The notes under the pieces: generated by a model
Told to the model about the DNA's origin: nothing
The model's database searches: none
The model's input: only the letters and a program-made list of their open reading frames with translations
Origin: Alistipes sp.
Lineage (GTDB): Bacteria; Bacteroidota; Bacteroidia; Bacteroidales; Rikenellaceae
DNA: 64,000 bases
Reading direction: 5' to 3'
NCBI GenBank assembly: GCA_017631275.1
Contig: JAGBTQ010000008.1
Location: 37,165-101,164, forward strand
Made by a program: the position numbers and the translations under genes
In this document: positions 1 to 64,000 of the stretch, piece after piece
Layout: every line of letters starts with the position of its first letter
How positions within the stretch are numbered: position 1 is the stretch's first letter

Positions 1-38
1 TTTTTGTTCGTGGTGTAGTGAGGTTTAGAAAAAAGTGC

Positions 39-46
39 TATCTTTG
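39..46 (+). promoter_or_regulatory. -7 promoter element of the thiamine uptake operon
   Basis: TATCTTTG matches the Bacteroidetes -7 consensus TAnnTTTG. A start about seven bases downstream would put the mRNA 5' end right at the beginning of the TPP aptamer. No convincing -33 TTTG is visible 19-21 bp upstream, so this rests on the -7 box and on the position of the riboswitch. Confidence 0.5.
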
Positions 47-52
47 TCGCCA

Positions 53-181
53 ACTAAGGGGTGCTTACTTCCTCGCATGGTGGCTGAAGCGTACGGTCGG
101 CTAATCGTTGTGTGGGTGTAGGCTGAGATTAGACCCATCGTACTGGATACGGGTAATGCCGACACCAGGATAGGAGATATC
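53..181 (+). promoter_or_regulatory. TPP (thiamine pyrophosphate) riboswitch
   Basis: The THI-box landmarks occur in the right order. GGGGTGC lies near position 58. A long P3 arm of roughly 55 nt follows. CTGAGA and ACCC come next, at about 122-136, and the ACCC can pair with the early GGGT to form P2. GGATACGGGTAATGCC then supplies the pyrophosphate-sensing side, and AGGATAGGAG closes the aptamer. TPP binding normally shuts down downstream thiamine genes. The next genes are a TonB receptor and a PnuC-family transporter, the classic Bacteroidetes thiamine-uptake regulon. A short AAAAG/CTTTT hairpin at 185-197 just before the start codon may belong to the expression platform. The P1 stem is weak by eye. 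Confidence 0.87.
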
Positions 182-217
182 TTTAAAAGCCCCTTTTCAA
201 CTTAATTTAAATAGAGT

Positions 218-2458
218 ATGAAAAGGATTTTTTGTTTTATGTGCGCACTGCTCAGCCTCTGCGCGCTACGTGCCGAGGAGCACACACCCGAGAGGGTTGA
301 CACAACACGCATCTACGAGGTAGAACTCATCGAGGTGGTCACCACCGCTGCAAAAAAGAGCACGCCCGTGGCTCAGTCGTCGCTTGCCGAGGAGGATATC
401 CTAAGCCACAGCTACGGCACCGACCTTCCCACAGCCCTCGCCCTAACACCGTCACTCATAGCCACCAACGAGACGGGTATCGGCATTGGTGCTACCTCTA
501 TCCGTCTACGTGGCACCGACGCTACACGCATCAATGTGACGATAAATGGCGTGGCTATGAACAACCCCGACTCCCACTCGATGTACTGGTACGACACCCC
601 CGACCTTATCTCGTCGGTAGGCTCAGTACAGGTGCAGCGCGGTGCTGGAGTGTCGACCAATGGCTCAGGTGCCTTTGGTGGCTCGGTGTCGATGACCACC
701 GATGCTCTCAGCACCGAGTTTTGTGGCTCGGCATCGCTCAGCTACGGCTCGTACAACACCAACAAGCAGGCCCTACACCTCTCCTCAGGACTCATTCGCG
801 ACAGATGGGTTGTCGATGCTCGCCTCACGCACATCGGCTCCGACGGCTACATTGAGCGTGGCGCTACCGACCTTAAGAGCTACATGCTGCAGGCTGGCTA
901 CTATGGCTCTAACACTAAGGTTAAGCTCCTCTCGTTCGGCGGCTCGGCAAAGACCTACCTAACTTATAATGGTGTGTCGAAAGCCGACATGGAGCGCTAT
1001 GGTCGTAGGTATCACGACTCGGGTCAGTATGTCACCTCCGACGGACCCTTTGTCCTCGACGATGGCACACACGTAGCCTACTACGACGACCAGACCGACA
1101 ACTACTTGCAGTTTAATAACCAGCTTGTGCTCAACCACCGCTTCAGTCGCGAGTGGCAGCTCAACGCTACGCTTTTCTACACCTATGGCTACGGCTACTA
1201 CAACCAGTACAAAGACGATGCGTGGCTGGAGAGCTATCTTAACCTCGACACAACAACCCCACAAGCCGACCTCATTCGCCATAAGCTTATGCTCAATCAC
1301 ATGGGTGGCGCAAATGTCGCAGCATCATACACAACCACTAATCTCGACCTTGTGTTCGGTGGCTCGTATAGCTACTATCGCTCCCCACACTGGGGCACAC
1401 TGTCGTGGGTAGATGGTGTCGAGGATGTCGCTGGCAGATGGTACGACAACGATGTCGTTAAGCACGATGGCAACCTCTTTGCACGTGCCCTCTGGACGGT
1501 GCTTAGCGGCGAGCGCAACAACAAGCTTAACCTCTTTGGCGATGTGCAGTACCGCTATGTGGGCTACAAGGCGTGGGGCACTAACGACAACGCCATATGG
1601 GGCGACGAGGGTGTCTATATGCAGCCTATCGACGTGGATAAGGAGTACAACTTCTTCAACCCTCGCATGGGTTTTAGCTATGTAGATGGCTTTCACAACG
1701 CCTTTCTCTCGGCTGCCATTGCCCACCGCGAGCCTACACGCTCCGACTTTACCGACCGCCACATGTTTGCCGCCGACGACAGCTATCCCGAGCCTGAGCG
1801 CCTCGTCGATTTCGAGCTCGGTTATACCTACTCTACACCTAAACTATCGCTTGGTGTAAACCTCTACTACATGCTCTACCACAATCAGTTGGTGGCTACG
1901 GGTATGGTCAATGATGGCGACGATGCACTAAACACAAATGTCGATAAGAGCTTCCGTCGTGGTGTCGAGCTTATGGCATCGTGGAGTGTGGCTAAGTGGC
2001 TCACCCTCTCGGCAAATGCAACGCTCTCGGAGAATAAGATTAAGGACTATGTCGATGCGCTCAAGGATAGCCCTACGTATGGTCAGAACCTCGGCACAAT
2101 GACCATCTCCTACTCGCCCTCGGTCGTAGGCTCGCTCATGGCTAACTTCCACGTAGGTGGCTTCAGCGCCTTGTGGCACACGCAGTATGTGGGTAAGCAA
2201 TACTTCACCAACAACGAGATAGAGGCTCTGTCGCTCGATGCCTACTGCGTCACCAACCTTAACCTCGGCTACGACTACAAATTAGACTCAGGTCGCTCGG
2301 TGCGCTTTGGCGTGGCTATCAACAACCTCTTCTCAACGCTCTACTCGTCGAATGGCTACGGATATTCGTATATGTGGGACGGCGTGCGCTACGACGAGGC
2401 TTTCTACTTCCCTCAGGCACCTATCAACGTGCTTGCTAACGTCACTGTAAACTTCTAA
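218..2458 (+). CDS. TonB-dependent outer-membrane receptor, predicted thiamine uptake
   Basis: This 746-residue outer-membrane transporter is predicted to import thiamine or its phosphates using TonB energy. An N-terminal signal peptide (MKRIFCFMCALLSLCALRA) is followed by a plug domain at about residues 50-170, with the typical RLRGTDATRINVTINGV and VQVQRGAG segments. The rest is a 22-strand-type barrel rich in aromatic and polar residues, ending in the aromatic-terminated ANVTVNF expected for barrel assembly. It lacks the N-terminal carboxypeptidase-regulatory domain found in SusC-type receptors. Substrate is inferred from the TPP riboswitch directly upstream and from pnuT three bases downstream, not from the protein itself. 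The family call is firm and the substrate is likely. Confidence 0.9.
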   Translation: MKRIFCFMCALLSLCALRAEEHTPERVDTTRIYEVELIEVVTTAAKKSTPVAQSSLAEEDILSHSYGTDLPTALALTPSLIATNETGIGIGATSIRLRGTDATRINVTINGVAMNNPDSHSMYWYDTPDLISSVGSVQVQRGAGVSTNGSGAFGGSVSMTTDALSTEFCGSASLSYGSYNTNKQALHLSSGLIRDRWVVDARLTHIGSDGYIERGATDLKSYMLQAGYYGSNTKVKLLSFGGSAKTYLTYNGVSKADMERYGRRYHDSGQYVTSDGPFVLDDGTHVAYYDDQTDNYLQFNNQLVLNHRFSREWQLNATLFYTYGYGYYNQYKDDAWLESYLNLDTTTPQADLIRHKLMLNHMGGANVAASYTTTNLDLVFGGSYSYYRSPHWGTLSWVDGVEDVAGRWYDNDVVKHDGNLFARALWTVLSGERNNKLNLFGDVQYRYVGYKAWGTNDNAIWGDEGVYMQPIDVDKEYNFFNPRMGFSYVDGFHNAFLSAAIAHREPTRSDFTDRHMFAADDSYPEPERLVDFELGYTYSTPKLSLGVNLYYMLYHNQLVATGMVNDGDDALNTNVDKSFRRGVELMASWSVAKWLTLSANATLSENKIKDYVDALKDSPTYGQNLGTMTISYSPSVVGSLMANFHVGGFSALWHTQYVGKQYFTNNEIEALSLDAYCVTNLNLGYDYKLDSGRSVRFGVAINNLFSTLYSSNGYGYSYMWDGVRYDEAFYFPQAPINVLANVTVNF

Positions 2459-2461
2459 ACT

Positions 2462-3043
2462 ATGGATCTATCGGTAATTCTCCAGGCTGTCGGCATCGCT
2501 CTCGGTTTGCTATACCTCTGGCTCGAGTACAAGGCTAATATATGGGTATGGGTTGTGGGTGCTATCATGCCCCTTGTCCATGGTACGTTGTACCTCACCA
2601 AGGGTATCTATGCCGATGCCGCCATGCAGCTCTACTATGTCTTGGCAGGTATCTATGGTCTTGCCGTGTGGTTGCGTAAGCCCTCAGCCAAGAGCGAGGA
2701 TAAGCACGAGGGCAAGATACGTCACACGCCCGTAGGGTGGATAGTGCCCCTTGTGTCTGTCTATGCGGTGCTGCATGTGGTGTTGTACTTCTTGCTTAGC
2801 GAGTTCACCGATAGCACCGTGCCCTTCTTCGACTCGATGTCCACGGCTATGTCCGTCGTGGCTATGTGGATGCTCTCGCGCAAGCTCGTCGAGCAGTGGC
2901 TAGTGTGGCTTGTTGTCGATATGATTAGTGTTGGGTTGTACTTCTATAAGGGTATCCCCGGCACAGCCCTGCTCTACACGCTCTACTGCGTACTTGCCGT
3001 TGCAGGATATCTGCGCTGGAGAAAGCAAGCGAAGATGATATAA
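2462..3043 (+). CDS. pnuT: PnuT/PnuC-family thiamine transporter
   Basis: A 193-residue inner-membrane protein with about seven hydrophobic helices, the length and topology of PnuC-family facilitators. The C-terminal helices carry the tryptophan-rich EQWLVWLVVD segment typical of the family. PnuC takes up nicotinamide riboside, whereas relatives under TPP riboswitch control (PnuT) take up thiamine. The riboswitch-receptor-PnuT arrangement with a 3-bp gap argues for PnuT. Together the two proteins would move thiamine across both membranes. A thiamine pyrophosphokinase gene, often third in such operons, is absent; a terminator follows immediately. Confidence 0.88.
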   Translation: MDLSVILQAVGIALGLLYLWLEYKANIWVWVVGAIMPLVHGTLYLTKGIYADAAMQLYYVLAGIYGLAVWLRKPSAKSEDKHEGKIRHTPVGWIVPLVSVYAVLHVVLYFLLSEFTDSTVPFFDSMSTAMSVVAMWMLSRKLVEQWLVWLVVDMISVGLYFYKGIPGTALLYTLYCVLAVAGYLRWRKQAKMI

Positions 3044-3051
3044 ATAAAAGA

Positions 3052-3090
3052 ATAGAGGCTAATCCGCTTGGGGTTAGCCTCTATCGTTTT
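3052..3090. terminator. Bidirectional intrinsic terminator between convergent genes
   Basis: A perfect 11-bp stem (ATAGAGGCTAA with TTAGCCTCTAT, 3052-3062 and 3074-3084) has an 11-nt loop. CGTTTTTAT follows on the plus strand, and an A-rich stretch on the left gives a U-run for the minus-strand gene. It sits between the stops of pnuT and the DUF4301 gene. Confidence 0.85.
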
Positions 3091-3101
3091 TATCTGTTTT
3101 A

Positions 3102-4535
3102 CTACTGGTGCTCAGGGCGTAGCAGGTCGTTGACAACCTTTACTGGTGAGAATGTCGAGATTGGCACCTCCACAAATATTGTGTTCCAGTTAGCCATCGC
3201 TCCGTTCCACAATCCTGGAAGCTCCTGTGCTCGTAGCTCGCGACCTCCTGCCGACTTCGACGAGATAAAGCCCGTCTTAGGGTCGGTGTACTCTCTAAGG
3301 TTGTACTTAGTGCCGTCGTAGCGCATCACGCCACACACCAAGTCAACAGGGTTGAAGTGTGTTGCCTCCTTCATAAGGTGTGCATCCTCCTTAGCAATCT
3401 GGCTCGACTCGGCAATCTGCAACTGCTCGCGACCCAAGTCGTCACCCACCCAGAAAGGACCACCACCAGGCTCGCCCTCATTCTTCACCATGCCACAGAC
3501 ACGGATAGGGCGGTCGAGGCTCTGCTCCACGAGCTCCAACGATGCACCCTCAGGAAGCTTGCAACATAGCTCGTTGCGTAGGAACTCCACAGCCTCAGCC
3601 TTCACATCCTCGCCACGCTTAATGGCTCTAAGCAGCTCGAACGAACGCTCCTGAAGACGCAGAAGCTCGCCCGCAAGCACACGCTTGTATGTCGTTGTGT
3701 CGCCCTTGCGCTCGTCGGTAGTCACGTTGTCGATGTTCTTCACAAAGATGATGTCGGCATCGAGCTTGTCGAGGTTGGCGATGAGTGCTCCATGACCCGC
3801 AGGGCGGAACAAAAGCTTGCCATCGTCGGTGCGGAATGGGGTGTTGTCGGGATTTACAGCAATGGTGTCAGTAGCTGGGCTCTGCTGCGAGAACGACACG
3901 TCGAACTTAACGCCAAACTTTGCCTCGTAGTGGCTCTGACGCTCACCGAGCAACGCCTCGAAACCCTCTTGGTGCTCAGGCGACACGGTGAAGTGGATAG
4001 CTGCACGCTCGCCATTCGATGCATACAACGCTGCCTCCACCAAGTGCTCCTCAACAGGCTTGCGGTTGCCCTCCTTGTAGGCGTGGAACGTAACCAAGCC
4101 CTTAGGCTTAGCGCCATACTCCAAGCCATCTACGATGATGTTGCGCACAACATCCTTATCGTCGATTTGTGGCTTAAGATACTTTGCCAACTCGGGGAAG
4201 AAGGCAAACTTCTCGAGGTTTACGATTAGCTTGTCGATGCCCGCTGTGCGCTTATCCTCGTTCACATACTCGAAGAGCTCTTTAAACATGCGTGTTGCAG
4301 CGCCCGATGCTGGTACGAACTTTACGGTGCGTAGCTCGCCACGCTTTGCCTCGTAGCGCTCCTCAGCCTGCTTTAGTGCCTCCTCGTCGAGGCGAAGTAT
4401 GCCGTCGCCCACCGATGCAGCACGTCGTACAGGGAGTGAAGGGAAACCGTTGCGGAAATTCTCAATTTGTTGTTCTACCTCAGCAAGTCTCAATCCTCGA
4501 GCCTCAATCTGAGCAATGTCGTTAGGAGTGAACAT
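3102..4535 (-). CDS. DUF4301 family protein
   Basis: This 477-residue protein matches the Bacteroidetes-restricted DUF4301 family, whose members typically begin close to MFTPNDIAQIEARG; that start (4535) was preferred over an upstream in-frame ATG. No function is established as far as I know. Two stretches resemble sugar-nucleotide pyrophosphorylases. A small-residue loop with Arg (VPASGAATRMFKEL) lies near residues 80-93 and looks like the GG.GTR nucleotide-binding loop. PAGHGALIANLDKLDADI and then FVKNIDNV resemble the GHG and NIDN motifs of UDP-glucose/UDP-sugar pyrophosphorylases. A nucleotidyltransferase role is therefore an inference. It stands alone, convergent with pnuT and divergent from murB. 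Confidence 0.82.
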   Translation of the reverse strand: MFTPNDIAQIEARGLRLAEVEQQIENFRNGFPSLPVRRAASVGDGILRLDEEALKQAEERYEAKRGELRTVKFVPASGAATRMFKELFEYVNEDKRTAGIDKLIVNLEKFAFFPELAKYLKPQIDDKDVVRNIIVDGLEYGAKPKGLVTFHAYKEGNRKPVEEHLVEAALYASNGERAAIHFTVSPEHQEGFEALLGERQSHYEAKFGVKFDVSFSQQSPATDTIAVNPDNTPFRTDDGKLLFRPAGHGALIANLDKLDADIIFVKNIDNVTTDERKGDTTTYKRVLAGELLRLQERSFELLRAIKRGEDVKAEAVEFLRNELCCKLPEGASLELVEQSLDRPIRVCGMVKNEGEPGGGPFWVGDDLGREQLQIAESSQIAKEDAHLMKEATHFNPVDLVCGVMRYDGTKYNLREYTDPKTGFISSKSAGGRELRAQELPGLWNGAMANWNTIFVEVPISTFSPVKVVNDLLRPEHQ

Positions 4536-4593
4536 AGTATCTCTAAATTTAGTTGTTTTTGCACTTCGACGACGTAAATATCGTTTCAACACT

Positions 4594-4625
4594 CAAAGTT
4601 AGCAAAATTTTTTTTATATTTGCAA
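4594..4625 (-). promoter_or_regulatory. Promoter of the DUF4301 gene
   Basis: On the minus strand, TAACTTTG (4601 to 4594) is a -7 box and TTG (4625 to 4623) lies about 20 bp upstream. This gives a leader of about 50 nt. It overlaps the murB promoter region on the other strand. Confidence 0.6.
4615..4622 (+). promoter_or_regulatory. -7 element upstream of murB
   Basis: TATATTTG matches TAnnTTTG and ends only four bases before the murB ATG, so the transcript would begin at or next to the start codon. No clear -33 TTTG is visible, hence moderate confidence. Confidence 0.45.
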
Positions 4626-4626
4626 T

Positions 4627-5640
4627 ATGAAACGAATATATTCAAACATAAGCCTCGCTTCACGCAATAGCTTTGGCGTTGAGCAGCAGGCTACAACTCT
4701 TGTTGAGTTCGAGTGTGCCGAGGATCTTAGAACCTACTTCGAGGAGCATAACCCCGTGAAGTGGTATGTTCTTGGCGCAGGCAATAATACCCTCTTTATG
4801 CAGGACTACGACGGCGTGTTGTTCACACCCGTTAATCGCAAGCGAACCATACTTTGCTCTAACGATGATTATGTGGAGCTTCGTGCCGAGGCTGGTCACG
4901 ATTGGGACGAGCTTGTCGAGTGGAGCGTCAATGAGGGGTTGTGGGGTATCGAGAACCTGTCGGCTATTCCAAGCTCTGTGGGCGCTGCTCCTGTTCAGAA
5001 TATCGGTGCTTATGGTGCCGAGGCTAAGGACGCTATTACCACTGTCGAGTATTTCGATGTAGAGAGCCGCAGCGTTGTCCGCCTAACGAATGCCGACTGC
5101 CACTTTGCCTATCGTGAGAGTATCTTCAAGCAGGAGCTCAAGGGTAAGGTTATTATCCTCGCCGTGGAGTTTAAGCTTAGCCGTCATGCAAAGCCCAACC
5201 TTGGTTATGGCGATGTTATCTCGGAGGTCGAGAGCCGTGGTGGTGCCACGCTACGCAATATCCGCGATGCTATCTGCGCTATCCGCTCACGCAAGCTTCC
5301 CGACCCTAAGGTGTTGGGCAATGCCGGTAGCTTCTTTAAGAACCCTATCGTCGAGCGTAGTGTTGCCGACGAGCTCTTGGCTAAGTATCCCGATATGCCT
5401 CACTATGCTGTTCCGGGCGACGACGACCACGTAAAGCTCGCTGCAGGCTGGCTTATCGACAAGTCGGGCTTGAAGGGCTATCGTGATGGTGTCGTTGGCG
5501 TTCACGACCGTCAGGCACTCGTCTTGGTTAACCATGGCGGTGCTACGGGTGGCGATGTTATGCGCTTGGCAGGGTATGTGTGTGGCAAGGTGAAGGAGAA
5601 TTTTGGCGTGGAGATATCGCCAGAGGTTAATGTTTTGTAG
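4627..5640 (+). CDS. murB: UDP-N-acetylmuramate dehydrogenase MurB
   Basis: MurB reduces UDP-N-acetylenolpyruvoylglucosamine to UDP-N-acetylmuramate with FAD and NADPH, an early cytoplasmic step of peptidoglycan synthesis. At 337 residues it has type I length. The N-terminal SRNSFGVEQQATTLVEF region matches the family start. FAD-binding segments include VLGAGNNTLF and IPSSVGAAPVQNIGAYGAE. The catalytic serine lies in NAGSFFKNP and the catalytic glutamate in the terminal SPEVNVL. It leads a same-strand run into tilS and holA with very short gaps. Confidence 0.95.
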   Translation: MKRIYSNISLASRNSFGVEQQATTLVEFECAEDLRTYFEEHNPVKWYVLGAGNNTLFMQDYDGVLFTPVNRKRTILCSNDDYVELRAEAGHDWDELVEWSVNEGLWGIENLSAIPSSVGAAPVQNIGAYGAEAKDAITTVEYFDVESRSVVRLTNADCHFAYRESIFKQELKGKVIILAVEFKLSRHAKPNLGYGDVISEVESRGGATLRNIRDAICAIRSRKLPDPKVLGNAGSFFKNPIVERSVADELLAKYPDMPHYAVPGDDDHVKLAAGWLIDKSGLKGYRDGVVGVHDRQALVLVNHGGATGGDVMRLAGYVCGKVKENFGVEISPEVNVL

Positions 5641-5654
5641 AGGTGAAAGAGGTA

Positions 5655-6998
5655 ATGTTTCTACTCGACGAGTTCGAGAAGTATGTAGCCGACAACGAGC
5701 TATTCACACACGACGATAAAATATTGCTCACCGTATCGGGCGGTGTCGATTCCATGGTCTTAATGTCGCTCACGGCGGCTGCAGGATATAAGTTTGGCGT
5801 TGCTCACTGCAACTTCCAGCTACGTGGCAAGGAGAGCGACGAGGATGAGTTGCTTGTTGAGCACGAGGCAAAGCGCCTCGGTGTCGAGTTTTTCAATAAG
5901 CGTTTCGACACCACTGCCGAGATGGAGCGCACGGGAGAGTCTATGGAGATGGCTGCCCGCCGTCTGCGCTATGCATGGTTTAAGGAGCTCTGCGACGAGC
6001 ATGGCTACACCGTGATTGCCATTGCACACCATATCAACGACTCTATCGAGACATTCTTTATCAATATGCTGCGAGGCACAGGCCTTCGTGGTCTTACGGG
6101 TATCAACAACCATGTAGGACGCATCGTGCGCCCACTGATGTTTACCAACCGCAAGGAGATTCACGACTATGCCATAGCCCACCGCATCCCCTTCCGAGAG
6201 GACTCGTCAAACCGCTCGACAAAGTACTTGCGCAATAAGGTGCGTATCGGCCTTATCCCTATGCTTCGCGAGATTACGCCTCAGTTTACCACCATCATGC
6301 GTCGCAACGTCTCGCGCCTAAGCCAGGCTCAAGACTTTATTACAGCCTCTATGAGCATCATCAAGCGCGATATCATCGAGCAGTCGGGCGACATTCGCAC
6401 TATCCGAGTGCAGCGAATAAATGGGTCGCTACCTCGCAACTTTGTTATCTACGAGATTCTTAGCGAGGAGTATGGCTTCAAGGGCGATGTTGTCGATGCG
6501 TTGTGTCATGCCCTCGACAACAACTCTACGGGTCGTAGGTTCTATGCCCGCGAGTGGGTTGCTGTGGTCGATCGTGGCGATATTGTGGTGTCGCCTATTA
6601 CGGAGGAGGACGACTGCGAGGTTATTGTTGAGCGTCGCACGTTGCGCTCATACGTTGGTGGCTCGGTGCTCTACTACCAGTATTGCGACATCGACTTTAT
6701 AGATACCCTCGACCAGGGCGAGAATGTCGCTCTTATCGATGCCGACAAGCTCTCGTATCCTCTTCGCTTGCGTCGCTGGCGTGAGGGCGATTGGTTCCAG
6801 CCGCTCGGCATGAGTGGCCGTAAGAAGATTAGTGACTATCTCATCGATAAGAAGGTCTCTATGGCGCAGAAGAGCCGTCAGTTTGTGCTACTCTCGGGCG
6901 ACGATATTGTTTGGGTTGTGGGTCGTCGTCTTGACGATAGATTTGCAGTTACTAAGCGCACTGAGCGTGTGTTGCGTGTTGTGCGCGATAATATATAA
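5655..6998 (+). CDS. tilS: tRNA(Ile)-lysidine synthase TilS
   Basis: TilS attaches lysine to the wobble cytidine of the CAU-anticodon isoleucine tRNA using ATP, so that AUA codons are read correctly. The PP-loop ATPase motif SGGVDSM lies near residue 26, followed by the N-terminal catalytic domain with AIAHHINDSIETF and LRGTGLRGL. A C-terminal TilS domain contains WFQPLGMSGRKKISDYLID. The ATG at 5655 gives 447 residues; a GTG at 5643, three bases after the murB stop, would add four and cannot be excluded. It is co-transcribed with murB and holA by position. Confidence 0.93.
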   Translation: MFLLDEFEKYVADNELFTHDDKILLTVSGGVDSMVLMSLTAAAGYKFGVAHCNFQLRGKESDEDELLVEHEAKRLGVEFFNKRFDTTAEMERTGESMEMAARRLRYAWFKELCDEHGYTVIAIAHHINDSIETFFINMLRGTGLRGLTGINNHVGRIVRPLMFTNRKEIHDYAIAHRIPFREDSSNRSTKYLRNKVRIGLIPMLREITPQFTTIMRRNVSRLSQAQDFITASMSIIKRDIIEQSGDIRTIRVQRINGSLPRNFVIYEILSEEYGFKGDVVDALCHALDNNSTGRRFYAREWVAVVDRGDIVVSPITEEDDCEVIVERRTLRSYVGGSVLYYQYCDIDFIDTLDQGENVALIDADKLSYPLRLRRWREGDWFQPLGMSGRKKISDYLIDKKVSMAQKSRQFVLLSGDDIVWVVGRRLDDRFAVTKRTERVLRVVRDNI

Positions 6999-7010
6999 TA
7001 AGGTGTTGCT

Positions 7011-8093
7011 ATGGCTAAGACAGCGAAATTTGTCGATTGTGTTACGGAGTACTCGGCTATCATGTCCGACATCTCAGCACGTCGCTTTCAGCCCATATAT
7101 CTGCTCACGGGCGACGAGGGCTTCTTCATCGATGCCATCTGTGACGCCCTTGCCGAGAGTATCTTAAACGAGGCGGAGCGTGCCTTCAATCAGGTTACTG
7201 TCTATGGCCTCGATACCGATGCGGGTGCTGTTGTCAATCTCTGTCGTCAGCTACCCATGATGGGCTCTTATCAGGTTGTCATCGTGCGCGAGGCACAGCA
7301 GATGTCGAAGCTCGATGCACTCCAGCACTACACCTCATCGCCACAGGCTACTACTATCCTTATCGTATGCTACAAGAATAAGGAGCAGGGTAGAGGTATC
7401 GACAAGCGTACGTCGTTCTACAAGAGTTGTCTGAAGAATGGCGTAGTGTTTGAGTCGTTGCGTCCTCGCGATTATGAGGTTGACTCGTGGCTAAATAGCT
7501 ATATCGCCTCGTCTGGCTTTAAGATTACTGCCAAGGCTATGGCTATGCTCAAGGAGCATGTGGGCATGGACCTATCGCGCATGGCTCAGGAGGTCAAGAA
7601 GTTGTCGGTGTCGTTGCCCGAGAGCGAGCGCACCATTACCGATAGCCATATTGAGCAGTATATCGGCCTTTCTAAGGAGTTTAACACCTTCGAGCTCAAC
7701 GACGCTGTGCTTAAGCAAGATGTGGCACGAGCAATGCGTATTGCCGACCACTTCGCACATAACCCCAAGAGCTATCCTATTACGCTCACAATAAACATTC
7801 TCTTTGGACTCTTCCAGCAGCTCTTCCTGTTTAACTACCTACTATGGCAGCAGCGCCGTCAGGGTATTGCCCTGCCTGGCGAGATGGAGCTTATGCGTGC
7901 CGTGAGGGTGAATAATAGGTTCGCTCTAAATGAGATTAAGGCAAACATAGGTCGCTGGGATAACCGCCGAGTCTTTGCCATTCTTGGCCTACTGCGCGAG
8001 TATGACGCTAAGAGCAAGGGTATCGACAGTGGAGGTCTTGATGGTGGCGAACTACTCAAGGAGTTGTTGCTCAAAATATTCACAAGCCGTTAG
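7011..8093 (+). CDS. holA: DNA polymerase III subunit delta HolA
   Basis: The delta subunit of the clamp loader opens the sliding clamp during replication. The 360-residue protein has the typical N-terminus PIYLLTGDEGFFID, the region corresponding to the degenerate nucleotide-binding lobe. A middle region contains LKEHVGMDLSRMAQEVKKL, and a C-terminal helical collar domain has ILFGLFQQLFLFNYLLW. It starts 12 bp after tilS and ends 2 bp before the next gene, consistent with one transcript. Confidence 0.92.
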   Translation: MAKTAKFVDCVTEYSAIMSDISARRFQPIYLLTGDEGFFIDAICDALAESILNEAERAFNQVTVYGLDTDAGAVVNLCRQLPMMGSYQVVIVREAQQMSKLDALQHYTSSPQATTILIVCYKNKEQGRGIDKRTSFYKSCLKNGVVFESLRPRDYEVDSWLNSYIASSGFKITAKAMAMLKEHVGMDLSRMAQEVKKLSVSLPESERTITDSHIEQYIGLSKEFNTFELNDAVLKQDVARAMRIADHFAHNPKSYPITLTINILFGLFQQLFLFNYLLWQQRRQGIALPGEMELMRAVRVNNRFALNEIKANIGRWDNRRVFAILGLLREYDAKSKGIDSGGLDGGELLKELLLKIFTSR

Positions 8094-8095
8094 TT

Positions 8096-8860
8096 ATGAG
8101 GTTGCTTGCATGGATTGATGGTAGGGTGGTCGAGGCATCTGAGCTTCGACTTAAGAGCCCCTATGTCATGCAGCGAATACATACGCTCGATGGTGTAGCC
8201 TACAACCTTGAAGAGCATATCGACGTGTTGCGTCGTGAGTCGGAGCACAAGTTTGGCTTCGCCTCGGTTATCGGCGCTAATGATGCTCAGCGCATAATCA
8301 AGCGCCTTGTGGAGCTCTCATACGTGGGTGGCTCGCTGAGTGTTCCTGTAATCATGCGCCTCGATGACTCTGCATCGCTTACGTTCGAGGTCGAGAATCC
8401 CACGTTTGGCTGCGGTGGCTATCTGCGTGCTAAGCGCGATGTTGGCGTGGTGCTAACGATGAACGAGCCGACATCTGTTGCGCAGACATCTGTGAGTGTT
8501 GCCCTCGACGCTATGGCTAATTCGCAAGTGAGGCCTCTTGGCGGAAACTCTGCCGTGTGGGTCGATGCTGAGGGCAAGCTTATCAGCCGTCCGTGGTGCC
8601 CTATATTTGTCTGCTATAAGGGAACTTGGTTCACTCCCACCGAGTATGAGTCGGTGGAGTATGGCGTGGCTGTGCGTGCCATCGAGAAGGTGGGCCAGAG
8701 GGTCTTTGTGCGCGATATTCCCGAGTCGGCGCTGGAGCTAATTGACGAGATGTTTGTTGCCGACATCATGGGTATTACGTCGTATGCCAGCATCAAAAAA
8801 CATAGGCTCCTATCCTCCGTAACTACTCGTATAGCCACAGCGATGGAGCCTAAAATCTAA
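8096..8860 (+). CDS. Class IV aminotransferase-fold protein, possibly inactive
   Basis: This 254-residue protein has the outline of fold-type IV PLP enzymes (branched-chain or D-amino acid aminotransferase, aminodeoxychorismate lyase). It has an N-terminal DGRVVEA and HTLDGVAYNLEEHIDVLRR, a mid VWVDAEGKLIS turn and a late EYGVAVRAIEKVGQRVFVRD. However, aligned by eye, the PLP lysine is missing: no lysine occurs between about residues 116 and 160. The usual Glu and Asn after the D..G turn are also replaced (ISRPWCPIF). It may be a non-catalytic relative or use different chemistry. It is probably co-transcribed with holA. I can name the fold but not the function. Confidence 0.7.
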   Translation: MRLLAWIDGRVVEASELRLKSPYVMQRIHTLDGVAYNLEEHIDVLRRESEHKFGFASVIGANDAQRIIKRLVELSYVGGSLSVPVIMRLDDSASLTFEVENPTFGCGGYLRAKRDVGVVLTMNEPTSVAQTSVSVALDAMANSQVRPLGGNSAVWVDAEGKLISRPWCPIFVCYKGTWFTPTEYESVEYGVAVRAIEKVGQRVFVRDIPESALELIDEMFVADIMGITSYASIKKHRLLSSVTTRIATAMEPKI

Positions 8861-8874
8861 GGTCTGTTTTTAGC

Positions 8875-9969
8875 CTAAATATTATCGATGGCGTAGAGAT
8901 ATGCGCCCAACGAAACGGCATTGCTTGCGCCAATGTCAGAGATTGTTATACCTACGCGCTTCTCTGAATCGTAGGTAACGTACTTGTCGCTGCCGTACAC
9001 CTTGATTTTTGTTGAGTTGCCACGTGCAAACTGCTCAAACTCAGCCTTGTTATCGAGGTTATATACGTTCATCTGAACGCGGTTTAGGCTGTCGCCCGAC
9101 ATAGTCTTAATTTTTGAGCGCATCTCCTCCAGGAGGGCTGGCATAAAGTACTTCGAGGCACCAGCCAAGCCACCACCAATAACTATCACTCCGTCCATAA
9201 GTGTAACGGCAGTAGCCATTGCATCGCCAGCCACACGACCCTGCGTTGCAAAGGCCTCCTTAGCAGCCTCAGCATTGCCCTCAAGGTTGCCCTCAGCGAT
9301 GTTGTATATATCCTTAGGCTCAAGCTCACGCTCGTCGCCCGAAAGCTCGCGATAGACACGCTTCACGGCACGAATGGCGATGCCGTCCTCAACGATAAAC
9401 TCGGGATAATCTCTGTGCTTAAGGCAGAAGGTCTCGACGCACGAGTTATCGCCAAGGTTGAGTCTGCCGTCCATCACAAAGCCAAAGCCGAAGCCTGTGC
9501 CGAATGTGAAGCCGAGAAGGTTGCGGTAGCGCTTTGCTGAGCCCGCCTCCTCGAGCATGCGATTGATGCGAGGAAGAGCACCTCCCATAGCCTCGCCATA
9601 GGCAAACAGATCTGCATCGTTGTTGATGAATACGGGGATACCGAAGTGCTCCTCGAGCATAGGGCCAAGTGCCACGCCATCTCTAAACGATGGGAAGTTA
9701 GGCAAAAAACCACCAATCACGCCGTTGCGATAGTCGGCAGGGCCAGGAAAGGCGAAGCTGATAGCCACGGGAGCGTAGGGTAGCGAGCTGATAGTCTGCT
9801 CGAAGCCCTTGATAAGTGTGCTTAGACATAGGTCTAAGTCGTGTGCCATAGAGGGCAGTGTGAGGCTTTGGCCAATAGGCTTGCCGTCGCACATTGCACC
9901 AAACACAAAGTTTGTACCGCCCGCATCGAGCGTTACAACTATTTTCTGAGAATTGTCTTGCTGTTTCAT
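8875..9969 (-). CDS. ROK-family sugar kinase/regulator-like protein
   Basis: This 364-residue protein belongs to the ROK (repressor, ORF, kinase) group within the actin-like ATPase fold. The N-terminal phosphate loop LDAGGTNFVFG, the catalytic-Asp region FINNDADLFAYGEAMGG, FTFGTGFGFG and a late VIGGGLAGAS loop all match. It lacks an N-terminal helix-turn-helix, so it is more likely a glucokinase or hexokinase-type enzyme than a repressor. The Cys-rich zinc motif of many ROK kinases is not visible, so substrate is uncertain. An in-frame TTG three codons upstream was rejected as start because the ATG at 9969 sits exactly where the promoter predicts the mRNA to begin. Confidence 0.85.
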   Translation of the reverse strand: MKQQDNSQKIVVTLDAGGTNFVFGAMCDGKPIGQSLTLPSMAHDLDLCLSTLIKGFEQTISSLPYAPVAISFAFPGPADYRNGVIGGFLPNFPSFRDGVALGPMLEEHFGIPVFINNDADLFAYGEAMGGALPRINRMLEEAGSAKRYRNLLGFTFGTGFGFGFVMDGRLNLGDNSCVETFCLKHRDYPEFIVEDGIAIRAVKRVYRELSGDERELEPKDIYNIAEGNLEGNAEAAKEAFATQGRVAGDAMATAVTLMDGVIVIGGGLAGASKYFMPALLEEMRSKIKTMSGDSLNRVQMNVYNLDNKAEFEQFARGNSTKIKVYGSDKYVTYDSEKRVGITISDIGASNAVSLGAYLYAIDNI

Positions 9970-9975
9970 ATTAGG

Positions 9976-10005
9976 CAAAGTTAGTAATTATATTCTAAAT
10001 CACAA
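9976..10005 (-). promoter_or_regulatory. Promoter of the ROK-family gene
   Basis: On the minus strand TAACTTTG (9983 to 9976) is a good -7 box, and TTG (10005 to 10003) lies about 19 bp upstream. The predicted transcription start coincides with or touches the ATG at 9969, suggesting a leaderless or nearly leaderless mRNA. Confidence 0.6.
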
Positions 10006-10065
10006 CAACTTGTCGAATATTATTTCATTTGTTGATAAATGTGGTAAAAAAATGTAGTTTGGGGC

Positions 10066-10097
10066 TTTGAAAATATCAGAATTATTTTATACATTTG
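10066..10097 (+). promoter_or_regulatory. Promoter of the V-type ATPase operon
   Basis: TTTG (10066-10069), a 20-bp spacer and TACATTTG (10090-10097) form a perfect Bacteroidetes promoter. The untranslated leader before the first subunit gene would be about 100 nt and is A-rich near the start codon. Confidence 0.75.
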
Positions 10098-10203
10098 TGA
10101 GAATTTTTGGAAAGGTAGCTCCGTGTGGGCTTAATTTCAAAGAAATTGCAGCGAAAAAATAGAAGAAATATACGATAAAATAAACTTAAAAAATCTAAAA
10201 ACT

Positions 10204-10815
10204 ATGGAGAACAACAAACTTCAGGAGCTTACCCAAAAGCTCTACAACGATGGCTTGGAGAAGGGTCGTTCGGAGGCTGAGCGTCTTTTGGCTGAGGCTA
10301 AGGCTGAGGCTGCAAAGATTGTTGCAGAGGCCAAGGCTGAGGCAGAGGCTATTGCTAAGGCTGCCGAGGATAAGGCTGAGGATATTGCTAAAAACGCAAT
10401 GACCGAGATTACCCTTGCTGGTCGTCAGGCACTCTCAAAGATTAAGTCGGAGCTTAGCGAGGCTATCATCATGAAGTCAACAGGCGAGGCAGTTAAGGCT
10501 GCAGCTATCAATGTTGAGTTCGTGTGCGACATGCTTCTTGCTGTTGCTAAGAACTGGAATGCTCAGGCTGGCGATATCTCGCTTAAGGCTTTGCTTCCAG
10601 AGGCTAAGCGTGCTGAGCTCGACGCTGCTATTTCGGCTAAGTCGCAGGAGTTGCTTAAGGCTGGTGTCGAGGTAGGCTACTCAAACGAGGTTAAGAATGG
10701 CTTCAAGGTGGGTGAGAAAGATGGTGGCTACTACATCTCATTTACCGATGAGAGCTTCGATGCTCTTCTTAAGGAGTATCTACGCGAGAAGGTTGCTAAC
10801 ATGCTTTATAAGTAA
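10204..10815 (+). CDS. ntpE: V-type ATP synthase subunit E
   Basis: The peripheral-stalk subunit E links the catalytic head to the membrane motor. The 203-residue protein has a long charged Ala/Glu/Lys-rich coiled coil in its first 80 residues (repeats such as EAKAEAAKIVAEAKAEAEA). A compact C-terminal domain follows. It is the first gene of the operon, preceded by a clear promoter, and is followed three bases later by the DUF2764 gene. No separate subunit G/H partner for the stalk is visible nearby. Confidence 0.85.
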   Translation: MENNKLQELTQKLYNDGLEKGRSEAERLLAEAKAEAAKIVAEAKAEAEAIAKAAEDKAEDIAKNAMTEITLAGRQALSKIKSELSEAIIMKSTGEAVKAAAINVEFVCDMLLAVAKNWNAQAGDISLKALLPEAKRAELDAAISAKSQELLKAGVEVGYSNEVKNGFKVGEKDGGYYISFTDESFDALLKEYLREKVANMLYK

Positions 10816-10818
10816 GCC

Positions 10819-11661
10819 ATGTTCTCCACTGAATACTACTATTTGGTTGCTGGCTTGCGTGAGTGGACACTCGAGTCAGATACCAAGGGCTTTAATGTTC
10901 GTGAGATAGTCGATGAGATACTCGACGAGCTTACGAAGCGTGATCGTGAGGCTGTGAAGTTGCTTTATGCCTACTACGATTGCGAGAACATTATTGCATA
11001 TCGCGCGGAGCGTGAGCGTCACAACGAGCTTGGTAACCTAAGCCGTGAGCAGATTGCTCAGATGATTGCTGATGGCGACTATAGCTCGCTCTCGGCAAAC
11101 ATGGCTAAGGTCGTTAAGTATTTCACCCTTGCAAACGACGATGAGCGTGACGAGGACAGTGTGATTAACGACACATTTGAGCACGCCTTGTTCGAGGCTT
11201 ACTACCGTGACCTTGCCGAGTCGAAGTCATCGTTCCTCAAGGCGTGGGGTGAGTTCGACCGTAACTTGCGCAACATCGCTGCGGCGTTGGCAGCACGTGA
11301 GGCTGGCCGTTCGGTGGCAGATGTTGTTGTGGGTGGTGGCGAGGTTGTCGAGCAGCTTAAGAGCTCTTCTGCTGCCGACTTTGGTCTTCGTGGCGAGTTG
11401 CAATATATCGATGCCGTTATTTCGGCTGTTTCCGACGAGAAGAATATTGTTGAGAAGGAGCGCAAGATTGATAAGGTGCGCGAGGAGCAGGCATGGGAGC
11501 TTTCCTCTTTCGACTTCTTCAACATCAACTTCATACTCTCATACCTTGTCAGGGTTAATATCATCGCACGCTGGATGCTTCTTTTGCCAGAGGCTGGCCG
11601 CGAGATGCTCAACCGCCTAATGCGTGACCTTGATGCTAAGGAGCTTGTAAAAAAACAATAA
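10819..11661 (+). CDS. DUF2764 family protein, likely V-ATPase subunit C equivalent
   Basis: This 280-residue, mostly helical soluble protein begins MFSTEYYYLVAGLREWTL, typical of DUF2764, a family seen in Bacteroidetes V-ATPase operons between subunits E and A. In archaeal and clostridial operons that region carries subunit C, the socket joining the rotor stalk to the membrane ring. Since no recognisable subunit C occurs here, a subunit C-like role is the most economical inference. Charged helical segments and the motif RVNIIARWMLLLPEAGREML near the C-terminus are visible. No catalytic motif was seen. Confidence 0.8.
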   Translation: MFSTEYYYLVAGLREWTLESDTKGFNVREIVDEILDELTKRDREAVKLLYAYYDCENIIAYRAERERHNELGNLSREQIAQMIADGDYSSLSANMAKVVKYFTLANDDERDEDSVINDTFEHALFEAYYRDLAESKSSFLKAWGEFDRNLRNIAAALAAREAGRSVADVVVGGGEVVEQLKSSSAADFGLRGELQYIDAVISAVSDEKNIVEKERKIDKVREEQAWELSSFDFFNINFILSYLVRVNIIARWMLLLPEAGREMLNRLMRDLDAKELVKKQ

Positions 11662-11676
11662 AACTACAATAAACTA

Positions 11677-13434
11677 ATGAAAACTTTAGGACGTGTAAAT
11701 GGTATTATCTCGAATATCGTTATCGCAAAGGTTGACGGTGCGGTGGCTCAGAACGAGATATGCTACGTATATTGCGGTGAAACGCGCATGATGGCTGAGG
11801 TCATCAAGGTCATGGGCGACGAGGCCTATGTTCAGGTTTACGATAGTACACGTGGCTTGAAGATTGGCGACAAGGTGGAGTTCGAGGGTCACATGCTCGA
11901 GGCTACACTTGCTCCAGGTCTATTGTCACGTAACTACGATGGTCTTCAGAACGACCTCGAGAAGATGGACGGCTTGTTCATCAACCGTGGTTCTATCACC
12001 GACCCAATCGACTTCGATGCTACATGGGAGTTTAAGCCATTGGCAAAGGTTGGCGACAAGGTGTCGGCTGCCTCATGGCTTGGTGAGGTTAAGGAGCAGT
12101 GGGTGATGCACAAGATTATGGTGCCATTCATCATGCAGGGTAACTACACCGTTAAGAGCATCGTTGCGGCAGGTACTTACAAGGTAACCGACACTATCGC
12201 TGTTGTTGCGGACTCTGATAACAACGAGTATAATATTACTATGGTGCAGAAGTGGCCAGTAAAGCAGGCTATCCGCTGCTATACTGAGAAGCCTCGTCCA
12301 TCACGTGTTATGGAGACTGGTGTTCGTGCTATCGACACATTTAACCCATTGGCTGAGGGTGGTACCGGCTTTATCCCTGGCCCATTCGGTGCAGGTAAGA
12401 CCGTGCTTCAGCACGCTATCTCTAAGCAGGCAGATGCCGATGTTATCATCATCGTAGCTTGTGGTGAGCGTGCTAACGAGGTTGTGGAGATCTTTGCTGA
12501 GTTCCCTGAGTTGGTTGACCCACGTACTGGTCACAAGCTTATGGAGCGTACAATCATCATCTGTAACACATCTAACATGCCTGTTGCTGCCCGTGAGGCA
12601 TCTGTATATACAGGTATGACCATCGGTGAGTACTACCGTTCAATGGGCTTGAAGGTGTTGGTAATGGCCGACTCTACATCACGTTGGGCTCAGGCTTTGC
12701 GTGAGATGTCTAACCGTTTGGAGGAGCTTCCAGGTCAGGATGCCTTCCCTATGGACCTTTCGGCTATCATCTCTAACTTCTACTCACGTGCTGGCTTGGT
12801 TAAGCTCAACAATGGCGAGACTGGTTCAGTCACATTCCTTGGTACTGTATCTCCTGCGGGTGGTAACCTTAAGGAGCCTGTTACCGAGTCAACAAAGAAG
12901 GCTGCACGTTGCTTCTACGCCTTGTCGCAGGGTCGTGCCGACTCTAAGCGTTATCCAGCTATCGACCCACTCGACTCATACTCTAAGTATTTGGAGTATC
13001 CTGAGATTCGCGAGTACCTCGACGAGCATATCGAGAAGAACTGGGTAGATGCTGTATATGAGGGTAAGACTATCGTTCAGCGTGGTAAGGAGGCTAACGA
13101 CCAGATCAACATCTTGGGTGATGATGGTGTGCCTGTTGAGTACCACGAGCGTTTCTGGAAGAGCGAGTTGTTGGACTCTGTAATCTTGCAGCAGGATGCA
13201 TTCGACGATATCGATGCTAACTGTCCTATCGAGCGTCAGCAGCTTATGTATAATATGGTATTGGATATTTGCCGTAAGTCGTTCGACTTGGTTGACTTCG
13301 AGGAGTGTTCACGCTTCTTCAAGGAGCTTATCTATCTCTTCCGCCAGATGAACTACTCAGAGTGGAAGTCGGAGCGTTTCGAGGAGTTCTGCACTAAGAT
13401 CGAGGCTTTGGTAAACGACAAACTCGCTAAATAA
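11677..13434 (+). CDS. ntpA: V-type ATP synthase catalytic subunit A
   Basis: Subunit A is the catalytic nucleotide-binding subunit of the A3B3 head. The 585-residue length is normal. The Walker A loop GPFGAGKTVLQ has its lysine near residue 241. The catalytic GERANEVVE, the ADSTSRWAQALREMSNRL segment and EELPGQDAFP are all present, and the A-specific non-homologous insert lies before the P-loop. Codon use is strongly biased to GGT, CGT and GTT, suggesting high expression. A typical subunit B follows 12 bp downstream. Confidence 0.96.
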   Translation: MKTLGRVNGIISNIVIAKVDGAVAQNEICYVYCGETRMMAEVIKVMGDEAYVQVYDSTRGLKIGDKVEFEGHMLEATLAPGLLSRNYDGLQNDLEKMDGLFINRGSITDPIDFDATWEFKPLAKVGDKVSAASWLGEVKEQWVMHKIMVPFIMQGNYTVKSIVAAGTYKVTDTIAVVADSDNNEYNITMVQKWPVKQAIRCYTEKPRPSRVMETGVRAIDTFNPLAEGGTGFIPGPFGAGKTVLQHAISKQADADVIIIVACGERANEVVEIFAEFPELVDPRTGHKLMERTIIICNTSNMPVAAREASVYTGMTIGEYYRSMGLKVLVMADSTSRWAQALREMSNRLEELPGQDAFPMDLSAIISNFYSRAGLVKLNNGETGSVTFLGTVSPAGGNLKEPVTESTKKAARCFYALSQGRADSKRYPAIDPLDSYSKYLEYPEIREYLDEHIEKNWVDAVYEGKTIVQRGKEANDQINILGDDGVPVEYHERFWKSELLDSVILQQDAFDDIDANCPIERQQLMYNMVLDICRKSFDLVDFEECSRFFKELIYLFRQMNYSEWKSERFEEFCTKIEALVNDKLAK

Positions 13435-13446
13435 GGAGGATAGATT

Positions 13447-14766
13447 ATGACAACAAGAGCATTTCAGAAAGTATATACTAAGATTGACAATATCACCAAG
13501 GCTACCATCACGCTTCGTGCTACGGGCGTAGGTAACGACGAGCTTGCTACTGTAGGTGGTCGCCTAGCTCAGGTGGTAAAGATTATGGGCGATAAGGTTA
13601 CACTTCAGGTGTTTGCAGGTACCGAGGGTCTTGCAACCGACTCTGAGGTGGTATTCCACGGCGAGCCACCAGTATTGCGTGTGTCAGACGCCTTGGCTGG
13701 TCGCTTCTTCAATGCCTATGGTGAGCCACTCGAGGGTGGTGAGCAGATTGAGGGTGAGCCACGTCAGATTGGTGGCCCTACTGTAAACCCATTCCGTCGT
13801 TTGCAGCCATCAGAGCTTATCGCAACAGGTATTGCAGGTATCGACCTTAATAACACTATCGTGTCTGGTCAGAAGATTCCATTCTTCGCTGACCCTGATC
13901 AGCCTTACAACGTGGTTATGGCTGACGTAGCCCTCCGTGCTAAGGCAGACAAGATTATCTTGGGTGGTATGGGTCTTACCAACGACGACTTCCTCTACTT
14001 CAAGCAGACATTCGAGAATGCTGGTGCATTGGACCGTATCGTATCGTTCGTAAACACTACAGATAACCCTCCAGTAGAGCGTCTTTTGGTGCCAGATATG
14101 GCATTGACTGCTGCCGAGTACTTCGCAGTAGATAAGGGCGAGAAGGTGCTTGTGCTTTTGACCGATATGACCCTTTATGCCGATGCTTTGGCTATCGTGT
14201 CAAACCGTATGGACCAGATTCCATCAAAGGACTCAATGCCAGGTTCACTATATTCAGACCTTGCTAAGATCTACGAGAAGGCCGTTCAGTTGCCAAATGG
14301 TGGTTCTATCACCATCATCGCTGTAACAACCCTCTCTGGTGGCGATATCACTCACGCTATTCCTGATAACACCGGTTATATCACTGAGGGTCAGCTATTC
14401 TTGCGTAACGATACCGACACAAGTAAGGTTATCGTAGATCCATTCCGTTCGTTGTCACGTCTTAAGCAGCTTGTTATCGGCAAGAAGACCCGTGAGGATC
14501 ACCCACAGGTTATGAATGCCTGCGTACGTTTGTATGCCGATGCTGCAAATGCTAAGACTAAGCTCGAGAACGGTTTCGACCTTTCTGACTACGACAAGCG
14601 TGCTTTGGACTTTGCTCGTGACTACTCAGAGAAGCTTCTCTCTATCGACGTAAACATCGAGATTGAGCAGATGCTCGACACAGCATGGACATTGTTTGCT
14701 AAGTACTTCGAGCGTGGTGAGGTAAGTATCAAGCAGGAGCTTGCTGAAAAATACTGGAAAGCATAA
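13447..14766 (+). CDS. ntpB: V-type ATP synthase regulatory subunit B
   Basis: Subunit B is the non-catalytic partner in the A3B3 hexamer. The 439-residue protein shows the B hallmarks: GEPRQIGGPTVNPFRR, ATGIAGIDLNNTIVSGQKIP in place of a functional P-loop, VLLTDMTLYADAL, and SMPGSLYSDLAKIYEKA. The GGxG Walker loop of subunit A is absent, as expected. It lies between A and D, and its mRNA starts have an AGGA-like stretch, which is unusual in this window. Confidence 0.95.
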   Translation: MTTRAFQKVYTKIDNITKATITLRATGVGNDELATVGGRLAQVVKIMGDKVTLQVFAGTEGLATDSEVVFHGEPPVLRVSDALAGRFFNAYGEPLEGGEQIEGEPRQIGGPTVNPFRRLQPSELIATGIAGIDLNNTIVSGQKIPFFADPDQPYNVVMADVALRAKADKIILGGMGLTNDDFLYFKQTFENAGALDRIVSFVNTTDNPPVERLLVPDMALTAAEYFAVDKGEKVLVLLTDMTLYADALAIVSNRMDQIPSKDSMPGSLYSDLAKIYEKAVQLPNGGSITIIAVTTLSGGDITHAIPDNTGYITEGQLFLRNDTDTSKVIVDPFRSLSRLKQLVIGKKTREDHPQVMNACVRLYADAANAKTKLENGFDLSDYDKRALDFARDYSEKLLSIDVNIEIEQMLDTAWTLFAKYFERGEVSIKQELAEKYWKA

Positions 14767-14775
14767 TAAAGGCTT

Positions 14776-15390
14776 ATGGCAATCAAATTTCAATATAACA
14801 AGACTTCGCTTAATGAGCTAAATAAACAGCTCAAAATCCGAAAGAATGCCCTTCCTACAATCAAGAGTAAGGAGAGTGCACTCCGTTCGGAGGTTATGCG
14901 AGCGAAGGACTCTGCACTCGCTTACCGTAGGGAGTTGGACGAGCTTAAGGCTCAGTACGACTATATGGTGCAGCTGTGGGGCGAGTTTGATTGTGATCTA
15001 ATCCGCATCGTCGATGTCGAGCTATCGTCACAGAAGATTGCGGGCGTGCGCATACCTATATTAGATAATATAATCTACGACGAGAAACCTTACGACCTAT
15101 TCTCAGCCCCTGTGTGGTATGCTGAGGGTATTCGTGTGCTCAAGGCGATGTCGAAGCTAGGTATCGAGTTCGAGGTGTACAACCATAAGATGGAACTCTT
15201 GGATTATGCGCGACGCAAAACTACTCAGAAGGTAAACCTCTATGAAAAGGTGCAGATACCTGGATATGAGGATGCCATACGTAAGATTAAACGATTTATG
15301 GAGGACGAGGAGAACCTAAGTAAGTCGGCTCAGAAGATTGTGAAAACACGTCAGGCGCAAGCCGAGGCCATGGAGGGGTCTAACGCATGA
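14776..15390 (+). CDS. ntpD: V-type ATP synthase central-stalk subunit D
   Basis: Subunit D forms the central rotating shaft inside the A3B3 head. The 204-residue protein is a long antiparallel coiled coil: KFQYNKTSLNELNKQLKIRK at the N-terminus and a charged helix near the C-terminus ending in KTRQAQAEAMEGSNA. It overlaps the next gene by four bases (ATGA), showing translational coupling. Its usual rotor partner, subunit F, is not recognisable in the operon. Confidence 0.88.
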   Translation: MAIKFQYNKTSLNELNKQLKIRKNALPTIKSKESALRSEVMRAKDSALAYRRELDELKAQYDYMVQLWGEFDCDLIRIVDVELSSQKIAGVRIPILDNIIYDEKPYDLFSAPVWYAEGIRVLKAMSKLGIEFEVYNHKMELLDYARRKTTQKVNLYEKVQIPGYEDAIRKIKRFMEDEENLSKSAQKIVKTRQAQAEAMEGSNA

Positions 15391-17228
15391 TTAGTAAAAT
15401 GATTAGATACGACATCCTACTCCATGCTAAGGAGCAGGAGCGATTCGTAAACGAGCTTCGTGAGTTGGGACTCGTGGATATCACAACTACTGGCTGGGAG
15501 CCAACCGAGGCTGACCGAGCACTTCTTCTCGAGATCGAGGCATATAATCGTGCTATAGAGGCTCTTCAGGCATTTGCTAAGGGCGAGGAGTTTAAGGCTG
15601 ACGCTGAGCCATACTTCGATGGCGCTGCGGCTTACGACCGTTATGTCGAGTTGCAGGCACGTCGCTCAGAGATTCTTCAGAAGATAGCACAGCTCGAGAA
15701 GAGCGCATCGGATGTTGAGCCATGGGGTAGCTTCTCACGTGCCGACATCGAGCGTCTTGCAAACGAGGGCGTTACACTACGCACCTTCGTGGCACAGCCA
15801 GCTCAGTACGATGCACTCGTTGCAGAGGATGCTGAGGGCGTTACTGTTGTTGAGATTAATCGTACTCAGTCGTTTGTATATTTCGCTGTTGTGACACGTG
15901 GCATAATGGTCAATGTCGATGGTCAGGAGGTACACCTTCCCGATAGCGACTATAAGGCAACTGTAGCTGAGATTGAGGCTCTTAAGGCTGAGAACGAGGC
16001 GCTTAATGCCGACTACTCACGCATCGCTCGTTCGGTAGATGTTATCGCTGAGCGTCGTGCAGAGCTCAAGGAGCAGCTCCAGGGCTTGAAGGTTGATGCT
16101 ATGGCTACACGTGAGGCTGATGGCAACCTCCTCGTTTTGGAGGGCTGGGCTGAGGCCGAGACCGCAGATAAGGTTGATAAACTTCTCGAGGAGTATCCTA
16201 ACCTTGTATATATGCGTCGTGATGCTACTATCGATGACGAGGCACCTGTGAAACTTAAGAATAATAAGTTTGCACGCTTGTTCGAACTTATCGGCTCGAT
16301 GTACGCCTTGCCTAAGTATGGTACTTTCGACCTTACAGCGATCTTTGGCCCATTCTACATGCTATTCTTTGCTATCTGCTTGTGCGACGCGGGCTACGGT
16401 CTTGTGTTGTTGGCAGTGGGCTTGGCACTACTATTTAAGGGTGGCGAGAGCATGCGTCAGGCAGCCTTGCTATCTATCGTATGTGCCTCAGCAACAGTGG
16501 CATTTGGATTCTATGCCAACTCGTTCTTCGGACTTGCTATTTCGGACTTCGCTCCCGTTATCAAGTTCCTCGACTTCCAAAATCAGTTCTTCTCGATATC
16601 TTTGGCTATCGGTGTAGTTCAGATCTTGGTGGGTATGGCAATCAATATTGTGATGCGAACAAAGCTCTTTGGCTTCACCTCGACATTTGGCCTCTTGGGT
16701 TGGTTTATTATCCTGCTTACTGGCTCGCTTGCTGTAGGTTTGCCAATGTTTGGTATCGGCATCCCAGGCTTCGACACATCATCGCCAGTGTTCTACGGCT
16801 TGATGGGTGTTGGTGCGGTGCTCATGTTGTTGCTCAACAACATTAAGCGCAATCCGCTTATCAACCTTGGCTCGGGCCTTTGGGACGCTTACAACAACAT
16901 CACAGGTCTGCTTAGCGACGTGTTGAGCTACATTCGTCTATTTGCCATCGGTTTGTCGGGTGGTGTATTGGCGCAGGTATTCAACTCGTTGGCTATGGGT
17001 CTATCGGGTCTTGATGCTATGCCTGAGGGCACACCTTGGTACGGCATGATAATGCCTATCGTGGCAGCATCGATAATCTTGCTTATCGGTCACGGTATCA
17101 ACCTATTCATGTCGGCAATCTCGTCATTTGTTCACCCTATGCGTTTGACATTTGTCGAGTTTTATAAGAATGCAGGTTTCGAGATGGGTCAGCGCTCATT
17201 CGATCCTGTGCGTAAAATGAAAGAATAA
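15387..17228 (+). CDS. ntpI: V-type ATP synthase subunit I (a-subunit)
   Basis: Subunit I provides the ion half-channels next to the K ring. The 613-residue protein has a soluble coiled-coil N-terminal half (about residues 1-310) and a C-terminal membrane half with about seven to eight helices. Typical segments are KYGTFDLTAIFGPFYMLFF, then a loop CDAGYGL, and SDVLSYIRLFAIGLSGGVLA, which carries the essential arginine for ion transfer. It ends SFVHPMRLTFVEFYKNAGF. It starts within the subunit D stop codon. Confidence 0.93.
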   Translation: MISKMIRYDILLHAKEQERFVNELRELGLVDITTTGWEPTEADRALLLEIEAYNRAIEALQAFAKGEEFKADAEPYFDGAAAYDRYVELQARRSEILQKIAQLEKSASDVEPWGSFSRADIERLANEGVTLRTFVAQPAQYDALVAEDAEGVTVVEINRTQSFVYFAVVTRGIMVNVDGQEVHLPDSDYKATVAEIEALKAENEALNADYSRIARSVDVIAERRAELKEQLQGLKVDAMATREADGNLLVLEGWAEAETADKVDKLLEEYPNLVYMRRDATIDDEAPVKLKNNKFARLFELIGSMYALPKYGTFDLTAIFGPFYMLFFAICLCDAGYGLVLLAVGLALLFKGGESMRQAALLSIVCASATVAFGFYANSFFGLAISDFAPVIKFLDFQNQFFSISLAIGVVQILVGMAINIVMRTKLFGFTSTFGLLGWFIILLTGSLAVGLPMFGIGIPGFDTSSPVFYGLMGVGAVLMLLLNNIKRNPLINLGSGLWDAYNNITGLLSDVLSYIRLFAIGLSGGVLAQVFNSLAMGLSGLDAMPEGTPWYGMIMPIVAASIILLIGHGINLFMSAISSFVHPMRLTFVEFYKNAGFEMGQRSFDPVRKMKE

Positions 17229-17266
17229 ACAAATAATAATTAACAATTTAAAACATTTTAACAATT

Positions 17267-17716
17267 ATGAGTTCAGCATTAATTTTGGCTTATGTAGGCG
17301 TTGTCCTCATGGTCGGTGTATCAGGTTTGGCTTCAGCTGTTGGTACTGCACGTTGCGGTATGGCTGCAGTAGGTGCTTTGAAGAAGAATGGTGGTGCTTT
17401 CGGTAGCTACATGATTCTTTCAGCGCTCCCAGGTTCACAGGGTCTTTACGGTTTCGTAGGTTACTTCATGGTAGCTTCTAAGATCGTTGCAGAGATGTCT
17501 ATGCTTACAGCAGTAGGTGTATTTGGCGCAGGTTTGTTGATGGCTATCGTATGTTTGTCATCTGCAGTTATGCAGTCAAAGGTTTGTGCTAATGGTATCG
17601 CTGCTATTGGTAACGGTAACGACGTTATGGGTAAGACTCTTATCCTTGCTGCGTTCCCAGAGCTTTATGCTATCTTGGGTGTGGCTGCGACATTCCTTAT
17701 CTCTAATGCAATCTAA
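17267..17716 (+). CDS. ntpK: V-type ATP synthase subunit K (rotor ring), sodium-type ligands
   Basis: Subunit K oligomers form the ion-carrying rotor ring. The 149-residue protein has two homologous hairpins, four membrane helices in all. Compared from memory with Enterococcus hirae NtpK, whose sodium is held by Leu61, Thr64, Gln65, Gln110 and Glu139, this protein has Leu54, Ser57 and Gln58 in ALPGSQGLYGF. It has Gln103 in AVMQSKV and Glu132 in FPELYAI. Four ligands are identical and Thr is replaced by Ser, which favours sodium over proton coupling. It is the last gene of the operon. Confidence 0.93.
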   Translation: MSSALILAYVGVVLMVGVSGLASAVGTARCGMAAVGALKKNGGAFGSYMILSALPGSQGLYGFVGYFMVASKIVAEMSMLTAVGVFGAGLLMAIVCLSSAVMQSKVCANGIAAIGNGNDVMGKTLILAAFPELYAILGVAATFLISNAI

Positions 17717-17717
17717 T

Positions 17718-17906
17718 AATTTCTTGTGATAAGGGCGCATCTGCGGCACATCATTAAAAAGTTGACTGCCCTGGGCTGTACGTCAAAGTACTATCCCAGG
17801 GTAGTCACTTTTTTGATGCACCACATCTCACGACTTCTAACAAGAAATTTTTTTCTCGTGATAAGGGCGCATCTACGGCGCATGCTTAAAAGGCTAACTA
17901 CCCGAG
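17718..17906. repeat. Structured palindromic repeat after the V-ATPase operon
   Basis: A 132-bp imperfect hairpin spans 17718-17849. The outer arms AATTTCTTGT and ACAAGAAATT lie at the ends. A strong inner stem pairs 17756-17775 with 17795-17814, with CCCTGGG facing CCCAGGG and A-runs facing T-runs, and the loop itself contains GTAC...GTAC. A second partial copy in direct orientation starts at 17855 and shares GTGATAAGGGCGCATCT with the first. The right arm is a third, inverted and diverged version. The layout resembles clustered extragenic palindromes. An 87-codon reading frame crosses it, but its protein repeats only mirror the DNA repeats. Confidence 0.7.
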
Positions 17907-17949
17907 AGGTCTTCTTTTGTGATAGACTAAGCCTGACTATAAAAAACAT

Positions 17950-17985
17950 ATCCCTCTTGGTTAAGTCCAAGAGGGATTATTATTT
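17950..17985. terminator. Terminator between V-ATPase operon and ruvB
   Basis: An 11-bp perfect stem (ATCCCTCTTGG at 17950-17960 with CCAAGAGGGAT at 17967-17977) has a 6-nt loop and is followed by TATTATTTAT. It sits between convergent transcription units. Confidence 0.75.
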
Positions 17986-18002
17986 ATAGCTTTTACCTAA
18001 TG

Positions 18003-19019
18003 TTAGAATAGAGATTGTTCGTCGCCTCGTGAGTAGGCGTAGCCGAGGTGCTTATAGGCAAGCTCTGTGGCCTCACGACCTCGAGGGGTGCGCTTGAGGA
18101 AACCCTCTTTAATCAGGAATGGCTCATAGACCTCCTCGATGGTGCCAGCCTCCTCGCTAACCGCCGTAGCAACGGTGTTTAGACCAACAGGACCTCCGTT
18201 AAACTTCTCGATAATCGTAGCCAATATTTTGTTGTCCATCTGGTCAAGGCCTCGCGAGTCGATGTTGAGAGCAGAGAGGGCAACTCGTGTGATATCCACG
18301 TCGATATGTCCCTCGCCCTCGACCATGGCAAAGTCGCGAACGCGGCGAAGTAGAGCGTTGGCAATACGTGGTGTGCCACGTGAGCGCAAAGCAATCTCGA
18401 GGGCTGCATCGTCATCGATCGAGATGTCGAGGATTGAGGCTGAGCGTTTTACGATTCCAGCAAGAATTGGGGCATCGTAGTACTCGAGGTGGCAGGTGAT
18501 ACCAAAGCGGGCACGTAGTGGGGCAGTGAGCAGACCGCTACGTGTGGTTGCGCCAACAAGCGTGAAGGGGGCAAGCTCAATCTGAATGGAGCGTGCCGCA
18601 GGGCCCTTATCCAACACAATGTCGATTTTGTAGTCCTCCATTGCCGAGTAGAGATACTCCTCGACAATGGGGCTGAGGCGGTGAATCTCGTCGATGAAGA
18701 GCACGTCGCCAGGGTTAAGGTTGGTGAGCAAGCCCGCAAGGTCGCCAGGCTTGTCGAGCACGGGGCCCGACGTAACCTTAAGCTGTGCGCCCATCTCGTT
18801 GGCGATGATGTTGGCAAGGGTGGTCTTACCCAATCCTGGAGGGCCATGAAGCAGTGTGTGGTCGAGCGAGTCGCCACGCATGAGTGCTGCCTTGATAAAT
18901 ATCTTGAGGTTGGCGACAATCTTGTCCTGACCCGCAAAGTTTTGAAGCTGTTGTGGGCGAATGCGGCTCTCAAACTCCTTGTCGCTCTCAATGTTTCGCA
19001 TGTTTCTATCTACTCCCAT
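18003..19019 (-). CDS. ruvB: Holliday junction branch-migration helicase RuvB
   Basis: RuvB is the hexameric AAA+ motor that drives Holliday-junction migration with RuvA. The 338-residue protein has Walker [13 protein letters not shown], Walker [12 protein letters not shown], sensor [18 protein letters not shown] and the C-terminal winged-helix domain with [17 protein letters not shown]. The initiating ATG at 19019 lies about 13 bases after the predicted transcription start. It stands alone here, without ruvA or ruvC. Confidence 0.96.
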
Positions 19020-19038
19020 AATCGGAAAAATTATTATG

Positions 19039-19046
19039 CAAATATA
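19039..19046 (-). promoter_or_regulatory. -7 promoter element of ruvB
   Basis: On the minus strand, TATATTTG is followed about 20 bases later by the ruvB ATG, so the leader would be only about 13 nt. No strong -33 box was identified. Confidence 0.5.
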
Positions 19047-19161
19047 CTCTTTTTTCGTTAATGATGCAATAGCTACCCCCGATGCTCGTCACTCTTTGTA
19101 GCATAATTTATGTGAAGTAGTAATTTTAGTTAAAAGATTTTATTTATTCCAAAAATCATGT

Positions 19162-19202
19162 TATCTTTGCATGCTCCATATTATCTCTTTAGAGATATAT
19201 GG
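19162..19202 (+). promoter_or_regulatory. Promoter element and 5'-end hairpin of the nuclease/TonB locus
   Basis: TATCTTTG (19162-19169) is a -7 box. The predicted start near 19176 coincides with the base of a hairpin: CCATAT and ATCTC (19176-19187, with one bulged T) pair with GAGATATATGG (19192-19202) around a TTTA loop. A stem at the very 5' end of an mRNA commonly protects it from decay. About 60 nt of leader remain before the first start codon. Confidence 0.55.
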
Positions 19203-19265
19203 TGGCGATGAAAAATTGACTAACATAACATTTAAAAACTTTTTATTCACTTAAACAATTTCATT

Positions 19266-22200
19266 ATGGCAAACAAACTTTTTAAGTCACTCTTTGCTGT
19301 TGCAATGGTCTTGGGCTCTGCTCTAGGCTTTGTGGCGTGTGAGGAGCCTAACGAGGTTGTTGGCGATCCTACTGTGGAGGTGTCAACAAAGTCGTTGAAC
19401 TTTACAAATGAGGAGGGTAGCCAGGAGGTTGAGATCACATGTAACGTCGATTGGACGGCTACTGTTGATGCTGACTGGATTACTGTAGCTCCTGCTGCTG
19501 GTAGCAAGAACGGTACTATCACCGTTGCTGTATCGGCTAACGAGACTGGTGCTATTCGTACTGCAACTGTACGTGTTAGCGCTATCCACCCTCAGTACAA
19601 CGAGGAGTGGGACAACAAGAAGATCACTGTGCAGCAGTCTGCTGACGAGAATGTGACCGTAACTGAGGAGCTTCTCTACAGCGATGACTTCGACGGTAAG
19701 GAGGCAACTAAGACCTACGGTTCAGGTTCTTCTTGGCCTTACATCGACCAGTTCCCTGAGTTCGCTAACGCTGAGGGTGATGCTGCTGCTAACGTAACCT
19801 ACACCGGTTCTGGTGTATCTGTACGTGCTAACTCAACATCTAACAGCTCATACTCTGACTACGCTGGTTCAGGCTCTAATAACATCTTCTTCGGCGGTGG
19901 CGCTTACTTCCAGGTAAACACTATTGCTCCATTGGAGGGTGTTAACTACAAGGTTACTTTCGGTACTGAGAAGTATACTCAGGATGGCGACAGCACATTT
20001 AAGCCTGAGGAGTTCTTGATGTACATTTCGAAGGATGGTGAGAAGTGGGCTCCGGTAGAGTACACATTTGCTGGCACTGAGCCTGGTCGTTGGAACGTTG
20101 CTACTGCAAACTTCACACTCAAGGCAGCTACTGAGACTCTTTACATCAAGTTTGAGGCTAAGGTTGCTTCAGTTTATCGTCTTGACGACCTTAAGCTCTA
20201 CACTGGTAACGGCGGTCAGGAGATCGACCTTGATAACATTCAGGAGCCAGAGCCTCCAACACCTCCTACAACAGATGCTCTCTACTTCGAGAACTTCGAT
20301 GGTAAGGCTGCTGTTAAAGATGGTAACTACTGGCCATATGTAACTGACTTCCCAGAGATGAAGAATGCTGCGGGTGTTGCTGCTGCAAACGTATCTTACG
20401 ATGGTCACAACACAACTGTTCGTAACAACTCTAACTCTGACGGTTCATACTCAGACTACGCAGGTTCTGGTCTTAACAACATCTTCTTCGGTAAGGTTGA
20501 GAACCACTTTACTATCAAGGGCCTTGCTTTGGAGTCTTCAAACAAGAACCTTACATTGACTTTCGGTACTGAGAAGTACTCACAGACATTGGGCAGCAAG
20601 TTCACTCCATCTGAGTTTATCGTGTCGCTTTCGGCTGATGGCGAGAAGTGGACATCTATCGACTACACATTTGCTGGTACTGCTGAGGGTCGTTGGAACG
20701 TAGCTACTGCAAACTTCACTCTAAAGGAGGTTCCTGCTACACTTTACATCAAGTTCTCTGCTACTGCTGAGAGCGCATACCGTCTTGATGACGTAACATT
20801 GGAGATGGGTGATGGTGGTCAGGAGATCGACCTTGCTAATGGTACTCAGAACCCTGGTGGTGGCGAGGAGCCAGATCAGCCAGAGAACCCTGATCAGCCA
20901 AATGTTCCTGCAAATGGCATCTACGAGTCAGACTCAGCATTTGTTTGCACTACTGATGACTCAACAAACGCAGCTTACTCATTGGGCGCAACAACTATCA
21001 ATGGCGAGGCTGTAACAGGTTTCAAGTTGGGTAAGTCAAAGCAGGCTGGTAAGTTTACTTCTGGTGCTGTAGGTGTAGAGGGTGCTAAGTATCTCAACTT
21101 CTATGCTCAGGGCTGGAAGGGTGGCGATGTAACCCTTTACTTCCGTGTTGACGGTGGCGCTACTCAGTCAGTTAAACTCGCTTCACACGATGGTGTAACA
21201 GGTAATCCTCCATACACAGCTCTTGCATTTGCTGATACAGACCACTACTCATTCTTGCTTGAGGGCTTGACAGCTTCTTCAAAGATTGAGTTCTCAACAG
21301 ATGCTAACTTCGCACTCACAACTGCTGATTCAACAATGGCTTCTGCACGTGCTATCGTGTGCGGTATGAAGCTCTCTGACGAGGCTAATGGTAACGAGGG
21401 TGGCAACGAGAATCCTACTCCAGAGCCAGAGCCAGAACCAGAGCCTACTCCAGACACTATGACTATTGCTGATGTTTTGGCTAAGGGTAATGGTGCAACT
21501 ATCGGTGGCGTTATCGAGGGTGTTGTAGTATCTAACCTCGATTTGAACAATCTCACTTCAAAGAAGGGTATGTATGTTCAGGACGAGACTGGTGCTTTGC
21601 AGTTCTACCTTGCAGCTAACCATACATTCGCTTTCGGCACAAAGGTTCGTATCGACCTTACTACAGCTACTCTTGGTTCATATAACGGTGCTGTTCAGGT
21701 TAGCGGTGTAGCGTTGGATAAGATTGAGGTAATCTCAACTGGCAACACTGTAGAGGCTAAGACTGTATCTGTGACTGACTTCCTTGCTAATAAGTATGAG
21801 GGTCAGTATATCGCTTTGGAGGGCGTTCAGGTAGCTGAGTCAGACCTTTCTAAGACTTGGGTAATGGGTGGTGCTCACACATCTATTAACATGGAGGATG
21901 CTGCTGGCAACAAGTTCGTTGTATTCTCATCTAAGTATGCTTCTTACGGTGCTGAGACTGTAGCTCAGGGCTCAGGTGTAATCAAGGGTATCTCTTCAAT
22001 CAACAATGGCACAATGCAGATTATCTTTGCTCAGGCATCTGACTTCGCTGGTTTGACTGGCGAGCGTTTTGGTAACACAACACCAGAGCCAGATCCTACT
22101 CCAGATCCAGAGCCTACTCCAGAGCCAGAGCCAGGTACAGGTGCAACTGCAACTATCTACTTCGACAATATTGCAAACCGCACAGCTTTCTCAACTGAGC

Positions 22201-22532
22201 AGCAGGTATGGGAGCAGAATGGTATCACAGTAACTAATGACAAGGCTGCTTCAACAAGCAACGTTGGCGACTACTACAACCCTGCTCGTTTCTACAAGAA
22301 CTCTAACGTAACAGTAGAGGCTGATGCTGCGTTCTCACAGATTGTATTCAACTGCGACGATTACAAGGCTACATATGTTACAGACCTTCAGGCATCATTC
22401 AGCTCAGGTAAAGTTTCTGTTGATGGCACTACATTGACAGTAACATTGAATTCTGCTGCAACATCATACGCTATTACTAATCTTGCAGGTCAGGTACGTG
22501 TGGATAGCATTACTGTTGTTTACGCTGAGTAA
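19266..22532 (+). CDS. Large surface lipoprotein with BACON, duplicated and DUF5689-like domains
   Basis: This 1088-residue protein is a predicted surface lipoprotein. The N-terminal signal ends in a lipobox-like FVAC near residue 25, followed by a BACON-type Ig domain at about 36-125 (VDADWITVAPAAGSKNGTI). Two copies of a roughly 185-residue domain follow at about 135-320 and 339-525. They share SYSDYAGSG.NNIFFG, FGTEKY, YTFAGT and GRWNVATANFTLK, and each ends GGQEIDL. After a further beta-rich region and a Pro/Glu linker comes an OB-fold DUF5689-like domain at about 733-935. A second Pro/Glu linker and a C-terminal beta domain finish the protein. OB folds often bind nucleic acids. Codon use suggests high expression. 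I infer that it captures substrate for the nucleases encoded downstream. Confidence 0.8.
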   Translation: MANKLFKSLFAVAMVLGSALGFVACEEPNEVVGDPTVEVSTKSLNFTNEEGSQEVEITCNVDWTATVDADWITVAPAAGSKNGTITVAVSANETGAIRTATVRVSAIHPQYNEEWDNKKITVQQSADENVTVTEELLYSDDFDGKEATKTYGSGSSWPYIDQFPEFANAEGDAAANVTYTGSGVSVRANSTSNSSYSDYAGSGSNNIFFGGGAYFQVNTIAPLEGVNYKVTFGTEKYTQDGDSTFKPEEFLMYISKDGEKWAPVEYTFAGTEPGRWNVATANFTLKAATETLYIKFEAKVASVYRLDDLKLYTGNGGQEIDLDNIQEPEPPTPPTTDALYFENFDGKAAVKDGNYWPYVTDFPEMKNAAGVAAANVSYDGHNTTVRNNSNSDGSYSDYAGSGLNNIFFGKVENHFTIKGLALESSNKNLTLTFGTEKYSQTLGSKFTPSEFIVSLSADGEKWTSIDYTFAGTAEGRWNVATANFTLKEVPATLYIKFSATAESAYRLDDVTLEMGDGGQEIDLANGTQNPGGGEEPDQPENPDQPNVPANGIYESDSAFVCTTDDSTNAAYSLGATTINGEAVTGFKLGKSKQAGKFTSGAVGVEGAKYLNFYAQGWKGGDVTLYFRVDGGATQSVKLASHDGVTGNPPYTALAFADTDHYSFLLEGLTASSKIEFSTDANFALTTADSTMASARAIVCGMKLSDEANGNEGGNENPTPEPEPEPEPTPDTMTIADVLAKGNGATIGGVIEGVVVSNLDLNNLTSKKGMYVQDETGALQFYLAANHTFAFGTKVRIDLTTATLGSYNGAVQVSGVALDKIEVISTGNTVEAKTVSVTDFLANKYEGQYIALEGVQVAESDLSKTWVMGGAHTSINMEDAAGNKFVVFSSKYASYGAETVAQGSGVIKGISSINNGTMQIIFAQASDFAGLTGERFGNTTPEPDPTPDPEPTPEPEPGTGATATIYFDNIANRTAFSTEQQVWEQNGITVTNDKAASTSNVGDYYNPARFYKNSNVTVEADAAFSQIVFNCDDYKATYVTDLQASFSSGKVSVDGTTLTVTLNSAATSYAITNLAGQVRVDSITVVYAE

Positions 22533-22541
22533 TTTCTATCA

Positions 22542-22589
22542 TCTTTCGCCAACGATCGGGTGGGGCAACCCACCCGAGAGGGCGAGAGA
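22542..22589 (+). other. Intercistronic RNA hairpin with GNRA tetraloop
   Basis: An inner 8-bp GC-rich stem (22557-22564 with 22569-22576) closes a GCAA tetraloop. An outer 9-bp stem (TCTTTCGCC at 22542-22550 with GGCGAGAGA at 22581-22589) encloses it across a small internal loop. There is no U-run, so it is probably not a simple terminator. It lies between the lipoprotein stop and the nuclease start and may set their relative expression by stabilising or processing the mRNA. Confidence 0.75.
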
Positions 22590-22619
22590 AAACTAATAAA
22601 AATTATCAAACTTAAATTT

Positions 22620-23822
22620 ATGCTAAAAGTAGCAAATAAGATATTTATTGCTTTGTGGTGTGTGGCAGCTGCAATGTTGTGTGGTTGCGAGAATATCTCG
22701 ATGCAGATTGTTGAGAGTAATGCCTATCTACAAAATGAAACCGTAAATGGCGATAGCAAGAATTGCGCTGTGGTGCTCGAGGCACAACAGGGTACATCTT
22801 ACGTGATAACCATTGAGTCGGAGGAGGACTGGGCACACTTCTCGGGTGGTGTGAATGTTATCGAGGGTGAGATGACAAGCAATACAAAGGTTGTCTTTAT
22901 CTACTTTTCGAAGAACGACTCGGGTGTAAGCCGTGAGGCAACACTCAAGGTGGAGTTCTCAGACCATAAGCACTACTCGCTAACACTTACACAAAATAGC
23001 TACGATAGCTCAATTGCCCTTCAGCGCGACTGGGCAGAGTTGCCCGTATGCAAGGCCGAGGGTCGCTATATATACAATGCAATATATGGCGAGCTTGGTG
23101 CTAAGAGCAATGCCCGCAACTATACCTACTGTTTCGACCCCTCTGTGCGTGCATCGTTGTGGGTGGCCTATCCGCTGCACTCGGCATACACAACAGGTAG
23201 TGGCAACCGTAACTATAGCTCGTTTGGCTACGACCCACTGGTAGATGATGAGCTTCAGGCGGCGCTTGGTCGTGGCTCGTATAACGGCTGGTATGATCGT
23301 GGTCACCAGCTCCCAGCTGCCGACCGTAAGTGCTCGCAGCAGATGATGGATCAGACATTTTATGCAACAAATATGACTCCTCAACAGGCAAACTTCAACC
23401 AGAAGAAGTGGGGCGCCTTGGAGGGTAGGGTGCGTGGCATGATCTGCTCAGATACACTCTATGTCGTTACTGGCGCATATTTCGAGGGTACTCACCACTC
23501 GTCAATAGCATCGAGCACAACAGATAAGATGGGAAGTAAGTGTCCTACGCCTACCTACTACTACAAGGCGTTGCTTCGCACAAAGAAGGGCAACACGGGT
23601 AAGACTATTGCGGAGATTACCGACCCATCGGAGCTTCGTGCCGTGGTATTTTGGTTGCAGCACCAGAACTCGGGCGAAGATACAACCATCACCGCTGCCG
23701 ACTGTATCACTGTCGAGGAGCTCGAAGCAAAGACAGGCTTTACCTTCTTCCCAATGCTTGACGATGCTATTGAGCAGCAGGTAAAGTCAACAATCGAGCC
23801 TAAGGAGTGGGGTATTTACTAA
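22620..23822 (+). CDS. Secreted DNA/RNA non-specific endonuclease, lipoprotein
   Basis: This 400-residue protein begins with a lipoprotein signal (AAAMLCGC) and a BACON-like domain at about residues 35-125. A NUC1-type (beta-beta-alpha metal) nuclease domain occupies the rest. The catalytic motif DRGHQLPAADR starts at about residue 226, with His229 as general base, and TNMTPQQANFNQKKW supplies the metal-binding Asn. Such enzymes cut DNA and RNA without sequence preference. The lipobox predicts membrane anchoring, probably outside the cell. The start at 22620 was chosen over an upstream GTG because it alone places the signal peptide at the N-terminus. It lies second in the locus, after a strong hairpin. 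Confidence 0.9.
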   Translation: MLKVANKIFIALWCVAAAMLCGCENISMQIVESNAYLQNETVNGDSKNCAVVLEAQQGTSYVITIESEEDWAHFSGGVNVIEGEMTSNTKVVFIYFSKNDSGVSREATLKVEFSDHKHYSLTLTQNSYDSSIALQRDWAELPVCKAEGRYIYNAIYGELGAKSNARNYTYCFDPSVRASLWVAYPLHSAYTTGSGNRNYSSFGYDPLVDDELQAALGRGSYNGWYDRGHQLPAADRKCSQQMMDQTFYATNMTPQQANFNQKKWGALEGRVRGMICSDTLYVVTGAYFEGTHHSSIASSTTDKMGSKCPTPTYYYKALLRTKKGNTGKTIAEITDPSELRAVVFWLQHQNSGEDTTITAADCITVEELEAKTGFTFFPMLDDAIEQQVKSTIEPKEWGIY

Positions 23823-23855
23823 TAGACAAAACAATAATTTAATATAAGTAGTACA

Positions 23856-24887
23856 ATGAAAAGATTTCTATTAATCCTATCTGTAATGGTGCTTGCTGCT
23901 ACAACGGTTGTAGCGCAGGATAAGCCATACATGGTGGCATTCTGGAACTTCGAGAACCTTTTCGACATCTACGACGACCCTGAGACTCACGACGAGGAGT
24001 TTACTCCCGAGGGCGTTAAGAAGTGGAACGAGGTGAAGTATCAGAAGAAGCTCTCAAACATGGAGCGTGTGATTTTCGACATGGCAGCAATCAACAAGGA
24101 TTACCCTGTTGTTATCGGCCTATCGGAGATTGAGAACCGTAGCGTGTTGGAGGATTTTGTTAGTCAGCCAAAGCTCAAGGGTGCAAAGTATCGCATCTGT
24201 CACTTCGACTCGCCTGATGCTCGTGGCGTAGATGTGGCGTTCTTGTATCGTGCCGATGTCTTCAAGCTCGAGGGCTCGGACAATATCAAGCTCAACGTTC
24301 CTGAGTTGCCTAACTTCCGCACTCGTGACCTTGTGGTTATGTGGGGTACTATCGAGGGCGAGCCTTTCTACTTCCTCGTGTCGCACTGGCCATCACGTCT
24401 TGGTGGTAAGGAGGCTTCGCAGTTCAAGCGTGATGCTTGTGCAAAGCAGATTCGTGAGATTAAGGACTCGTTGCTCCAGGCAAACCCTGCAACAAAGGTT
24501 GTTGTTATGGGTGACTTCAATGACGATGCTACCGATGCTAGCTTGGTGAAGATTATGGGCGCTAAGGGTAAGCTTAAGGAGCTCCAGACTGGCGACTTCT
24601 TCAACCCTTACTATCAGATGCTAAAGGCTGGCTTGGGTACGTTGGCATATCAAGACTCTTGGAACTTGTTCGATAACATCTGCGTTACCGAGAACCTCGT
24701 AAACGGTACCTATGGTAAGCTTCGCCTTATCAAGGGCAAGAAGTTCTATGGTAACATCTTCACTCGCCCATACATGCTTCAGCAGGAGGGTCAGTACAAG
24801 GGTTATCCATTGCGTACGTTTGTTACCAACAACTTCCAGAATGGTTTTAGCGACCACTTCCCCGTATATATCTATATCGGCAAATAA
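23856..24887 (+). CDS. Secreted endonuclease/exonuclease/phosphatase family protein
   Basis: This 343-residue protein has a cleaved signal peptide (ending TTVVAQ) and a full EEP (DNase I-like) fold. The motifs are FWNFENLFD for the metal-binding Asn, GLSEIENR for the catalytic Glu, LVSHWPSR, VVMGDFNDD and the terminal FSDHFPVY with the catalytic His. Relatives act on DNA, RNA, nucleotides or phosphoesters, so the exact substrate is open. It sits between the non-specific nuclease and a TonB receptor, which favours a periplasmic or extracellular role in trimming nucleic acids. Confidence 0.9.
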   Translation: MKRFLLILSVMVLAATTVVAQDKPYMVAFWNFENLFDIYDDPETHDEEFTPEGVKKWNEVKYQKKLSNMERVIFDMAAINKDYPVVIGLSEIENRSVLEDFVSQPKLKGAKYRICHFDSPDARGVDVAFLYRADVFKLEGSDNIKLNVPELPNFRTRDLVVMWGTIEGEPFYFLVSHWPSRLGGKEASQFKRDACAKQIREIKDSLLQANPATKVVVMGDFNDDATDASLVKIMGAKGKLKELQTGDFFNPYYQMLKAGLGTLAYQDSWNLFDNICVTENLVNGTYGKLRLIKGKKFYGNIFTRPYMLQQEGQYKGYPLRTFVTNNFQNGFSDHFPVYIYIGK

Positions 24888-24902
24888 TCAAACATATACT
24901 AT

Positions 24903-27827
24903 ATGAAGAAATTTTTACTAACAGCAATTTGCGCTCTTCTATCGCTTAGTGCCTTTGCGCAGGCGGGCGGTATGAAGGGTACAGTTGTGTCGCGTGACGA
25001 TCGTCAGCCAATTAGCGGTGTAACGGTTATGGTTGATGGCGTTCAGGTGGCAACAACTGACAATAGTGGCGAGTTCTATGTTGACGGCTACGCAGCTGGT
25101 CAGTACCAGATGACATTCGCAGCACAGGACTTCGAGGATCTTCAGCTCATGGTGCGTGTTAAGGAGCTTGTTCACGACATGCAGCAGGTTGTCATGATTC
25201 CTGCAGAGACAGTCGTTGTTGATGACTCGGCATTTGCTGAGCTCGACACCGATGCAGAGTCTATGGGCGACAACAACGCTATGCAGTCGGTGCTTACTGC
25301 ATCTAAGGACTTGTTCAACAACATCGCCTCGTATCGCTTCTCGGAGATGCGCTTCAAGAATCGTGGCTACGACTCGCAGTATGAGGAGATCTACCTCAAC
25401 GGTATCCGATTCAACGATGCGCTCACAAGCTACGGCCCATGGTCGTTGTGGAGCGGTTTGAACGATGCTACACGTAACCAGGAGATTGCCTCAGGCCTTG
25501 GTATGTCAGACTTCGGCTTGGGTGGTGTTGCGGGTACAACAAACATCAATGCACGTGCTTCACAGCTCCGCAAGGGTTTCCGTGCAAGCGTTGTAAACTC
25601 TACTCAGCTCTACCGCTTCCGTGCTATGGTTAGCTACGCATCAGGTCAGCTCGACAACGGTTGGTCATATGGTTTCACACTCTCTACACGTCAGGGTGGT
25701 GCTGGCTATGTTGATGGTGTGTATTACAATGCCTACGGATATTTCTTCTCTGCTGAGAAGGCGTTCAATAACAAGCATCGCTTGTCGGCTACCATCATGG
25801 CAGCACCTACACAGCGTGGTGCTCAGCAGGCATCTACTCAGGAGGCTTACGACCTTTGGGACGACAACTACTACAACCCTAACGTAGGTTTGCAGAATGG
25901 CGAGTTGCGTAACTCACGTGTGAGAAACATGCACGAGCCTATCGCTATGCTTAACTACAACTGGCAGATTTCGGAGCGCACATCGCTCTCTGCTGCTACG
26001 TCGTTGCGCTTCGGTTTTAATGGCTACTCAGCCTTGACATGGTATCAGGGTGAGGACCCACGTCCCGACTACTACCGTCGATTACCATCATACTATGGCG
26101 ACCGTTATGAGCGTCGTTTGCGCCTCAATAAGTTTGCTGAGAACAACGATATGACACTTCCTTTCACTGAGGTTGACCTCGAGACTGATAAGCTAAAGTA
26201 TCGTGAGTTTATGCAGAACTGGAATGGCTATATCGACTTTGATGGCTTGATTCGTGATAACAAGCGTGGCGATGTTGATTCGCGTTATGGCGAGGGTCAC
26301 CGCTCTTATGCTATGATCGAGGAGCGTCATACCGACCAGCTTGACTACAACTTCGTAGCACAGCTCAACCATGTATTCCGTGGTGGCTCGAAGCTTACAG
26401 CAGGTATTCGTGCACGTGTAAACCGCACTGAGTATTACAGCGAGGTTAAGGACTTGCTTGGTGGCGACTACTGGTTGGACGTTGATAAGTTTGCTGAGCG
26501 TGACTTTGGTAGCAACGACCTTGCTTATCAGAACAACATGGCATACTACCGTGAGCACGGCAAGGCTCAGGCAGTAAAGGAGGGCGAGAAGTACAACTAC
26601 GACTACTATGCTCACGTGCGTCAGGGTCAGATTTGGGCTGCATACGAGGTTAAGGCTGGTGGCTTCACTGCTGACCTTGGTGCCGAGGTTGGTGCTTCAA
26701 GCATGTGGCGTCAGGGTCTTTGGGAGAAGGGCCTTTTCCTAAATGAGAATGCTGGTGGCGACAAGGGTAAGACATCGTTTGGTAACTCAGATAAGATTAA
26801 CAACCTTACATATAAAGCAAAGGCAAACCTTAGCTACCGCTTCTCGGGTGCTCACTCAGTTGCTTTGAATGCAGTGGCTATGCAGAATGCTCCTACATTC
26901 AACAATGCATTCGTGTCGGCACGTACACGTAACCAGATTACCCCAGGCCTCTCGCCTGAGAAGATCTACGGTGCTGACTTCACTTACAACCTTAACACCC
27001 CTTGGATTCGTGCTCGTGTGTCGGCTTACTACACTCAGATGTACGACCAGTCGAAGGTTATCTCGTTCTACGACGATACTCAGGGCTCGTTCACAAACTT
27101 CGCAATGTCGGGTATCGACAAGCGTTATATGGGTGTTGAGCTCGGTCTTAGCGTGCCTATCGCTTGGGGCTTGTCGTTCCAGAGTGCTGTGAGCCTTGGC
27201 GACTACCGCTACACATCTAACCCAGAGTTCACTCAGATGATTGATAACTCGGCTACAGACGTTGTTCACAGTATCGTTGAGTGGAAGGGTATGAAGGTTG
27301 AGAGCACACCTCAGACAGCTATCAACGTAGGTCTTAACTTCCGTGGTCCTAACAACTGGTACGCAACTGTTGATTTCAACTACTACGACCGCTTGTACTT
27401 GTCGATGAACCCAATGTATCGTACTAAGTATCTCGCCGACGAGATTAAGCGTATCTACGACTACAACAACCTCGAGACAGGTCGTCAGAAGGCAACCGTG
27501 ATGTCTGTTATCGATGAGATTCGTCAGCAGGAGGAGCTTGGTCGTGCCTACACTCTTAGCGCAAGCATCGGTAAGAACTTTAGAATTAAGTATAAATATA
27601 CCCTCGGCTTTAGCCTCCAGGTAAACAATATACTTAACAACCAGACTATCCGCACTGGTGGTTACGAGCAGATGCGACTCAACAAGATATCTGATCCTAT
27701 CATCTTCCCTAACAACGAGGGTGAGTTGAAGATCATTCAGAAGCCTACGACATACTCGCGTTTCGACTCGAAGTATTTCTATATGAATGGCTTGAACTAC
27801 TATCTTAATATTTACTTCCGTTTCTAA
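24903..27827 (+). CDS. TonB-dependent receptor with carboxypeptidase-regulatory domain
   Basis: This 974-residue outer-membrane receptor has a signal peptide (ending LSAFAQA) and a carboxypeptidase-regulatory-like Ig domain at about residues 23-100 (KGTVVSRDDRQPISGVTV). A plug domain follows at about 125-230, with RFKNRGYDSQYEEIYLNGI, and then a long barrel. It is encoded 15 bp after the EEP nuclease and before a DUF5689 lipoprotein. The usual SusD partner is absent; the DUF5689 lipoprotein occupies that position. Imported material is inferred to be nuclease products, such as oligonucleotides or nucleotides. Confidence 0.9.
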   Translation: MKKFLLTAICALLSLSAFAQAGGMKGTVVSRDDRQPISGVTVMVDGVQVATTDNSGEFYVDGYAAGQYQMTFAAQDFEDLQLMVRVKELVHDMQQVVMIPAETVVVDDSAFAELDTDAESMGDNNAMQSVLTASKDLFNNIASYRFSEMRFKNRGYDSQYEEIYLNGIRFNDALTSYGPWSLWSGLNDATRNQEIASGLGMSDFGLGGVAGTTNINARASQLRKGFRASVVNSTQLYRFRAMVSYASGQLDNGWSYGFTLSTRQGGAGYVDGVYYNAYGYFFSAEKAFNNKHRLSATIMAAPTQRGAQQASTQEAYDLWDDNYYNPNVGLQNGELRNSRVRNMHEPIAMLNYNWQISERTSLSAATSLRFGFNGYSALTWYQGEDPRPDYYRRLPSYYGDRYERRLRLNKFAENNDMTLPFTEVDLETDKLKYREFMQNWNGYIDFDGLIRDNKRGDVDSRYGEGHRSYAMIEERHTDQLDYNFVAQLNHVFRGGSKLTAGIRARVNRTEYYSEVKDLLGGDYWLDVDKFAERDFGSNDLAYQNNMAYYREHGKAQAVKEGEKYNYDYYAHVRQGQIWAAYEVKAGGFTADLGAEVGASSMWRQGLWEKGLFLNENAGGDKGKTSFGNSDKINNLTYKAKANLSYRFSGAHSVALNAVAMQNAPTFNNAFVSARTRNQITPGLSPEKIYGADFTYNLNTPWIRARVSAYYTQMYDQSKVISFYDDTQGSFTNFAMSGIDKRYMGVELGLSVPIAWGLSFQSAVSLGDYRYTSNPEFTQMIDNSATDVVHSIVEWKGMKVESTPQTAINVGLNFRGPNNWYATVDFNYYDRLYLSMNPMYRTKYLADEIKRIYDYNNLETGRQKATVMSVIDEIRQQEELGRAYTLSASIGKNFRIKYKYTLGFSLQVNNILNNQTIRTGGYEQMRLNKISDPIIFPNNEGELKIIQKPTTYSRFDSKYFYMNGLNYYLNIYFRF

Positions 27828-27848
27828 CAGCTAAAGATTTAAGATACT

Positions 27849-29126
27849 ATGAAAATTACAAAGATTTTTACACTTCTTGCCGCTGCACTCTTGGCGGTTG
27901 GCTGTTATGAGAAGTTTAGCGATGTAGAGTCGCTTCCTTTGGTTGACGATGCATCGTTCGAGGAGATGTTCCCTGAGGCTGAGCATATCACCATCGCTGA
28001 GCTTAAGAATGCCTTCGGCCCAATTAGCAACACTGGTGTTAATAGCGGCTGGAACAACACAATTTATAAGCTCGTGGGCGAGGATATCTTCGTAGGCCGT
28101 GACGTATATATCAAGGGTAAGGTTATCTCTGACGATACTGAGGGTAACATCTACAAGTCGCTCCATATCCAGGATGCAACCTCTGGTATCGAGCTTAAGC
28201 TAAACAACAGCGTGGGTCTTAAGTATAAGAAGGGCTCATGGGTTTATGTGCGCCTTGAGGGCTTGTACTTGGGTAACTACCGTATGATGCTATCGTTGGG
28301 TGGTGCTCCATCAGAGTCTTATAACAAGGCTGGTGAGCACAAGTTCTATGCTAACTCAAATCTCGAGATTCAGAGCATCATCGACAAGCACGTATTTGCT
28401 GGCGAGATGTCTGAGCTCAAGGTAGGTACTTATGCAGATTGGAAGAGCAACCCTGAGTCGGTGGATATCATCACAGTAACACCTGATAACTATGTCGAGG
28501 TGTTTAATGCTGATAAGGTAAATCTTACAGCTGCTGATGGTAGCTCATTCCAGATGGTTCAGCGTGAGATGATGTTTGGCCGTTTGATGCGCTTCGAGGG
28601 TCTTGAGTGTCGCTATGCTGGTGTGCCTAACCAGGACGGCGTTACTAACCCTGCAATGAAGAGTGGCTCGTATGACAATATCTATCCAAGCTGGTTGTAC
28701 ACCGACCCACGTCCTACAGTGACTAAGGGCTGGTATCAGTGGGCATTCAAGGAGGAGATTACTGGTCGTAGCTTGTATGGCTCAGTATTGTTTACCTACG
28801 ATACTTCGGCAACTATTTGTTCGGCTAATGGTGTCTATTCGTTGCGTACAAGTGGCTACTCGCGCTTTGCACGTCGCAATGTGTGCAAAGATGGCGAGAA
28901 GGCAACAATCACTGCTATCTACGGCATCTATGCGCAGAAGTCAGACTACAAGGCTAATGCCGACGACTGGGCATCGTATCAGTTGTCGATAAGCAGCTAC
29001 TCCGACCTCGAGTTCGAGAATGGCGAGGCTGCATTGCTTACCGACGAGCAGGTTGCTCAGCTCACAACCGAGGATATGAAGACTGTGCCTTGGATTGATG
29101 AGGAGGGCGAGAGCGAGTATCATTAA
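27849..29126 (+). CDS. DUF5689 domain lipoprotein
   Basis: This 425-residue lipoprotein (lipobox LAVGC near residue 20) has a DUF5689/OB-like domain at about residues 45-230, containing GRDVYIKGKVISDDTEGNIYK and LHIQDATSGIELKL. A C-terminal beta-rich domain of unknown family follows. Its OB-like fold resembles the domain in the large lipoprotein that opens the locus. It follows the TonB receptor by 21 bp and may act as the receptor's surface lid or substrate binder, as SusD does for SusC. That role is inference. Confidence 0.82.
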   Translation: MKITKIFTLLAAALLAVGCYEKFSDVESLPLVDDASFEEMFPEAEHITIAELKNAFGPISNTGVNSGWNNTIYKLVGEDIFVGRDVYIKGKVISDDTEGNIYKSLHIQDATSGIELKLNNSVGLKYKKGSWVYVRLEGLYLGNYRMMLSLGGAPSESYNKAGEHKFYANSNLEIQSIIDKHVFAGEMSELKVGTYADWKSNPESVDIITVTPDNYVEVFNADKVNLTAADGSSFQMVQREMMFGRLMRFEGLECRYAGVPNQDGVTNPAMKSGSYDNIYPSWLYTDPRPTVTKGWYQWAFKEEITGRSLYGSVLFTYDTSATICSANGVYSLRTSGYSRFARRNVCKDGEKATITAIYGIYAQKSDYKANADDWASYQLSISSYSDLEFENGEAALLTDEQVAQLTTEDMKTVPWIDEEGESEYH

Positions 29127-29153
29127 TAGATACGCAAACATAAACTTTTCTCT

Positions 29154-29185
29154 GGAGGGTGACTCGTTGAGTTGCCCTCCTTTTT
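29154..29185 (+). terminator. Terminator of the nuclease/TonB/DUF5689 locus
   Basis: GGAGGG pairs with CCCTCC and inner ACTC pairs with GAGT around GTT (29154-29180). TTTTTATATA follows directly. It comes 28 bases after the last stop codon of the locus. Confidence 0.85.
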
Positions 29186-29219
29186 ATATATAGGTATATG
29201 AGATTTGATAATTTTTGTG

Positions 29220-29227
29220 TAAATTTG
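29220..29227 (+). promoter_or_regulatory. -7 promoter element of the GH20 gene
   Basis: TAAATTTG matches TAnnTTTG and lies 15 bases before the GH20 start codon. The nearest upstream TTTG is only 12 bp away, too close for a standard -33 box. Confidence 0.45.
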
Positions 29228-29242
29228 TAAAAATTATCTAAT

Positions 29243-31402
29243 ATGAAACTACGAAACATTCTCTTTGCGTTGGTTGCCACTATGAGCACATGTGTGGTTG
29301 TGGCTAACCCAGCAATAATACCAACACCTAAGTCATATGTTGCTCACGAGGGCGAGTTTAGGCTTACATCGTCGCATAGTGTTACGGTGTCATCATCAAC
29401 GTTGGCACCACTTGCCAACTATCTTGCTCAGCACCTAAACGTAGAAGTGAGCACAAAGGGCGATATTGTGCTTAGGATAGATGCAACGCTTAAGTCGGAG
29501 GAGTATCGACTAAGTGTTACAACTAATAGGGTAGAGATCTTGGGTGGCGACTATGGTGGCGTGTTTAACGGTGTGGCTACACTCATGCAGCTACTGCCAG
29601 CAGATGTATATGATGGTTTGACGCTTCCTGCAACGATTGCTTGTTGCAAGGTCGAAGATGCACCATGTTATGCCTACCGCGGATTTATGCTCGACGTGTG
29701 CCGTACGTGGATTACGAAGGAGGCGATAATGGAGTATATTGACCTACTTGCCTATCATAAGCTAAACAAGCTACGCCTACACCTTACCGACGACGAGGCA
29801 TGGCGCTTGGAGATAAAGTCGCACCCAGAGCTAGCTAAGGTGGGTGGCTTCCGTGGTGGCGATAGCCCTATATGGCCACGCTATGGCAAGTGGACAGAGA
29901 AGTGGGGTGGCTACTATACTCAGGCAGATATGCGCGAGATAATCGAGTATGCCAAGGTGCGCAACATCGAGGTAATTCCCGAGATCGATCTTCCGGGACA
30001 TAGCCTCGCCATGGCATCAATGCACCCCGAGATTTTGTGTAACTACACCCCTAACCTCGAATCATCATTTGGCTACGACACCCGCTCGGCATTCTGCGTG
30101 GCAAAGGAGAGCAACTATGCGCTATTGCACGACATTATCCGTGAGGTGTGTCAGGTGTTTGACACAAAGTATATCCATATTGGTGGCGACGAGGTGGAGA
30201 CATCGCAGTGGAAGCGTTGCCCCGATTGCCAGGCACTTATGACCAAGCTCGGCTACACCGACCCCAAGCAGTTGCAAGCATATTTCATGCGCCGTATCTC
30301 CGATATGCTTGCCGAGTATGGCAAGAAACCCGCAGTGTGGAACGAGGCTATTGATGGCGGAAAGCTCCCTGCAAATACCTTGGTATTTGGCTGGATGGGC
30401 GTTAAGGAGTGTAAACTGTCGGCTGCCAAAGGCTACAAGACGATTGTTATGCCAGGACAATATTTCTACTTCGACATGAAACAGTCGAAGCGTGAGCCGG
30501 GTCACGACTGGGCTGCGATATTCGACTGGAGCAAGACCTATGGCGTGACGCTTACGTCGTTAGGATTTACTGCCGAAGAGCAGAAGAATGTGGCGGGCTT
30601 TGAGGCATCATTCTTTAGCGAGGCATACGCCTCACGCACACCCGAGAGAGCCGATTACCTACACTATCAGACATTCCCACGTATGTTGTCGCTCTCGGAG
30701 ATTTCGTGGGTGAGCAGCGATAGCCGCAACGAGAAGTTGTTCTACGAGAAGATGACCGAGCACTATGCTCGATTAGATGCTATGGGTGTCGCCTATCGTC
30801 TTATGCCTCCGAAGGTTACTTTTGAGAATGGCATGCTTAGTGCCAAGTGCGACGACGGCTCAACGATATATGTTCAAAATGTTGTAACCAACGTGGGCGA
30901 GGTATATACCAAGCCTATAGCGACAACTAAGCCAGAGCGATATGTGTTTGTGTCGCGCCGTGGTAATGCAACATCGCCCGAGGCTGCGGTAGATGGATAT
31001 TTCCGCACGCTGAAGCCTCAGTTTACCATCACTTCATCAATGCCCGAGCATGCAACGATGACATTTGTTAAGGCTCAGGGCTATGGTCGTCTGGCACGCA
31101 CTGCACGTACATGCGATGCTGGCGACTGGGTGCAGTTTACATTCGCTCAGGCGGTGGATTGCCGACGCATGCAGATAGCAACGGGCAACTTCCAGCTTCC
31201 GCGCTTCATATTTGAGCAGGGTTATGCCGAGATTAGCTACGACGGAACGACCTTCGTGCGCGTGGGCGAGTTGCAAAATGGCATGTATATCATCGACAAT
31301 TCGCCACGCCCAATTAAGGCGGTCCGCCTAGTGTGCACCTCACGAGGCAATGGCGCTAAGTATGTGTCGATTCAGCCACCAACCATTTTGCCACGACTAT
31401 AG
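29243..31402 (+). CDS. Beta-N-acetylhexosaminidase, GH20
   Basis: This 719-residue secreted enzyme is predicted to remove terminal N-acetylglucosamine or N-acetylgalactosamine from glycans by substrate-assisted catalysis. After a signal peptide it has the GH20b N-terminal domain (about residues 25-135) and the GH20 barrel. The barrel starts YRGFMLDVCRTWI and carries the catalytic pair Asp316-Glu317 in HIGGDEVE. Later come FGWMGVKECKLSAAKGY and a C-terminal beta domain resembling a discoidin-type carbohydrate-binding module. It has its own promoter and terminator. Mucin or peptidoglycan-derived glycans are plausible substrates. Confidence 0.93.
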   Translation: MKLRNILFALVATMSTCVVVANPAIIPTPKSYVAHEGEFRLTSSHSVTVSSSTLAPLANYLAQHLNVEVSTKGDIVLRIDATLKSEEYRLSVTTNRVEILGGDYGGVFNGVATLMQLLPADVYDGLTLPATIACCKVEDAPCYAYRGFMLDVCRTWITKEAIMEYIDLLAYHKLNKLRLHLTDDEAWRLEIKSHPELAKVGGFRGGDSPIWPRYGKWTEKWGGYYTQADMREIIEYAKVRNIEVIPEIDLPGHSLAMASMHPEILCNYTPNLESSFGYDTRSAFCVAKESNYALLHDIIREVCQVFDTKYIHIGGDEVETSQWKRCPDCQALMTKLGYTDPKQLQAYFMRRISDMLAEYGKKPAVWNEAIDGGKLPANTLVFGWMGVKECKLSAAKGYKTIVMPGQYFYFDMKQSKREPGHDWAAIFDWSKTYGVTLTSLGFTAEEQKNVAGFEASFFSEAYASRTPERADYLHYQTFPRMLSLSEISWVSSDSRNEKLFYEKMTEHYARLDAMGVAYRLMPPKVTFENGMLSAKCDDGSTIYVQNVVTNVGEVYTKPIATTKPERYVFVSRRGNATSPEAAVDGYFRTLKPQFTITSSMPEHATMTFVKAQGYGRLARTARTCDAGDWVQFTFAQAVDCRRMQIATGNFQLPRFIFEQGYAEISYDGTTFVRVGELQNGMYIIDNSPRPIKAVRLVCTSRGNGAKYVSIQPPTILPRL

Positions 31403-31415
31403 CAGTAGGGTAGAT

Positions 31416-31455
31416 AAAAAAATAAGTTGTCCAACGCGGACAACTTATTTTTTTT
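31416..31455. terminator. Bidirectional terminator between GH20 gene and yajC
   Basis: A long perfect stem (AAAAAATAAGTTGTCC against GGACAACTTATTTTTTTT) has a 5-nt loop. Its A-run and T-run serve both convergent units. Confidence 0.9.
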
Positions 31456-31471
31456 GTTTATCGTTGCTCTA

Positions 31472-31894
31472 TTACTTCTGAGCACCGTTCATCATCTCAG
31501 GTGATGCAGCAACCATGTTCTTGTCGATGCGCAATGTTACGTTGCTATCAACCTCGATAAGAAGGCTTGTTGGCTGAATCTCCTTAACAGTACCGTAGAT
31601 ACCACCAGCAGTGATGATCTTGTCGCCCTTCTTAAGGTTGTTGCGGAAGTTCTCCATCTGCTTACGACGCTTTGACTCTGGACGCCACATGAAGAAGTAC
31701 ATGATAGCAATCATGGCAACAATCATAAGCCAGAATGACATGCCACCACCTGCAGGTGCAGCCTCAGTAGCCTCTGCTGGAGTCTCCTCAACAGCGATAG
31801 TCTCAGTTGTAGTTGCAGGAGCAGCAGTAGTCTCTGTAGCCTGTGCTACAACCTCCTGAGAGCCCTCCTCGTTTGCAATAAAAAGTAAGTTCAT
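31472..31894 (-). CDS. yajC: Preprotein translocase subunit YajC
   Basis: YajC is the small single-span membrane partner of SecDF. The 140-residue protein has one strong helix (FWLMIVAMIAIMYFFMW) at about residues 53-70, followed by the family signature RPESKRRKQMENFRNNLKKGDKI, with GGIYGTV and VDSNVTLRI downstream. Unlike short classical YajC, about 50 residues of Thr/Ala/Glu-rich low-complexity sequence precede the helix. It is the last gene of the nusB-DUF1573-yajC group. Confidence 0.9.
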   Translation of the reverse strand: MNLLFIANEEGSQEVVAQATETTAAPATTTETIAVEETPAEATEAAPAGGGMSFWLMIVAMIAIMYFFMWRPESKRRKQMENFRNNLKKGDKIITAGGIYGTVKEIQPTSLLIEVDSNVTLRIDKNMVAASPEMMNGAQK

Positions 31895-31963
31895 AGTTTT
31901 AAATATTTAATTAATTTATTTGTGTGCTTAACGTTATGTTATATAAAATATTGTGCTGGAAGC

Positions 31964-32407
31964 CTATAACTTCACATTTGCACTAATCCAAACACCAATG
32001 CGGCATCGTGGATCTGATGTTGTGATGTCGATGTAGTTGCCAACCGAGCCACGCTCGCCACGGCTATCAAAGACTACCTCAGCCTCGCCATACTCACCTG
32101 CAGCTATAGGTGCTGTTGGTAGATTTATCCACGTACAACGGCATGTGGCCTGATAGTCAAGAAGTGATAGGGGAGTCTCGGTAGGGTTGTGCAGACGTAT
32201 CGACTTTGTGGCTAATGCTGAGTATGGTACATCGCCAAGCTCAACCAATACTTCAGTTACTGAGTCGGTGCGAATGGTTGCTTCGATGCCTTGGTAGGGT
32301 AGCTCAGTGCTCTTAGTCGTGGTCTTACCACCACAGCTAATCGTTATGAGTGCTGTGGCGATAATTGCCAACGATGCTATATGCTTTCTTGCTACCATTC
32401 TCCACAT
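31964..32407 (-). CDS. DUF1573 domain lipoprotein
   Basis: This 147-residue predicted lipoprotein has a hydrophobic signal ending in a lipobox (ITISC). A DUF1573 Ig-like domain follows, containing ATCRCTWINLPTAPIAAGE, the characteristic CxC-W-P pattern. DUF1573 proteins are common Bacteroidetes envelope proteins without a settled function. The start codon overlaps the nusB stop by one base (TAATG), showing coupling. A second in-frame ATG three codons downstream is also possible. Confidence 0.85.
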   Translation of the reverse strand: MWRMVARKHIASLAIIATALITISCGGKTTTKSTELPYQGIEATIRTDSVTEVLVELGDVPYSALATKSIRLHNPTETPLSLLDYQATCRCTWINLPTAPIAAGEYGEAEVVFDSRGERGSVGNYIDITTSDPRCRIGVWISANVKL

Positions 32408-33342
32408 TATAGCAAACCGCGACCACTCTTCTTGATGCGGCCGTTCTCAGTAAGCTCGGCTACAATCTTGTCGAGCACGCCATTTACGAAGTTGCTACTT
32501 GTTGGTGACGAGTAGTACTTAGCAATGTCGATCCACTCGTCGAGTGTAACCTTCACTGGAATGCTGTCAAAGGTGGTAAGTTCGGCAATGGCAATCGAGA
32601 TAATGAGGTTGTCCATGAAGGCAATACGCTCAACATCCCAGTTGCTTGTGTAGCGATCAACGAGATCCTGGTTCTCCTCGTACTGCACCAACGCCTTGCG
32701 GAATAGTGTGCAAGCGAAATCGAGGTCGTCTTCGCTCTTGAACTTTGGCAACATCTTGATGTCGGTGTGGCTCTGCTTGATGCTTGATACAGTGCGGATT
32801 ACCATGTACAACGCAAAGCTAAGGTCATCGTTCCAGAGAATAGATATCTCGTCGAGTTTCTCGGCGAGTGCCTCGTCCTCCTCCAAAGCCATGTAGAATG
32901 CCTCTACAAACTTCTTGTCGTCTGTAAATGTGCAGATTGGAGCGCTCATATACTTCTTGTAGAAGTCGCTCTCAATCATGCGGTTATAGATATCCTTAAC
33001 AGTTTCAGGGTAGTGGCTCCACGATAGCTTGCGTGTTGCAATAGCGTCAGAAACACTCTCGCCATTAGCCAAGAGGTTGATGACTGCGTTGTCAACAAAA
33101 CGACGGTTTGGGTTTAGGTCCTCGTATGTAGGCAACTTCTTCTGCTTGGCAAGTTCTATGCGGTTCTCAGCATAGCGAGCTACATCGACGATGAGTGACA
33201 TCATCTGAATATATAGGTCGTAAGCTTTGTCGATTGACACAATGAGATTCTTCTCCGAAGCCATAAGGTTCGTAGATCCTGATTTGAGATGCGCGTAAAG
33301 GTTCTTTGCGACCTTGATGCGAAGCAATCTTCTACTCAACAT
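32407..33342 (-). CDS. nusB: Transcription antitermination factor NusB, long form
   Basis: NusB joins NusE/S10 in antitermination complexes on ribosomal RNA transcripts. The protein is 311 residues, the long Bacteroidetes version. It starts MLSRRLLRIKVAKNLYAHLK, adds a large helical N-terminal region, and ends with the canonical NusB fold (WDVERIAFMDNLIISIAIAE, then VTLDEWIDIAKYYSSP and FVNGVLDKI). The start at 33342 was chosen because it matches the family N-terminus; an in-frame ATG 19 codons upstream overlaps the promoter. Confidence 0.93.
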   Translation of the reverse strand: MLSRRLLRIKVAKNLYAHLKSGSTNLMASEKNLIVSIDKAYDLYIQMMSLIVDVARYAENRIELAKQKKLPTYEDLNPNRRFVDNAVINLLANGESVSDAIATRKLSWSHYPETVKDIYNRMIESDFYKKYMSAPICTFTDDKKFVEAFYMALEEDEALAEKLDEISILWNDDLSFALYMVIRTVSSIKQSHTDIKMLPKFKSEDDLDFACTLFRKALVQYEENQDLVDRYTSNWDVERIAFMDNLIISIAIAELTTFDSIPVKVTLDEWIDIAKYYSSPTSSNFVNGVLDKIVAELTENGRIKKSGRGLL

Positions 33343-33387
33343 GATATGAACAGTTTCAAATAGTTTGAATTTTGCTAAAATGCACCG

Positions 33388-33395
33388 CAAAGATA
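33388..33395 (-). promoter_or_regulatory. -7 promoter element of nusB
   Basis: Minus-strand TATCTTTG is a perfect -7 box and gives a leader of about 40 nt before the nusB ATG at 33342. Confidence 0.55.
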
Positions 33396-33455
33396 GCAAA
33401 TAAAAATAGAATATAGAATATTTACCTTATATTTATTAATATAAATATATTTTAC

Positions 33456-33463
33456 TACCTTTG
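33456..33463 (+). promoter_or_regulatory. -7 promoter element of the 41-residue protein gene
   Basis: TACCTTTG fits TAnnTTTG and points rightward, divergent from nusB. It predicts a leader of about 60 nt before the small ORF at 33530. The -33 region is AT-rich without a clear TTTG. Confidence 0.5.
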
Positions 33464-33529
33464 TTACATCGTTCCAAACATTCTTGAATACATTGTAATA
33501 AAATTATAAAATTAACACAATATTATACT

Positions 33530-33655
33530 ATGCAGCTTTCTAACGACACATTAGACATTTATTTTATATTCCATGTAATTCTTATTATAGGTGCATATTT
33601 CTTGGTTATACGTCCCATCGTAAAAGCTCTTGTTGATTGGCTCAATAGACATTAA
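33530..33655 (+). CDS. Small single-span membrane protein, 41 residues
   Basis: A complete frame from ATG to TAA encodes 41 residues. A polar start (MQLSNDTLDIY) is followed by about 20 hydrophobic residues (FIFHVILIIGAYFLVIR) and an amphipathic, basic tail (PIVKALVDWLNRH). This is the pattern of a small inner-membrane protein. It lies in a 515-bp gap with no other gene, has its own -7 box 67 bp upstream, and is A-rich just before the start. I do not recognise a family, and such short frames can arise by chance, so confidence is moderate. The rest of the gap (33656-33858) shows nothing recognisable. Confidence 0.55.
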   Translation: MQLSNDTLDIYFIFHVILIIGAYFLVIRPIVKALVDWLNRH

Positions 33656-33858
33656 TTTCCCCAATAAGTTTTTTCGACATTTCCTTTGCTGTTTATTGCT
33701 AATTCTCTTTATGCTATAGATTATTAAGGCTGTGTCGTAATATTTACATTATGTTAAATAAATATAGGGAGGGGTAGGAGAGTCTTACATTGGGTAGCTG
33801 AGATGCGATAAACATTTTGAGGCTACATGCGCTAAGAAAGTAATACCTTTAAAACAAA

Positions 33859-33891
33859 GCACGTGCAATATCAAATAAGGATTGCACGTGC
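33859..33891 (-). terminator. Terminator of the repressor-lgt-SPOR-GtrA operon
   Basis: A perfect 11-bp stem (GCACGTGCAAT with ATTGCACGTGC) has an 11-nt loop. On the minus strand it is followed by TTTGTTTT. It lies 24 bases beyond the GtrA stop codon. Confidence 0.8.
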
Positions 33892-33914
33892 AAATGGTAG
33901 ATTAAGCGGAGAAA

Positions 33915-34418
33915 TTATTCCTGCTTTGTGGCGTTGCTCTTTGGTTTACGAAACGTAAAGTATTTAGCAGCGACGTAGCTATAAGCTACAGTCACTATCG
34001 TTGTTAGCAACTTTGACGGTGTCGGCCAAATGTTGAAATGCTCAACAAATAGCTTCATGCAGACATAGTTGATGATAATCGAGCCGACGACACTAAGTGC
34101 ATAACGCTTCAGCTGCTTGCCACTGGCTTGCTCTGTGGCATGAAAGGCAACGAAGCGGTTAAGTAGAAAACCTGTGAAAAATGTAATCGGAAAGACAATC
34201 ACGAGCGACGATATGTGGGGCGATATTGTGACAAAAACTAGGTCGATATAACGAGCCTTGATCACAAAGTGATAGATCACAAAATACCACAATGCATCGA
34301 GCACCATATTTGTTGCACCGCACACGCCATAGCGAAAGAAATCACGTGAGCAAAACTTGCTGACGGGACTAACGTAAAACTTGTCTATGAGCTTAGTGAG
34401 AGCTTGAGATAATGCCAT
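33915..34418 (-). CDS. GtrA family membrane protein
   Basis: This 167-residue protein has four hydrophobic helices and the GtrA-family layout: FFRYGVCGATNMVLDALWYF in helix 1, FPITFFTGFLLNRFVAF in the middle and VAYSYVAAKYFTFR at the end. GtrA-type proteins help move lipid-linked sugars across the inner membrane for surface polysaccharide decoration. The operon partner encoding a glycosyltransferase is not nearby, so the specific role is unknown. It is the last gene of a four-gene minus-strand operon. Confidence 0.88.
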   Translation of the reverse strand: MALSQALTKLIDKFYVSPVSKFCSRDFFRYGVCGATNMVLDALWYFVIYHFVIKARYIDLVFVTISPHISSLVIVFPITFFTGFLLNRFVAFHATEQASGKQLKRYALSVVGSIIINYVCMKLFVEHFNIWPTPSKLLTTIVTVAYSYVAAKYFTFRKPKSNATKQE

Positions 34419-34432
34419 TCAAGTGTTTGATT

Positions 34433-35431
34433 TTAACGTCTTGGTGTATAAATCCACGCGTCCTTATATAACGAGCGGTGCTGACGCTTGAATATCGCAC
34501 AATCGTTGCGATTGTAGCTGCCATATACGGCTACTCCATGCAATGAGCCAATGCGAATAATCTGGCACTGAGCTGCTGGATTGCGACGCAAAATCTTGCG
34601 TATCGCATTGTTTGCATTTGTGGTGTTCGAATAGCTACCATATATCACATAGTGGCGCGCGCCGAGCTGTCGCCAGTCGGTAATTTCAGCAGGAGTCTGC
34701 TCAGGTTGCTGCTCTTCGATTTGTTGTGCGGGTGTTGCCTCAACCTCGGCAGGTGCAGCCTCCTCTACAATAGGCGCCTCTTCAACCGCTGTAGTAATCT
34801 CTGTTGTATCAGCAACTTCTGTCACAGGCTCTACCGGCTCCGTGGTAGCCTCTTCAGTTGTAGTGTCAGTAGCAATATTCTGATCCTCGATTATGATATT
34901 CTCAGCAACTAAAGTATTGGTTGAAGTATCAGTCGTAATGATTTCTTGCTTAGCTGGCTCGCGGTCGGTGAAAATCAGATAGAGATTCAGGCCTAAGGCA
35001 ATAAACGCCACGATAATTAGTGGTATGAGCCAAAGTCTTTTGCCACTGCTTGCATTGCCACTAAGGCGTATTGTCTCGTTGTGGGCATTTAGCTTTGCGA
35101 TTAGGTCGCTATCTGGCGAGAAATAGCCATTAGCGATGGTGCCAACACCCTCGATTACTACCCTACCATCTTTGCTTAGCTTCTTGTGCCAGCGCTCGAC
35201 AATGTCATCGGCAGAGATCTTATCGATATTGGCAACGGACATAATCACGCTGCTAAGCGATGTTGCTTTGCACTCTGTGGTGAAGGTTACAGAGTATGAT
35301 GGTGCACTAATCTTGCTACCGCGCTTGCGCGATGCAGTGCGGTAGATGCTAAGTGTTCCTATGTTGGGGATATATACTGCGCCTTGCTCAACTAAGGTGT
35401 TGAGTATTAGCTTATTTACTTCGTTTACCAT
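34433..35431 (-). CDS. HU-like/SPOR domain membrane protein
   Basis: This 332-residue protein combines an HU/IHF-like (CCDC81-type) N-terminal domain at about 1-125 (KLILNTLVEQGAVYIPNIGT) with one membrane helix (LWLIPLIIVAFIALGLNLY). A long acidic Thr/Glu/Pro-rich linker follows, and then a C-terminal SPOR domain (RHYVIYGSYSNTTNANNAI) that binds denuded peptidoglycan. Such proteins are common in Bacteroidetes and may target septal peptidoglycan. The start at 35431 overlaps the end of lgt by 20 bases and matches the domain start better than an upstream in-frame ATG. Confidence 0.85.
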   Translation of the reverse strand: MVNEVNKLILNTLVEQGAVYIPNIGTLSIYRTASRKRGSKISAPSYSVTFTTECKATSLSSVIMSVANIDKISADDIVERWHKKLSKDGRVVIEGVGTIANGYFSPDSDLIAKLNAHNETIRLSGNASSGKRLWLIPLIIVAFIALGLNLYLIFTDREPAKQEIITTDTSTNTLVAENIIIEDQNIATDTTTEEATTEPVEPVTEVADTTEITTAVEEAPIVEEAAPAEVEATPAQQIEEQQPEQTPAEITDWRQLGARHYVIYGSYSNTTNANNAIRKILRRNPAAQCQIIRIGSLHGVAVYGSYNRNDCAIFKRQHRSLYKDAWIYTPRR

Positions 35432-36341
35432 TTTTCTTATCCTCTTTATCGTACATCTTGTTTGCATGGCTTACTACGGCGCCGAGATCCTTAACCTCGG
35501 GACGACGCAAAGCGTATATAAGTATTGCAACGCCCACAATAATGAATGGTATGCTGAGTAGCTGACCCATATCCAACGACATACCCTCCTCGAAGTCTAC
35601 CTGGCGCTCCTTCAAGAACTCGATGAAGAAACGCAATGTAAAGATTCCGATTAGCGCAATGCTGATAAGCACGCCTGGGCGACGGCGACCCATATCCTTT
35701 CTAAAATATAGATACATCACAATGGCAAAGATAGCAATATAACACAATGCCTCGTAGAGCTGTGCTGGGTGGCGTGCAGAAATGTTTTCGATAATCTCGG
35801 CAGGGACATCGCCATTATACTCAACCCATGCTCGGTAGGCATCGTGACGCACAAACTTGAAGCCCCAGGCAACGTCGGTTGGATAGCCGACAATCTCGGA
35901 GTTAAAGAGGTTGCCGAAGCGGATCACAGCGCCACTTAGCGGAGCAACAATAGCAATGCGGTCCATGCCCCAAATAAATGGTAGATGGTTGCGACGTGTG
36001 AAGCCCCAGACGCCAAGAATGATACCTATTGTGGCGCCATGGCTTGCCATGCCACCATCGCGAATGCCGGTGATAATGCGCCAAGGCTCAGCAAGATAGA
36101 CCTCTGGCTCATAGAATAGACAGTGGCCAACACGTGCACCGATAAATGTGCCAAGGACAATCCATAGGAATGCTGACTCAATGGTGCGTGAGGGTAGTCC
36201 TTCGCGCTTGTAGGCGTAGGCAAGGATGCGCTCAGCAACTAAAATGGCAATAGCCCACATAAGGCCATACCAACGAATATCGAGGTTGCCAAGCATAATA
36301 AAAGTCGGGTTCCAATCCCAAACTATTGATAGTAGATTCAT
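35412..36341 (-). CDS. lgt: Prolipoprotein diacylglyceryl transferase Lgt
   Basis: Lgt transfers diacylglycerol from phosphatidylglycerol to the lipobox cysteine, the first step of lipoprotein maturation. The 309-residue protein has about seven membrane helices and the family motifs: WYGLMWAIAI, GARVGHCLFYEPE, GGMASHGATIG (the catalytic His region) and RFGNLFNSEIVG. HPAQLYEALCY and a final FFIEFLKE(R) follow. Many lipoproteins in this window would be its clients. It begins three bases after the repressor-like gene. Confidence 0.95.
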   Translation of the reverse strand: MNLLSIVWDWNPTFIMLGNLDIRWYGLMWAIAILVAERILAYAYKREGLPSRTIESAFLWIVLGTFIGARVGHCLFYEPEVYLAEPWRIITGIRDGGMASHGATIGIILGVWGFTRRNHLPFIWGMDRIAIVAPLSGAVIRFGNLFNSEIVGYPTDVAWGFKFVRHDAYRAWVEYNGDVPAEIIENISARHPAQLYEALCYIAIFAIVMYLYFRKDMGRRRPGVLISIALIGIFTLRFFIEFLKERQVDFEEGMSLDMGQLLSIPFIIVGVAILIYALRRPEVKDLGAVVSHANKMYDKEDKKNGKRSK

Positions 36342-36344
36342 ATC

Positions 36345-36965
36345 TTAGTAGTTTTTATTAATATCAAGTTTTGCTACAACGAGCCATGCTTGCTTTATAG
36401 CTTCGCGCTCGAGCTTAAGCTCACTGCCCGTTTTGTTGTCTTCAAGGTGTAGTATGCCACCTTCAACGTTTAGTACTGAGCACCATATAACCTTGCGATA
36501 GGTGTGGAGGATATACTCCTTTTTGGTGTCTATTTGCGAGATGTCGGCATATTGCAAAAACAACTGCTTGGAGTTCTCGGCATTGTTGCTAACGTGTGAT
36601 ACACAAGCTATTAGGTCGCACTTAGGTGCAAAGGGTAAGTTGGCATAGCCCGACACTTCGGCACTCTCGATAGAGGGCAAAATATCGGTGATATCCTCGG
36701 TGTAGTATGGTATGTTCATGCCACTATTTGCCTCTGCGGCAAGCATGCTGCCCACGCCCGTAAGCAACCATGTGCGGCTAATCTCGGGATAGTGGCTCAC
36801 TACCCTATCGGCAAACTCGGTGGAAATGCCAAACTCCATATTCTTGATGTGGTAGATGTTCTCGGCACGCACCATACCCACCTCTATAGCAAAGTGGTTG
36901 GGAGTTGTGTCGAGCCACTCGATAACATCGATTAGCCTATTCCAGTGTTGCTCTTTGTTTGCCAT
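36345..36965 (-). CDS. Phage-repressor-like protein with HTH domain and degenerate S24-like C-terminus
   Basis: This 206-residue protein resembles Bacteroidetes phage-type repressors. The first 75 residues form an XRE-like helix-turn-helix (RLIDVIEWLDTTPNHFAIEV through YPEISRTWLLTGVGSML, the family's near-invariant end). After a linker, a C-terminal region fits an S24/LexA-like beta fold loosely, but the Ser-Met catalytic motif is not visible, so autocleavage is unlikely. It is transcribed into lgt with a 3-bp gap, suggesting a domesticated regulator rather than part of a prophage; no other phage genes are nearby. Its target is unknown. Confidence 0.75.
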   Translation of the reverse strand: MANKEQHWNRLIDVIEWLDTTPNHFAIEVGMVRAENIYHIKNMEFGISTEFADRVVSHYPEISRTWLLTGVGSMLAAEANSGMNIPYYTEDITDILPSIESAEVSGYANLPFAPKCDLIACVSHVSNNAENSKQLFLQYADISQIDTKKEYILHTYRKVIWCSVLNVEGGILHLEDNKTGSELKLEREAIKQAWLVVAKLDINKNY

Positions 36966-37038
36966 TACAAGCCCAATTACTCATTATGACACATCAAAAT
37001 TTTATCTCTGTTAATTAGGTGGTAACAACAAAAACAAC

Positions 37039-37046
37039 TATCTTTG
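37039..37046 (+). promoter_or_regulatory. -7 promoter element of the tRNA-Arg gene
   Basis: TATCTTTG lies six bases before the first base of the tRNA, so transcription should start at or very near the mature 5' end. Confidence 0.6.
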
Positions 37047-37052
37047 TGCCAT

Positions 37053-37124
37053 GGCTCCGTAGTTCAATGGATAGAATTTGAGATTCCGGTTCTTACGATG
37101 AAGGTTCGAATCCTTTCGGAGTCA
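37053..37124 (+). tRNA. tRNA-Arg (CCG anticodon)
   Basis: A complete cloverleaf is visible. The acceptor arms GGCTCCG and CGGAGTC pair with one G-T. The D arm is GTTC/GAAT and the anticodon stem is TGAGA/TCTTA with loop TTCCGGT, giving anticodon CCG for CGG codons. A 4-nt variable loop and T arm GAAGG-TTCGAAT-CCTTT follow, with discriminator A. The 3' CCA is not encoded. A terminator follows directly. Confidence 0.92.
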
Positions 37125-37126
37125 CT

Positions 37127-37155
37127 AATGAGCGGCTTGTTGGTCGCTCATTTTT
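37127..37155 (+). terminator. Terminator of the tRNA-Arg gene
   Basis: AATGAGCG pairs with CGCTCATT around a 10-nt loop and is followed by a T-rich run. It starts two bases after the tRNA. Confidence 0.8.
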
Positions 37156-37222
37156 ATTCTCTCCTATTGCCTACATTGCCACACAAAGATAAGAAAATTT
37201 ATCTAAAGATAAACAACTCGAA

Positions 37223-37262
37223 TAAAAAAGAGGTGTCACTACCCTTTTGAGCGTGCACCTCT
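37223..37262 (-). terminator. Terminator of the choloylglycine-hydrolase-family gene
   Basis: AGAGGTG pairs with CACCTCT, extended by CAC/GTG across one bulge. On the minus strand a TTTTTT run follows. It lies 24 bases past the stop codon. Confidence 0.75.
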
Positions 37263-37286
37263 ACATTAAGTATTGCTTTATATAAT

Positions 37287-38345
37287 CTATTTAATAGTCA
37301 CATTTTGTATTGGTTGTTGTTTCGTGTCGTCGAGCAAGTGTGACTGATACTTAATCTTGGTAAAATCTATCTGCTTAAGGTCGATTTGTCGAATAGTATT
37401 GTTGTATGCGGTCTTGTAATAGACCTTGCGTGCTGATAGATCGATGGCAGATGTCCAGTGCGTAGCACTTGGAAGAGTCTTCTCATCGGGGTTCTCGATG
37501 GCTATCGGCACGTCGAAGTTATTTAGAATATGGAATGCCTGCAACACGGTGTCGTGACCATCTTTGCGCTGGGGTGCTGTATTGCGGAAGAAGGCGGCAC
37601 GAACAAAGCGTGAGGGAGGTGTAAAGTCACCTGGAAGACCGAGCATTGCCGAGCTTCCGCCGATAGGCTTTAGTGGTTGCTCGCCAAGGTTGTGGGGCGA
37701 GGCGCTGCCAGGGCGAAGGTTGACATAATTGTCGAGGTTGGCAAGGTGCCACTCGAAGCCAGGGGCGTTGGTTATGACACCCACGGTATTCTCGAAAAAT
37801 GATACTTCGCCACCCACAATCTCCATAACAACCTGACGACCATTTGGCTCGCCAATGCGCCAATGAACAACGGCATTTTCCTCAAGACCGACGATGTTTA
37901 CATTGCTTATATTTTGCTTTAGCTCGTCGATGCTACTGAATTGTGTGAGAATCCATTGAACAACTTGCAGGTCGGCAAGTGTAGTGGTGTTTTTTGCGCT
38001 GTCATAAAGGGTGTAACTGCCAAAGTCGGGGAAGAAAAATAGGCCTGCCGAGAGTCCTGCTTCGTTGATGCCCTCAGCAATAAACTCCTTCTCTACAACG
38101 GCGAGTCCGACAACGCCATAACGTGCCGAGAATTTAAGTCCGTTGAGTCCCGTTGGTGTGTAAGATTGTAGTGCTTCGCCACGCGGAATGACGACATACA
38201 AGCTCTTTAGTTCGCCCTTTGCCCACTCGATGGTTCGTGCCTGAATGTAGCTTCCGTCGGCTGCAGTGAGCGAGATACCTGTGCAGGCGACTGAGTGGTT
38301 GACACCACCGACAAGTGCTGCCATGCCGATAATCAATTTTTTCAT
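37287..38345 (-). CDS. Choloylglycine hydrolase family enzyme (bile salt hydrolase/penicillin acylase-like)
   Basis: This 352-residue Ntn-hydrolase has a signal peptide (MKKLIIGMAALVGGVNHSVA) whose removal exposes the nucleophile Cys21 in ACTGISL. Further family residues are the Arg of ARTIEWA, the Asn and Gly of GINEAGLSAGLFFFPDFG, Asn in TNAPGFEWHLANLDNY and Arg in PPSRFVRAAFF. Family members hydrolyse amide bonds in conjugated bile salts, penicillin V or acyl-homoserine lactones. A secreted Bacteroidales member most often acts on bile salts, but I cannot separate these from sequence alone. Near-identical 23-bp segments flank the gene on both sides. Confidence 0.88.
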   Translation of the reverse strand: MKKLIIGMAALVGGVNHSVACTGISLTAADGSYIQARTIEWAKGELKSLYVVIPRGEALQSYTPTGLNGLKFSARYGVVGLAVVEKEFIAEGINEAGLSAGLFFFPDFGSYTLYDSAKNTTTLADLQVVQWILTQFSSIDELKQNISNVNIVGLEENAVVHWRIGEPNGRQVVMEIVGGEVSFFENTVGVITNAPGFEWHLANLDNYVNLRPGSASPHNLGEQPLKPIGGSSAMLGLPGDFTPPSRFVRAAFFRNTAPQRKDGHDTVLQAFHILNNFDVPIAIENPDEKTLPSATHWTSAIDLSARKVYYKTAYNNTIRQIDLKQIDFTKIKYQSHLLDDTKQQPIQNVTIK

Positions 38346-38414
38346 TGTTGTAATCATGGTATTATGTTGTTTAAATTCGAAACATTAACAACACAAACCA
38401 TTCCATACTCGTAC

Positions 38415-38448
38415 AAAAAAGAGGTGTCACGAATTGTCGTAACACCTC
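38415..38448 (-). terminator. Terminator of the small acidic protein gene
   Basis: GAGGTGT (38421-38427) pairs with ACACCTC (38442-38448), and inner ACGA pairs with TCGT. On the minus strand TTTTTTG follows. Its sequence closely repeats the terminator at 37223-37262. Confidence 0.75.
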
Positions 38449-38467
38449 AATGCATATATTCTATTGA

Positions 38468-38779
38468 TTAAAAGTCGTCGTCAGATGCGTCATCTGCTGC
38501 ATCAGCAAGCTCGTCTGCACCCTTTAGGTCGTCCTCGTCGTAGTAGCCGTCGTTGTCGTCCTCCTGACCGTCGTCGATCTTTACGTCGATCTTGAGTAGA
38601 TAGTAGGTATCCTCGGTCTCGTAGGGTACTACATAGAAAAATGTTCCATCTGGCTTGTCGATGCGCTGCATCACCTCGTTGAAACCAAGTGGATATAATG
38701 CTTTAACCTCTGCCAACTGCTCTGGGCTAAGGTTGTGAATGCTTGTAACTAATCGTCTCTTTGTATTTGCAGTAGCCAT
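38468..38779 (-). CDS. Conserved small protein with acidic C-terminal tail
   Basis: This 103-residue protein has a compact N-terminal region (LVTSIHNLSPEQLAEVKALY, then a Gly-rich turn and YLLKIDVKID) and a very acidic tail with about 20 Asp/Glu in the last 35 residues. It resembles a conserved Bacteroidales hypothetical family of similar layout that I know no function for. The ATG at 38779 is preferred because an ATG seven codons upstream lies within the promoter's start region. It is a single-gene unit with its own promoter and terminator. Confidence 0.75.
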   Translation of the reverse strand: MATANTKRRLVTSIHNLSPEQLAEVKALYPLGFNEVMQRIDKPDGTFFYVVPYETEDTYYLLKIDVKIDDGQEDDNDGYYDEDDLKGADELADAADDASDDDF

Positions 38780-38797
38780 ATTTTCTAAAATTTTCCG

Positions 38798-38805
38798 CAA
38801 ATGTA
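38798..38805 (-). promoter_or_regulatory. -7 promoter element of the small acidic protein gene
   Basis: Minus-strand TACATTTG fits TAnnTTTG and lies 18 bases before the chosen ATG at 38779. Confidence 0.5.
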
Positions 38806-38890
38806 ATTACAATTTGATAATGTGCAAGCATTACGCAATATTTTTTTTATTTTTTCGATTTTTATTCGTTTTTTCAAACAAATTGCTTAA

Positions 38891-41008
<2,118 letters not shown>

Positions 41009-41028
41009 TATGAAAAAATTACACGATT

Positions 41029-41916
41029 ATGATACAGAATAAGATTAAGGGTGTAGGTGTAGCACTAATCACCCCATTTAAGGATTATGAGGTTGACTAC
41101 GAGGCGCTTGGTCGCATGGTTGATTATGTTATCGAGGGTGGCGTAGATTATATTGTGGCGCTTGGCTCTACTGCCGAGACTGCAACAATGTCGCTCGAGG
41201 AGCGTGACAAGGTGCTTAGATTTATCGTTAAGCAGACGGCGGGCCGTGTGGCGATTGTTGCGGGCATGGGTGGAAACGATACGCATGCGCTTGTTGAGCA
41301 GCTACGCACGTTCGACCTCTCGGACACGGTGGCAATACTTAGCGTTGTGCCTTACTACAACAAGCCATCGCAGGAGGGTATCTATCGCCACTTTATGGCT
41401 GTTGCCGAGGCATCGCCCGTGCCAGTGATTATCTACAACGTGCCAGGACGTACAGGACTAAATATGACTGCCGAGACTACGCTTCGTCTGGCTCATGCTA
41501 CGGATAAGATTGTGGCAGTGAAGGAGGCGTGTGGCAATGTGGAGCAGATGCAGAAGATTCTTGATGGTCGTCCCGAGCGTTTCCTTGTGCTCTCGGGTGA
41601 TGATGGTCTTACTGTAGAGCTTGTTAAGCGTGGCGGCGATGGCGTTATCTCTGTGGCAGCCAACACCTTCCCTGAGAAGTTCTGTCGTTGCGTGCACGAT
41701 GCTATGGAGGGTAAGATAGAGGAGGCTGAGGCAGCTATGCAGCAGATGGAGGAGCCTATAAATCTGCTATTTAAGGAGGGTAACCCTGTGGGTGCTAAGT
41801 CTATGGCATCTCTAATGGGACTTACACGTGCTGAGGTGCGTTTGCCTTTGGTCGAGGCTACAGAGAGCCTTACCGAGGAGATTAAAACAGCCATCGAGAA
41901 ATACGAATTAAGATAG
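41029..41916 (+). CDS. dapA: 4-hydroxy-tetrahydrodipicolinate synthase DapA
   Basis: DapA condenses pyruvate with aspartate semialdehyde, the first committed step to lysine and diaminopimelate. The 295-residue protein has the aldolase barrel with the Schiff-base Lys165 in VAVKEACGN, catalytic Tyr136 in IIYNVPGRTGLN and the threonine pair in LGSTAETATMS. Diaminopimelate also feeds peptidoglycan, like murB upstream in the window. No lysine riboswitch is visible before it; it probably shares a transcript with ligA. Confidence 0.95.
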   Translation: MIQNKIKGVGVALITPFKDYEVDYEALGRMVDYVIEGGVDYIVALGSTAETATMSLEERDKVLRFIVKQTAGRVAIVAGMGGNDTHALVEQLRTFDLSDTVAILSVVPYYNKPSQEGIYRHFMAVAEASPVPVIIYNVPGRTGLNMTAETTLRLAHATDKIVAVKEACGNVEQMQKILDGRPERFLVLSGDDGLTVELVKRGGDGVISVAANTFPEKFCRCVHDAMEGKIEEAEAAMQQMEEPINLLFKEGNPVGAKSMASLMGLTRAEVRLPLVEATESLTEEIKTAIEKYELR

Positions 41917-41951
41917 GTGTAGCGTTGGTCATATGACCAATATATTACTTT

Positions 41952-42701
41952 ATGAAACAACTACTTCTATCTCTACTATGTGCACTCTTGCCCGTGATAT
42001 GCATGGCGCAAGATGACACAAAGCGTGTGCCCGACGAAGATGATATTTTGCATCAAACGCTCTCGGCAACATCGCCATACTACTATACTAACCTAATGCT
42101 AAAGTATCGTAATGGTGGCGAGGTGATGACCCCAGAGGAGTATTTCTACCTCTACTACGGCTACCTATATCAGGAGGCTTATCGCCCCTTTGTTGAGAAC
42201 CGTGCGCTCGACGAGATGTTGCTTATAATGAGTGGTATCGACATTGAGAAGCCTACGATATCGCAGCTTGAGGCACTCATCGAACGAGGTGTAGAGGCAA
42301 TGGAGCTCGACCCATTTAACCCTAAGGTGCTAAATATGTTGGCTTTTGCATATGGTGCATTGGGCGATACTGAACGCGAGGAGCAATACTTCCGCCACCT
42401 AAATGGCATACTCAGCACCATAGAGTCGTCGGGAACGGGACTTAGGGAGTCGTCGCCATGGCATATACTGATGTTCTCGCACGCCTACGACCTGCTTGCA
42501 TCGAAGGGCTATCAGTATGGTCAGAGCAGAATCGTAAGCCGCAATGTTGAGTATGTTCCGCTGACAAAGAAGGGCGAGGACAGGATTAAGGGCTTCTACT
42601 TTGACTATAGCCGTGTATATCGCAATAAGCCTGATGACGTTGTCATCAAGCGCGATAGAACATGGCAGTTTAATAACCTTAAGCCACAGGAGTATAAGTA
42701 G
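41952..42701 (+). CDS. DUF4919 domain secreted protein
   Basis: This 249-residue protein has a signal peptide ending ICMAQD and a largely helical body (YYYTNLMLKYRNGGEVMTPE, FYLYYGYLYQEAYRPF, LDPFNPKVLNMLAFAYGALG). The helices look like tetratricopeptide-type packing. It matches DUF4919, a Bacteroidetes family of unknown function, and is predicted to be periplasmic. It lies between dapA and a clostripain-like lipoprotein with short gaps. Confidence 0.82.
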   Translation: MKQLLLSLLCALLPVICMAQDDTKRVPDEDDILHQTLSATSPYYYTNLMLKYRNGGEVMTPEEYFYLYYGYLYQEAYRPFVENRALDEMLLIMSGIDIEKPTISQLEALIERGVEAMELDPFNPKVLNMLAFAYGALGDTEREEQYFRHLNGILSTIESSGTGLRESSPWHILMFSHAYDLLASKGYQYGQSRIVSRNVEYVPLTKKGEDRIKGFYFDYSRVYRNKPDDVVIKRDRTWQFNNLKPQEYK

Positions 42702-42736
42702 GTGGTTGGGGGTTGGTAAATCAAAAACTATTTGAA

Positions 42737-44239
42737 ATGAAACTAAAGCGATATTTGCTATTTTTACTCTTGACATTTATCACACTCAGCTTTGTTGGAT
42801 GTGTTGGCGCTGAGCGTCATCGTTATCTTATCAGCGCTAAGAATGCTATATGTACTCGTGTTGAGCAGATGGTTATTATTGAGTACGCTGTGCATTCTGA
42901 TATTATGGAGTCGAACGTAAGGATAGACGTGGAGTGCGATGAGCCGTGGGTGAGCGTTGTAAGTAGCTCGGTGAAGGGTAAGATTAGTCTAAGTGTTGAG
43001 CAGAATACTGGCGACACTCGCACGGCAAACATTACCATCTCTGCACGAAATTGTGTGCCCGCAACAGTGACACTGATGCAGTATGGCATGCCTCCAGCCG
43101 AGGCAAATCACACTCTCATGTTCTGCTTCTTGGGCACAAGCCTTAGCCGTTACTTCAAGACGAACCTTGAAGATGCGGCATTGGCTATACAGACGGGTAT
43201 ATTGGCAAATAAGAATAGGGTTGTCTTCTTCCGCCAGGAGAACGCCACATCGGGATATATTGGCGAGCTATGCCACAATGTTAATGGCGGTGAGTGTGTC
43301 GAGCTACGTATTAAGGACGTAAGCCTTGATAAGAGTGCAATCACGCCCGAGACTATAGGTGATATTCTTGCCCAGATGGCTGAGGTTGCCCCAGCTAAGC
43401 GCTATGGTGCTGTCTTTGCCGGACATGGTCAGGGCTGGATTACGCGCGAGGCACTTAATCGTGATAAGGGTATCGAAAAATTTGGCGTTAGCTACAATCC
43501 GTGGCTTGTGGCTGAGGGTGCCGAGCAAACTCGTGCCTTTGGCGAGAATAATGTTCAGTTAAATATCGACGAGTTGGCAACGGGTATCGAGTCGTCGGGC
43601 GTAGGCCTCGACTACATACTTTTTGATGCCTGCTTCATGTCGAACATCGAGGCTATCTACGATCTGCGCAATTCGGCAAACTACATCATTGCATCGCCAT
43701 GCGAGATTATGGGTAAGGGCTTTCCCTATCATCGCACACTACCCTATCTGTTTACCGACTATGGCGAGTCGACAGATTATGATGGCGCTGCACGAAGCTA
43801 CCACGAGTACTACAAGAGTGAGTATGTGGGTAACGGACGTTGTGGTTCAATTACGGTGTATAAATGCTCTGAGATTGAGGCTCTTGCCGATGCTGTGCGT
43901 GTAGTTATGCAGAGTGCTAAAAAGCGCACTGAGTATGATAACTCGACGCTGCAGACATACGAGGGTCAGAAGTATCACCAGTTCTACGACTTTGGCGAGT
44001 GGGTAAATGTTGTTGCCACAGATAGTAATGCACTTAATAGCTTTAGTCGTAAGCTTGACGAGTGTATCGTGGCAACCTACACTCTTGAAACCTTCTACTC
44101 GGCATATGGCACCTATGGCACCTACCCTATTAACCTCGATGTTTACTCGGGTGTTACGACCTCTGCTCCGAGCGATGCTTATACGGGTGAGTGGAAGACT
44201 ACAAATTGGTATAATGAGGTTATAGCGTTGGAAAATTAA
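42737..44239 (+). CDS. Clostripain-family (C11) cysteine peptidase lipoprotein
   Basis: This 500-residue lipoprotein (lipobox SFVGC) has a BACON-like domain at about 30-115, a beta sandwich ending TLMQYG. A C11/clostripain caspase-fold catalytic domain follows. The catalytic dyad is visible as His230 in FAGHGQGW and Cys299 in LFDACFMSNIE, with a downstream GYPYHRT-like region (GKGFPYHRTLPYL). C11 enzymes in gut Bacteroidetes cleave after basic residues and often mature by self-cleavage. The start at 42737 places the signal peptide at the N-terminus; an upstream in-frame ATG at 42713 is less likely. Confidence 0.9.
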   Translation: MKLKRYLLFLLLTFITLSFVGCVGAERHRYLISAKNAICTRVEQMVIIEYAVHSDIMESNVRIDVECDEPWVSVVSSSVKGKISLSVEQNTGDTRTANITISARNCVPATVTLMQYGMPPAEANHTLMFCFLGTSLSRYFKTNLEDAALAIQTGILANKNRVVFFRQENATSGYIGELCHNVNGGECVELRIKDVSLDKSAITPETIGDILAQMAEVAPAKRYGAVFAGHGQGWITREALNRDKGIEKFGVSYNPWLVAEGAEQTRAFGENNVQLNIDELATGIESSGVGLDYILFDACFMSNIEAIYDLRNSANYIIASPCEIMGKGFPYHRTLPYLFTDYGESTDYDGAARSYHEYYKSEYVGNGRCGSITVYKCSEIEALADAVRVVMQSAKKRTEYDNSTLQTYEGQKYHQFYDFGEWVNVVATDSNALNSFSRKLDECIVATYTLETFYSAYGTYGTYPINLDVYSGVTTSAPSDAYTGEWKTTNWYNEVIALEN

Positions 44240-44258
44240 GATATATTCTATATCTTTG
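44228..44258 (+). promoter_or_regulatory. Promoter of ffh
   Basis: TTG (44228-44230), a 20-bp spacer and TATCTTTG (44251-44258) form a full Bacteroidetes promoter. Its -33 element lies inside the end of the preceding gene. Confidence 0.7.
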
Positions 44259-44296
44259 TGCGCTAAATGTAGAAAATAATTAAAAGCGAAAAATAT

Positions 44297-45637
44297 ATGT
44301 TTGAAAATCTTACCGAGAAACTTGAACGCTCGTTTAAAATCCTAAAGGGTGAGGGTCGCATTACCGAGATTAATGTTGCCGAGACCCTTAAGGAGATTCG
44401 TCGTGCTCTTATCGATGCCGATGTTAACTATAAGGTTGCTAAGAACTTTACCGACGAGGTTAAGCAGAAGGCGTTGGGTCAGGACGTGTTGCGTTCGGTG
44501 AAGCCCGGACAGATGATGACCAAGATTGTGCGCGACGAGCTTGCACAGCTCATGGGTGGCACAGCAACAGATATTAAGCTCGAGGGCAACCCCGCAGTAA
44601 TCCTTATTGCTGGTCTTCAGGGTTCGGGTAAGACCACCTTCTCGGGTAAGCTTGCTGCACACATCAAGAGCAAGAAGGGTCGTCAGGTGTTGTTGGTTGC
44701 GGGCGACGTGTATCGTCCAGCGGCTATCGACCAGCTCAAAATCTTGGGTCAGACCGTTGGCGTAGAGGTATATACCGAGGAGGGCAACAACAACCCAGTG
44801 CTCATTGCCGAGAATGCTATCAAGTATGCACGCTCTAAGTCGTACAATACCGTAATTGTCGATACTGCGGGTCGTTTGGCTGTTGACGAGGCTATGATGC
44901 AGGAGATTACCGCTATTAAGGCGGCAGTCAACCCTTCGGAGACCTTGTTCGTTGTCGATTCGATGACGGGTCAGGATGCCGTAAATACTGCTAAGGAGTT
45001 CAACGACCGCCTCGACTTCGATGGCGTTGTTCTCACGAAGCTCGATGGTGACACTCGTGGTGGTGCGGCTATCTCTATCCGCTCGGTTGTTGATAAGCCT
45101 TTGAAGTTTATCTCTGCTGGCGAGAAGATGGAGGCGTTGCAGGTGTTCCACCCTGAGCGTATGGCAGACCGTATCTTGGGCATGGGCGATGTCGTGTCGC
45201 TTGTTGAGCGTGCGCAGGAGCAGTTCGACGAGGAGGAGGCACGCAAGCTAAAGAAGAAGCTTATTAAGAACCAGTTCAACTTCAACGACTTCCGCGACCA
45301 GATTAACCAGATTAAGAAGATGGGTAACCTTAAGGACCTCGCTTCGATGATTCCTGGCATGGGCAAGATGCTTAAGAATGTTGATATTCCTGACGATGCC
45401 TTCAAGCAGACTGAGGCTATCATCGACTCGATGACCCCTGCTGAGCGCGAGAACCCTGAGATTATTAATGCTCGTCGTCGCGAGCGTATCGCTAAGGGCT
45501 CGGGTACTAACATTGCCGATGTTAATCGTCTGCTCAAGCAGTTTGAGGAGACCCGCAAGATGATGCGTACGGTTGCGGGTGGTGGTCTTCAGCAGCAGAT
45601 GCGAGGCATGCAGCGTGGAGGCATGCGCCGTAGATAA
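44297..45637 (+). CDS. ffh: Signal recognition particle protein Ffh
   Basis: Ffh binds signal peptides on ribosomes and, with SRP RNA and FtsY, targets membrane proteins. The 446-residue protein has the N-terminal four-helix domain and the GTPase domain, with G1 GLQGSGKTTFSGKLA, DTAGRLAVDEAMM, TKLDGDTRGGAA and a GAGEK-like SAGEKME. The Met-rich M domain ends with QQQMRGMQRGGMRRR. A strong terminator follows. Confidence 0.97.
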   Translation: MFENLTEKLERSFKILKGEGRITEINVAETLKEIRRALIDADVNYKVAKNFTDEVKQKALGQDVLRSVKPGQMMTKIVRDELAQLMGGTATDIKLEGNPAVILIAGLQGSGKTTFSGKLAAHIKSKKGRQVLLVAGDVYRPAAIDQLKILGQTVGVEVYTEEGNNNPVLIAENAIKYARSKSYNTVIVDTAGRLAVDEAMMQEITAIKAAVNPSETLFVVDSMTGQDAVNTAKEFNDRLDFDGVVLTKLDGDTRGGAAISIRSVVDKPLKFISAGEKMEALQVFHPERMADRILGMGDVVSLVERAQEQFDEEEARKLKKKLIKNQFNFNDFRDQINQIKKMGNLKDLASMIPGMGKMLKNVDIPDDAFKQTEAIIDSMTPAERENPEIINARRRERIAKGSGTNIADVNRLLKQFEETRKMMRTVAGGGLQQQMRGMQRGGMRRR

Positions 45638-45659
45638 TCCTTATCTAAGAGTGATAATG

Positions 45660-45693
45660 TGGGAGTGACTGGTGGTCGCTCCCATTTTTTTTT
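45660..45693 (+). terminator. Terminator of ffh
   Basis: A 10-bp stem (TGGGAGTGAC with GTCGCTCCCA, one G-T pair) has a 5-nt loop and is followed by nine to ten T residues. The T-run also encodes the stop of the remnant gene on the opposite strand. Confidence 0.9.
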
Positions 45694-46036
45694 ATGCTAT
45701 GCGCTCCATAAACCACCTCGGTATTACACCATAAGGCTCTCTTCGAGGAGTAACTTGTGGTTTGTTCACGTCCATTTGTCCATTTTGGCTATGTAAATGG
45801 ACAAATGGACTTTTGTCTTCTCGCCCCCAAGGGTTATCCTCAAAGTATTGTTTAGGCGTGTAGTGATAACCACACTTATCAAGTCTATTACACTTACCTA
45901 CTTTATCATTGACATACTCATTATTATTATGAGTATCAATATATCGAGTGAATGTATATTTGCGTCCACACTGAGGACATACATACCTACTACCTCTACC
46001 TCGATACTTCTCTAACTGATATCTATAATTGTTCAT
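45692..46036 (-). pseudogene. Truncated zinc-ribbon gene, PG0870/DUF6371-like N-terminus
   Basis: This 114-residue frame starts with a four-cysteine zinc-ribbon: Cys20, Cys23, Cys49 and Cys55, the last followed by GYHYTPKQYFEDNP. This matches the N-terminus of PG0870/DUF6371-type proteins, which are normally some 300-400 residues and occur on phage and mobile elements. Here the frame ends just after a conserved-looking PRWFMERIA, and the stop overlaps the ffh terminator, so the body of the gene is missing. A palindromic repeat lies in frame inside it, coding FVHLHSQNGQMDV. It is probably a decayed remnant; a short functional DNA-binding protein is possible. Confidence 0.65.
45770..45810 (-). 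repeat. Palindromic repeat, copy 1 (inverted relative to copy 2)
   Basis: A 41-nt unit with arms GTCCATTTGTCCATTT and AAATGGACAAATGGAC around an asymmetric core TGGCTATGT. Its reverse complement matches copy 2 perfectly over 38 nt. It lies within the truncated zinc-ribbon frame. Confidence 0.85.
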
Positions 46037-46075
46037 AATTGATATATATAATTAATGATTAATCTTGTGTTTGTT

Positions 46076-46113
46076 CATTTGTCCATTTACATAGCCAAAA
46101 TGGACAAATGGAC
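46076..46113 (+). repeat. Palindromic repeat, copy 2
   Basis: A 38-nt unit with the same arms and the core ACATAGCCA in the opposite orientation to copy 1. The two copies form a perfect 38-bp inverted repeat 265 bp apart. Both are preceded on the plus strand by TTTGTTCA. Confidence 0.85.
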
Positions 46114-46145
46114 TTGGACTTTTACTCATCTGACCTTTTTAGACC

Positions 46146-46184
46146 AAAAAAATATCGCCCGCAGGATAACTCCCGCAGGCGATA
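46146..46184 (-). terminator. Terminator of the alaS-gpmI operon
   Basis: On the minus strand a GC-rich stem (ATCGCCTGCGGG with CTGCGGGCGAT, G-T wobbles allowed) has a short loop and is followed by ATTTTTTT. It lies 26 bases past the gpmI stop. Confidence 0.75.
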
Positions 46185-46209
46185 CTTTATATATATAGGT
46201 ATTGTTCGA

Positions 46210-47736
46210 CTACTTGAACTCTACCAATGACTCACCAGTCATCTCGGCAGGCTTCTCAAGACCCATAAGGTCGAGAACGGTAGGTGCAACGTCAGCCAAG
46301 ATACCATTCTTAACCTTAGCTACACGGTCTGAAACAACCACGATGGGCACTGGGTTGAGTGAGTGTGCAGTGTTAGGTGTGCCATCGGCATTAACAGCGT
46401 TGTCGGCATTACCATGGTCGGCAATCTGAACAACCTCGTAGCCATTAGCCTTAGCAGCCTCGACAACATCCTTAACACACTCATCGACAGCCTTAACTGC
46501 CTTCTCGATAGCCTCATATACGCCAGTGTGACCCACCATGTCGCCATTAGCAAAGTTAAGGCAGATGAAGTCGTACTTCTGCTCGCCAAGAGCCGCAACT
46601 AACTTATCCTTAACCTCGTATGCCGACATCTCGGGCTGAAGGTCGTAGGTGGCAACCTTAGGCGAAGCAACAAGGATGCGCTCCTCGCCATCGAACTCAG
46701 CCTCGCGACCACCATTAAGGAAGAAGGTCACATGGGCATACTTCTCGGTCTCGGCAATGCGCAACTGCTTCAAGCCCTGACTTGCAACATACTCGCCAAG
46801 GGTGTTAGGCACATTGTCCTTGTCGAACAAGATGTGCAAGCCCTCGAAGGTAGCATCGTAAGGTGTCATGCAGCAGTAGTGCAAAGGCATGGTGTGCATA
46901 CCCTCCTCAGGCATATCCTTCTGCGTGAGCACGATAGTGAGCTCCTTAGCGCGGTCGTTACGATAGTTGAAGAAGATAACAACGTCGTTAGGCTTGATTG
47001 TGCCGATAGCATTGCCCTCAGCATCAATATTCACGATAGGCTTAACAAACTCGTCGGTTGTGCCCTCGTCGTACGACTTCTGCATAGCCTCCACCATGTC
47101 GGTAGCCTTCTCGCCAACGCCATTAACAAGCTGGTCGTAGGCAATCTTCACACGCTCCCAACGCTTATCGCGATCCATGGCGTAGTAGCGACCGATGATT
47201 GAGGCAATCTTACCAGTAGACTTTGCCATGTGCTCCTCCAATGCTGCGATGAAGCCCTTGCCGCTACGTGGGTCGGTATCACGGCCGTCCATGAAGCAGT
47301 GAACGAAGGTGTTCTCGATGCCGTAGTGCTTCGAGATGTCGCAGAGCTTGAAAAGGTGGTCGAGCGATGAGTGTACACCACCGTCAGAGACAAGACCCAT
47401 AAAGTGAACATTCACGCCATTAGCCTTAGCATACTCAAAGGCCTTAACAATCTCCTTGTTCTCGAGGATAGAGTTGTCGCGACAAGCACGGTTAATCTTC
47501 ACGAGGTCCTGATACACAACGCGACCAGCACCAATATTTAGGTGGCCCACCTCAGAGTTACCCATCTGTCCCTCAGGCAAGCCTACATTCTCGCCATCGG
47601 TCTTAAGCTCAGCATGGGGATACTGTGCTGTCATGGCGTTGATATACTCTGGACGCATAGAGTAGATAACGTCTGACTTGCTCTTATCGCCAATACCCCA
47701 GCCGTCCAATATCATCAATAATACTTTGTTGCTCAT
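46210..47736 (-). CDS. gpmI: 2,3-bisphosphoglycerate-independent phosphoglycerate mutase
   Basis: GpmI interconverts 3- and 2-phosphoglycerate in glycolysis using two metal ions. The 508-residue protein has the alkaline-phosphatase-type fold. The metal site is LMILDGWG, the catalytic serine is in [17 protein letters not shown], and [22 protein letters not shown] and the C-terminal [12 protein letters not shown] metal site are all present. It follows alaS by 26 bp on the minus strand. Confidence 0.96.
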
Positions 47737-47762
47737 TTTGTTTGCTAATGTTATTTAGTAAA

Positions 47763-50378
47763 TTACTTGAGTTTCTCCATAATAATCTCCACAGCCTTAT
47801 CTACTGCTGCCTGCAAGCCCTCAGCGTTCTTACCACCAGCCATAGCGTAGTGCTTCTGACCACCGCCACCACCGTTGATGAGCTTAGCAGCCTCACGAAC
47901 AGTAGTACCAGCATCAACGCCAGCAGCAACAACATCGTCTGAGAGCATTACGTTGATTGTTGGCTTGCCGTCGAAGAGGTTACCCACAACCATCACAAGC
48001 TTAGAGTCAACCTTCTGGCGCAAAGCAAATGCCAAGTCCTTCATCACCTCAGGCTGGAACTTAGTGAGGCGTGAGATAAGCATGATGCCATCCTTTGGCT
48101 GCACTGTCGATGCGATGTGCTCAGCGAGCGACGCAACCTTCTCCTTACGCATCTCCTCAATCTCGCGACCAAGAGCTGCGTTGTTCTCAACCATCTTCTC
48201 GATAGCCTGAACAATCTTTGGGCTGCGGATAATCTGCTCAACAGAGCCGATGATATCCTGAGCAGCATAAACCATGCTCTCGGCAGCCTCGCCCGTAACA
48301 GCCTCGATACGACGTACACCAGCCGAAATAGCGCTCTCAGAAACAATCTTGAACAAGCCGATAGTACCTGTTGCAGAGGTGTGAGTGCCACCACAAAGCT
48401 CAGTCGAAGGACCGAAGTTCACGATACGCACCTTGTCACCATACTTCTCGCCAAAGAGCATGATAGCGCCAGCCGCCTCAGCCTCAGCCATAGTAGCCTC
48501 ACGGTTCTCAACGAGTGGGAAGTTGCTGCGGATAAGCTTGTTTACAAGACGCTCAACCTCACGAATCTCCTCCGATGTTACCTTCTGGAAGTGCGAGAAG
48601 TCGAAACGCAAGCCCTGAGGTGTCACCATAGAGCCCTTCTGCTCAACGTGTGTGCCAAGAACGGTGCGCAAAGCGTAATCCACGAGGTGTGTTGCAGTGT
48701 GGTTGTTGGCAGCCTTCTGGCGAGCATCAGCATCAACAACTGCACGGAACTCAGCGTTAGGGTTCTCGGGAAGCTGCTTAGCGATGTGGATAATAAGACC
48801 ATTCTCCTTCTCGGTAGCAACAATCTCAATCTTCTCGTTAGCGCTCTCGATATAGCCCACGTCACCAATCTGACCACCCGAGTTGCCATAGAATGGAGTG
48901 TGGTCGAACACGAGCTGATATGTAGTGCTATTCTTCGACTTAACACGGCGGTAGCGAGCGATGCGGATGTCGGCCTCAAGGCTATCGTAGCCTACGAACT
49001 CGCTCTCCTTAATGGCGATTAGCTCCTGCCAGTCGTCGATATCCTGCTGTGCAGCGTTGCGTGAACGCTCCTTCTGCACCTGAAGCTCCTTCTCGAACTC
49101 CTCGAGGTCAACCTCTACGCCCTGCTCACGAGCGATAAGCTCGGTAAGGTCGATAGGGAAGCCGTATGTGTCGTACAACACGAATGCATCCTTACCCGAA
49201 ATCTTGCCGTTTGCCGACTTCTTAATAACACCCTCCAAGAGGTTGATACCAGTAGCCAACGTGCGAAGGAATGATGCCTCCTCCTCCTCGATAACGCGCT
49301 CGATAAGATTCTGCTGTGCTACGAGCTCAGGGAACTGGTGGCCCATCTGCTTAACAAGACCATCAACAAGCTTGCAGATAAATGGCTCGCTAAAGCCAAG
49401 GTATGTGTAGCCATAACGCACTGCACGACGCAAGATACGACGGATAACATAGCCCGCCTTAGCATTTGCTGGAAGCTGACCGTCGGCAATAGAGAATGAG
49501 ATAGCACGAAGGTGGTCGGCGATAACACGCATAGCAACATCTGCCTTCTCGTCCTTGCCATACTCCTTGCCCGAGAGTGCTGCGATGCGAGCAATCGTAG
49601 GCTGGAACACGTCAGTATCGTAGTTCGATTTCTTGCCCTGAAGAATCATGCACAAACGCTCGAAGCCCATACCTGTATCTACGTTCTTAGCAGGAAGCGC
49701 CTCGAGTGAGCCGTTAGCCTTGCGGTTGAACTGCATGAACACAAGGTTCCAAATCTCGATAACCTGAGGGTGGCTCATGTTCACCATCTCGCGACCAGGA
49801 ATCTTTGCTACCTCCTCGTCGTCACGAAGGTCGTAGTGAATCTCGCTACAAGGGCCACAAGGACCTGTCTCGCCCATCTCCCAGAAGTTGTCCTTCTTAT
49901 TACCACGAATGATATGGTCCTCAGGCAAGAACTGCTTCCAGTAGTCGTAAGCCTCCTGGTCGAATGCTACGCCATCCTCCTCCGAGCCCTCGAAGACTGT
50001 TGCATACATGCGGCTCTTATCAAGCTTGTAAACCTCCGTAAGGAGCTCCCATGCCCACTCAATAGCCTCCTTCTTGAAGTAGTCGCCATACGACCAGTTG
50101 CCGAGCATCTCGAACATTGTGTGGTGATAGGTGTCGTGGCCTACCTCCTCCAAGTCGTTGTGCTTACCCGATACGCGCAAACACTTCTGGGTGTCTGCCA
50201 CGCGGGGCCACTTGCGAGGTGCATTGCCAAGGAAGATATCCTTGAACTGGTTCATACCTGCATTGGTAAACATGAGTGTTGGGTCGTTCTTCACAACCAT
50301 CGGAGCTGAAGCAACAATGTGGTGCTGCTTCGATTCGAAAAACTCCAGAAACGCTTGTCTTACTTTGTTTGATTCCAT
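47763..50378 (-). CDS. alaS: Alanyl-tRNA synthetase
   Basis: AlaS charges tRNA-Ala. The 871-residue protein has the class II catalytic core: [20 protein letters not shown] at the start, [12 protein letters not shown] and [14 protein letters not shown]. The editing domain with [12 protein letters not shown] and the distal [10 protein letters not shown] zinc-binding motif follow. A C-terminal DHHA1 domain contains [16 protein letters not shown]. Full length with no lesions seen. It is the first gene of the alaS-gpmI unit. Confidence 0.97.
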
Positions 50379-50429
50379 ATATCTTAAATTTACTTTTTTA
50401 ATCTTCTATTACCTATATTTATAATGCGG

Positions 50430-50460
50430 TTGCAAAATTAAACAAAATTCCGTATCTTTG
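50430..50460 (+). promoter_or_regulatory. Promoter of the M23 peptidase pair
   Basis: TTG (50430-50432), about 20 bp and TATCTTTG (50453-50460) form a good promoter. The leader before the chosen start at 50500 is about 33 nt, which excludes an in-frame start at 50458. Confidence 0.7.
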
Positions 50461-50499
50461 TATGGTCGAATCGACTTTTTTAATATTTTTATTAAAAAG

Positions 50500-51438
50500 A
50501 TGAGCGAGGAAATAAGAAAAGTGTTGAAATTTGATATTAACGAGAGGCCTCGATGGGTGCGAATAGTCGTAAAGTTGTTTGTGGCTATGCTTATTGCTGC
50601 ATCGAGCAATATCCTTATATCAACATATGGCGACACGCCAAAGATGTCGAGCATACGTCGCGAGAACAAGCGCCTCGAGGATAAGTGCAGAATACTCTAT
50701 GGAAAGATTAGCTCGGCAGAGCGCACCATTGCCGATCTGAAACATCGTGACCAATATGTCTATCGCCCGATTTTGGGTATCGATACATTGAGCATTCCAG
50801 GCATATATTCAGATTATGTTGATGCTAAGTATGAGCATCTGCACGAAGATAAATATTATGGTGAGATAAGCCATGATATGTGGCTGAGAATGGATAGGTT
50901 AATGCGTAACATATATTATGCCTCAGTGTGTCTTGATGCCACGCAGAAGCAGGCTCAGGAGAAGGCTGAATACTCAGCGATTATCCCCTCGATATGGCCT
51001 ATCGACCGCACTAAGATGCGCAGTGTAAGTAGTCTATTTGGCATGCGTCACCACCCTACGCTCGACACTTGGCGCATGCATGACGGAGTAGATATAACTG
51101 CCCCTACGGGAACGCCTGTTTATGCTACGGCAGATGGTAAGATTCGCCTTTCGAGAGTTCAGGGCGGATATGGCGACCTTATTGAGGTTGATCATGGTCA
51201 TGGCTACACTACACGATATGCCCACCTCTCGGCACGCTATGTAGTCGAGGGTGATTGGGTGCGTCGTGGCGAGACTATTGGTGAGGTTGGTAGCACCGGA
51301 ACATCAACGGGCTCACACCTTCATTATGAGGTGCGTTACAGAAATACCCCCGTTAACCCCGTGCACTACTTCGATAAGGATATGTCGGAGGAGCGCTACC
51401 AGGAGATTATGAAGCAAATTGAGAGTAGTCGAAATTAG
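50500..51438 (+). CDS. M23 family metallopeptidase, membrane anchored
   Basis: This 312-residue protein has a cytoplasmic N-terminus, one membrane helix at about 25-45 (VKLFVAMLIAASSNILI) and a coiled-coil stretch with RRENKRLEDKCRILYGKIS. A C-terminal LytM/M23 domain carries zinc motifs MHDGVDI and HLHYEVRY with GHGYTTRYAHLS between. M23 enzymes cut peptidoglycan cross-links or regulate amidases. All ligands are present, so activity is likely. A paralogue follows eight bases downstream. Confidence 0.92.
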   Translation: MSEEIRKVLKFDINERPRWVRIVVKLFVAMLIAASSNILISTYGDTPKMSSIRRENKRLEDKCRILYGKISSAERTIADLKHRDQYVYRPILGIDTLSIPGIYSDYVDAKYEHLHEDKYYGEISHDMWLRMDRLMRNIYYASVCLDATQKQAQEKAEYSAIIPSIWPIDRTKMRSVSSLFGMRHHPTLDTWRMHDGVDITAPTGTPVYATADGKIRLSRVQGGYGDLIEVDHGHGYTTRYAHLSARYVVEGDWVRRGETIGEVGSTGTSTGSHLHYEVRYRNTPVNPVHYFDKDMSEERYQEIMKQIESSRN

Positions 51439-51445
51439 TGATGGT

Positions 51446-52402
51446 ATGGAGAATAAAGTAAAGGCTACATATCGCAAGAAGGTTAAGCGAAGACGCGTCA
51501 TGAGAACAGTGATGCCAATACTCTATAAGGGTCTTGTGTGGGCAGCAATGATTATTGGCTGGTATATCATATTTGCTCTCGTTGTTGATATGCCCAATGA
51601 GCATCGCTTGCGCCACTCTGTCGATGATTTGAAGAGCGAGTATAAGCGCCTTGAGGCTCGCTACGAGATTCTTGATGATGTGCTCGATAATGTTGTTGAG
51701 CGCGACAAGAGCGTATTTAGAAAGCTATTTCAGTCAGACCCATACGTGCTGAATGCTGGCGATGATAACTCGCGTCAAGAGCTTAGTGCGCAGCTTATGG
51801 AGATGAGCAATGGCAAGTTGCAGGATATACTCGACAATATGGTTAAGAGTACGATGCGAGATGCTGAGCGCATGGTAAAGTCGTACGAGGACTTTGGCGA
51901 TGCTGTTGTTTATGACTATATGAAGCTCAGTAATATACCCTCAATTCAGCCAGTAAATAATCAGCGTTTAACCCTCTTAGTGGCTGGAAAAAAGCCTTTA
52001 ATTAACCCGTTCAATCACACTATGATTGAGCATCATGGCGTTGATTACCTCGTGCCTGAAGGAGCACCTGTTTATGCCACTGCAGATGGTCGTGTTGACA
52101 TGGTGTCAGAGAAGAGCTCGACCAATGGAAAGTATGCGGTCATAGATCATGGCAACGGCTATAAAACGCGCTATGCATATCTTCTCGATATTCGAGTTAA
52201 GGAGGGGCAGACGGTGCATCGTGGCGATATTATTGCGCTATCTGGTAACTCTGGCTTGTCGTTCTTGCCACATCTCCACTACGAGGTTAGCTTGAACGAT
52301 ACTCGCGTTGACCCTGTGCACTATTTCTTTATGGAGCTTAATGCAGACGATTATCAGCGTATAATTCGTATTGCGTTATCAAGCATGCAATCACTCGATT
52401 AG
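51446..52402 (+). CDS. M23 family metallopeptidase, second paralogue
   Basis: This 318-residue protein has the same design as its upstream neighbour: a basic N-terminus, a membrane helix at about 25-50 (GLVWAAMIIGWYIIFALVV) and a coiled coil (HRLRHSVDDLKSEYKRLEAR). Its M23 domain has EHHGVDYL, HGNGYKTRYAYLL and HLHYEVSL. Zinc ligands appear intact. The tandem pair is co-transcribed and may work as a complex at the cell envelope. The start at 51446 follows the M23-1 stop by seven bases. Confidence 0.9.
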   Translation: MENKVKATYRKKVKRRRVMRTVMPILYKGLVWAAMIIGWYIIFALVVDMPNEHRLRHSVDDLKSEYKRLEARYEILDDVLDNVVERDKSVFRKLFQSDPYVLNAGDDNSRQELSAQLMEMSNGKLQDILDNMVKSTMRDAERMVKSYEDFGDAVVYDYMKLSNIPSIQPVNNQRLTLLVAGKKPLINPFNHTMIEHHGVDYLVPEGAPVYATADGRVDMVSEKSSTNGKYAVIDHGNGYKTRYAYLLDIRVKEGQTVHRGDIIALSGNSGLSFLPHLHYEVSLNDTRVDPVHYFFMELNADDYQRIIRIALSSMQSLD

Positions 52403-52403
52403 T

Positions 52404-52967
52404 ATGGCTAACATAAAGTTAATTCTACTTGACTTTGATGGCACCCTCGTCGATACTCGCAGGGCAAATGCTTGTGCCTATATCGAGACACTATCAGAGG
52501 TTGGTATTACACTAACCGAGAAGGAGTATCTCGAGAAGTACTATGGTGTGCGATGCATCGAGTTTATGCGCATGCTGGGTTTTGAGGATAGCTCAAAAAT
52601 AGCCGAATTGCGCCAAAGAAAGGTTGAACTATATCCTAAATACTTCGACACGGTTAAGCTCAACACCGAACTTTGGCATTGGTGCTGCATGATGCGCAAG
52701 ATGGGCGCTAAGGTGTGGATAGTATCTACTGGTCACGCAGATAACATACGCAATGTTATGCGATACTTGAACTTAGAAGATGGTATTGATGGCATAATCA
52801 CGGGTGACGATGTTGAGCACTCTAAGCCTGCTCCCGATCCATTCCTTGAAGCTATGCGCCGTGAGGGTGTAACGCCTGCTGAGACCATTATTTTCGAGGA
52901 TTCGGCAGTGGGTATCGAAGCGGCACGAAGAACTGGTGCTCCATATGTTGTTATTCGCATGGATTAG
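52404..52967 (+). CDS. HAD-superfamily phosphatase (phosphoglycolate phosphatase-like)
   Basis: This 187-residue protein has the HAD motifs in order: nucleophile Asp in LLDFDGTLVDT, Ser/Thr in VWIVSTGHAD, Lys in EHSKPAPDPF and acidic motif IIFEDSAVGIEAA. The small helical cap is like that of phosphoglycolate phosphatase or beta-phosphoglucomutase. Substrate cannot be read from sequence. It starts one base after the M23 stop and is followed by a terminator. Confidence 0.85.
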   Translation: MANIKLILLDFDGTLVDTRRANACAYIETLSEVGITLTEKEYLEKYYGVRCIEFMRMLGFEDSSKIAELRQRKVELYPKYFDTVKLNTELWHWCCMMRKMGAKVWIVSTGHADNIRNVMRYLNLEDGIDGIITGDDVEHSKPAPDPFLEAMRREGVTPAETIIFEDSAVGIEAARRTGAPYVVIRMD

Positions 52968-52986
52968 GGGTGTCATAACATGATAT

Positions 52987-53023
52987 AAAATCGTCAGACT
53001 TTTGGTGGTTTGGCGATTTTTTT
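52987..53023 (+). terminator. Terminator of the M23-HAD unit
   Basis: AAAATCGTCA pairs with TGGCGATTTT (one G-T) around a 14-nt loop, followed by TTT. The next promoter's -33 box lies in the loop. Confidence 0.8.
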
Positions 53024-53032
53024 ATATCTTTA
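53001..53032 (+). promoter_or_regulatory. Promoter of the head-GIN/AddBA unit
   Basis: TTTG (53001-53004), 20 bp and TATCTTTA (53025-53032) form a near-perfect promoter, with the final A instead of G as the only mismatch. It overlaps the upstream terminator. Confidence 0.65.
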
Positions 53033-53057
53033 CAAATAATTTATTTGTAGAGAGCTT

Positions 53058-53768
53058 ATGAAACGATATTTATCCCTTTTTGTTGCAGTTATCTGCTCAT
53101 CTCTTGCCTACGCTCAGGAGCCCGTTGCGACCCATAGTGAGCCCGTTAAGCAGTGGACATCGAGTTTTAATGCTTTAGATGTTGATGCGAGTATTAAGCT
53201 AACACTAACACCTGTGGGCAAAGATGAGGCGCCATATATCATCTACGACACAAAGGGCGTAGAGTCGTCGAAGTTTGCGGTGGAGGTTGATCGTGATGGC
53301 GTTCTGAAAATTCGTGAGCGCTACGACCCTAAGCGTGTGGGTGTTACCGAGGTTAAGCTCTACTACAATACCCTTGTGGATATACGACTATCACGTGCCG
53401 ACACCCATGTTGATGGTGTGTTAGCGGGAAAAATCATGGATATTACTGTGTCAAATGGAGCGCAGCTTGTTGCCGAAGTCGATACCAAAGATATCAAGAT
53501 ACGCATCAGTGGCGATAGCCGAGTGGAGATTAGTGGCTCGACGCTCTATCACGATGCCGATGTGGCTACAGCAAAATACAATGCTGTGGAGCTAGAGAGT
53601 GTATCTACGATTGTTCGTGCCGAGCATAATGCTGAGGTTAAGGTGGATGCCATAGGACGTCTTGAGGCTAAAAGCTCGACCGGTGGTAAGATATTCTACA
53701 AGTCGGAACCTGAGCTTCTTCGCACTGAGAAGTCGTTGTTTGGTGTCGATGTTCAGCAGCTAAAATAG
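53058..53768 (+). CDS. DUF2807 head-GIN domain secreted protein
   Basis: This 236-residue protein has a signal peptide ending LAYAQE and a GIN-domain beta helix, recognisable from FNALDVDASIKLTLTP and short repeating strands such as SNGAQLVAEVDTKDI and ISGDSRVEISGSTLYHDADV. The family is common in Bacteroidetes envelopes, with no defined function; some members were called putative adhesins. It is five bases before the AddB-like gene, an odd partner for a periplasmic protein. Confidence 0.85.
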   Translation: MKRYLSLFVAVICSSLAYAQEPVATHSEPVKQWTSSFNALDVDASIKLTLTPVGKDEAPYIIYDTKGVESSKFAVEVDRDGVLKIRERYDPKRVGVTEVKLYYNTLVDIRLSRADTHVDGVLAGKIMDITVSNGAQLVAEVDTKDIKIRISGDSRVEISGSTLYHDADVATAKYNAVELESVSTIVRAEHNAEVKVDAIGRLEAKSSTGGKIFYKSEPELLRTEKSLFGVDVQQLK

Positions 53769-53773
53769 CGATT

Positions 53774-56620
53774 ATGGCATCAAGTTTTCTTAGTGAGCTG
53801 GCTCACAAACTCTTAGATCGCTACTCTGGCGATCTATCCTCGCTTGTTATACTATTCCCGTCGCGTCGTGCAAGGGTATTCTTTGACGATGCCCTATTCG
53901 AGCTCTCGGCACTGCCACGCTGGCAACCTCAATGGATGACCATTGATGAGATAATGGAGCGTGCGTCAGGCTTAATGCGTGGTGATAGAATACGCCTAAT
54001 TACAGAGCTTTACAAAGTTTATATAAAGTATCACCCCAACGAGGAGTTTGATAAATTCTACTTCTGGGGCGATATGCTTATTGCCGATTTCGACCTCATC
54101 GACAAGTATCTTGTTGATGCCAAGCAGCTACTACGCAACATCGAGGATATCAAGGAGCTTGAGACAGATGTGTCGTATCTCACGCCCGAGCAATTACGCA
54201 TCATCTCGTTTTGGAAGAGTATTGGTGATGGCGACTCGCTAAGTAGCCAGAAGCAGCGATTTCTGCATATCTGGCGCACGCTATACGATGTTTATGTGGA
54301 TTACCATGAGCGACTTAAGTCGCTCGGTTTTGCCTACACTGGCATGATGTATCGTTGTGCGGTTGAGAATATCGAGCGAGGTGAGGATGTTAAGATTCCG
54401 AACAAGAGGTTTGTTTTTGCAGGCTTTAATGCTCTGTCGGAGTGCGAGAAGCGACTCTTTAAGTATCTTGCTCGCTCGGAGCATGGCGCAGAGTTCTACT
54501 GGGATTACGACGACTACTATGTTGCGAACACGTCGCACGAGGCGGGTCTGTTTATGCGCGAGAATTTGCATCTATTCCCTTCTGATGACAAGATTACATC
54601 GACAAATTTTAGTGATACTAAGAAGGAATTTAAGTCGGTTGCTTGTGTGTCGAATGTGGCTCAGTGTAAGTATGTTGCAAAGTTGCTCGAGTCGCTCGAC
54701 CCCGAGATGCTGAATAAGCGCACTGCAATAGTGCTCACCGACGAGAATATGCTTATTCCGATGCTTCACTCGGTGCCTGAGTGTGTGGATAAGGTGAATG
54801 TCACGATGGGTTACCCCCTTAAAAACACCCTCGCCTACTCGCTTATCGAGCGCCTCATAGATTTGCAGCAGCATGGCAATAGTCGTAGTGGCGATGGCGT
54901 CGATGTCTTCTACCATGCCGATGTTCATGGTCTGTTGTCGCACCCATACCTCTGCGATAGCCTGGGTGAGGTGGCTAAGAAATATGACTCGCACATCTTG
55001 CAAAATAGAATCCTATTTGTCGAGAATAGGTTGTTTGAAGATGATAATACTCTACGTGCAATATTCTCTAAACAAAAGGATTGGCATGCGATAGCTAAAT
55101 ATATGCTTGATGTCATATCTGAGCTTGTTGGCTCTATGCCATCGGCTGAGCCTATTGATATTGAGTATCTGAATATTGCTTACGACGAGATAGCAAAGTT
55201 GGTGAACTCTATCGAGAGGTGTGAGTTCGACATTCCGTTGAGTGTGTTTGTGTCGCTTGTGCGTCGTCACCTCCAAACGGTGACTATCCCCTATGAGGGT
55301 GAGCCGCTTGAGGGTGTGCAGATTATGGGTATTCTTGAGACACGAAACGTAGATTTTGATAATGTCATCATCTTGTCGATGAACGATGCTAACTTCCCGA
55401 GCGACAAGACGGGGCAGTCGTCGTTTATCCCTTATAACCTACGTGCGGCCTACGGCATACCTACGCCCGAGCAGCACGAGGCGATGTATGCCTACTACTT
55501 CTATCGCCTTATTCAGCGTGCGAAGAGTGTTACTATGCTCTATTGCTCGCGTGCCGATGAAAAGAGTACGGGCGAGTGTAGTAGATATATCCACCAGCTT
55601 GAGTATGAGTCGTCCTATAGCATCGATAAACTCTCTGTGGGTGTCGATCTCAGCACCGAGGAGGCTGCTCCAATAAGTGTTGCTAAAGGCGAATACGAGA
55701 GGGCGATACTCAACAAATATATCACAGATGATGAGTCTGCCCTATCGCCCACTGCGCTGTTTAGATATGTTGAGTGTCCGTTTAAGTTCTATCTCTACTC
55801 GGTGGCTAAGATACGAACTCAAGATGAGATTTCGGAGACTATAGACGCTCTGATGTTTGGTAATATCTTGCACGAGAGTATGCAGGAGTTGTATGGAGAG
55901 TTTGTTGGTATGGCTAATCCTATGTCGGCTATCAAGTCGAAGTGTACCCCGGAGGTAGTTGAGCGCGTTGTAGATATGAAAATCTCGGAGCTCATACACC
56001 ACTCGAAGGAGAGTGTTGCAGAGCGTTTCTCGGGTGATACAATCCTTGTTAGAGATATCATTTTAAAGTATATTCTACGAGGCATTCTGCGTTACGATAC
56101 CGATACTGAACATAGTGGTTTTACAATACGTGGTCTTGAGGACGATATAGCCTACAAATATGAGATTTCGAACGGTCGCCATGTAAATCTGTTTGGCCGT
56201 GCTGACCGTATTGATGAGCGAGCTGATGGCACACTGCAAATTATTGATTATAAGAGTGGAAATGTGCCTCATCTCGAGTTTAATGGAGTTGAAGGCTTGT
56301 TCCGTGGCGAGGCTAAGGAGAGGATTTCAAACATATTTCAGACACTGCTCTACTCGATGATGCTAAACAAGAGTCACGGCGTGGAGTCGATGCCTACGCT
56401 CTATTTTGCATCTAAGATGCTCGGTGAGGACTATTCGCCAAATATCGTGGATAAGAGTAGCGGTGAGGTTGTCGAGAGATACACTGCCATTGCCGAAGAT
56501 TTTGAGCGCGAGCTAAGCAATGTGCTTGAGGAGTTGTTCGACTACGATAAGCCATTTGTGCAGTGTGATGATGTAGATATGTGCAAGTATTGTGACTATA
56601 AATCGATATGCAGACGATGA
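53774..56620 (+). CDS. addB: AddB-like PD-(D/E)XK nuclease with Fe-S cysteines
   Basis: This 948-residue protein fits the AddB-like partner of bacterial AddAB double-strand-break resection. The N-terminal region resembles a UvrD-type fold but has no P-loop (ILFPSRRARVFFDD stands where motif I would be), so it is likely an inactive helicase. The C-terminal nuclease has a GRADRID...QIIDYKSG active site. Cysteines in ECPFKFYLY and in MCKYCDYKSICRR are spaced like the AddB iron-sulphur cluster. It overlaps the AddA-like gene by four bases. Confidence 0.85.
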   Translation: MASSFLSELAHKLLDRYSGDLSSLVILFPSRRARVFFDDALFELSALPRWQPQWMTIDEIMERASGLMRGDRIRLITELYKVYIKYHPNEEFDKFYFWGDMLIADFDLIDKYLVDAKQLLRNIEDIKELETDVSYLTPEQLRIISFWKSIGDGDSLSSQKQRFLHIWRTLYDVYVDYHERLKSLGFAYTGMMYRCAVENIERGEDVKIPNKRFVFAGFNALSECEKRLFKYLARSEHGAEFYWDYDDYYVANTSHEAGLFMRENLHLFPSDDKITSTNFSDTKKEFKSVACVSNVAQCKYVAKLLESLDPEMLNKRTAIVLTDENMLIPMLHSVPECVDKVNVTMGYPLKNTLAYSLIERLIDLQQHGNSRSGDGVDVFYHADVHGLLSHPYLCDSLGEVAKKYDSHILQNRILFVENRLFEDDNTLRAIFSKQKDWHAIAKYMLDVISELVGSMPSAEPIDIEYLNIAYDEIAKLVNSIERCEFDIPLSVFVSLVRRHLQTVTIPYEGEPLEGVQIMGILETRNVDFDNVIILSMNDANFPSDKTGQSSFIPYNLRAAYGIPTPEQHEAMYAYYFYRLIQRAKSVTMLYCSRADEKSTGECSRYIHQLEYESSYSIDKLSVGVDLSTEEAAPISVAKGEYERAILNKYITDDESALSPTALFRYVECPFKFYLYSVAKIRTQDEISETIDALMFGNILHESMQELYGEFVGMANPMSAIKSKCTPEVVERVVDMKISELIHHSKESVAERFSGDTILVRDIILKYILRGILRYDTDTEHSGFTIRGLEDDIAYKYEISNGRHVNLFGRADRIDERADGTLQIIDYKSGNVPHLEFNGVEGLFRGEAKERISNIFQTLLYSMMLNKSHGVESMPTLYFASKMLGEDYSPNIVDKSSGEVVERYTAIAEDFERELSNVLEELFDYDKPFVQCDDVDMCKYCDYKSICRR

Positions 56621-59600
56621 AACGAGCTAAGATATTGAGTGCAAGTGCTGGCTCGGGTAAGACATATCAGCTGGCATATAAGTATGTTCGAGATATTGTA
56701 GAGCGTCCCGAACTATATCGTGCTATTCTTGCTGTGACATTCACAAACAAGGCTACCGAGGAGATGAAGTCCCGCATATTGCGTGAGATTCACATCTTGG
56801 CTACTGGACAGAAGAGTAATTATCTGGATAAGTTGTGTAAAGAGCTTGAGATGCCAGAGCATGCAGTTCGCAAGCAGGCACTAAAGGCTCGAACACTTAT
56901 CTTGCACGACTACTCACGATTTAGTGTGCTTACCATCGATAAGTTCTTTCAGCGCATCATACGTGCCTTCATAAAGGAGCTTGGTATCGACCTAAACTAC
57001 AACATCGAACTCGACCATAGTTCACTTCTTGCCCGTAGTGCCGACCGTCTTGTCGAGAAGATTGCTGACGATTCCGACCTTAAGCGCTGGATGCTCGAGT
57101 TTGTCGAGGAGCGTATCAACGACGGCGAGCGCTGGGATATGCGTGGCGACCTACGTTCGTTGGGTAACGAGATTTTCAAGGAGCGTAGCAAGGAACGCAC
57201 GAAGCTTCGTAAGTCGAAGGAGGAGCTCGGCAAGATTGTCGCTAATATTGTCGCTGATGCTGAGCGTGCAAAGAACTATCTTAAGGGCTTGGGACATAGG
57301 GCGGTAGATGTTATCGCAAGCCGTGGACTCACTGCCGATATGTTTGCGGGTAAGTCGCGGAGCTTTGTCTTTAGATTTTATAAGTATGCCGAGGGTGATC
57401 TCGGAGAGCCTACGGCAACAATGCTTAAGGCTGCTGACGATATTGATGCGTGGTATAGTAAAGATGCTGATGCCAATGTACGCGATGCTGCAATCGAGCT
57501 CCAACCCATACTTCAGGAAATATGTTCCTCGTTTTCAGATGTTGAGAAGAGGATAAACACGGCTAAGCTTTTGCGTGGCAACTATCGCAGCTTCGCGCTT
57601 CTTGCCGACCTTTCGGAGCAGGTCGATAAGATATGTGACGAGGAGAATATCATGGTGTTGGGTGAGACGAAGCATATTCTCTCAACATTTGTAGATGATA
57701 GCAATGCCCCATTCATCTATGAGAAGGTGGGTAATCGCTTCGAGCGATTTATGATTGATGAGTTTCAGGATACATCGGTGCGCGAGTGGCAAAATATGTT
57801 GCCACTGTTGCAGAATGCCATGTCGCAGAGCGAGGCGTGCTCGGTCTTTATCGTAGGCGATGTCAAGCAGTCTATCTATCGTTGGCGTGGAGGCGACTGG
57901 CGACTACTGCAAGATGTTGCCATCGGGGATTTGGGTCGAGATAGTGTCCAAATAGAGCGCCTGGAGCAGAACTTTAGAAGCTTAGAAAAGGTTGTTGACT
58001 TCAATCGCAATCTTATTGATTCGGTTGTTGCTACCGACAATCAATATATCAATAACATCATAGACAATGCACTAAATAATAAGTATATAAACAAATCACT
58101 TCATGCTTCGCTTTATAATATTGTGAGCACGGCTTACGATAAGCATAAGCAGGTGCTGGGCAAGGAGTACGATGATGAGGGATATGCCGAAATAACATTC
58201 TTTGATACTACGTTAGATGACTCGCCATTTATCGAGGTTATCGAGGATGCGATAAACAGAGGATATAGATATCGCGACATTCTGATATTGGTGCGTGGTA
58301 AGAATGATGGTCGCAAGGTTGCTGAACGACTGTTTGCATACAAGGAGCAGAGTAAGCGAGGATTTAATGTGCTTACGTCGGACTCACTTACAATAGAGAA
58401 TAGCGAAATCACGCAGTTTATCATCTCGCTATTTAGGTTGGCTGTAGATCAGACAAATAATATCGAGCGAGGAGTCTATAATCGCTTCTTGGACAACTCG
58501 CTTGAACATAAGTTTGATGATAGAGAGCGCGAGTTTTTGTCGCGCATCGCACACCTCTCGCCTATGGAGGCATTCGAGGCTGTTGTTGTGGAGTATAGAC
58601 TCTTTGAGCGCACAGAGCAGATTGCCTACATGCAGGCTATGCACGAGGGTATAGTCTCGTTCTCAACATCGCGAATATCTGACCTTCAGCACTACCTCGA
58701 TTGGTGGGTAGAAAAGGGAAAGAATGAGACGCTCAGTGTTGAGATGACAGATGACACTATCGAAATATCGACAATTCACAAGGCCAAGGGCTTGGAGCGT
58801 GACGTTGTGATTATCCCATATTGTAAGTGGGATACGGCACCCAGAGCTGTGTTGCAGTCGGTGGTATGGTCAAAGGCGACGACGGGCGATGCTGCAGATA
58901 TTGGAGAGTTTCCAGTGGTATATGGCAAGGATATGCAAAACTCTGCGTTTACACCAGACTATTATACCGAGCTGGTGATGAGTCATGTCGATGCAGTGAA
59001 CTTGCTATATGTGGCAGTTACACGAGCTTCAAAGGAGCTTTATATGATTGTGCCTACTAAGCTAAATACCAAGTCTAAATCAACGGAGTCTATCAGCGAT
59101 ATCGTTCAGCTGCTTAGTGTTGCTGCCAATAGCTATTTCCCTGATGCGGAGATATGTTCTGATGTTGATGGTGTGCGTCGCAAGATTCATCGTCATGGCA
59201 CGAAGTTACATATCAAAGAGCGAGAGGCACAGAGAGGTGCCGATAGTGTTGTGTTGAACGACTATACGTCGCATCTTCCTGAGGTTAAGGTACACTATCG
59301 TTCGCGCCGTTTTGCTGACGAGGGTATTAGCTTTAGCAATGATTCACTTAGGTTGGGTATCCGTCTGCATCGTGTGTTTGAGGGTGCAACAACGTTTGAT
59401 GACCTAAGGCGCAATATTAAACGCATGGAGAACGATGCGCTAATATCGTCGGCTGAGGCGTGCGAATTAAGCGATAACATCACAAGGTTTATGGCTGATG
59501 AGAACGTGAGTGAGTGGTTCTCTGATGGATGGGACGATGTTAAGTGTGAAGCAGAGATTGTTGCTTCGGGCGAGGTACGCCGACCCGATAGAGTGATGAT

Positions 59601-59775
59601 TAGTGGTCGCAGAGCCGTAGTGGTAGATTACAAGTTTGGTGATAAGAGGAGTGCTCGCTATTTAGATCAGGTTAACGAGTATATGGATCTGCTTCACAAG
59701 ATGAATCTTTACGACGAGATTGAGGGTTATGTGTGGTATGTAAATCTCGGAGAGATTAACAAAGTTGTAAAGTAG
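56617..59775 (+). CDS. addA: AddA-like UvrD/Rep helicase-nuclease
   Basis: This 1052-residue protein is the motor of the presumed AddAB complex, which resects DNA ends for RecA loading. Walker A is SASAGSGKTYQLAYKY near residue 10. Other motifs are TFTNKATEEMKSRI, FMIDEFQDTSVREWQ (motif II), VGDVKQSIYRWRGGD (III), ISTIHKAKGLERDVVIIPY (V) and LLYVAVTRASKELYM (VI). The C-terminal PD-(D/E)XK nuclease has RPDRVM...VVDYKFG. The start ATG is inside the addB stop codon. Confidence 0.88.
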   Translation: MKRAKILSASAGSGKTYQLAYKYVRDIVERPELYRAILAVTFTNKATEEMKSRILREIHILATGQKSNYLDKLCKELEMPEHAVRKQALKARTLILHDYSRFSVLTIDKFFQRIIRAFIKELGIDLNYNIELDHSSLLARSADRLVEKIADDSDLKRWMLEFVEERINDGERWDMRGDLRSLGNEIFKERSKERTKLRKSKEELGKIVANIVADAERAKNYLKGLGHRAVDVIASRGLTADMFAGKSRSFVFRFYKYAEGDLGEPTATMLKAADDIDAWYSKDADANVRDAAIELQPILQEICSSFSDVEKRINTAKLLRGNYRSFALLADLSEQVDKICDEENIMVLGETKHILSTFVDDSNAPFIYEKVGNRFERFMIDEFQDTSVREWQNMLPLLQNAMSQSEACSVFIVGDVKQSIYRWRGGDWRLLQDVAIGDLGRDSVQIERLEQNFRSLEKVVDFNRNLIDSVVATDNQYINNIIDNALNNKYINKSLHASLYNIVSTAYDKHKQVLGKEYDDEGYAEITFFDTTLDDSPFIEVIEDAINRGYRYRDILILVRGKNDGRKVAERLFAYKEQSKRGFNVLTSDSLTIENSEITQFIISLFRLAVDQTNNIERGVYNRFLDNSLEHKFDDREREFLSRIAHLSPMEAFEAVVVEYRLFERTEQIAYMQAMHEGIVSFSTSRISDLQHYLDWWVEKGKNETLSVEMTDDTIEISTIHKAKGLERDVVIIPYCKWDTAPRAVLQSVVWSKATTGDAADIGEFPVVYGKDMQNSAFTPDYYTELVMSHVDAVNLLYVAVTRASKELYMIVPTKLNTKSKSTESISDIVQLLSVAANSYFPDAEICSDVDGVRRKIHRHGTKLHIKEREAQRGADSVVLNDYTSHLPEVKVHYRSRRFADEGISFSNDSLRLGIRLHRVFEGATTFDDLRRNIKRMENDALISSAEACELSDNITRFMADENVSEWFSDGWDDVKCEAEIVASGEVRRPDRVMISGRRAVVVDYKFGDKRSARYLDQVNEYMDLLHKMNLYDEIEGYVWYVNLGEINKVVK

Positions 59776-59795
59776 TAAGAATGTTTGTATATTTG
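59765..59795 (+). promoter_or_regulatory. Promoter of the ABC exporter/kinase/peptidase operon
   Basis: TTG (59765-59767), 20 bp and TATATTTG (59788-59795) are a well-spaced promoter. The exporter's ATG at 59800 follows after four bases, so the mRNA is predicted to be leaderless. Its -33 box lies inside the end of addA. Confidence 0.65.
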
Positions 59796-59799
59796 CACG

Positions 59800-61488
59800 A
59801 TGTTTAAGTCGATATATAGAGTCATTCCCGAGAGTTTTCGTCGCAGAGCACTGTTTGTCGCTGTGACGATATTTGTGCGTGCATTGCTCAACTTTGTGGG
59901 TATTGCCATGCTCGTGCCAGTGCTGATGATCATCGTTGGCGGAGATATCGAGGCAAATCCCTATATGAGCAAGGCGTACGAGTGGTTAGGGCTCTCGGCT
60001 GATGGTTTTGTAGCTGTGGTGTGCGGTATGGTTGTCTGTGTATTGGTGCTTAAGAATGTGCTCAACCAGCTGCTCTATCGTGCTGAGCGAAGCTATATCT
60101 TCTCGTTGTATAAGTATATTTCTCGACGATTGTACGTTAGTTACTATCAGCGTGGTTTGGGTTTTATCAAGCGCAGTAACTCGGCGCACTTGGCCCGCGA
60201 TGTTAATGCTGTGAGCCTGATGTTTGCAACTGGAGTATTAAAGCCTCTGGCGCAGATTGCAGGCGAGATAATGCTGCTCGTCATCTTTCTTACAGCTTTG
60301 GTGCTCTACTCGCCATACCTTGCCCTTGTGGCAGTGGTGATATTTGTGCCAATCGTGCTACTCTTCTATTTTGTCGTGCGTCGTAGATTGCGTGAGGTGG
60401 GTAGTCGTGAGAACGAGGTGCAACGAGCAAAAAATCGCATCGTGGCAGAGACCTACAGAGGGTATGTAGATGTAAAGATTGGCGGTGCTATGCCCTATAT
60501 GTTGCGTAGCTTCGATGATATGATGACTGAGATTGTTGATTTGCGTAACCGTCATGCATCGATATCTATGCTACCTCAAGCATTTATTGAGATAGGCGTG
60601 GTTGTTGGCTTGGTTGCTATGGCAATATGGGGACACTCAAGTAATATGGATATACAGCTAATGTTCGGAATATTTGTTGTGGCTGCAATCCGTCTTTTGC
60701 CCGTTGTGCGCAACATTATGTCGGCATGGAGTACGTTGCGTTTTAACCTTTACTCGGTAGATACGCTCAAGGATATCGACATTAACGACTGCTCCGATGA
60801 GATACTTTCAACCACAGAGCGCATCGAGCTAAAGAGAAGTATCGAGCTCGACGACGTGTCGTTTAGGTTTGATGATGCCGAAAGTGATACCCTATCACAC
60901 TTCTCGCTAAAGATTAATCGTGGTGAGCGTGTGGGTATTCGTGGTGCGTCGGGTGTAGGTAAGACTACCCTATTCAACATTATTTTGGGCCTCTATCGTC
61001 CTATGAATGGTAGTATTATGGTTGATGATACCGAGCTTACCGACGAGAATGTTGCCATGTGGCAAAACTCTATTGGCTACGTATCACAAAATGTCTTTAT
61101 CACCGACTCAACCATTGCCGAGAATATCGCCTTTGGAGTTAACGCATCGGACATCGACTATGATCTTGTTAATAAGGTTATTGAGCTTGCCGACCTCAAG
61201 CCATTTGTTGACTCGCTATCGGCTGGCGTAAATAGCCGTATTGGCGAGCTTGGCTCACGCCTTTCGGGTGGTCAGCGCCAGAGAATAGGCATTGCTCGAG
61301 CACTCTATAAGCAGTGTAACGTATTGCTCTTCGACGAGGCTACATCGTCGCTCGACTCGCAAACAGAGAACAATATTAATAGCGCAATATGCCGACTATC
61401 GACCGAGCAGAAGGGACTTACAATCATTGTTATTGCCCACCGCGAGAGTTCGTTGGGGTATTGCGACCGAATAATAACACTTGAATAA
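59800..61488 (+). CDS. ABC exporter, fused membrane and ATPase domains
   Basis: This 562-residue ABCB-type half-transporter has six membrane helices in its first 310 residues and an ATPase domain with Walker A GASGVGKTTLF (Lys388), Q-loop GYVSQNVFI, signature RLSGGQRQRIGIARAL, Walker B VLLFDEATSSLD and an IAHRESS switch. Homologues move lipids, oligosaccharides or peptides outward. No N-terminal C39 peptidase domain is present, so it is not a self-processing bacteriocin exporter. It leads a tight operon with an HPr-kinase-like protein and an S26-like peptidase, suggesting a processed peptide cargo (inference). The start at 59800 is preferred over 59785, which lies inside the promoter. Confidence 0.9.
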   Translation: MFKSIYRVIPESFRRRALFVAVTIFVRALLNFVGIAMLVPVLMIIVGGDIEANPYMSKAYEWLGLSADGFVAVVCGMVVCVLVLKNVLNQLLYRAERSYIFSLYKYISRRLYVSYYQRGLGFIKRSNSAHLARDVNAVSLMFATGVLKPLAQIAGEIMLLVIFLTALVLYSPYLALVAVVIFVPIVLLFYFVVRRRLREVGSRENEVQRAKNRIVAETYRGYVDVKIGGAMPYMLRSFDDMMTEIVDLRNRHASISMLPQAFIEIGVVVGLVAMAIWGHSSNMDIQLMFGIFVVAAIRLLPVVRNIMSAWSTLRFNLYSVDTLKDIDINDCSDEILSTTERIELKRSIELDDVSFRFDDAESDTLSHFSLKINRGERVGIRGASGVGKTTLFNIILGLYRPMNGSIMVDDTELTDENVAMWQNSIGYVSQNVFITDSTIAENIAFGVNASDIDYDLVNKVIELADLKPFVDSLSAGVNSRIGELGSRLSGGQRQRIGIARALYKQCNVLLFDEATSSLDSQTENNINSAICRLSTEQKGLTIIVIAHRESSLGYCDRIITLE

Positions 61489-62369
61489 TGACACACTACG
61501 ACTATATCATCGCTGATGTACGCCTACGCTCAGAATGCGACCTTGTGGCGCTGGGTCTTCGTGGCTTTGCACCATTTATGGCCGAGGTAGAGGGCGATGC
61601 CGACTGCCTATTTGCAGCAAATGATAAGGTAAAGAGTTACGATGCGCAGACTCTTAAGAGGTTATCTGAGTCATACCTTGCTGAGGCCGATGCCGAGGGC
61701 GTGCTCTATAAGACCACCGATGGCTACCTCTATCGCATTACGCCATGTGACAATAGTGACCGTGTTACGGAGTTTGCTATCGACACTACGACAATGCGCA
61801 TGACAACAAATATCTTCGAGGGCGATGTTGATGTAGCTATCTTGCGCTTCGGCTTGTGGATTTTATTTGGCGTGGTGCTCGCATCGCACAACGCTATTGC
61901 TATCCACTCGTCGGCTATCGAGTGTGAGGGTCGTGTGGTGTTGTTTCTCGGTGAGTCGGGCACGGGCAAGAGTACCCATACCCGCCTATGGCGTGAGCAT
62001 ATTACGGGTGCACGTCTGCTCAATGACGACTCGCCAATCGTGCGCTTTATCGACGGCAAGGCCATAATCTATGGCTCGCCATGGAGCGGTAAGACACCAT
62101 GCTACAAGAACCTTAGCTACCCTATCGCTGCTTTCTGCCGTTTGAGCCAGGCGCCACACAATGCCATTTCGCGACTCTCGACAATCGCAGCCATTGGTGC
62201 AGTGTTGCCATCTACCCCACCTCAGTTTGCGCACGATGGCTCATTGCAGGACTCTATCTGTTCAACTCTTGGCGAGTTGTTGCGTCGTGTGCCTGCATAT
62301 CATTTGGCATGTCTGCCTAATTCGGAGGCTGCACAGTTGTCGTATAAAACGATGATTAACAATGCATAA
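61488..62369 (+). CDS. HPr kinase/PEPCK-like protein
   Basis: This 293-residue protein has an unrecognised N-terminal half and a C-terminal half with the HPr kinase/phosphorylase-like P-loop: FLGESGTGKSTHTRLW, Gly155 to Lys161. An acidic motif LLNDDSPIVR and a loop YGSPWSGK follow. Relatives that are not true HPr kinases occur in ribosomally made peptide clusters, where some phosphorylate serines of precursors. The start overlaps the exporter stop (TAATG) and the end overlaps the peptidase gene by eight bases. Its substrate is unknown. Confidence 0.82.
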   Translation: MTHYDYIIADVRLRSECDLVALGLRGFAPFMAEVEGDADCLFAANDKVKSYDAQTLKRLSESYLAEADAEGVLYKTTDGYLYRITPCDNSDRVTEFAIDTTTMRMTTNIFEGDVDVAILRFGLWILFGVVLASHNAIAIHSSAIECEGRVVLFLGESGTGKSTHTRLWREHITGARLLNDDSPIVRFIDGKAIIYGSPWSGKTPCYKNLSYPIAAFCRLSQAPHNAISRLSTIAAIGAVLPSTPPQFAHDGSLQDSICSTLGELLRRVPAYHLACLPNSEAAQLSYKTMINNA

Positions 62370-62814
62370 GGTCTTAGATAATATCGAACTCCTTGTTCCT
62401 GTTGGCCAGAGCTTCGAGCTTCACGTAAAGGGCTACAGTATGTTGCCTATGCTCGGCTTTGGTGACGATGTTATCATTGTGCGCCGCGTAGATGCCGAGG
62501 AGCATATCGTGGGTCGTATAGCGATGTTTCGTGGTGCGCAAAACCAGATTATCGTTCACCGTGTGTTGAGCGTGACTAATGGCGTTGTTGTGCTTCAGGG
62601 TGATGGCAATATCATACAAACCGAGGAGTGTCAGCGTGGCGAGATTATTGGCGTTGTAGATATGGTGCGCCGTGCAAGTGGCAAGGTCATTGATTGCACA
62701 ACACTTCGTTGGCGACGTAGAGAGCGATTGTGGCTATCGCTGCCTCGCTGGGTACGTGGCAAGATGCTGGGTGCTATGCGCCGATGGCTCGATTATAAAC
62801 GTAAAAAGAGATAG
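62362..62814 (+). CDS. S24/S26 signal peptidase-like protein
   Basis: This 150-residue protein has the S26 pattern GYSMLPMLGFGDDVIIVRR with nucleophile Ser26. IIVHRVLS follows with His66 in place of the bacterial catalytic lysine, which is the ER/archaeal-type Ser-His arrangement. GDGNIIQTEE and GEIIGVV complete the fold. There is no membrane helix; the C-terminus is strongly basic (RRWLDYKRKKR). It overlaps the kinase-like gene and is three bases before ispF. Cutting or binding a peptide cargo handled by the exporter is inferred. Confidence 0.82.
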   Translation: MHKVLDNIELLVPVGQSFELHVKGYSMLPMLGFGDDVIIVRRVDAEEHIVGRIAMFRGAQNQIIVHRVLSVTNGVVVLQGDGNIIQTEECQRGEIIGVVDMVRRASGKVIDCTTLRWRRRERLWLSLPRWVRGKMLGAMRRWLDYKRKKR

Positions 62815-62816
62815 AT

Positions 62817-63296
62817 ATGGATATTAGAATTGGTCATGGATATGATGTCCACGCTTTGGCAGATGGCTTGCGCCTGGTGTTGTGTGGCGTGGAGATTGAG
62901 CATACGAAGGGTTGTGTTGCACACTCCGATGGCGACGTGGCTATACACGCCATTTGCGATGCTATGCTTGGTGCTTTGGCCCTTGGCGACATTGGCAAGC
63001 TATTTCCCGATACCGACCAACAGTATAAGGGCATCGACTCAACCATTTTGCTTAAACATGTCGTTGAATTGGTGATATCTAAAGGCTACTCTATTAGCAA
63101 TATAGATTGCACTATTGCTATGCAGCGCCCTAAGCTGCGTCCACATATCGACACTATGCGTGAGCGTCTTTCTGAGGTTGTTGGCATTGCTGTTGATCGC
63201 ATCTCGGTTAAGGCAACTACCACCGAGCGCCTTGGCTTCGAGGGTCGCGAGGAGGGCGTATCTACAACGGCTGTTGTACTACTCGTTAAGACGTAG
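62817..63296 (+). CDS. ispF: 2-C-methyl-D-erythritol 2,4-cyclodiphosphate synthase IspF
   Basis: IspF closes the cyclic diphosphate ring in the MEP isoprenoid pathway. The 159-residue protein shows the family motifs: metal-binding IGHGYDVHAL, HSDGDVAIHAICDAMLGALALGDIG (split over its helix), FPDTD and ATTTERLGFEGREEG near the end. It trails the exporter-kinase-peptidase genes and is probably co-transcribed with them without being functionally linked. Confidence 0.96.
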   Translation: MDIRIGHGYDVHALADGLRLVLCGVEIEHTKGCVAHSDGDVAIHAICDAMLGALALGDIGKLFPDTDQQYKGIDSTILLKHVVELVISKGYSISNIDCTIAMQRPKLRPHIDTMRERLSEVVGIAVDRISVKATTTERLGFEGREEGVSTTAVVLLVKT

Positions 63297-63297
63297 T

Positions 63298-63672
63298 ATG
63301 AGCATCGAAGATATCCGCAAATATTGCCTCAGCCTACCCTATGTTGCTGAGACCACACCCTTTGATGACGACACGTTAGTGTATAAGGTCGGCGGTAAGT
63401 GGTTTGCCGTGATGGATCTTAGGCGCAATGACCGCGTTGTTGTCAAGTGTGACCCTGATTTGGCCATTGAGCTACGCGACCTACACGAGGAGATTACCGA
63501 GGCTTGGCACTTCAATAAACGTCATTGGAACGCTATTCGCCTAACGGGCGATCTTGCCCCAAGCTTTATCCTTGAGCAGATTTATAACTCCTATCTGCTG
63601 GTAATTAAGAAGAATGTCACTCCCCGTGCCCTTCGTGACGAAATCCTTTCAGCCGTAGAGAATAATATATAA
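63298..63672 (+). CDS. MmcQ/YjbR family protein
   Basis: This 124-residue protein fits the YjbR-type (CyaY-like) fold. The N-terminus SIEDIRKYCLSLPYVAETTPFDD is followed by YKVGGKWFAVMDL, then a DPDLAIELRD segment and HWNAIRL, the usual conserved positions, and FILEQIYNSYLLV near the end. Family members were called DNA-binding but the biochemical role is unclear. The ATG at 63298, one base after the ispF stop, is the start; a longer in-frame extension back into ispF has no family match. Confidence 0.88.
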   Translation: MSIEDIRKYCLSLPYVAETTPFDDDTLVYKVGGKWFAVMDLRRNDRVVVKCDPDLAIELRDLHEEITEAWHFNKRHWNAIRLTGDLAPSFILEQIYNSYLLVIKKNVTPRALRDEILSAVENNI

Positions 63673-63689
63673 ATAATACTCAAATAACT

Positions 63690-63859
63690 ATGGCAATAAA
63701 AAGAATGAGGTAGAGCGTTAAGAACTATACAGAACAATATGGGCGATAGCGAGTGGTTATTTAGAGTACGATGGTCGTATCGTTAAGGTCGATACCCTCG
63801 ATGCGGTCAATAGTTTCATTGCCGAGTTTGAGGCGACAACAGATAACGATAACGAGTAA
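63690..63859 (+). pseudogene. Decayed remnant resembling a type I methyltransferase (HsdM) N-terminus
   Basis: ATGGCAATAAAA starts a frame that stops after seven codons. Shifting one base at the A-run gives KNEVER, then TAA, then ELYRTIWAIASGYLEYD and a tail to the stop at 63859. ER-x-ELYRTIWAIA resembles the N-terminus of EcoR124-type HsdM, which as I recall runs QQRAELHRQIWQIAND. Thus a start, one frameshift, one nonsense codon and a deletion or junction are visible. Only about 55 codons remain and no methyltransferase motifs are present. The match is short and from memory, so this is a tentative call. Confidence 0.4.
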
Positions 63860-63883
63860 TTTTCGCCGTTACTTGACTTGGGA

Positions 63884-63915
63884 TTTGGAACTTTGGATTA
63901 TTGTTCGTATATTTG
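63884..63915 (+). promoter_or_regulatory. Promoter of the gene at the right edge
   Basis: TTTG (63884-63887), 20 bp and TATATTTG (63908-63915) are a perfect Bacteroidetes promoter, giving a leader of about 16 nt before the ATG at 63938. Confidence 0.75.
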
Positions 63916-63937
63916 CGAACAGAAATTGACGAGTACA

Positions 63938-64000
63938 ATGGCAAACAAGGATTATACACTCCATCAAGAGCAGTTGGCACGCTTTGCGAAGGCAATGGGA
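63938..64000 (+). CDS. Partial gene, N-terminus only
   Basis: Twenty-one codons are visible before the window ends, reading MANKDYTLHQEQLARF and then AKAMG. A strong promoter just upstream supports it as a real gene start. The end of this fragment is reminiscent of the start of ArsR-type winged-helix regulators (FAKAMG followed by HP.R), but too little is present to call a family. Confidence 0.55.
   Translation, partial: MANKDYTLHQEQLARFAKAMG

Follow-up and report, generated by a model that had tools for sequence, protein, structure and literature searches.

According to the accessible text of a 2021 Bacteroidota screen (PMC8459023), natural transformation of Riemerella anatipestifer requires both a receptor (RA0C_RS04915) and a DUF5689 protein (RA0C_RS04920), markerless deletion of either gene lowering it from 5.4e-5 to below 4.2e-10. 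The same text states that double-stranded DNA is converted to single strands by 'a yet unknown mechanism', mentions a possible ComEC nuclease, and gives no mutant of the endonuclease/exonuclease/phosphatase (EEP) gene. It describes the homologs as widespread in the Bacteroidetes and also the receptor as found only in the Flavobacteriaceae. Mutants in tonBA and tonBB show reduced transformation, the effect of tonBB being attributed by its authors to iron shortage (PMC8383284, accessible part), and transformation in this species is reported to depend on iron and TonB generally. As far as our literature search shows, the crossing of the outer membrane by outside DNA in the Bacteroidota is an open question. 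Among the matches listed by that search, which covered mostly open-access journal literature, no further paper deals with the receptor pair or with a comparable locus for using nucleic acids.

The stretch of Alistipes sp. DNA analysed here (the window; 64,000 nucleotides) contains five co-directed genes on the + strand between positions 19266 and 29126 (g1 to g5; Table 1), coding for a BACON/DUF5689 protein, an Endonuclease_NS lipoprotein, an exported EEP nuclease, a TonB-receptor-like barrel and a DUF5689 lipoprotein. The single orientation given in the preliminary description is borne out by the open reading frames, and the Pfam assignments agree with its gene calls. The successive intergenic gaps are 87, 33, 15 and 21 bases, where the start of g2 is taken as the ATG at 22620, inside the GTG open reading frame listed from 22560. 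One promoter and one terminator had also been proposed. A promoter-like element, TATCTTTG, which we take to be a Bacteroidetes -7 type motif, and a terminator are indeed present. A very stable hairpin lies between g1 and g2, and a single uniform transcript is no more than a possibility. As classes, promoter-like sites (22 vs 17.9) and terminator-like sites (12 vs 10.0) are no commoner in the region than in shuffled sequences. The g1/g2 junctions of the two relatives that were folded (L038 and L039) also carry a hairpin (z -3.5 and -5.5), unrelated in sequence to that of the window. An Rfam search of positions 17000-31500 returned nothing at gathering scores. The GC content of g1 to g5, in which a base-composition mark of recent acquisition was sought, is 0.472-0.495, compared with 0.483 for the window.

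Table 1. Features of the five-gene run and its flanking elements (positions within the window)
Feature	Position	Strand	Basis
Promoter-like TATCTTTG element	19162-19169	+	Read from sequence
5' UTR stem-loop	19173-19206	+	z -2.8 for 19172-19268
g1, 1088-aa lipoprotein-like protein	19266-22532	+	Pfam BACON, DUF5689
Strong intercistronic hairpin between g1 and g2, without T run	22542-22589	+	z -6.9
g2, lipoprotein-like DNA/RNA non-specific endonuclease (PF01223)	22620-23822	+	Pfam, DRGH motif
g3, exported endonuclease/exonuclease/phosphatase (PF19580)	23856-24887	+	Pfam
g4, TonB-receptor-like protein of the outer membrane, extended N-terminally by CarboxypepD_reg	24903-27827	+	Pfam, tree; ortholog of RA0C_RS04915
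g5, DUF5689 lipoprotein-like protein, receptor partner	27849-29126	+	Pfam; counterpart of RA0C_RS04920
Intrinsic terminator with a 12-pair stem followed by a T run	29154-29180	+	Read/folded from sequence

The g1 protein comprises a BACON domain (39.6 bits), two repeats of about 200 amino acids that are 57% identical, a DUF5689 domain (residues 731-926; 104.7 bits) and a C-terminal region, and its one match among solved structures covers residues 8-106. The Endonuclease_NS domain of g2 scores 130.9 bits against a gathering cut-off of 23; its translation contains a DRGH motif, presumably that of the Endonuclease_NS active site, and in the PDB it matches chains of Endonuclease G, EXOG and further extracellular nucleases. 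The EEP domain (Exo_endo_phos_3, 371.6 bits) is the sole Pfam domain in g3, which is the single PF19580 match in the assembly. In g4, CarboxypepD_reg scores 37.3 bits and Plug 15.0, below its cut-off of 23.9, and no barrel model matched; seven of 20 members of the receptor family reach the Plug model with E <= 0.01, the best of them with 5.1e-8. Its designation as a TonB receptor is thus based on the N-terminal extension, the weak plug signal and length. Directly downstream, g5 matches DUF5689 with 96.8 bits. Solved-structure searches returned no relative for g5 or the DUF5689 alignment, matches restricted to the N-terminal extension for the receptor profile, and none for EEP at E <= 0.01. Comparison of DUF5689 with tRNA-synthetase OB domains gives a plausible register in weak alignments, with an hhalign score of 18.4 vs 10.2-14.9 for four controls that is not significant (probability 2%).

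The link to R. anatipestifer runs through one locus, L129, in which the gene order is ComEC, two genes, EEP, receptor and DUF5689, so that ComEC lies four genes away and the EEP nuclease between it and the receptor/DUF5689 pair. L129 is taken as the RA0C_RS04915/RS04920 locus because RS04895 to RS04920 imply this same order, because its closest matches in named Chryseobacterium (receptor 65.8% identity, DUF5689 43.0%) agree with the values in the accessible text of PMC8459023 (65.9% and 43.01%), and because the GC content of its 20-kb stretch is 35.3%, compared with 35% published for R. anatipestifer. The window and L129 receptors align over their full length with 320 bits and 26% identity, and g3 keeps the EEP residues conserved in its alignment with the L129 EEP. 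In a receptor tree of 109 rows, triad receptors are split from 11 paralogues with an SH-aLRT support of 100, and family codes mostly cluster, such that the topology largely follows them. On sequence and tree evidence, g4 is assigned as a true ortholog of RA0C_RS04915 and g5 as the counterpart of RA0C_RS04920.

The receptor and DUF5689 genes, usually with an EEP gene, recur across the order of the window (taken as Bacteroidales) and in the Flavobacteriia. DUF5689 adjoins the receptor in all 39 same-order loci, 26 of 27 from the phylum and 18 of 19 picks from family f123 (36/39, 26/27 and 17/19 under a strict same-strand rule). The same holds for all 80 named loci among those listed (74 under the strict rule), a set drawn from matches listed in at least 592 rows and in which Riemerella does not occur. 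An EEP gene lies within 3 kb of the receptor in 32/39, 22/27 and 18/19 loci, respectively, and in 61 of the 80 named loci listed; 17 of the 80 have no EEP neighbour. Among 11 paralogous-receptor control loci, one has a DUF5689 neighbour and one an EEP neighbour, and the linkage therefore exceeds the control. Conserved co-occurrence, the check suggested in the preliminary description, is thereby supported, as is DUF5689 as the partner of the receptor. Endonuclease_NS is scarcer: it occurs within 6 kb in seven of the 39 same-order loci and in none of 126 other triad-receptor loci, and the full five-gene order is found in five of the 39, all near relatives. The surface nuclease g2 and the BACON protein g1 are best read, from these distributions, as add-ons in near kin. 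ComEC is near the receptor in 3/19 f123 loci and 0/80 named loci listed, as judged from local DNA only with a single-sequence profile.

Gene content, conserved neighbourhood and homology, together with the published requirement for the pair in R. anatipestifer, suggest that the locus is an outer-membrane DNA-import module (probability about 0.6). Its core, g3-g4-g5, would be either the outer-membrane apparatus with which the Bacteroidota carry out natural transformation or a copy of that apparatus turned to feeding. The DUF5689 proteins (g5, and g1 with its extra binding domains) would capture DNA at the cell surface, where g2 would first trim long molecules. The g4 barrel would carry DNA into the periplasm, where g3 would process it and plausibly supply the single strand that ComEC requires; we infer that the organism of the window may itself be transformable. 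Its genome also encodes ComEC, DprA and a multi-HHH protein (HHH DNA-binding). The ComEC and DprA profiles match 10/14 and 11/14 control genomes as well, and their presence here is therefore weak evidence.

The preliminary description had read the locus as a PUL-like system with nucleic acid as the likely substrate. The substrate is supported; to see the locus as purely nutritional is probably too restrictive. A nutritional reading would have extracellular nucleic acid digested and the pieces imported as a source of phosphate, nitrogen or purine, the window holding a food-specialised second copy and the C6 set described below serving transformation. This is unlikely, although several observations agree with it. 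The locus combines two nucleases with a large binding protein, and the same genome carries a diverged receptor, C6 (817 aa), with a tandem DUF5689 pair. The two family relatives examined have the C6-type set only, and the window copy may therefore be a food specialist that is not for transformation. Transformation of R. columbina rises about five-fold without peptone and two-fold without phosphate, leading its authors to suggest DNA as food, and SusCD-type systems with phosphodiesterases serve phosphate acquisition in Flavobacterium (PMC8115612, accessible part). Against this, the five-gene locus carries the sole receptor match at the E-value used in genomes G059, G165 and G126, and in them it therefore takes the place of the conserved core. 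In the available part of the source, transformation of R. anatipestifer falls when phosphate or peptone is left out, the opposite of R. columbina. None of the five proteins matches a SusD model (Pfam, E <= 1), and no PUL-type regulator (HTCS, SusR, ECF/anti-sigma) was recognised by eye among the open reading frames of 15000-34000.

It is very improbable that the locus serves degradation of biofilm-matrix or host DNA together with adhesion, the receptor importing something else. The Endonuclease_NS surface protein and the BACON/adhesin-like g1 would fit such a role, but DUF5689 and EEP, not the sparsely distributed Endonuclease_NS, are the partners conserved with the receptor, and the Riemerella pair is needed for transformation. 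About as improbable is that the receptor imports some other nutrient or cofactor on which competence depends indirectly, with the nucleases adjoining for another reason: the general iron and TonB dependence noted above is consistent with it, but the receptor/DUF5689/exported nuclease linkage persists through same-order and Flavobacteriia loci and both R. anatipestifer deletions abolish detectable transformation. A defence-system or phage origin is rejected, as none of the five proteins matched PADLOC at E <= 0.001 and PHROGs returned just a nuclease model for g2 and, for g3, a weak match to a model whose function is unknown.

The present analysis puts true orthologs of the receptor outside the Flavobacteriia, with an exported nuclease as their usual third neighbour. 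More tentatively, the Bacteroidota may possess an ancient, pilus-independent, TonB-powered importer of double-stranded DNA, built of the receptor and a DUF5689 DNA-binding lid, with EEP as the missing strand-degrading enzyme and a surface endonuclease added in some relatives of the window, so that one pore could serve both genetic exchange and feeding.

Among known systems, SusCD PULs and the phosphate PusCD system (PMC8115612, accessible part) likewise group a TonB-type receptor and a surface lipoprotein with degradative enzymes in a single gene run, but the run in the window has neither a SusD family match nor a glycan enzyme and its receptor tree largely follows family codes. The ExeM/NucH DNases (NF033681) are EEP-type exported nucleases like g3, which itself scores 28.7 bits and so falls below the family's curated cut-off of 300. 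LTD domains, present on some DUF5689 proteins, also occur in Flavobacterium EndA1/2 (PMC8115612, same part), while g2 resembles EndoG/NucA-type endonucleases in its PDB matches and differs in being lipoprotein-like and lying within an import-type locus. The Riemerella pair shares with the window a CarboxypepD_reg receptor followed by a DUF5689 gene and adjoined by EEP (L129). The window differs in that its genome has a second diverged set and in that its EEP gene precedes the receptor gene in the same direction within one gene run, which also codes for an Endonuclease_NS surface protein and for BACON/DUF5689.

The five-gene locus is real and conserved. All five neighbouring, co-directed genes of the preliminary description are present, with a promoter-like element, TATCTTTG, upstream of g1 and a strong terminator after g5. 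Two repeats of ~200 residues, mutually 57% identical, occur inside g1. The relatives of g2 by match are of the EndoG and NucA types. Judged by eye, the N-termini of g1, g2 and g5 look like lipoprotein signals and that of g3 like an ordinary signal peptide; a loose lipobox pattern matches 138 of 187 DUF5689 proteins, as against 2 of 142 EEP proteins. The g1/g2 junction forms an exceptionally stable RNA hairpin (z -6.9), and hairpins of unrelated sequence occur at this junction in L038 (z -3.5) and L039 (z -5.5), the relatives that were folded, perhaps as a transcript-end or stability element after a large surface-protein gene. Another stem-loop lies in the 5' UTR, immediately 3' of the promoter-like site.

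Positions of the genes and elements discussed (window coordinates unless a contig or locus is named)
Feature	Position	Strand	Remark
5' UTR stem-loop	19173-19206		
g1	19266-22532	+	BACON and DUF5689 (Pfam)
g1/g2 junction hairpin	22542-22589		
g2	22620-23822	+	Endonuclease_NS (Pfam)
g3	23856-24887	+	Exo_endo_phos_3 (Pfam)
g4	24903-27827	+	CarboxypepD_reg (Pfam); Plug under cut-off
g5	27849-29126	+	DUF5689 (Pfam)
Diverged receptor, 817 aa	G000:C6 (window genome), L037:14624-17077		No Pfam match
Two tandem small DUF5689 proteins	G000:C6, L037:5215-6754		~8 kb from diverged receptor
g1-like protein	L056:5597-7348		BACON, DUF5689 and lamin-tail domain
CRISPR-type genes	L129:13994-19432		Cas9-like (1145 aa), Cas1-like, Cas2-like; by eye

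The co-occurrence proposed in the preliminary description is widespread for receptor and DUF5689, mostly with EEP, and recurs in the window's order, the phylum sample, family f123 and named loci; its Endonuclease_NS component occurs in few loci. Receptor matches (E <= 1e-20, weaker paralogues counted in) were obtained in 186 of 295 genomes of the order. Among 39 neighbourhoods drawn from the better-scoring matches, the receptor has a DUF5689 gene within 3 kb in all 39 (36 under a strict same-strand, non-overlapping rule) and an EEP gene in 32, with Endonuclease_NS within 6 kb in only seven and the five-gene order in five (L038, L039, L040, L041 and L072), the first gene of L041 matching the N-terminal part of g1 only. 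Endonuclease_NS is instead downstream in L042 and L056. The latter also encodes a g1-like protein with a lamin-tail domain, a domain also assigned to Flavobacterium EndA nucleases (PMC8115612). At phylum level 128 of 296 genomes matched (E <= 1e-15), and 27 neighbourhoods taken from 42 matches above 650 bits, with the window and family f60 left out, contain DUF5689 in 26 and a divergent EEP gene in 22 cases. Family f123 matched in 143 of 148 genomes (E <= 1e-60), with DUF5689 (strict 17) and EEP each in 18 of 19 neighbourhoods. In the 80 named loci from the matches listed, DUF5689 always falls within the next three ORFs (strict 74) and a divergent EEP gene lies 5' of the receptor in 61; two receptors are at a contig end, and the remaining 17, all from Flavobacterium or Flavobacteriaceae records, retain receptor and DUF5689 without the EEP neighbour (L191, L203, L205, L207, L209, L211-L215, L218-L220, L222-L225). 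Eleven lower-scoring paralogous receptors, taken as a control, have nearby DUF5689 and nearby EEP once each. The picks are biased to high-scoring receptors, so that these rates apply to the true receptor clade, and the locus sets partly overlap (L188 and L121, the latter being G581:C54, are each on a 2,955,061-base contig). The MAG loci L186 and L190 resemble flavobacterial ones despite record titles of Rhizobium and Candidatus Nitrotoga, and these MAGs may therefore be mis-binned.

A tree of 109 receptors was built by a quick LG+G4 method without bootstrap and leaves 24 of its 106 inner branches unsupported. Receptors of the receptor, DUF5689 and EEP triad separate from paralogues in it with an SH-aLRT of 100, and family codes represented by several receptors mostly form clusters. 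Named Weeksellaceae and Flavobacteriaceae loci group with f123 and f124, which were taken accordingly as these families, and the phylum as Bacteroidota; the window's order is probably Bacteroidales. The window receptor groups first with f60 as its sister and next with f9 and f88. Receptor descent thus looks old and mostly vertical, a pattern atypical of PULs. An exception is the window's own family: G113 and G213 each have one close, shorter receptor followed by two tandem DUF5689 genes, the three genes being adjacent in the family loci L243 and L244. A diverged relative of this set is found on contig C6 of the window genome, additional to the window locus, its receptor forming a long branch of unsure position. 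The window locus may have been acquired or retained beside the C6 set; its base composition bears no mark of acquisition. The sole PF19580 match in the 87.5%-complete window assembly is g3; G113 and G213 also contain a single match apiece, located on a different contig from the receptor.

Within the literature searched, a single paper mentions DUF5689, a study that used transposon mutagenesis to screen Riemerella anatipestifer for natural transformation (PMC8459023). It describes RA0C_RS04915 (CarboxypepD_reg, outer membrane) and RA0C_RS04920 (DUF5689 and DUF5017) as one predicted operon, markerless removal of either abolishing transformation (wild type 5.4e-5, with detection down to 4.2e-10), and names RS04895 as ComEC. 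Locus L129 is R. anatipestifer-like, and its genome is one contig of 2,164,087 bases; the order there is ComEC, hypothetical, acyl-CoA carboxylase-like gene and EEP (all minus; middle genes named by eye), then receptor and DUF5689 (both plus). This order fits the locus-tag spacing, which would make RS04910 the EEP gene. Compared with named Chryseobacterium, the L129 proteins reach at best 65.8% (receptor), 43.0% (DUF5689) and 73.7% (EEP) identity, the first two given as 65.9% and 43.01% in Table 4 of PMC8459023; on these figures EEP is the best conserved of the three. In the text of that paper, RS04910 is mentioned once, as an upstream gene in a polarity test, and Tables 1 and 2 list no mutant of it. 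The window and L129 receptors align over their full length (320 bits, 26% identity). CRISPR-type genes lie 3' of the L129 pair.

The favoured reading is that g1-g5 form a DNA-import module, in which the need for receptor and DUF5689 is genetic, from Riemerella, and the remaining steps are proposed. Long DNA would first be shortened by the surface Endonuclease_NS (g2), captured at the surface by the DUF5689 proteins, passed inward through the TonB-energised receptor and processed in the periplasm by EEP, one strand then being taken up via ComEC. The window genome encodes ComEC and DprA, both near-universal, as well as a protein of 366 aa that has several HHH matches. In R. anatipestifer, transformation is reduced when tonBA or tonBB is mutated (PMC8383284), the tonBB effect being put down to iron by the authors.

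Nutritional use of nucleic acid is a possible alternative. R. columbina is reported to transform more when peptone or phosphate is left out, the authors of that work proposing DNA as food, whereas R. anatipestifer transforms less under these conditions. F. johnsoniae is described as non-transformable with conditions kept the same, which, set beside the 17 Flavobacterium-type loci lacking EEP, is only a hint, none of the named loci examined being from F. johnsoniae. Flavobacterium phosphate systems employ SusCD-type pairs (PMC8115612), whereas none of the five window proteins has a Pfam match to the SusD family. The window locus fits best as a variant of the Riemerella-type DNA-uptake apparatus, one that carries additional nuclease parts, and it may serve DNA uptake in the window organism.
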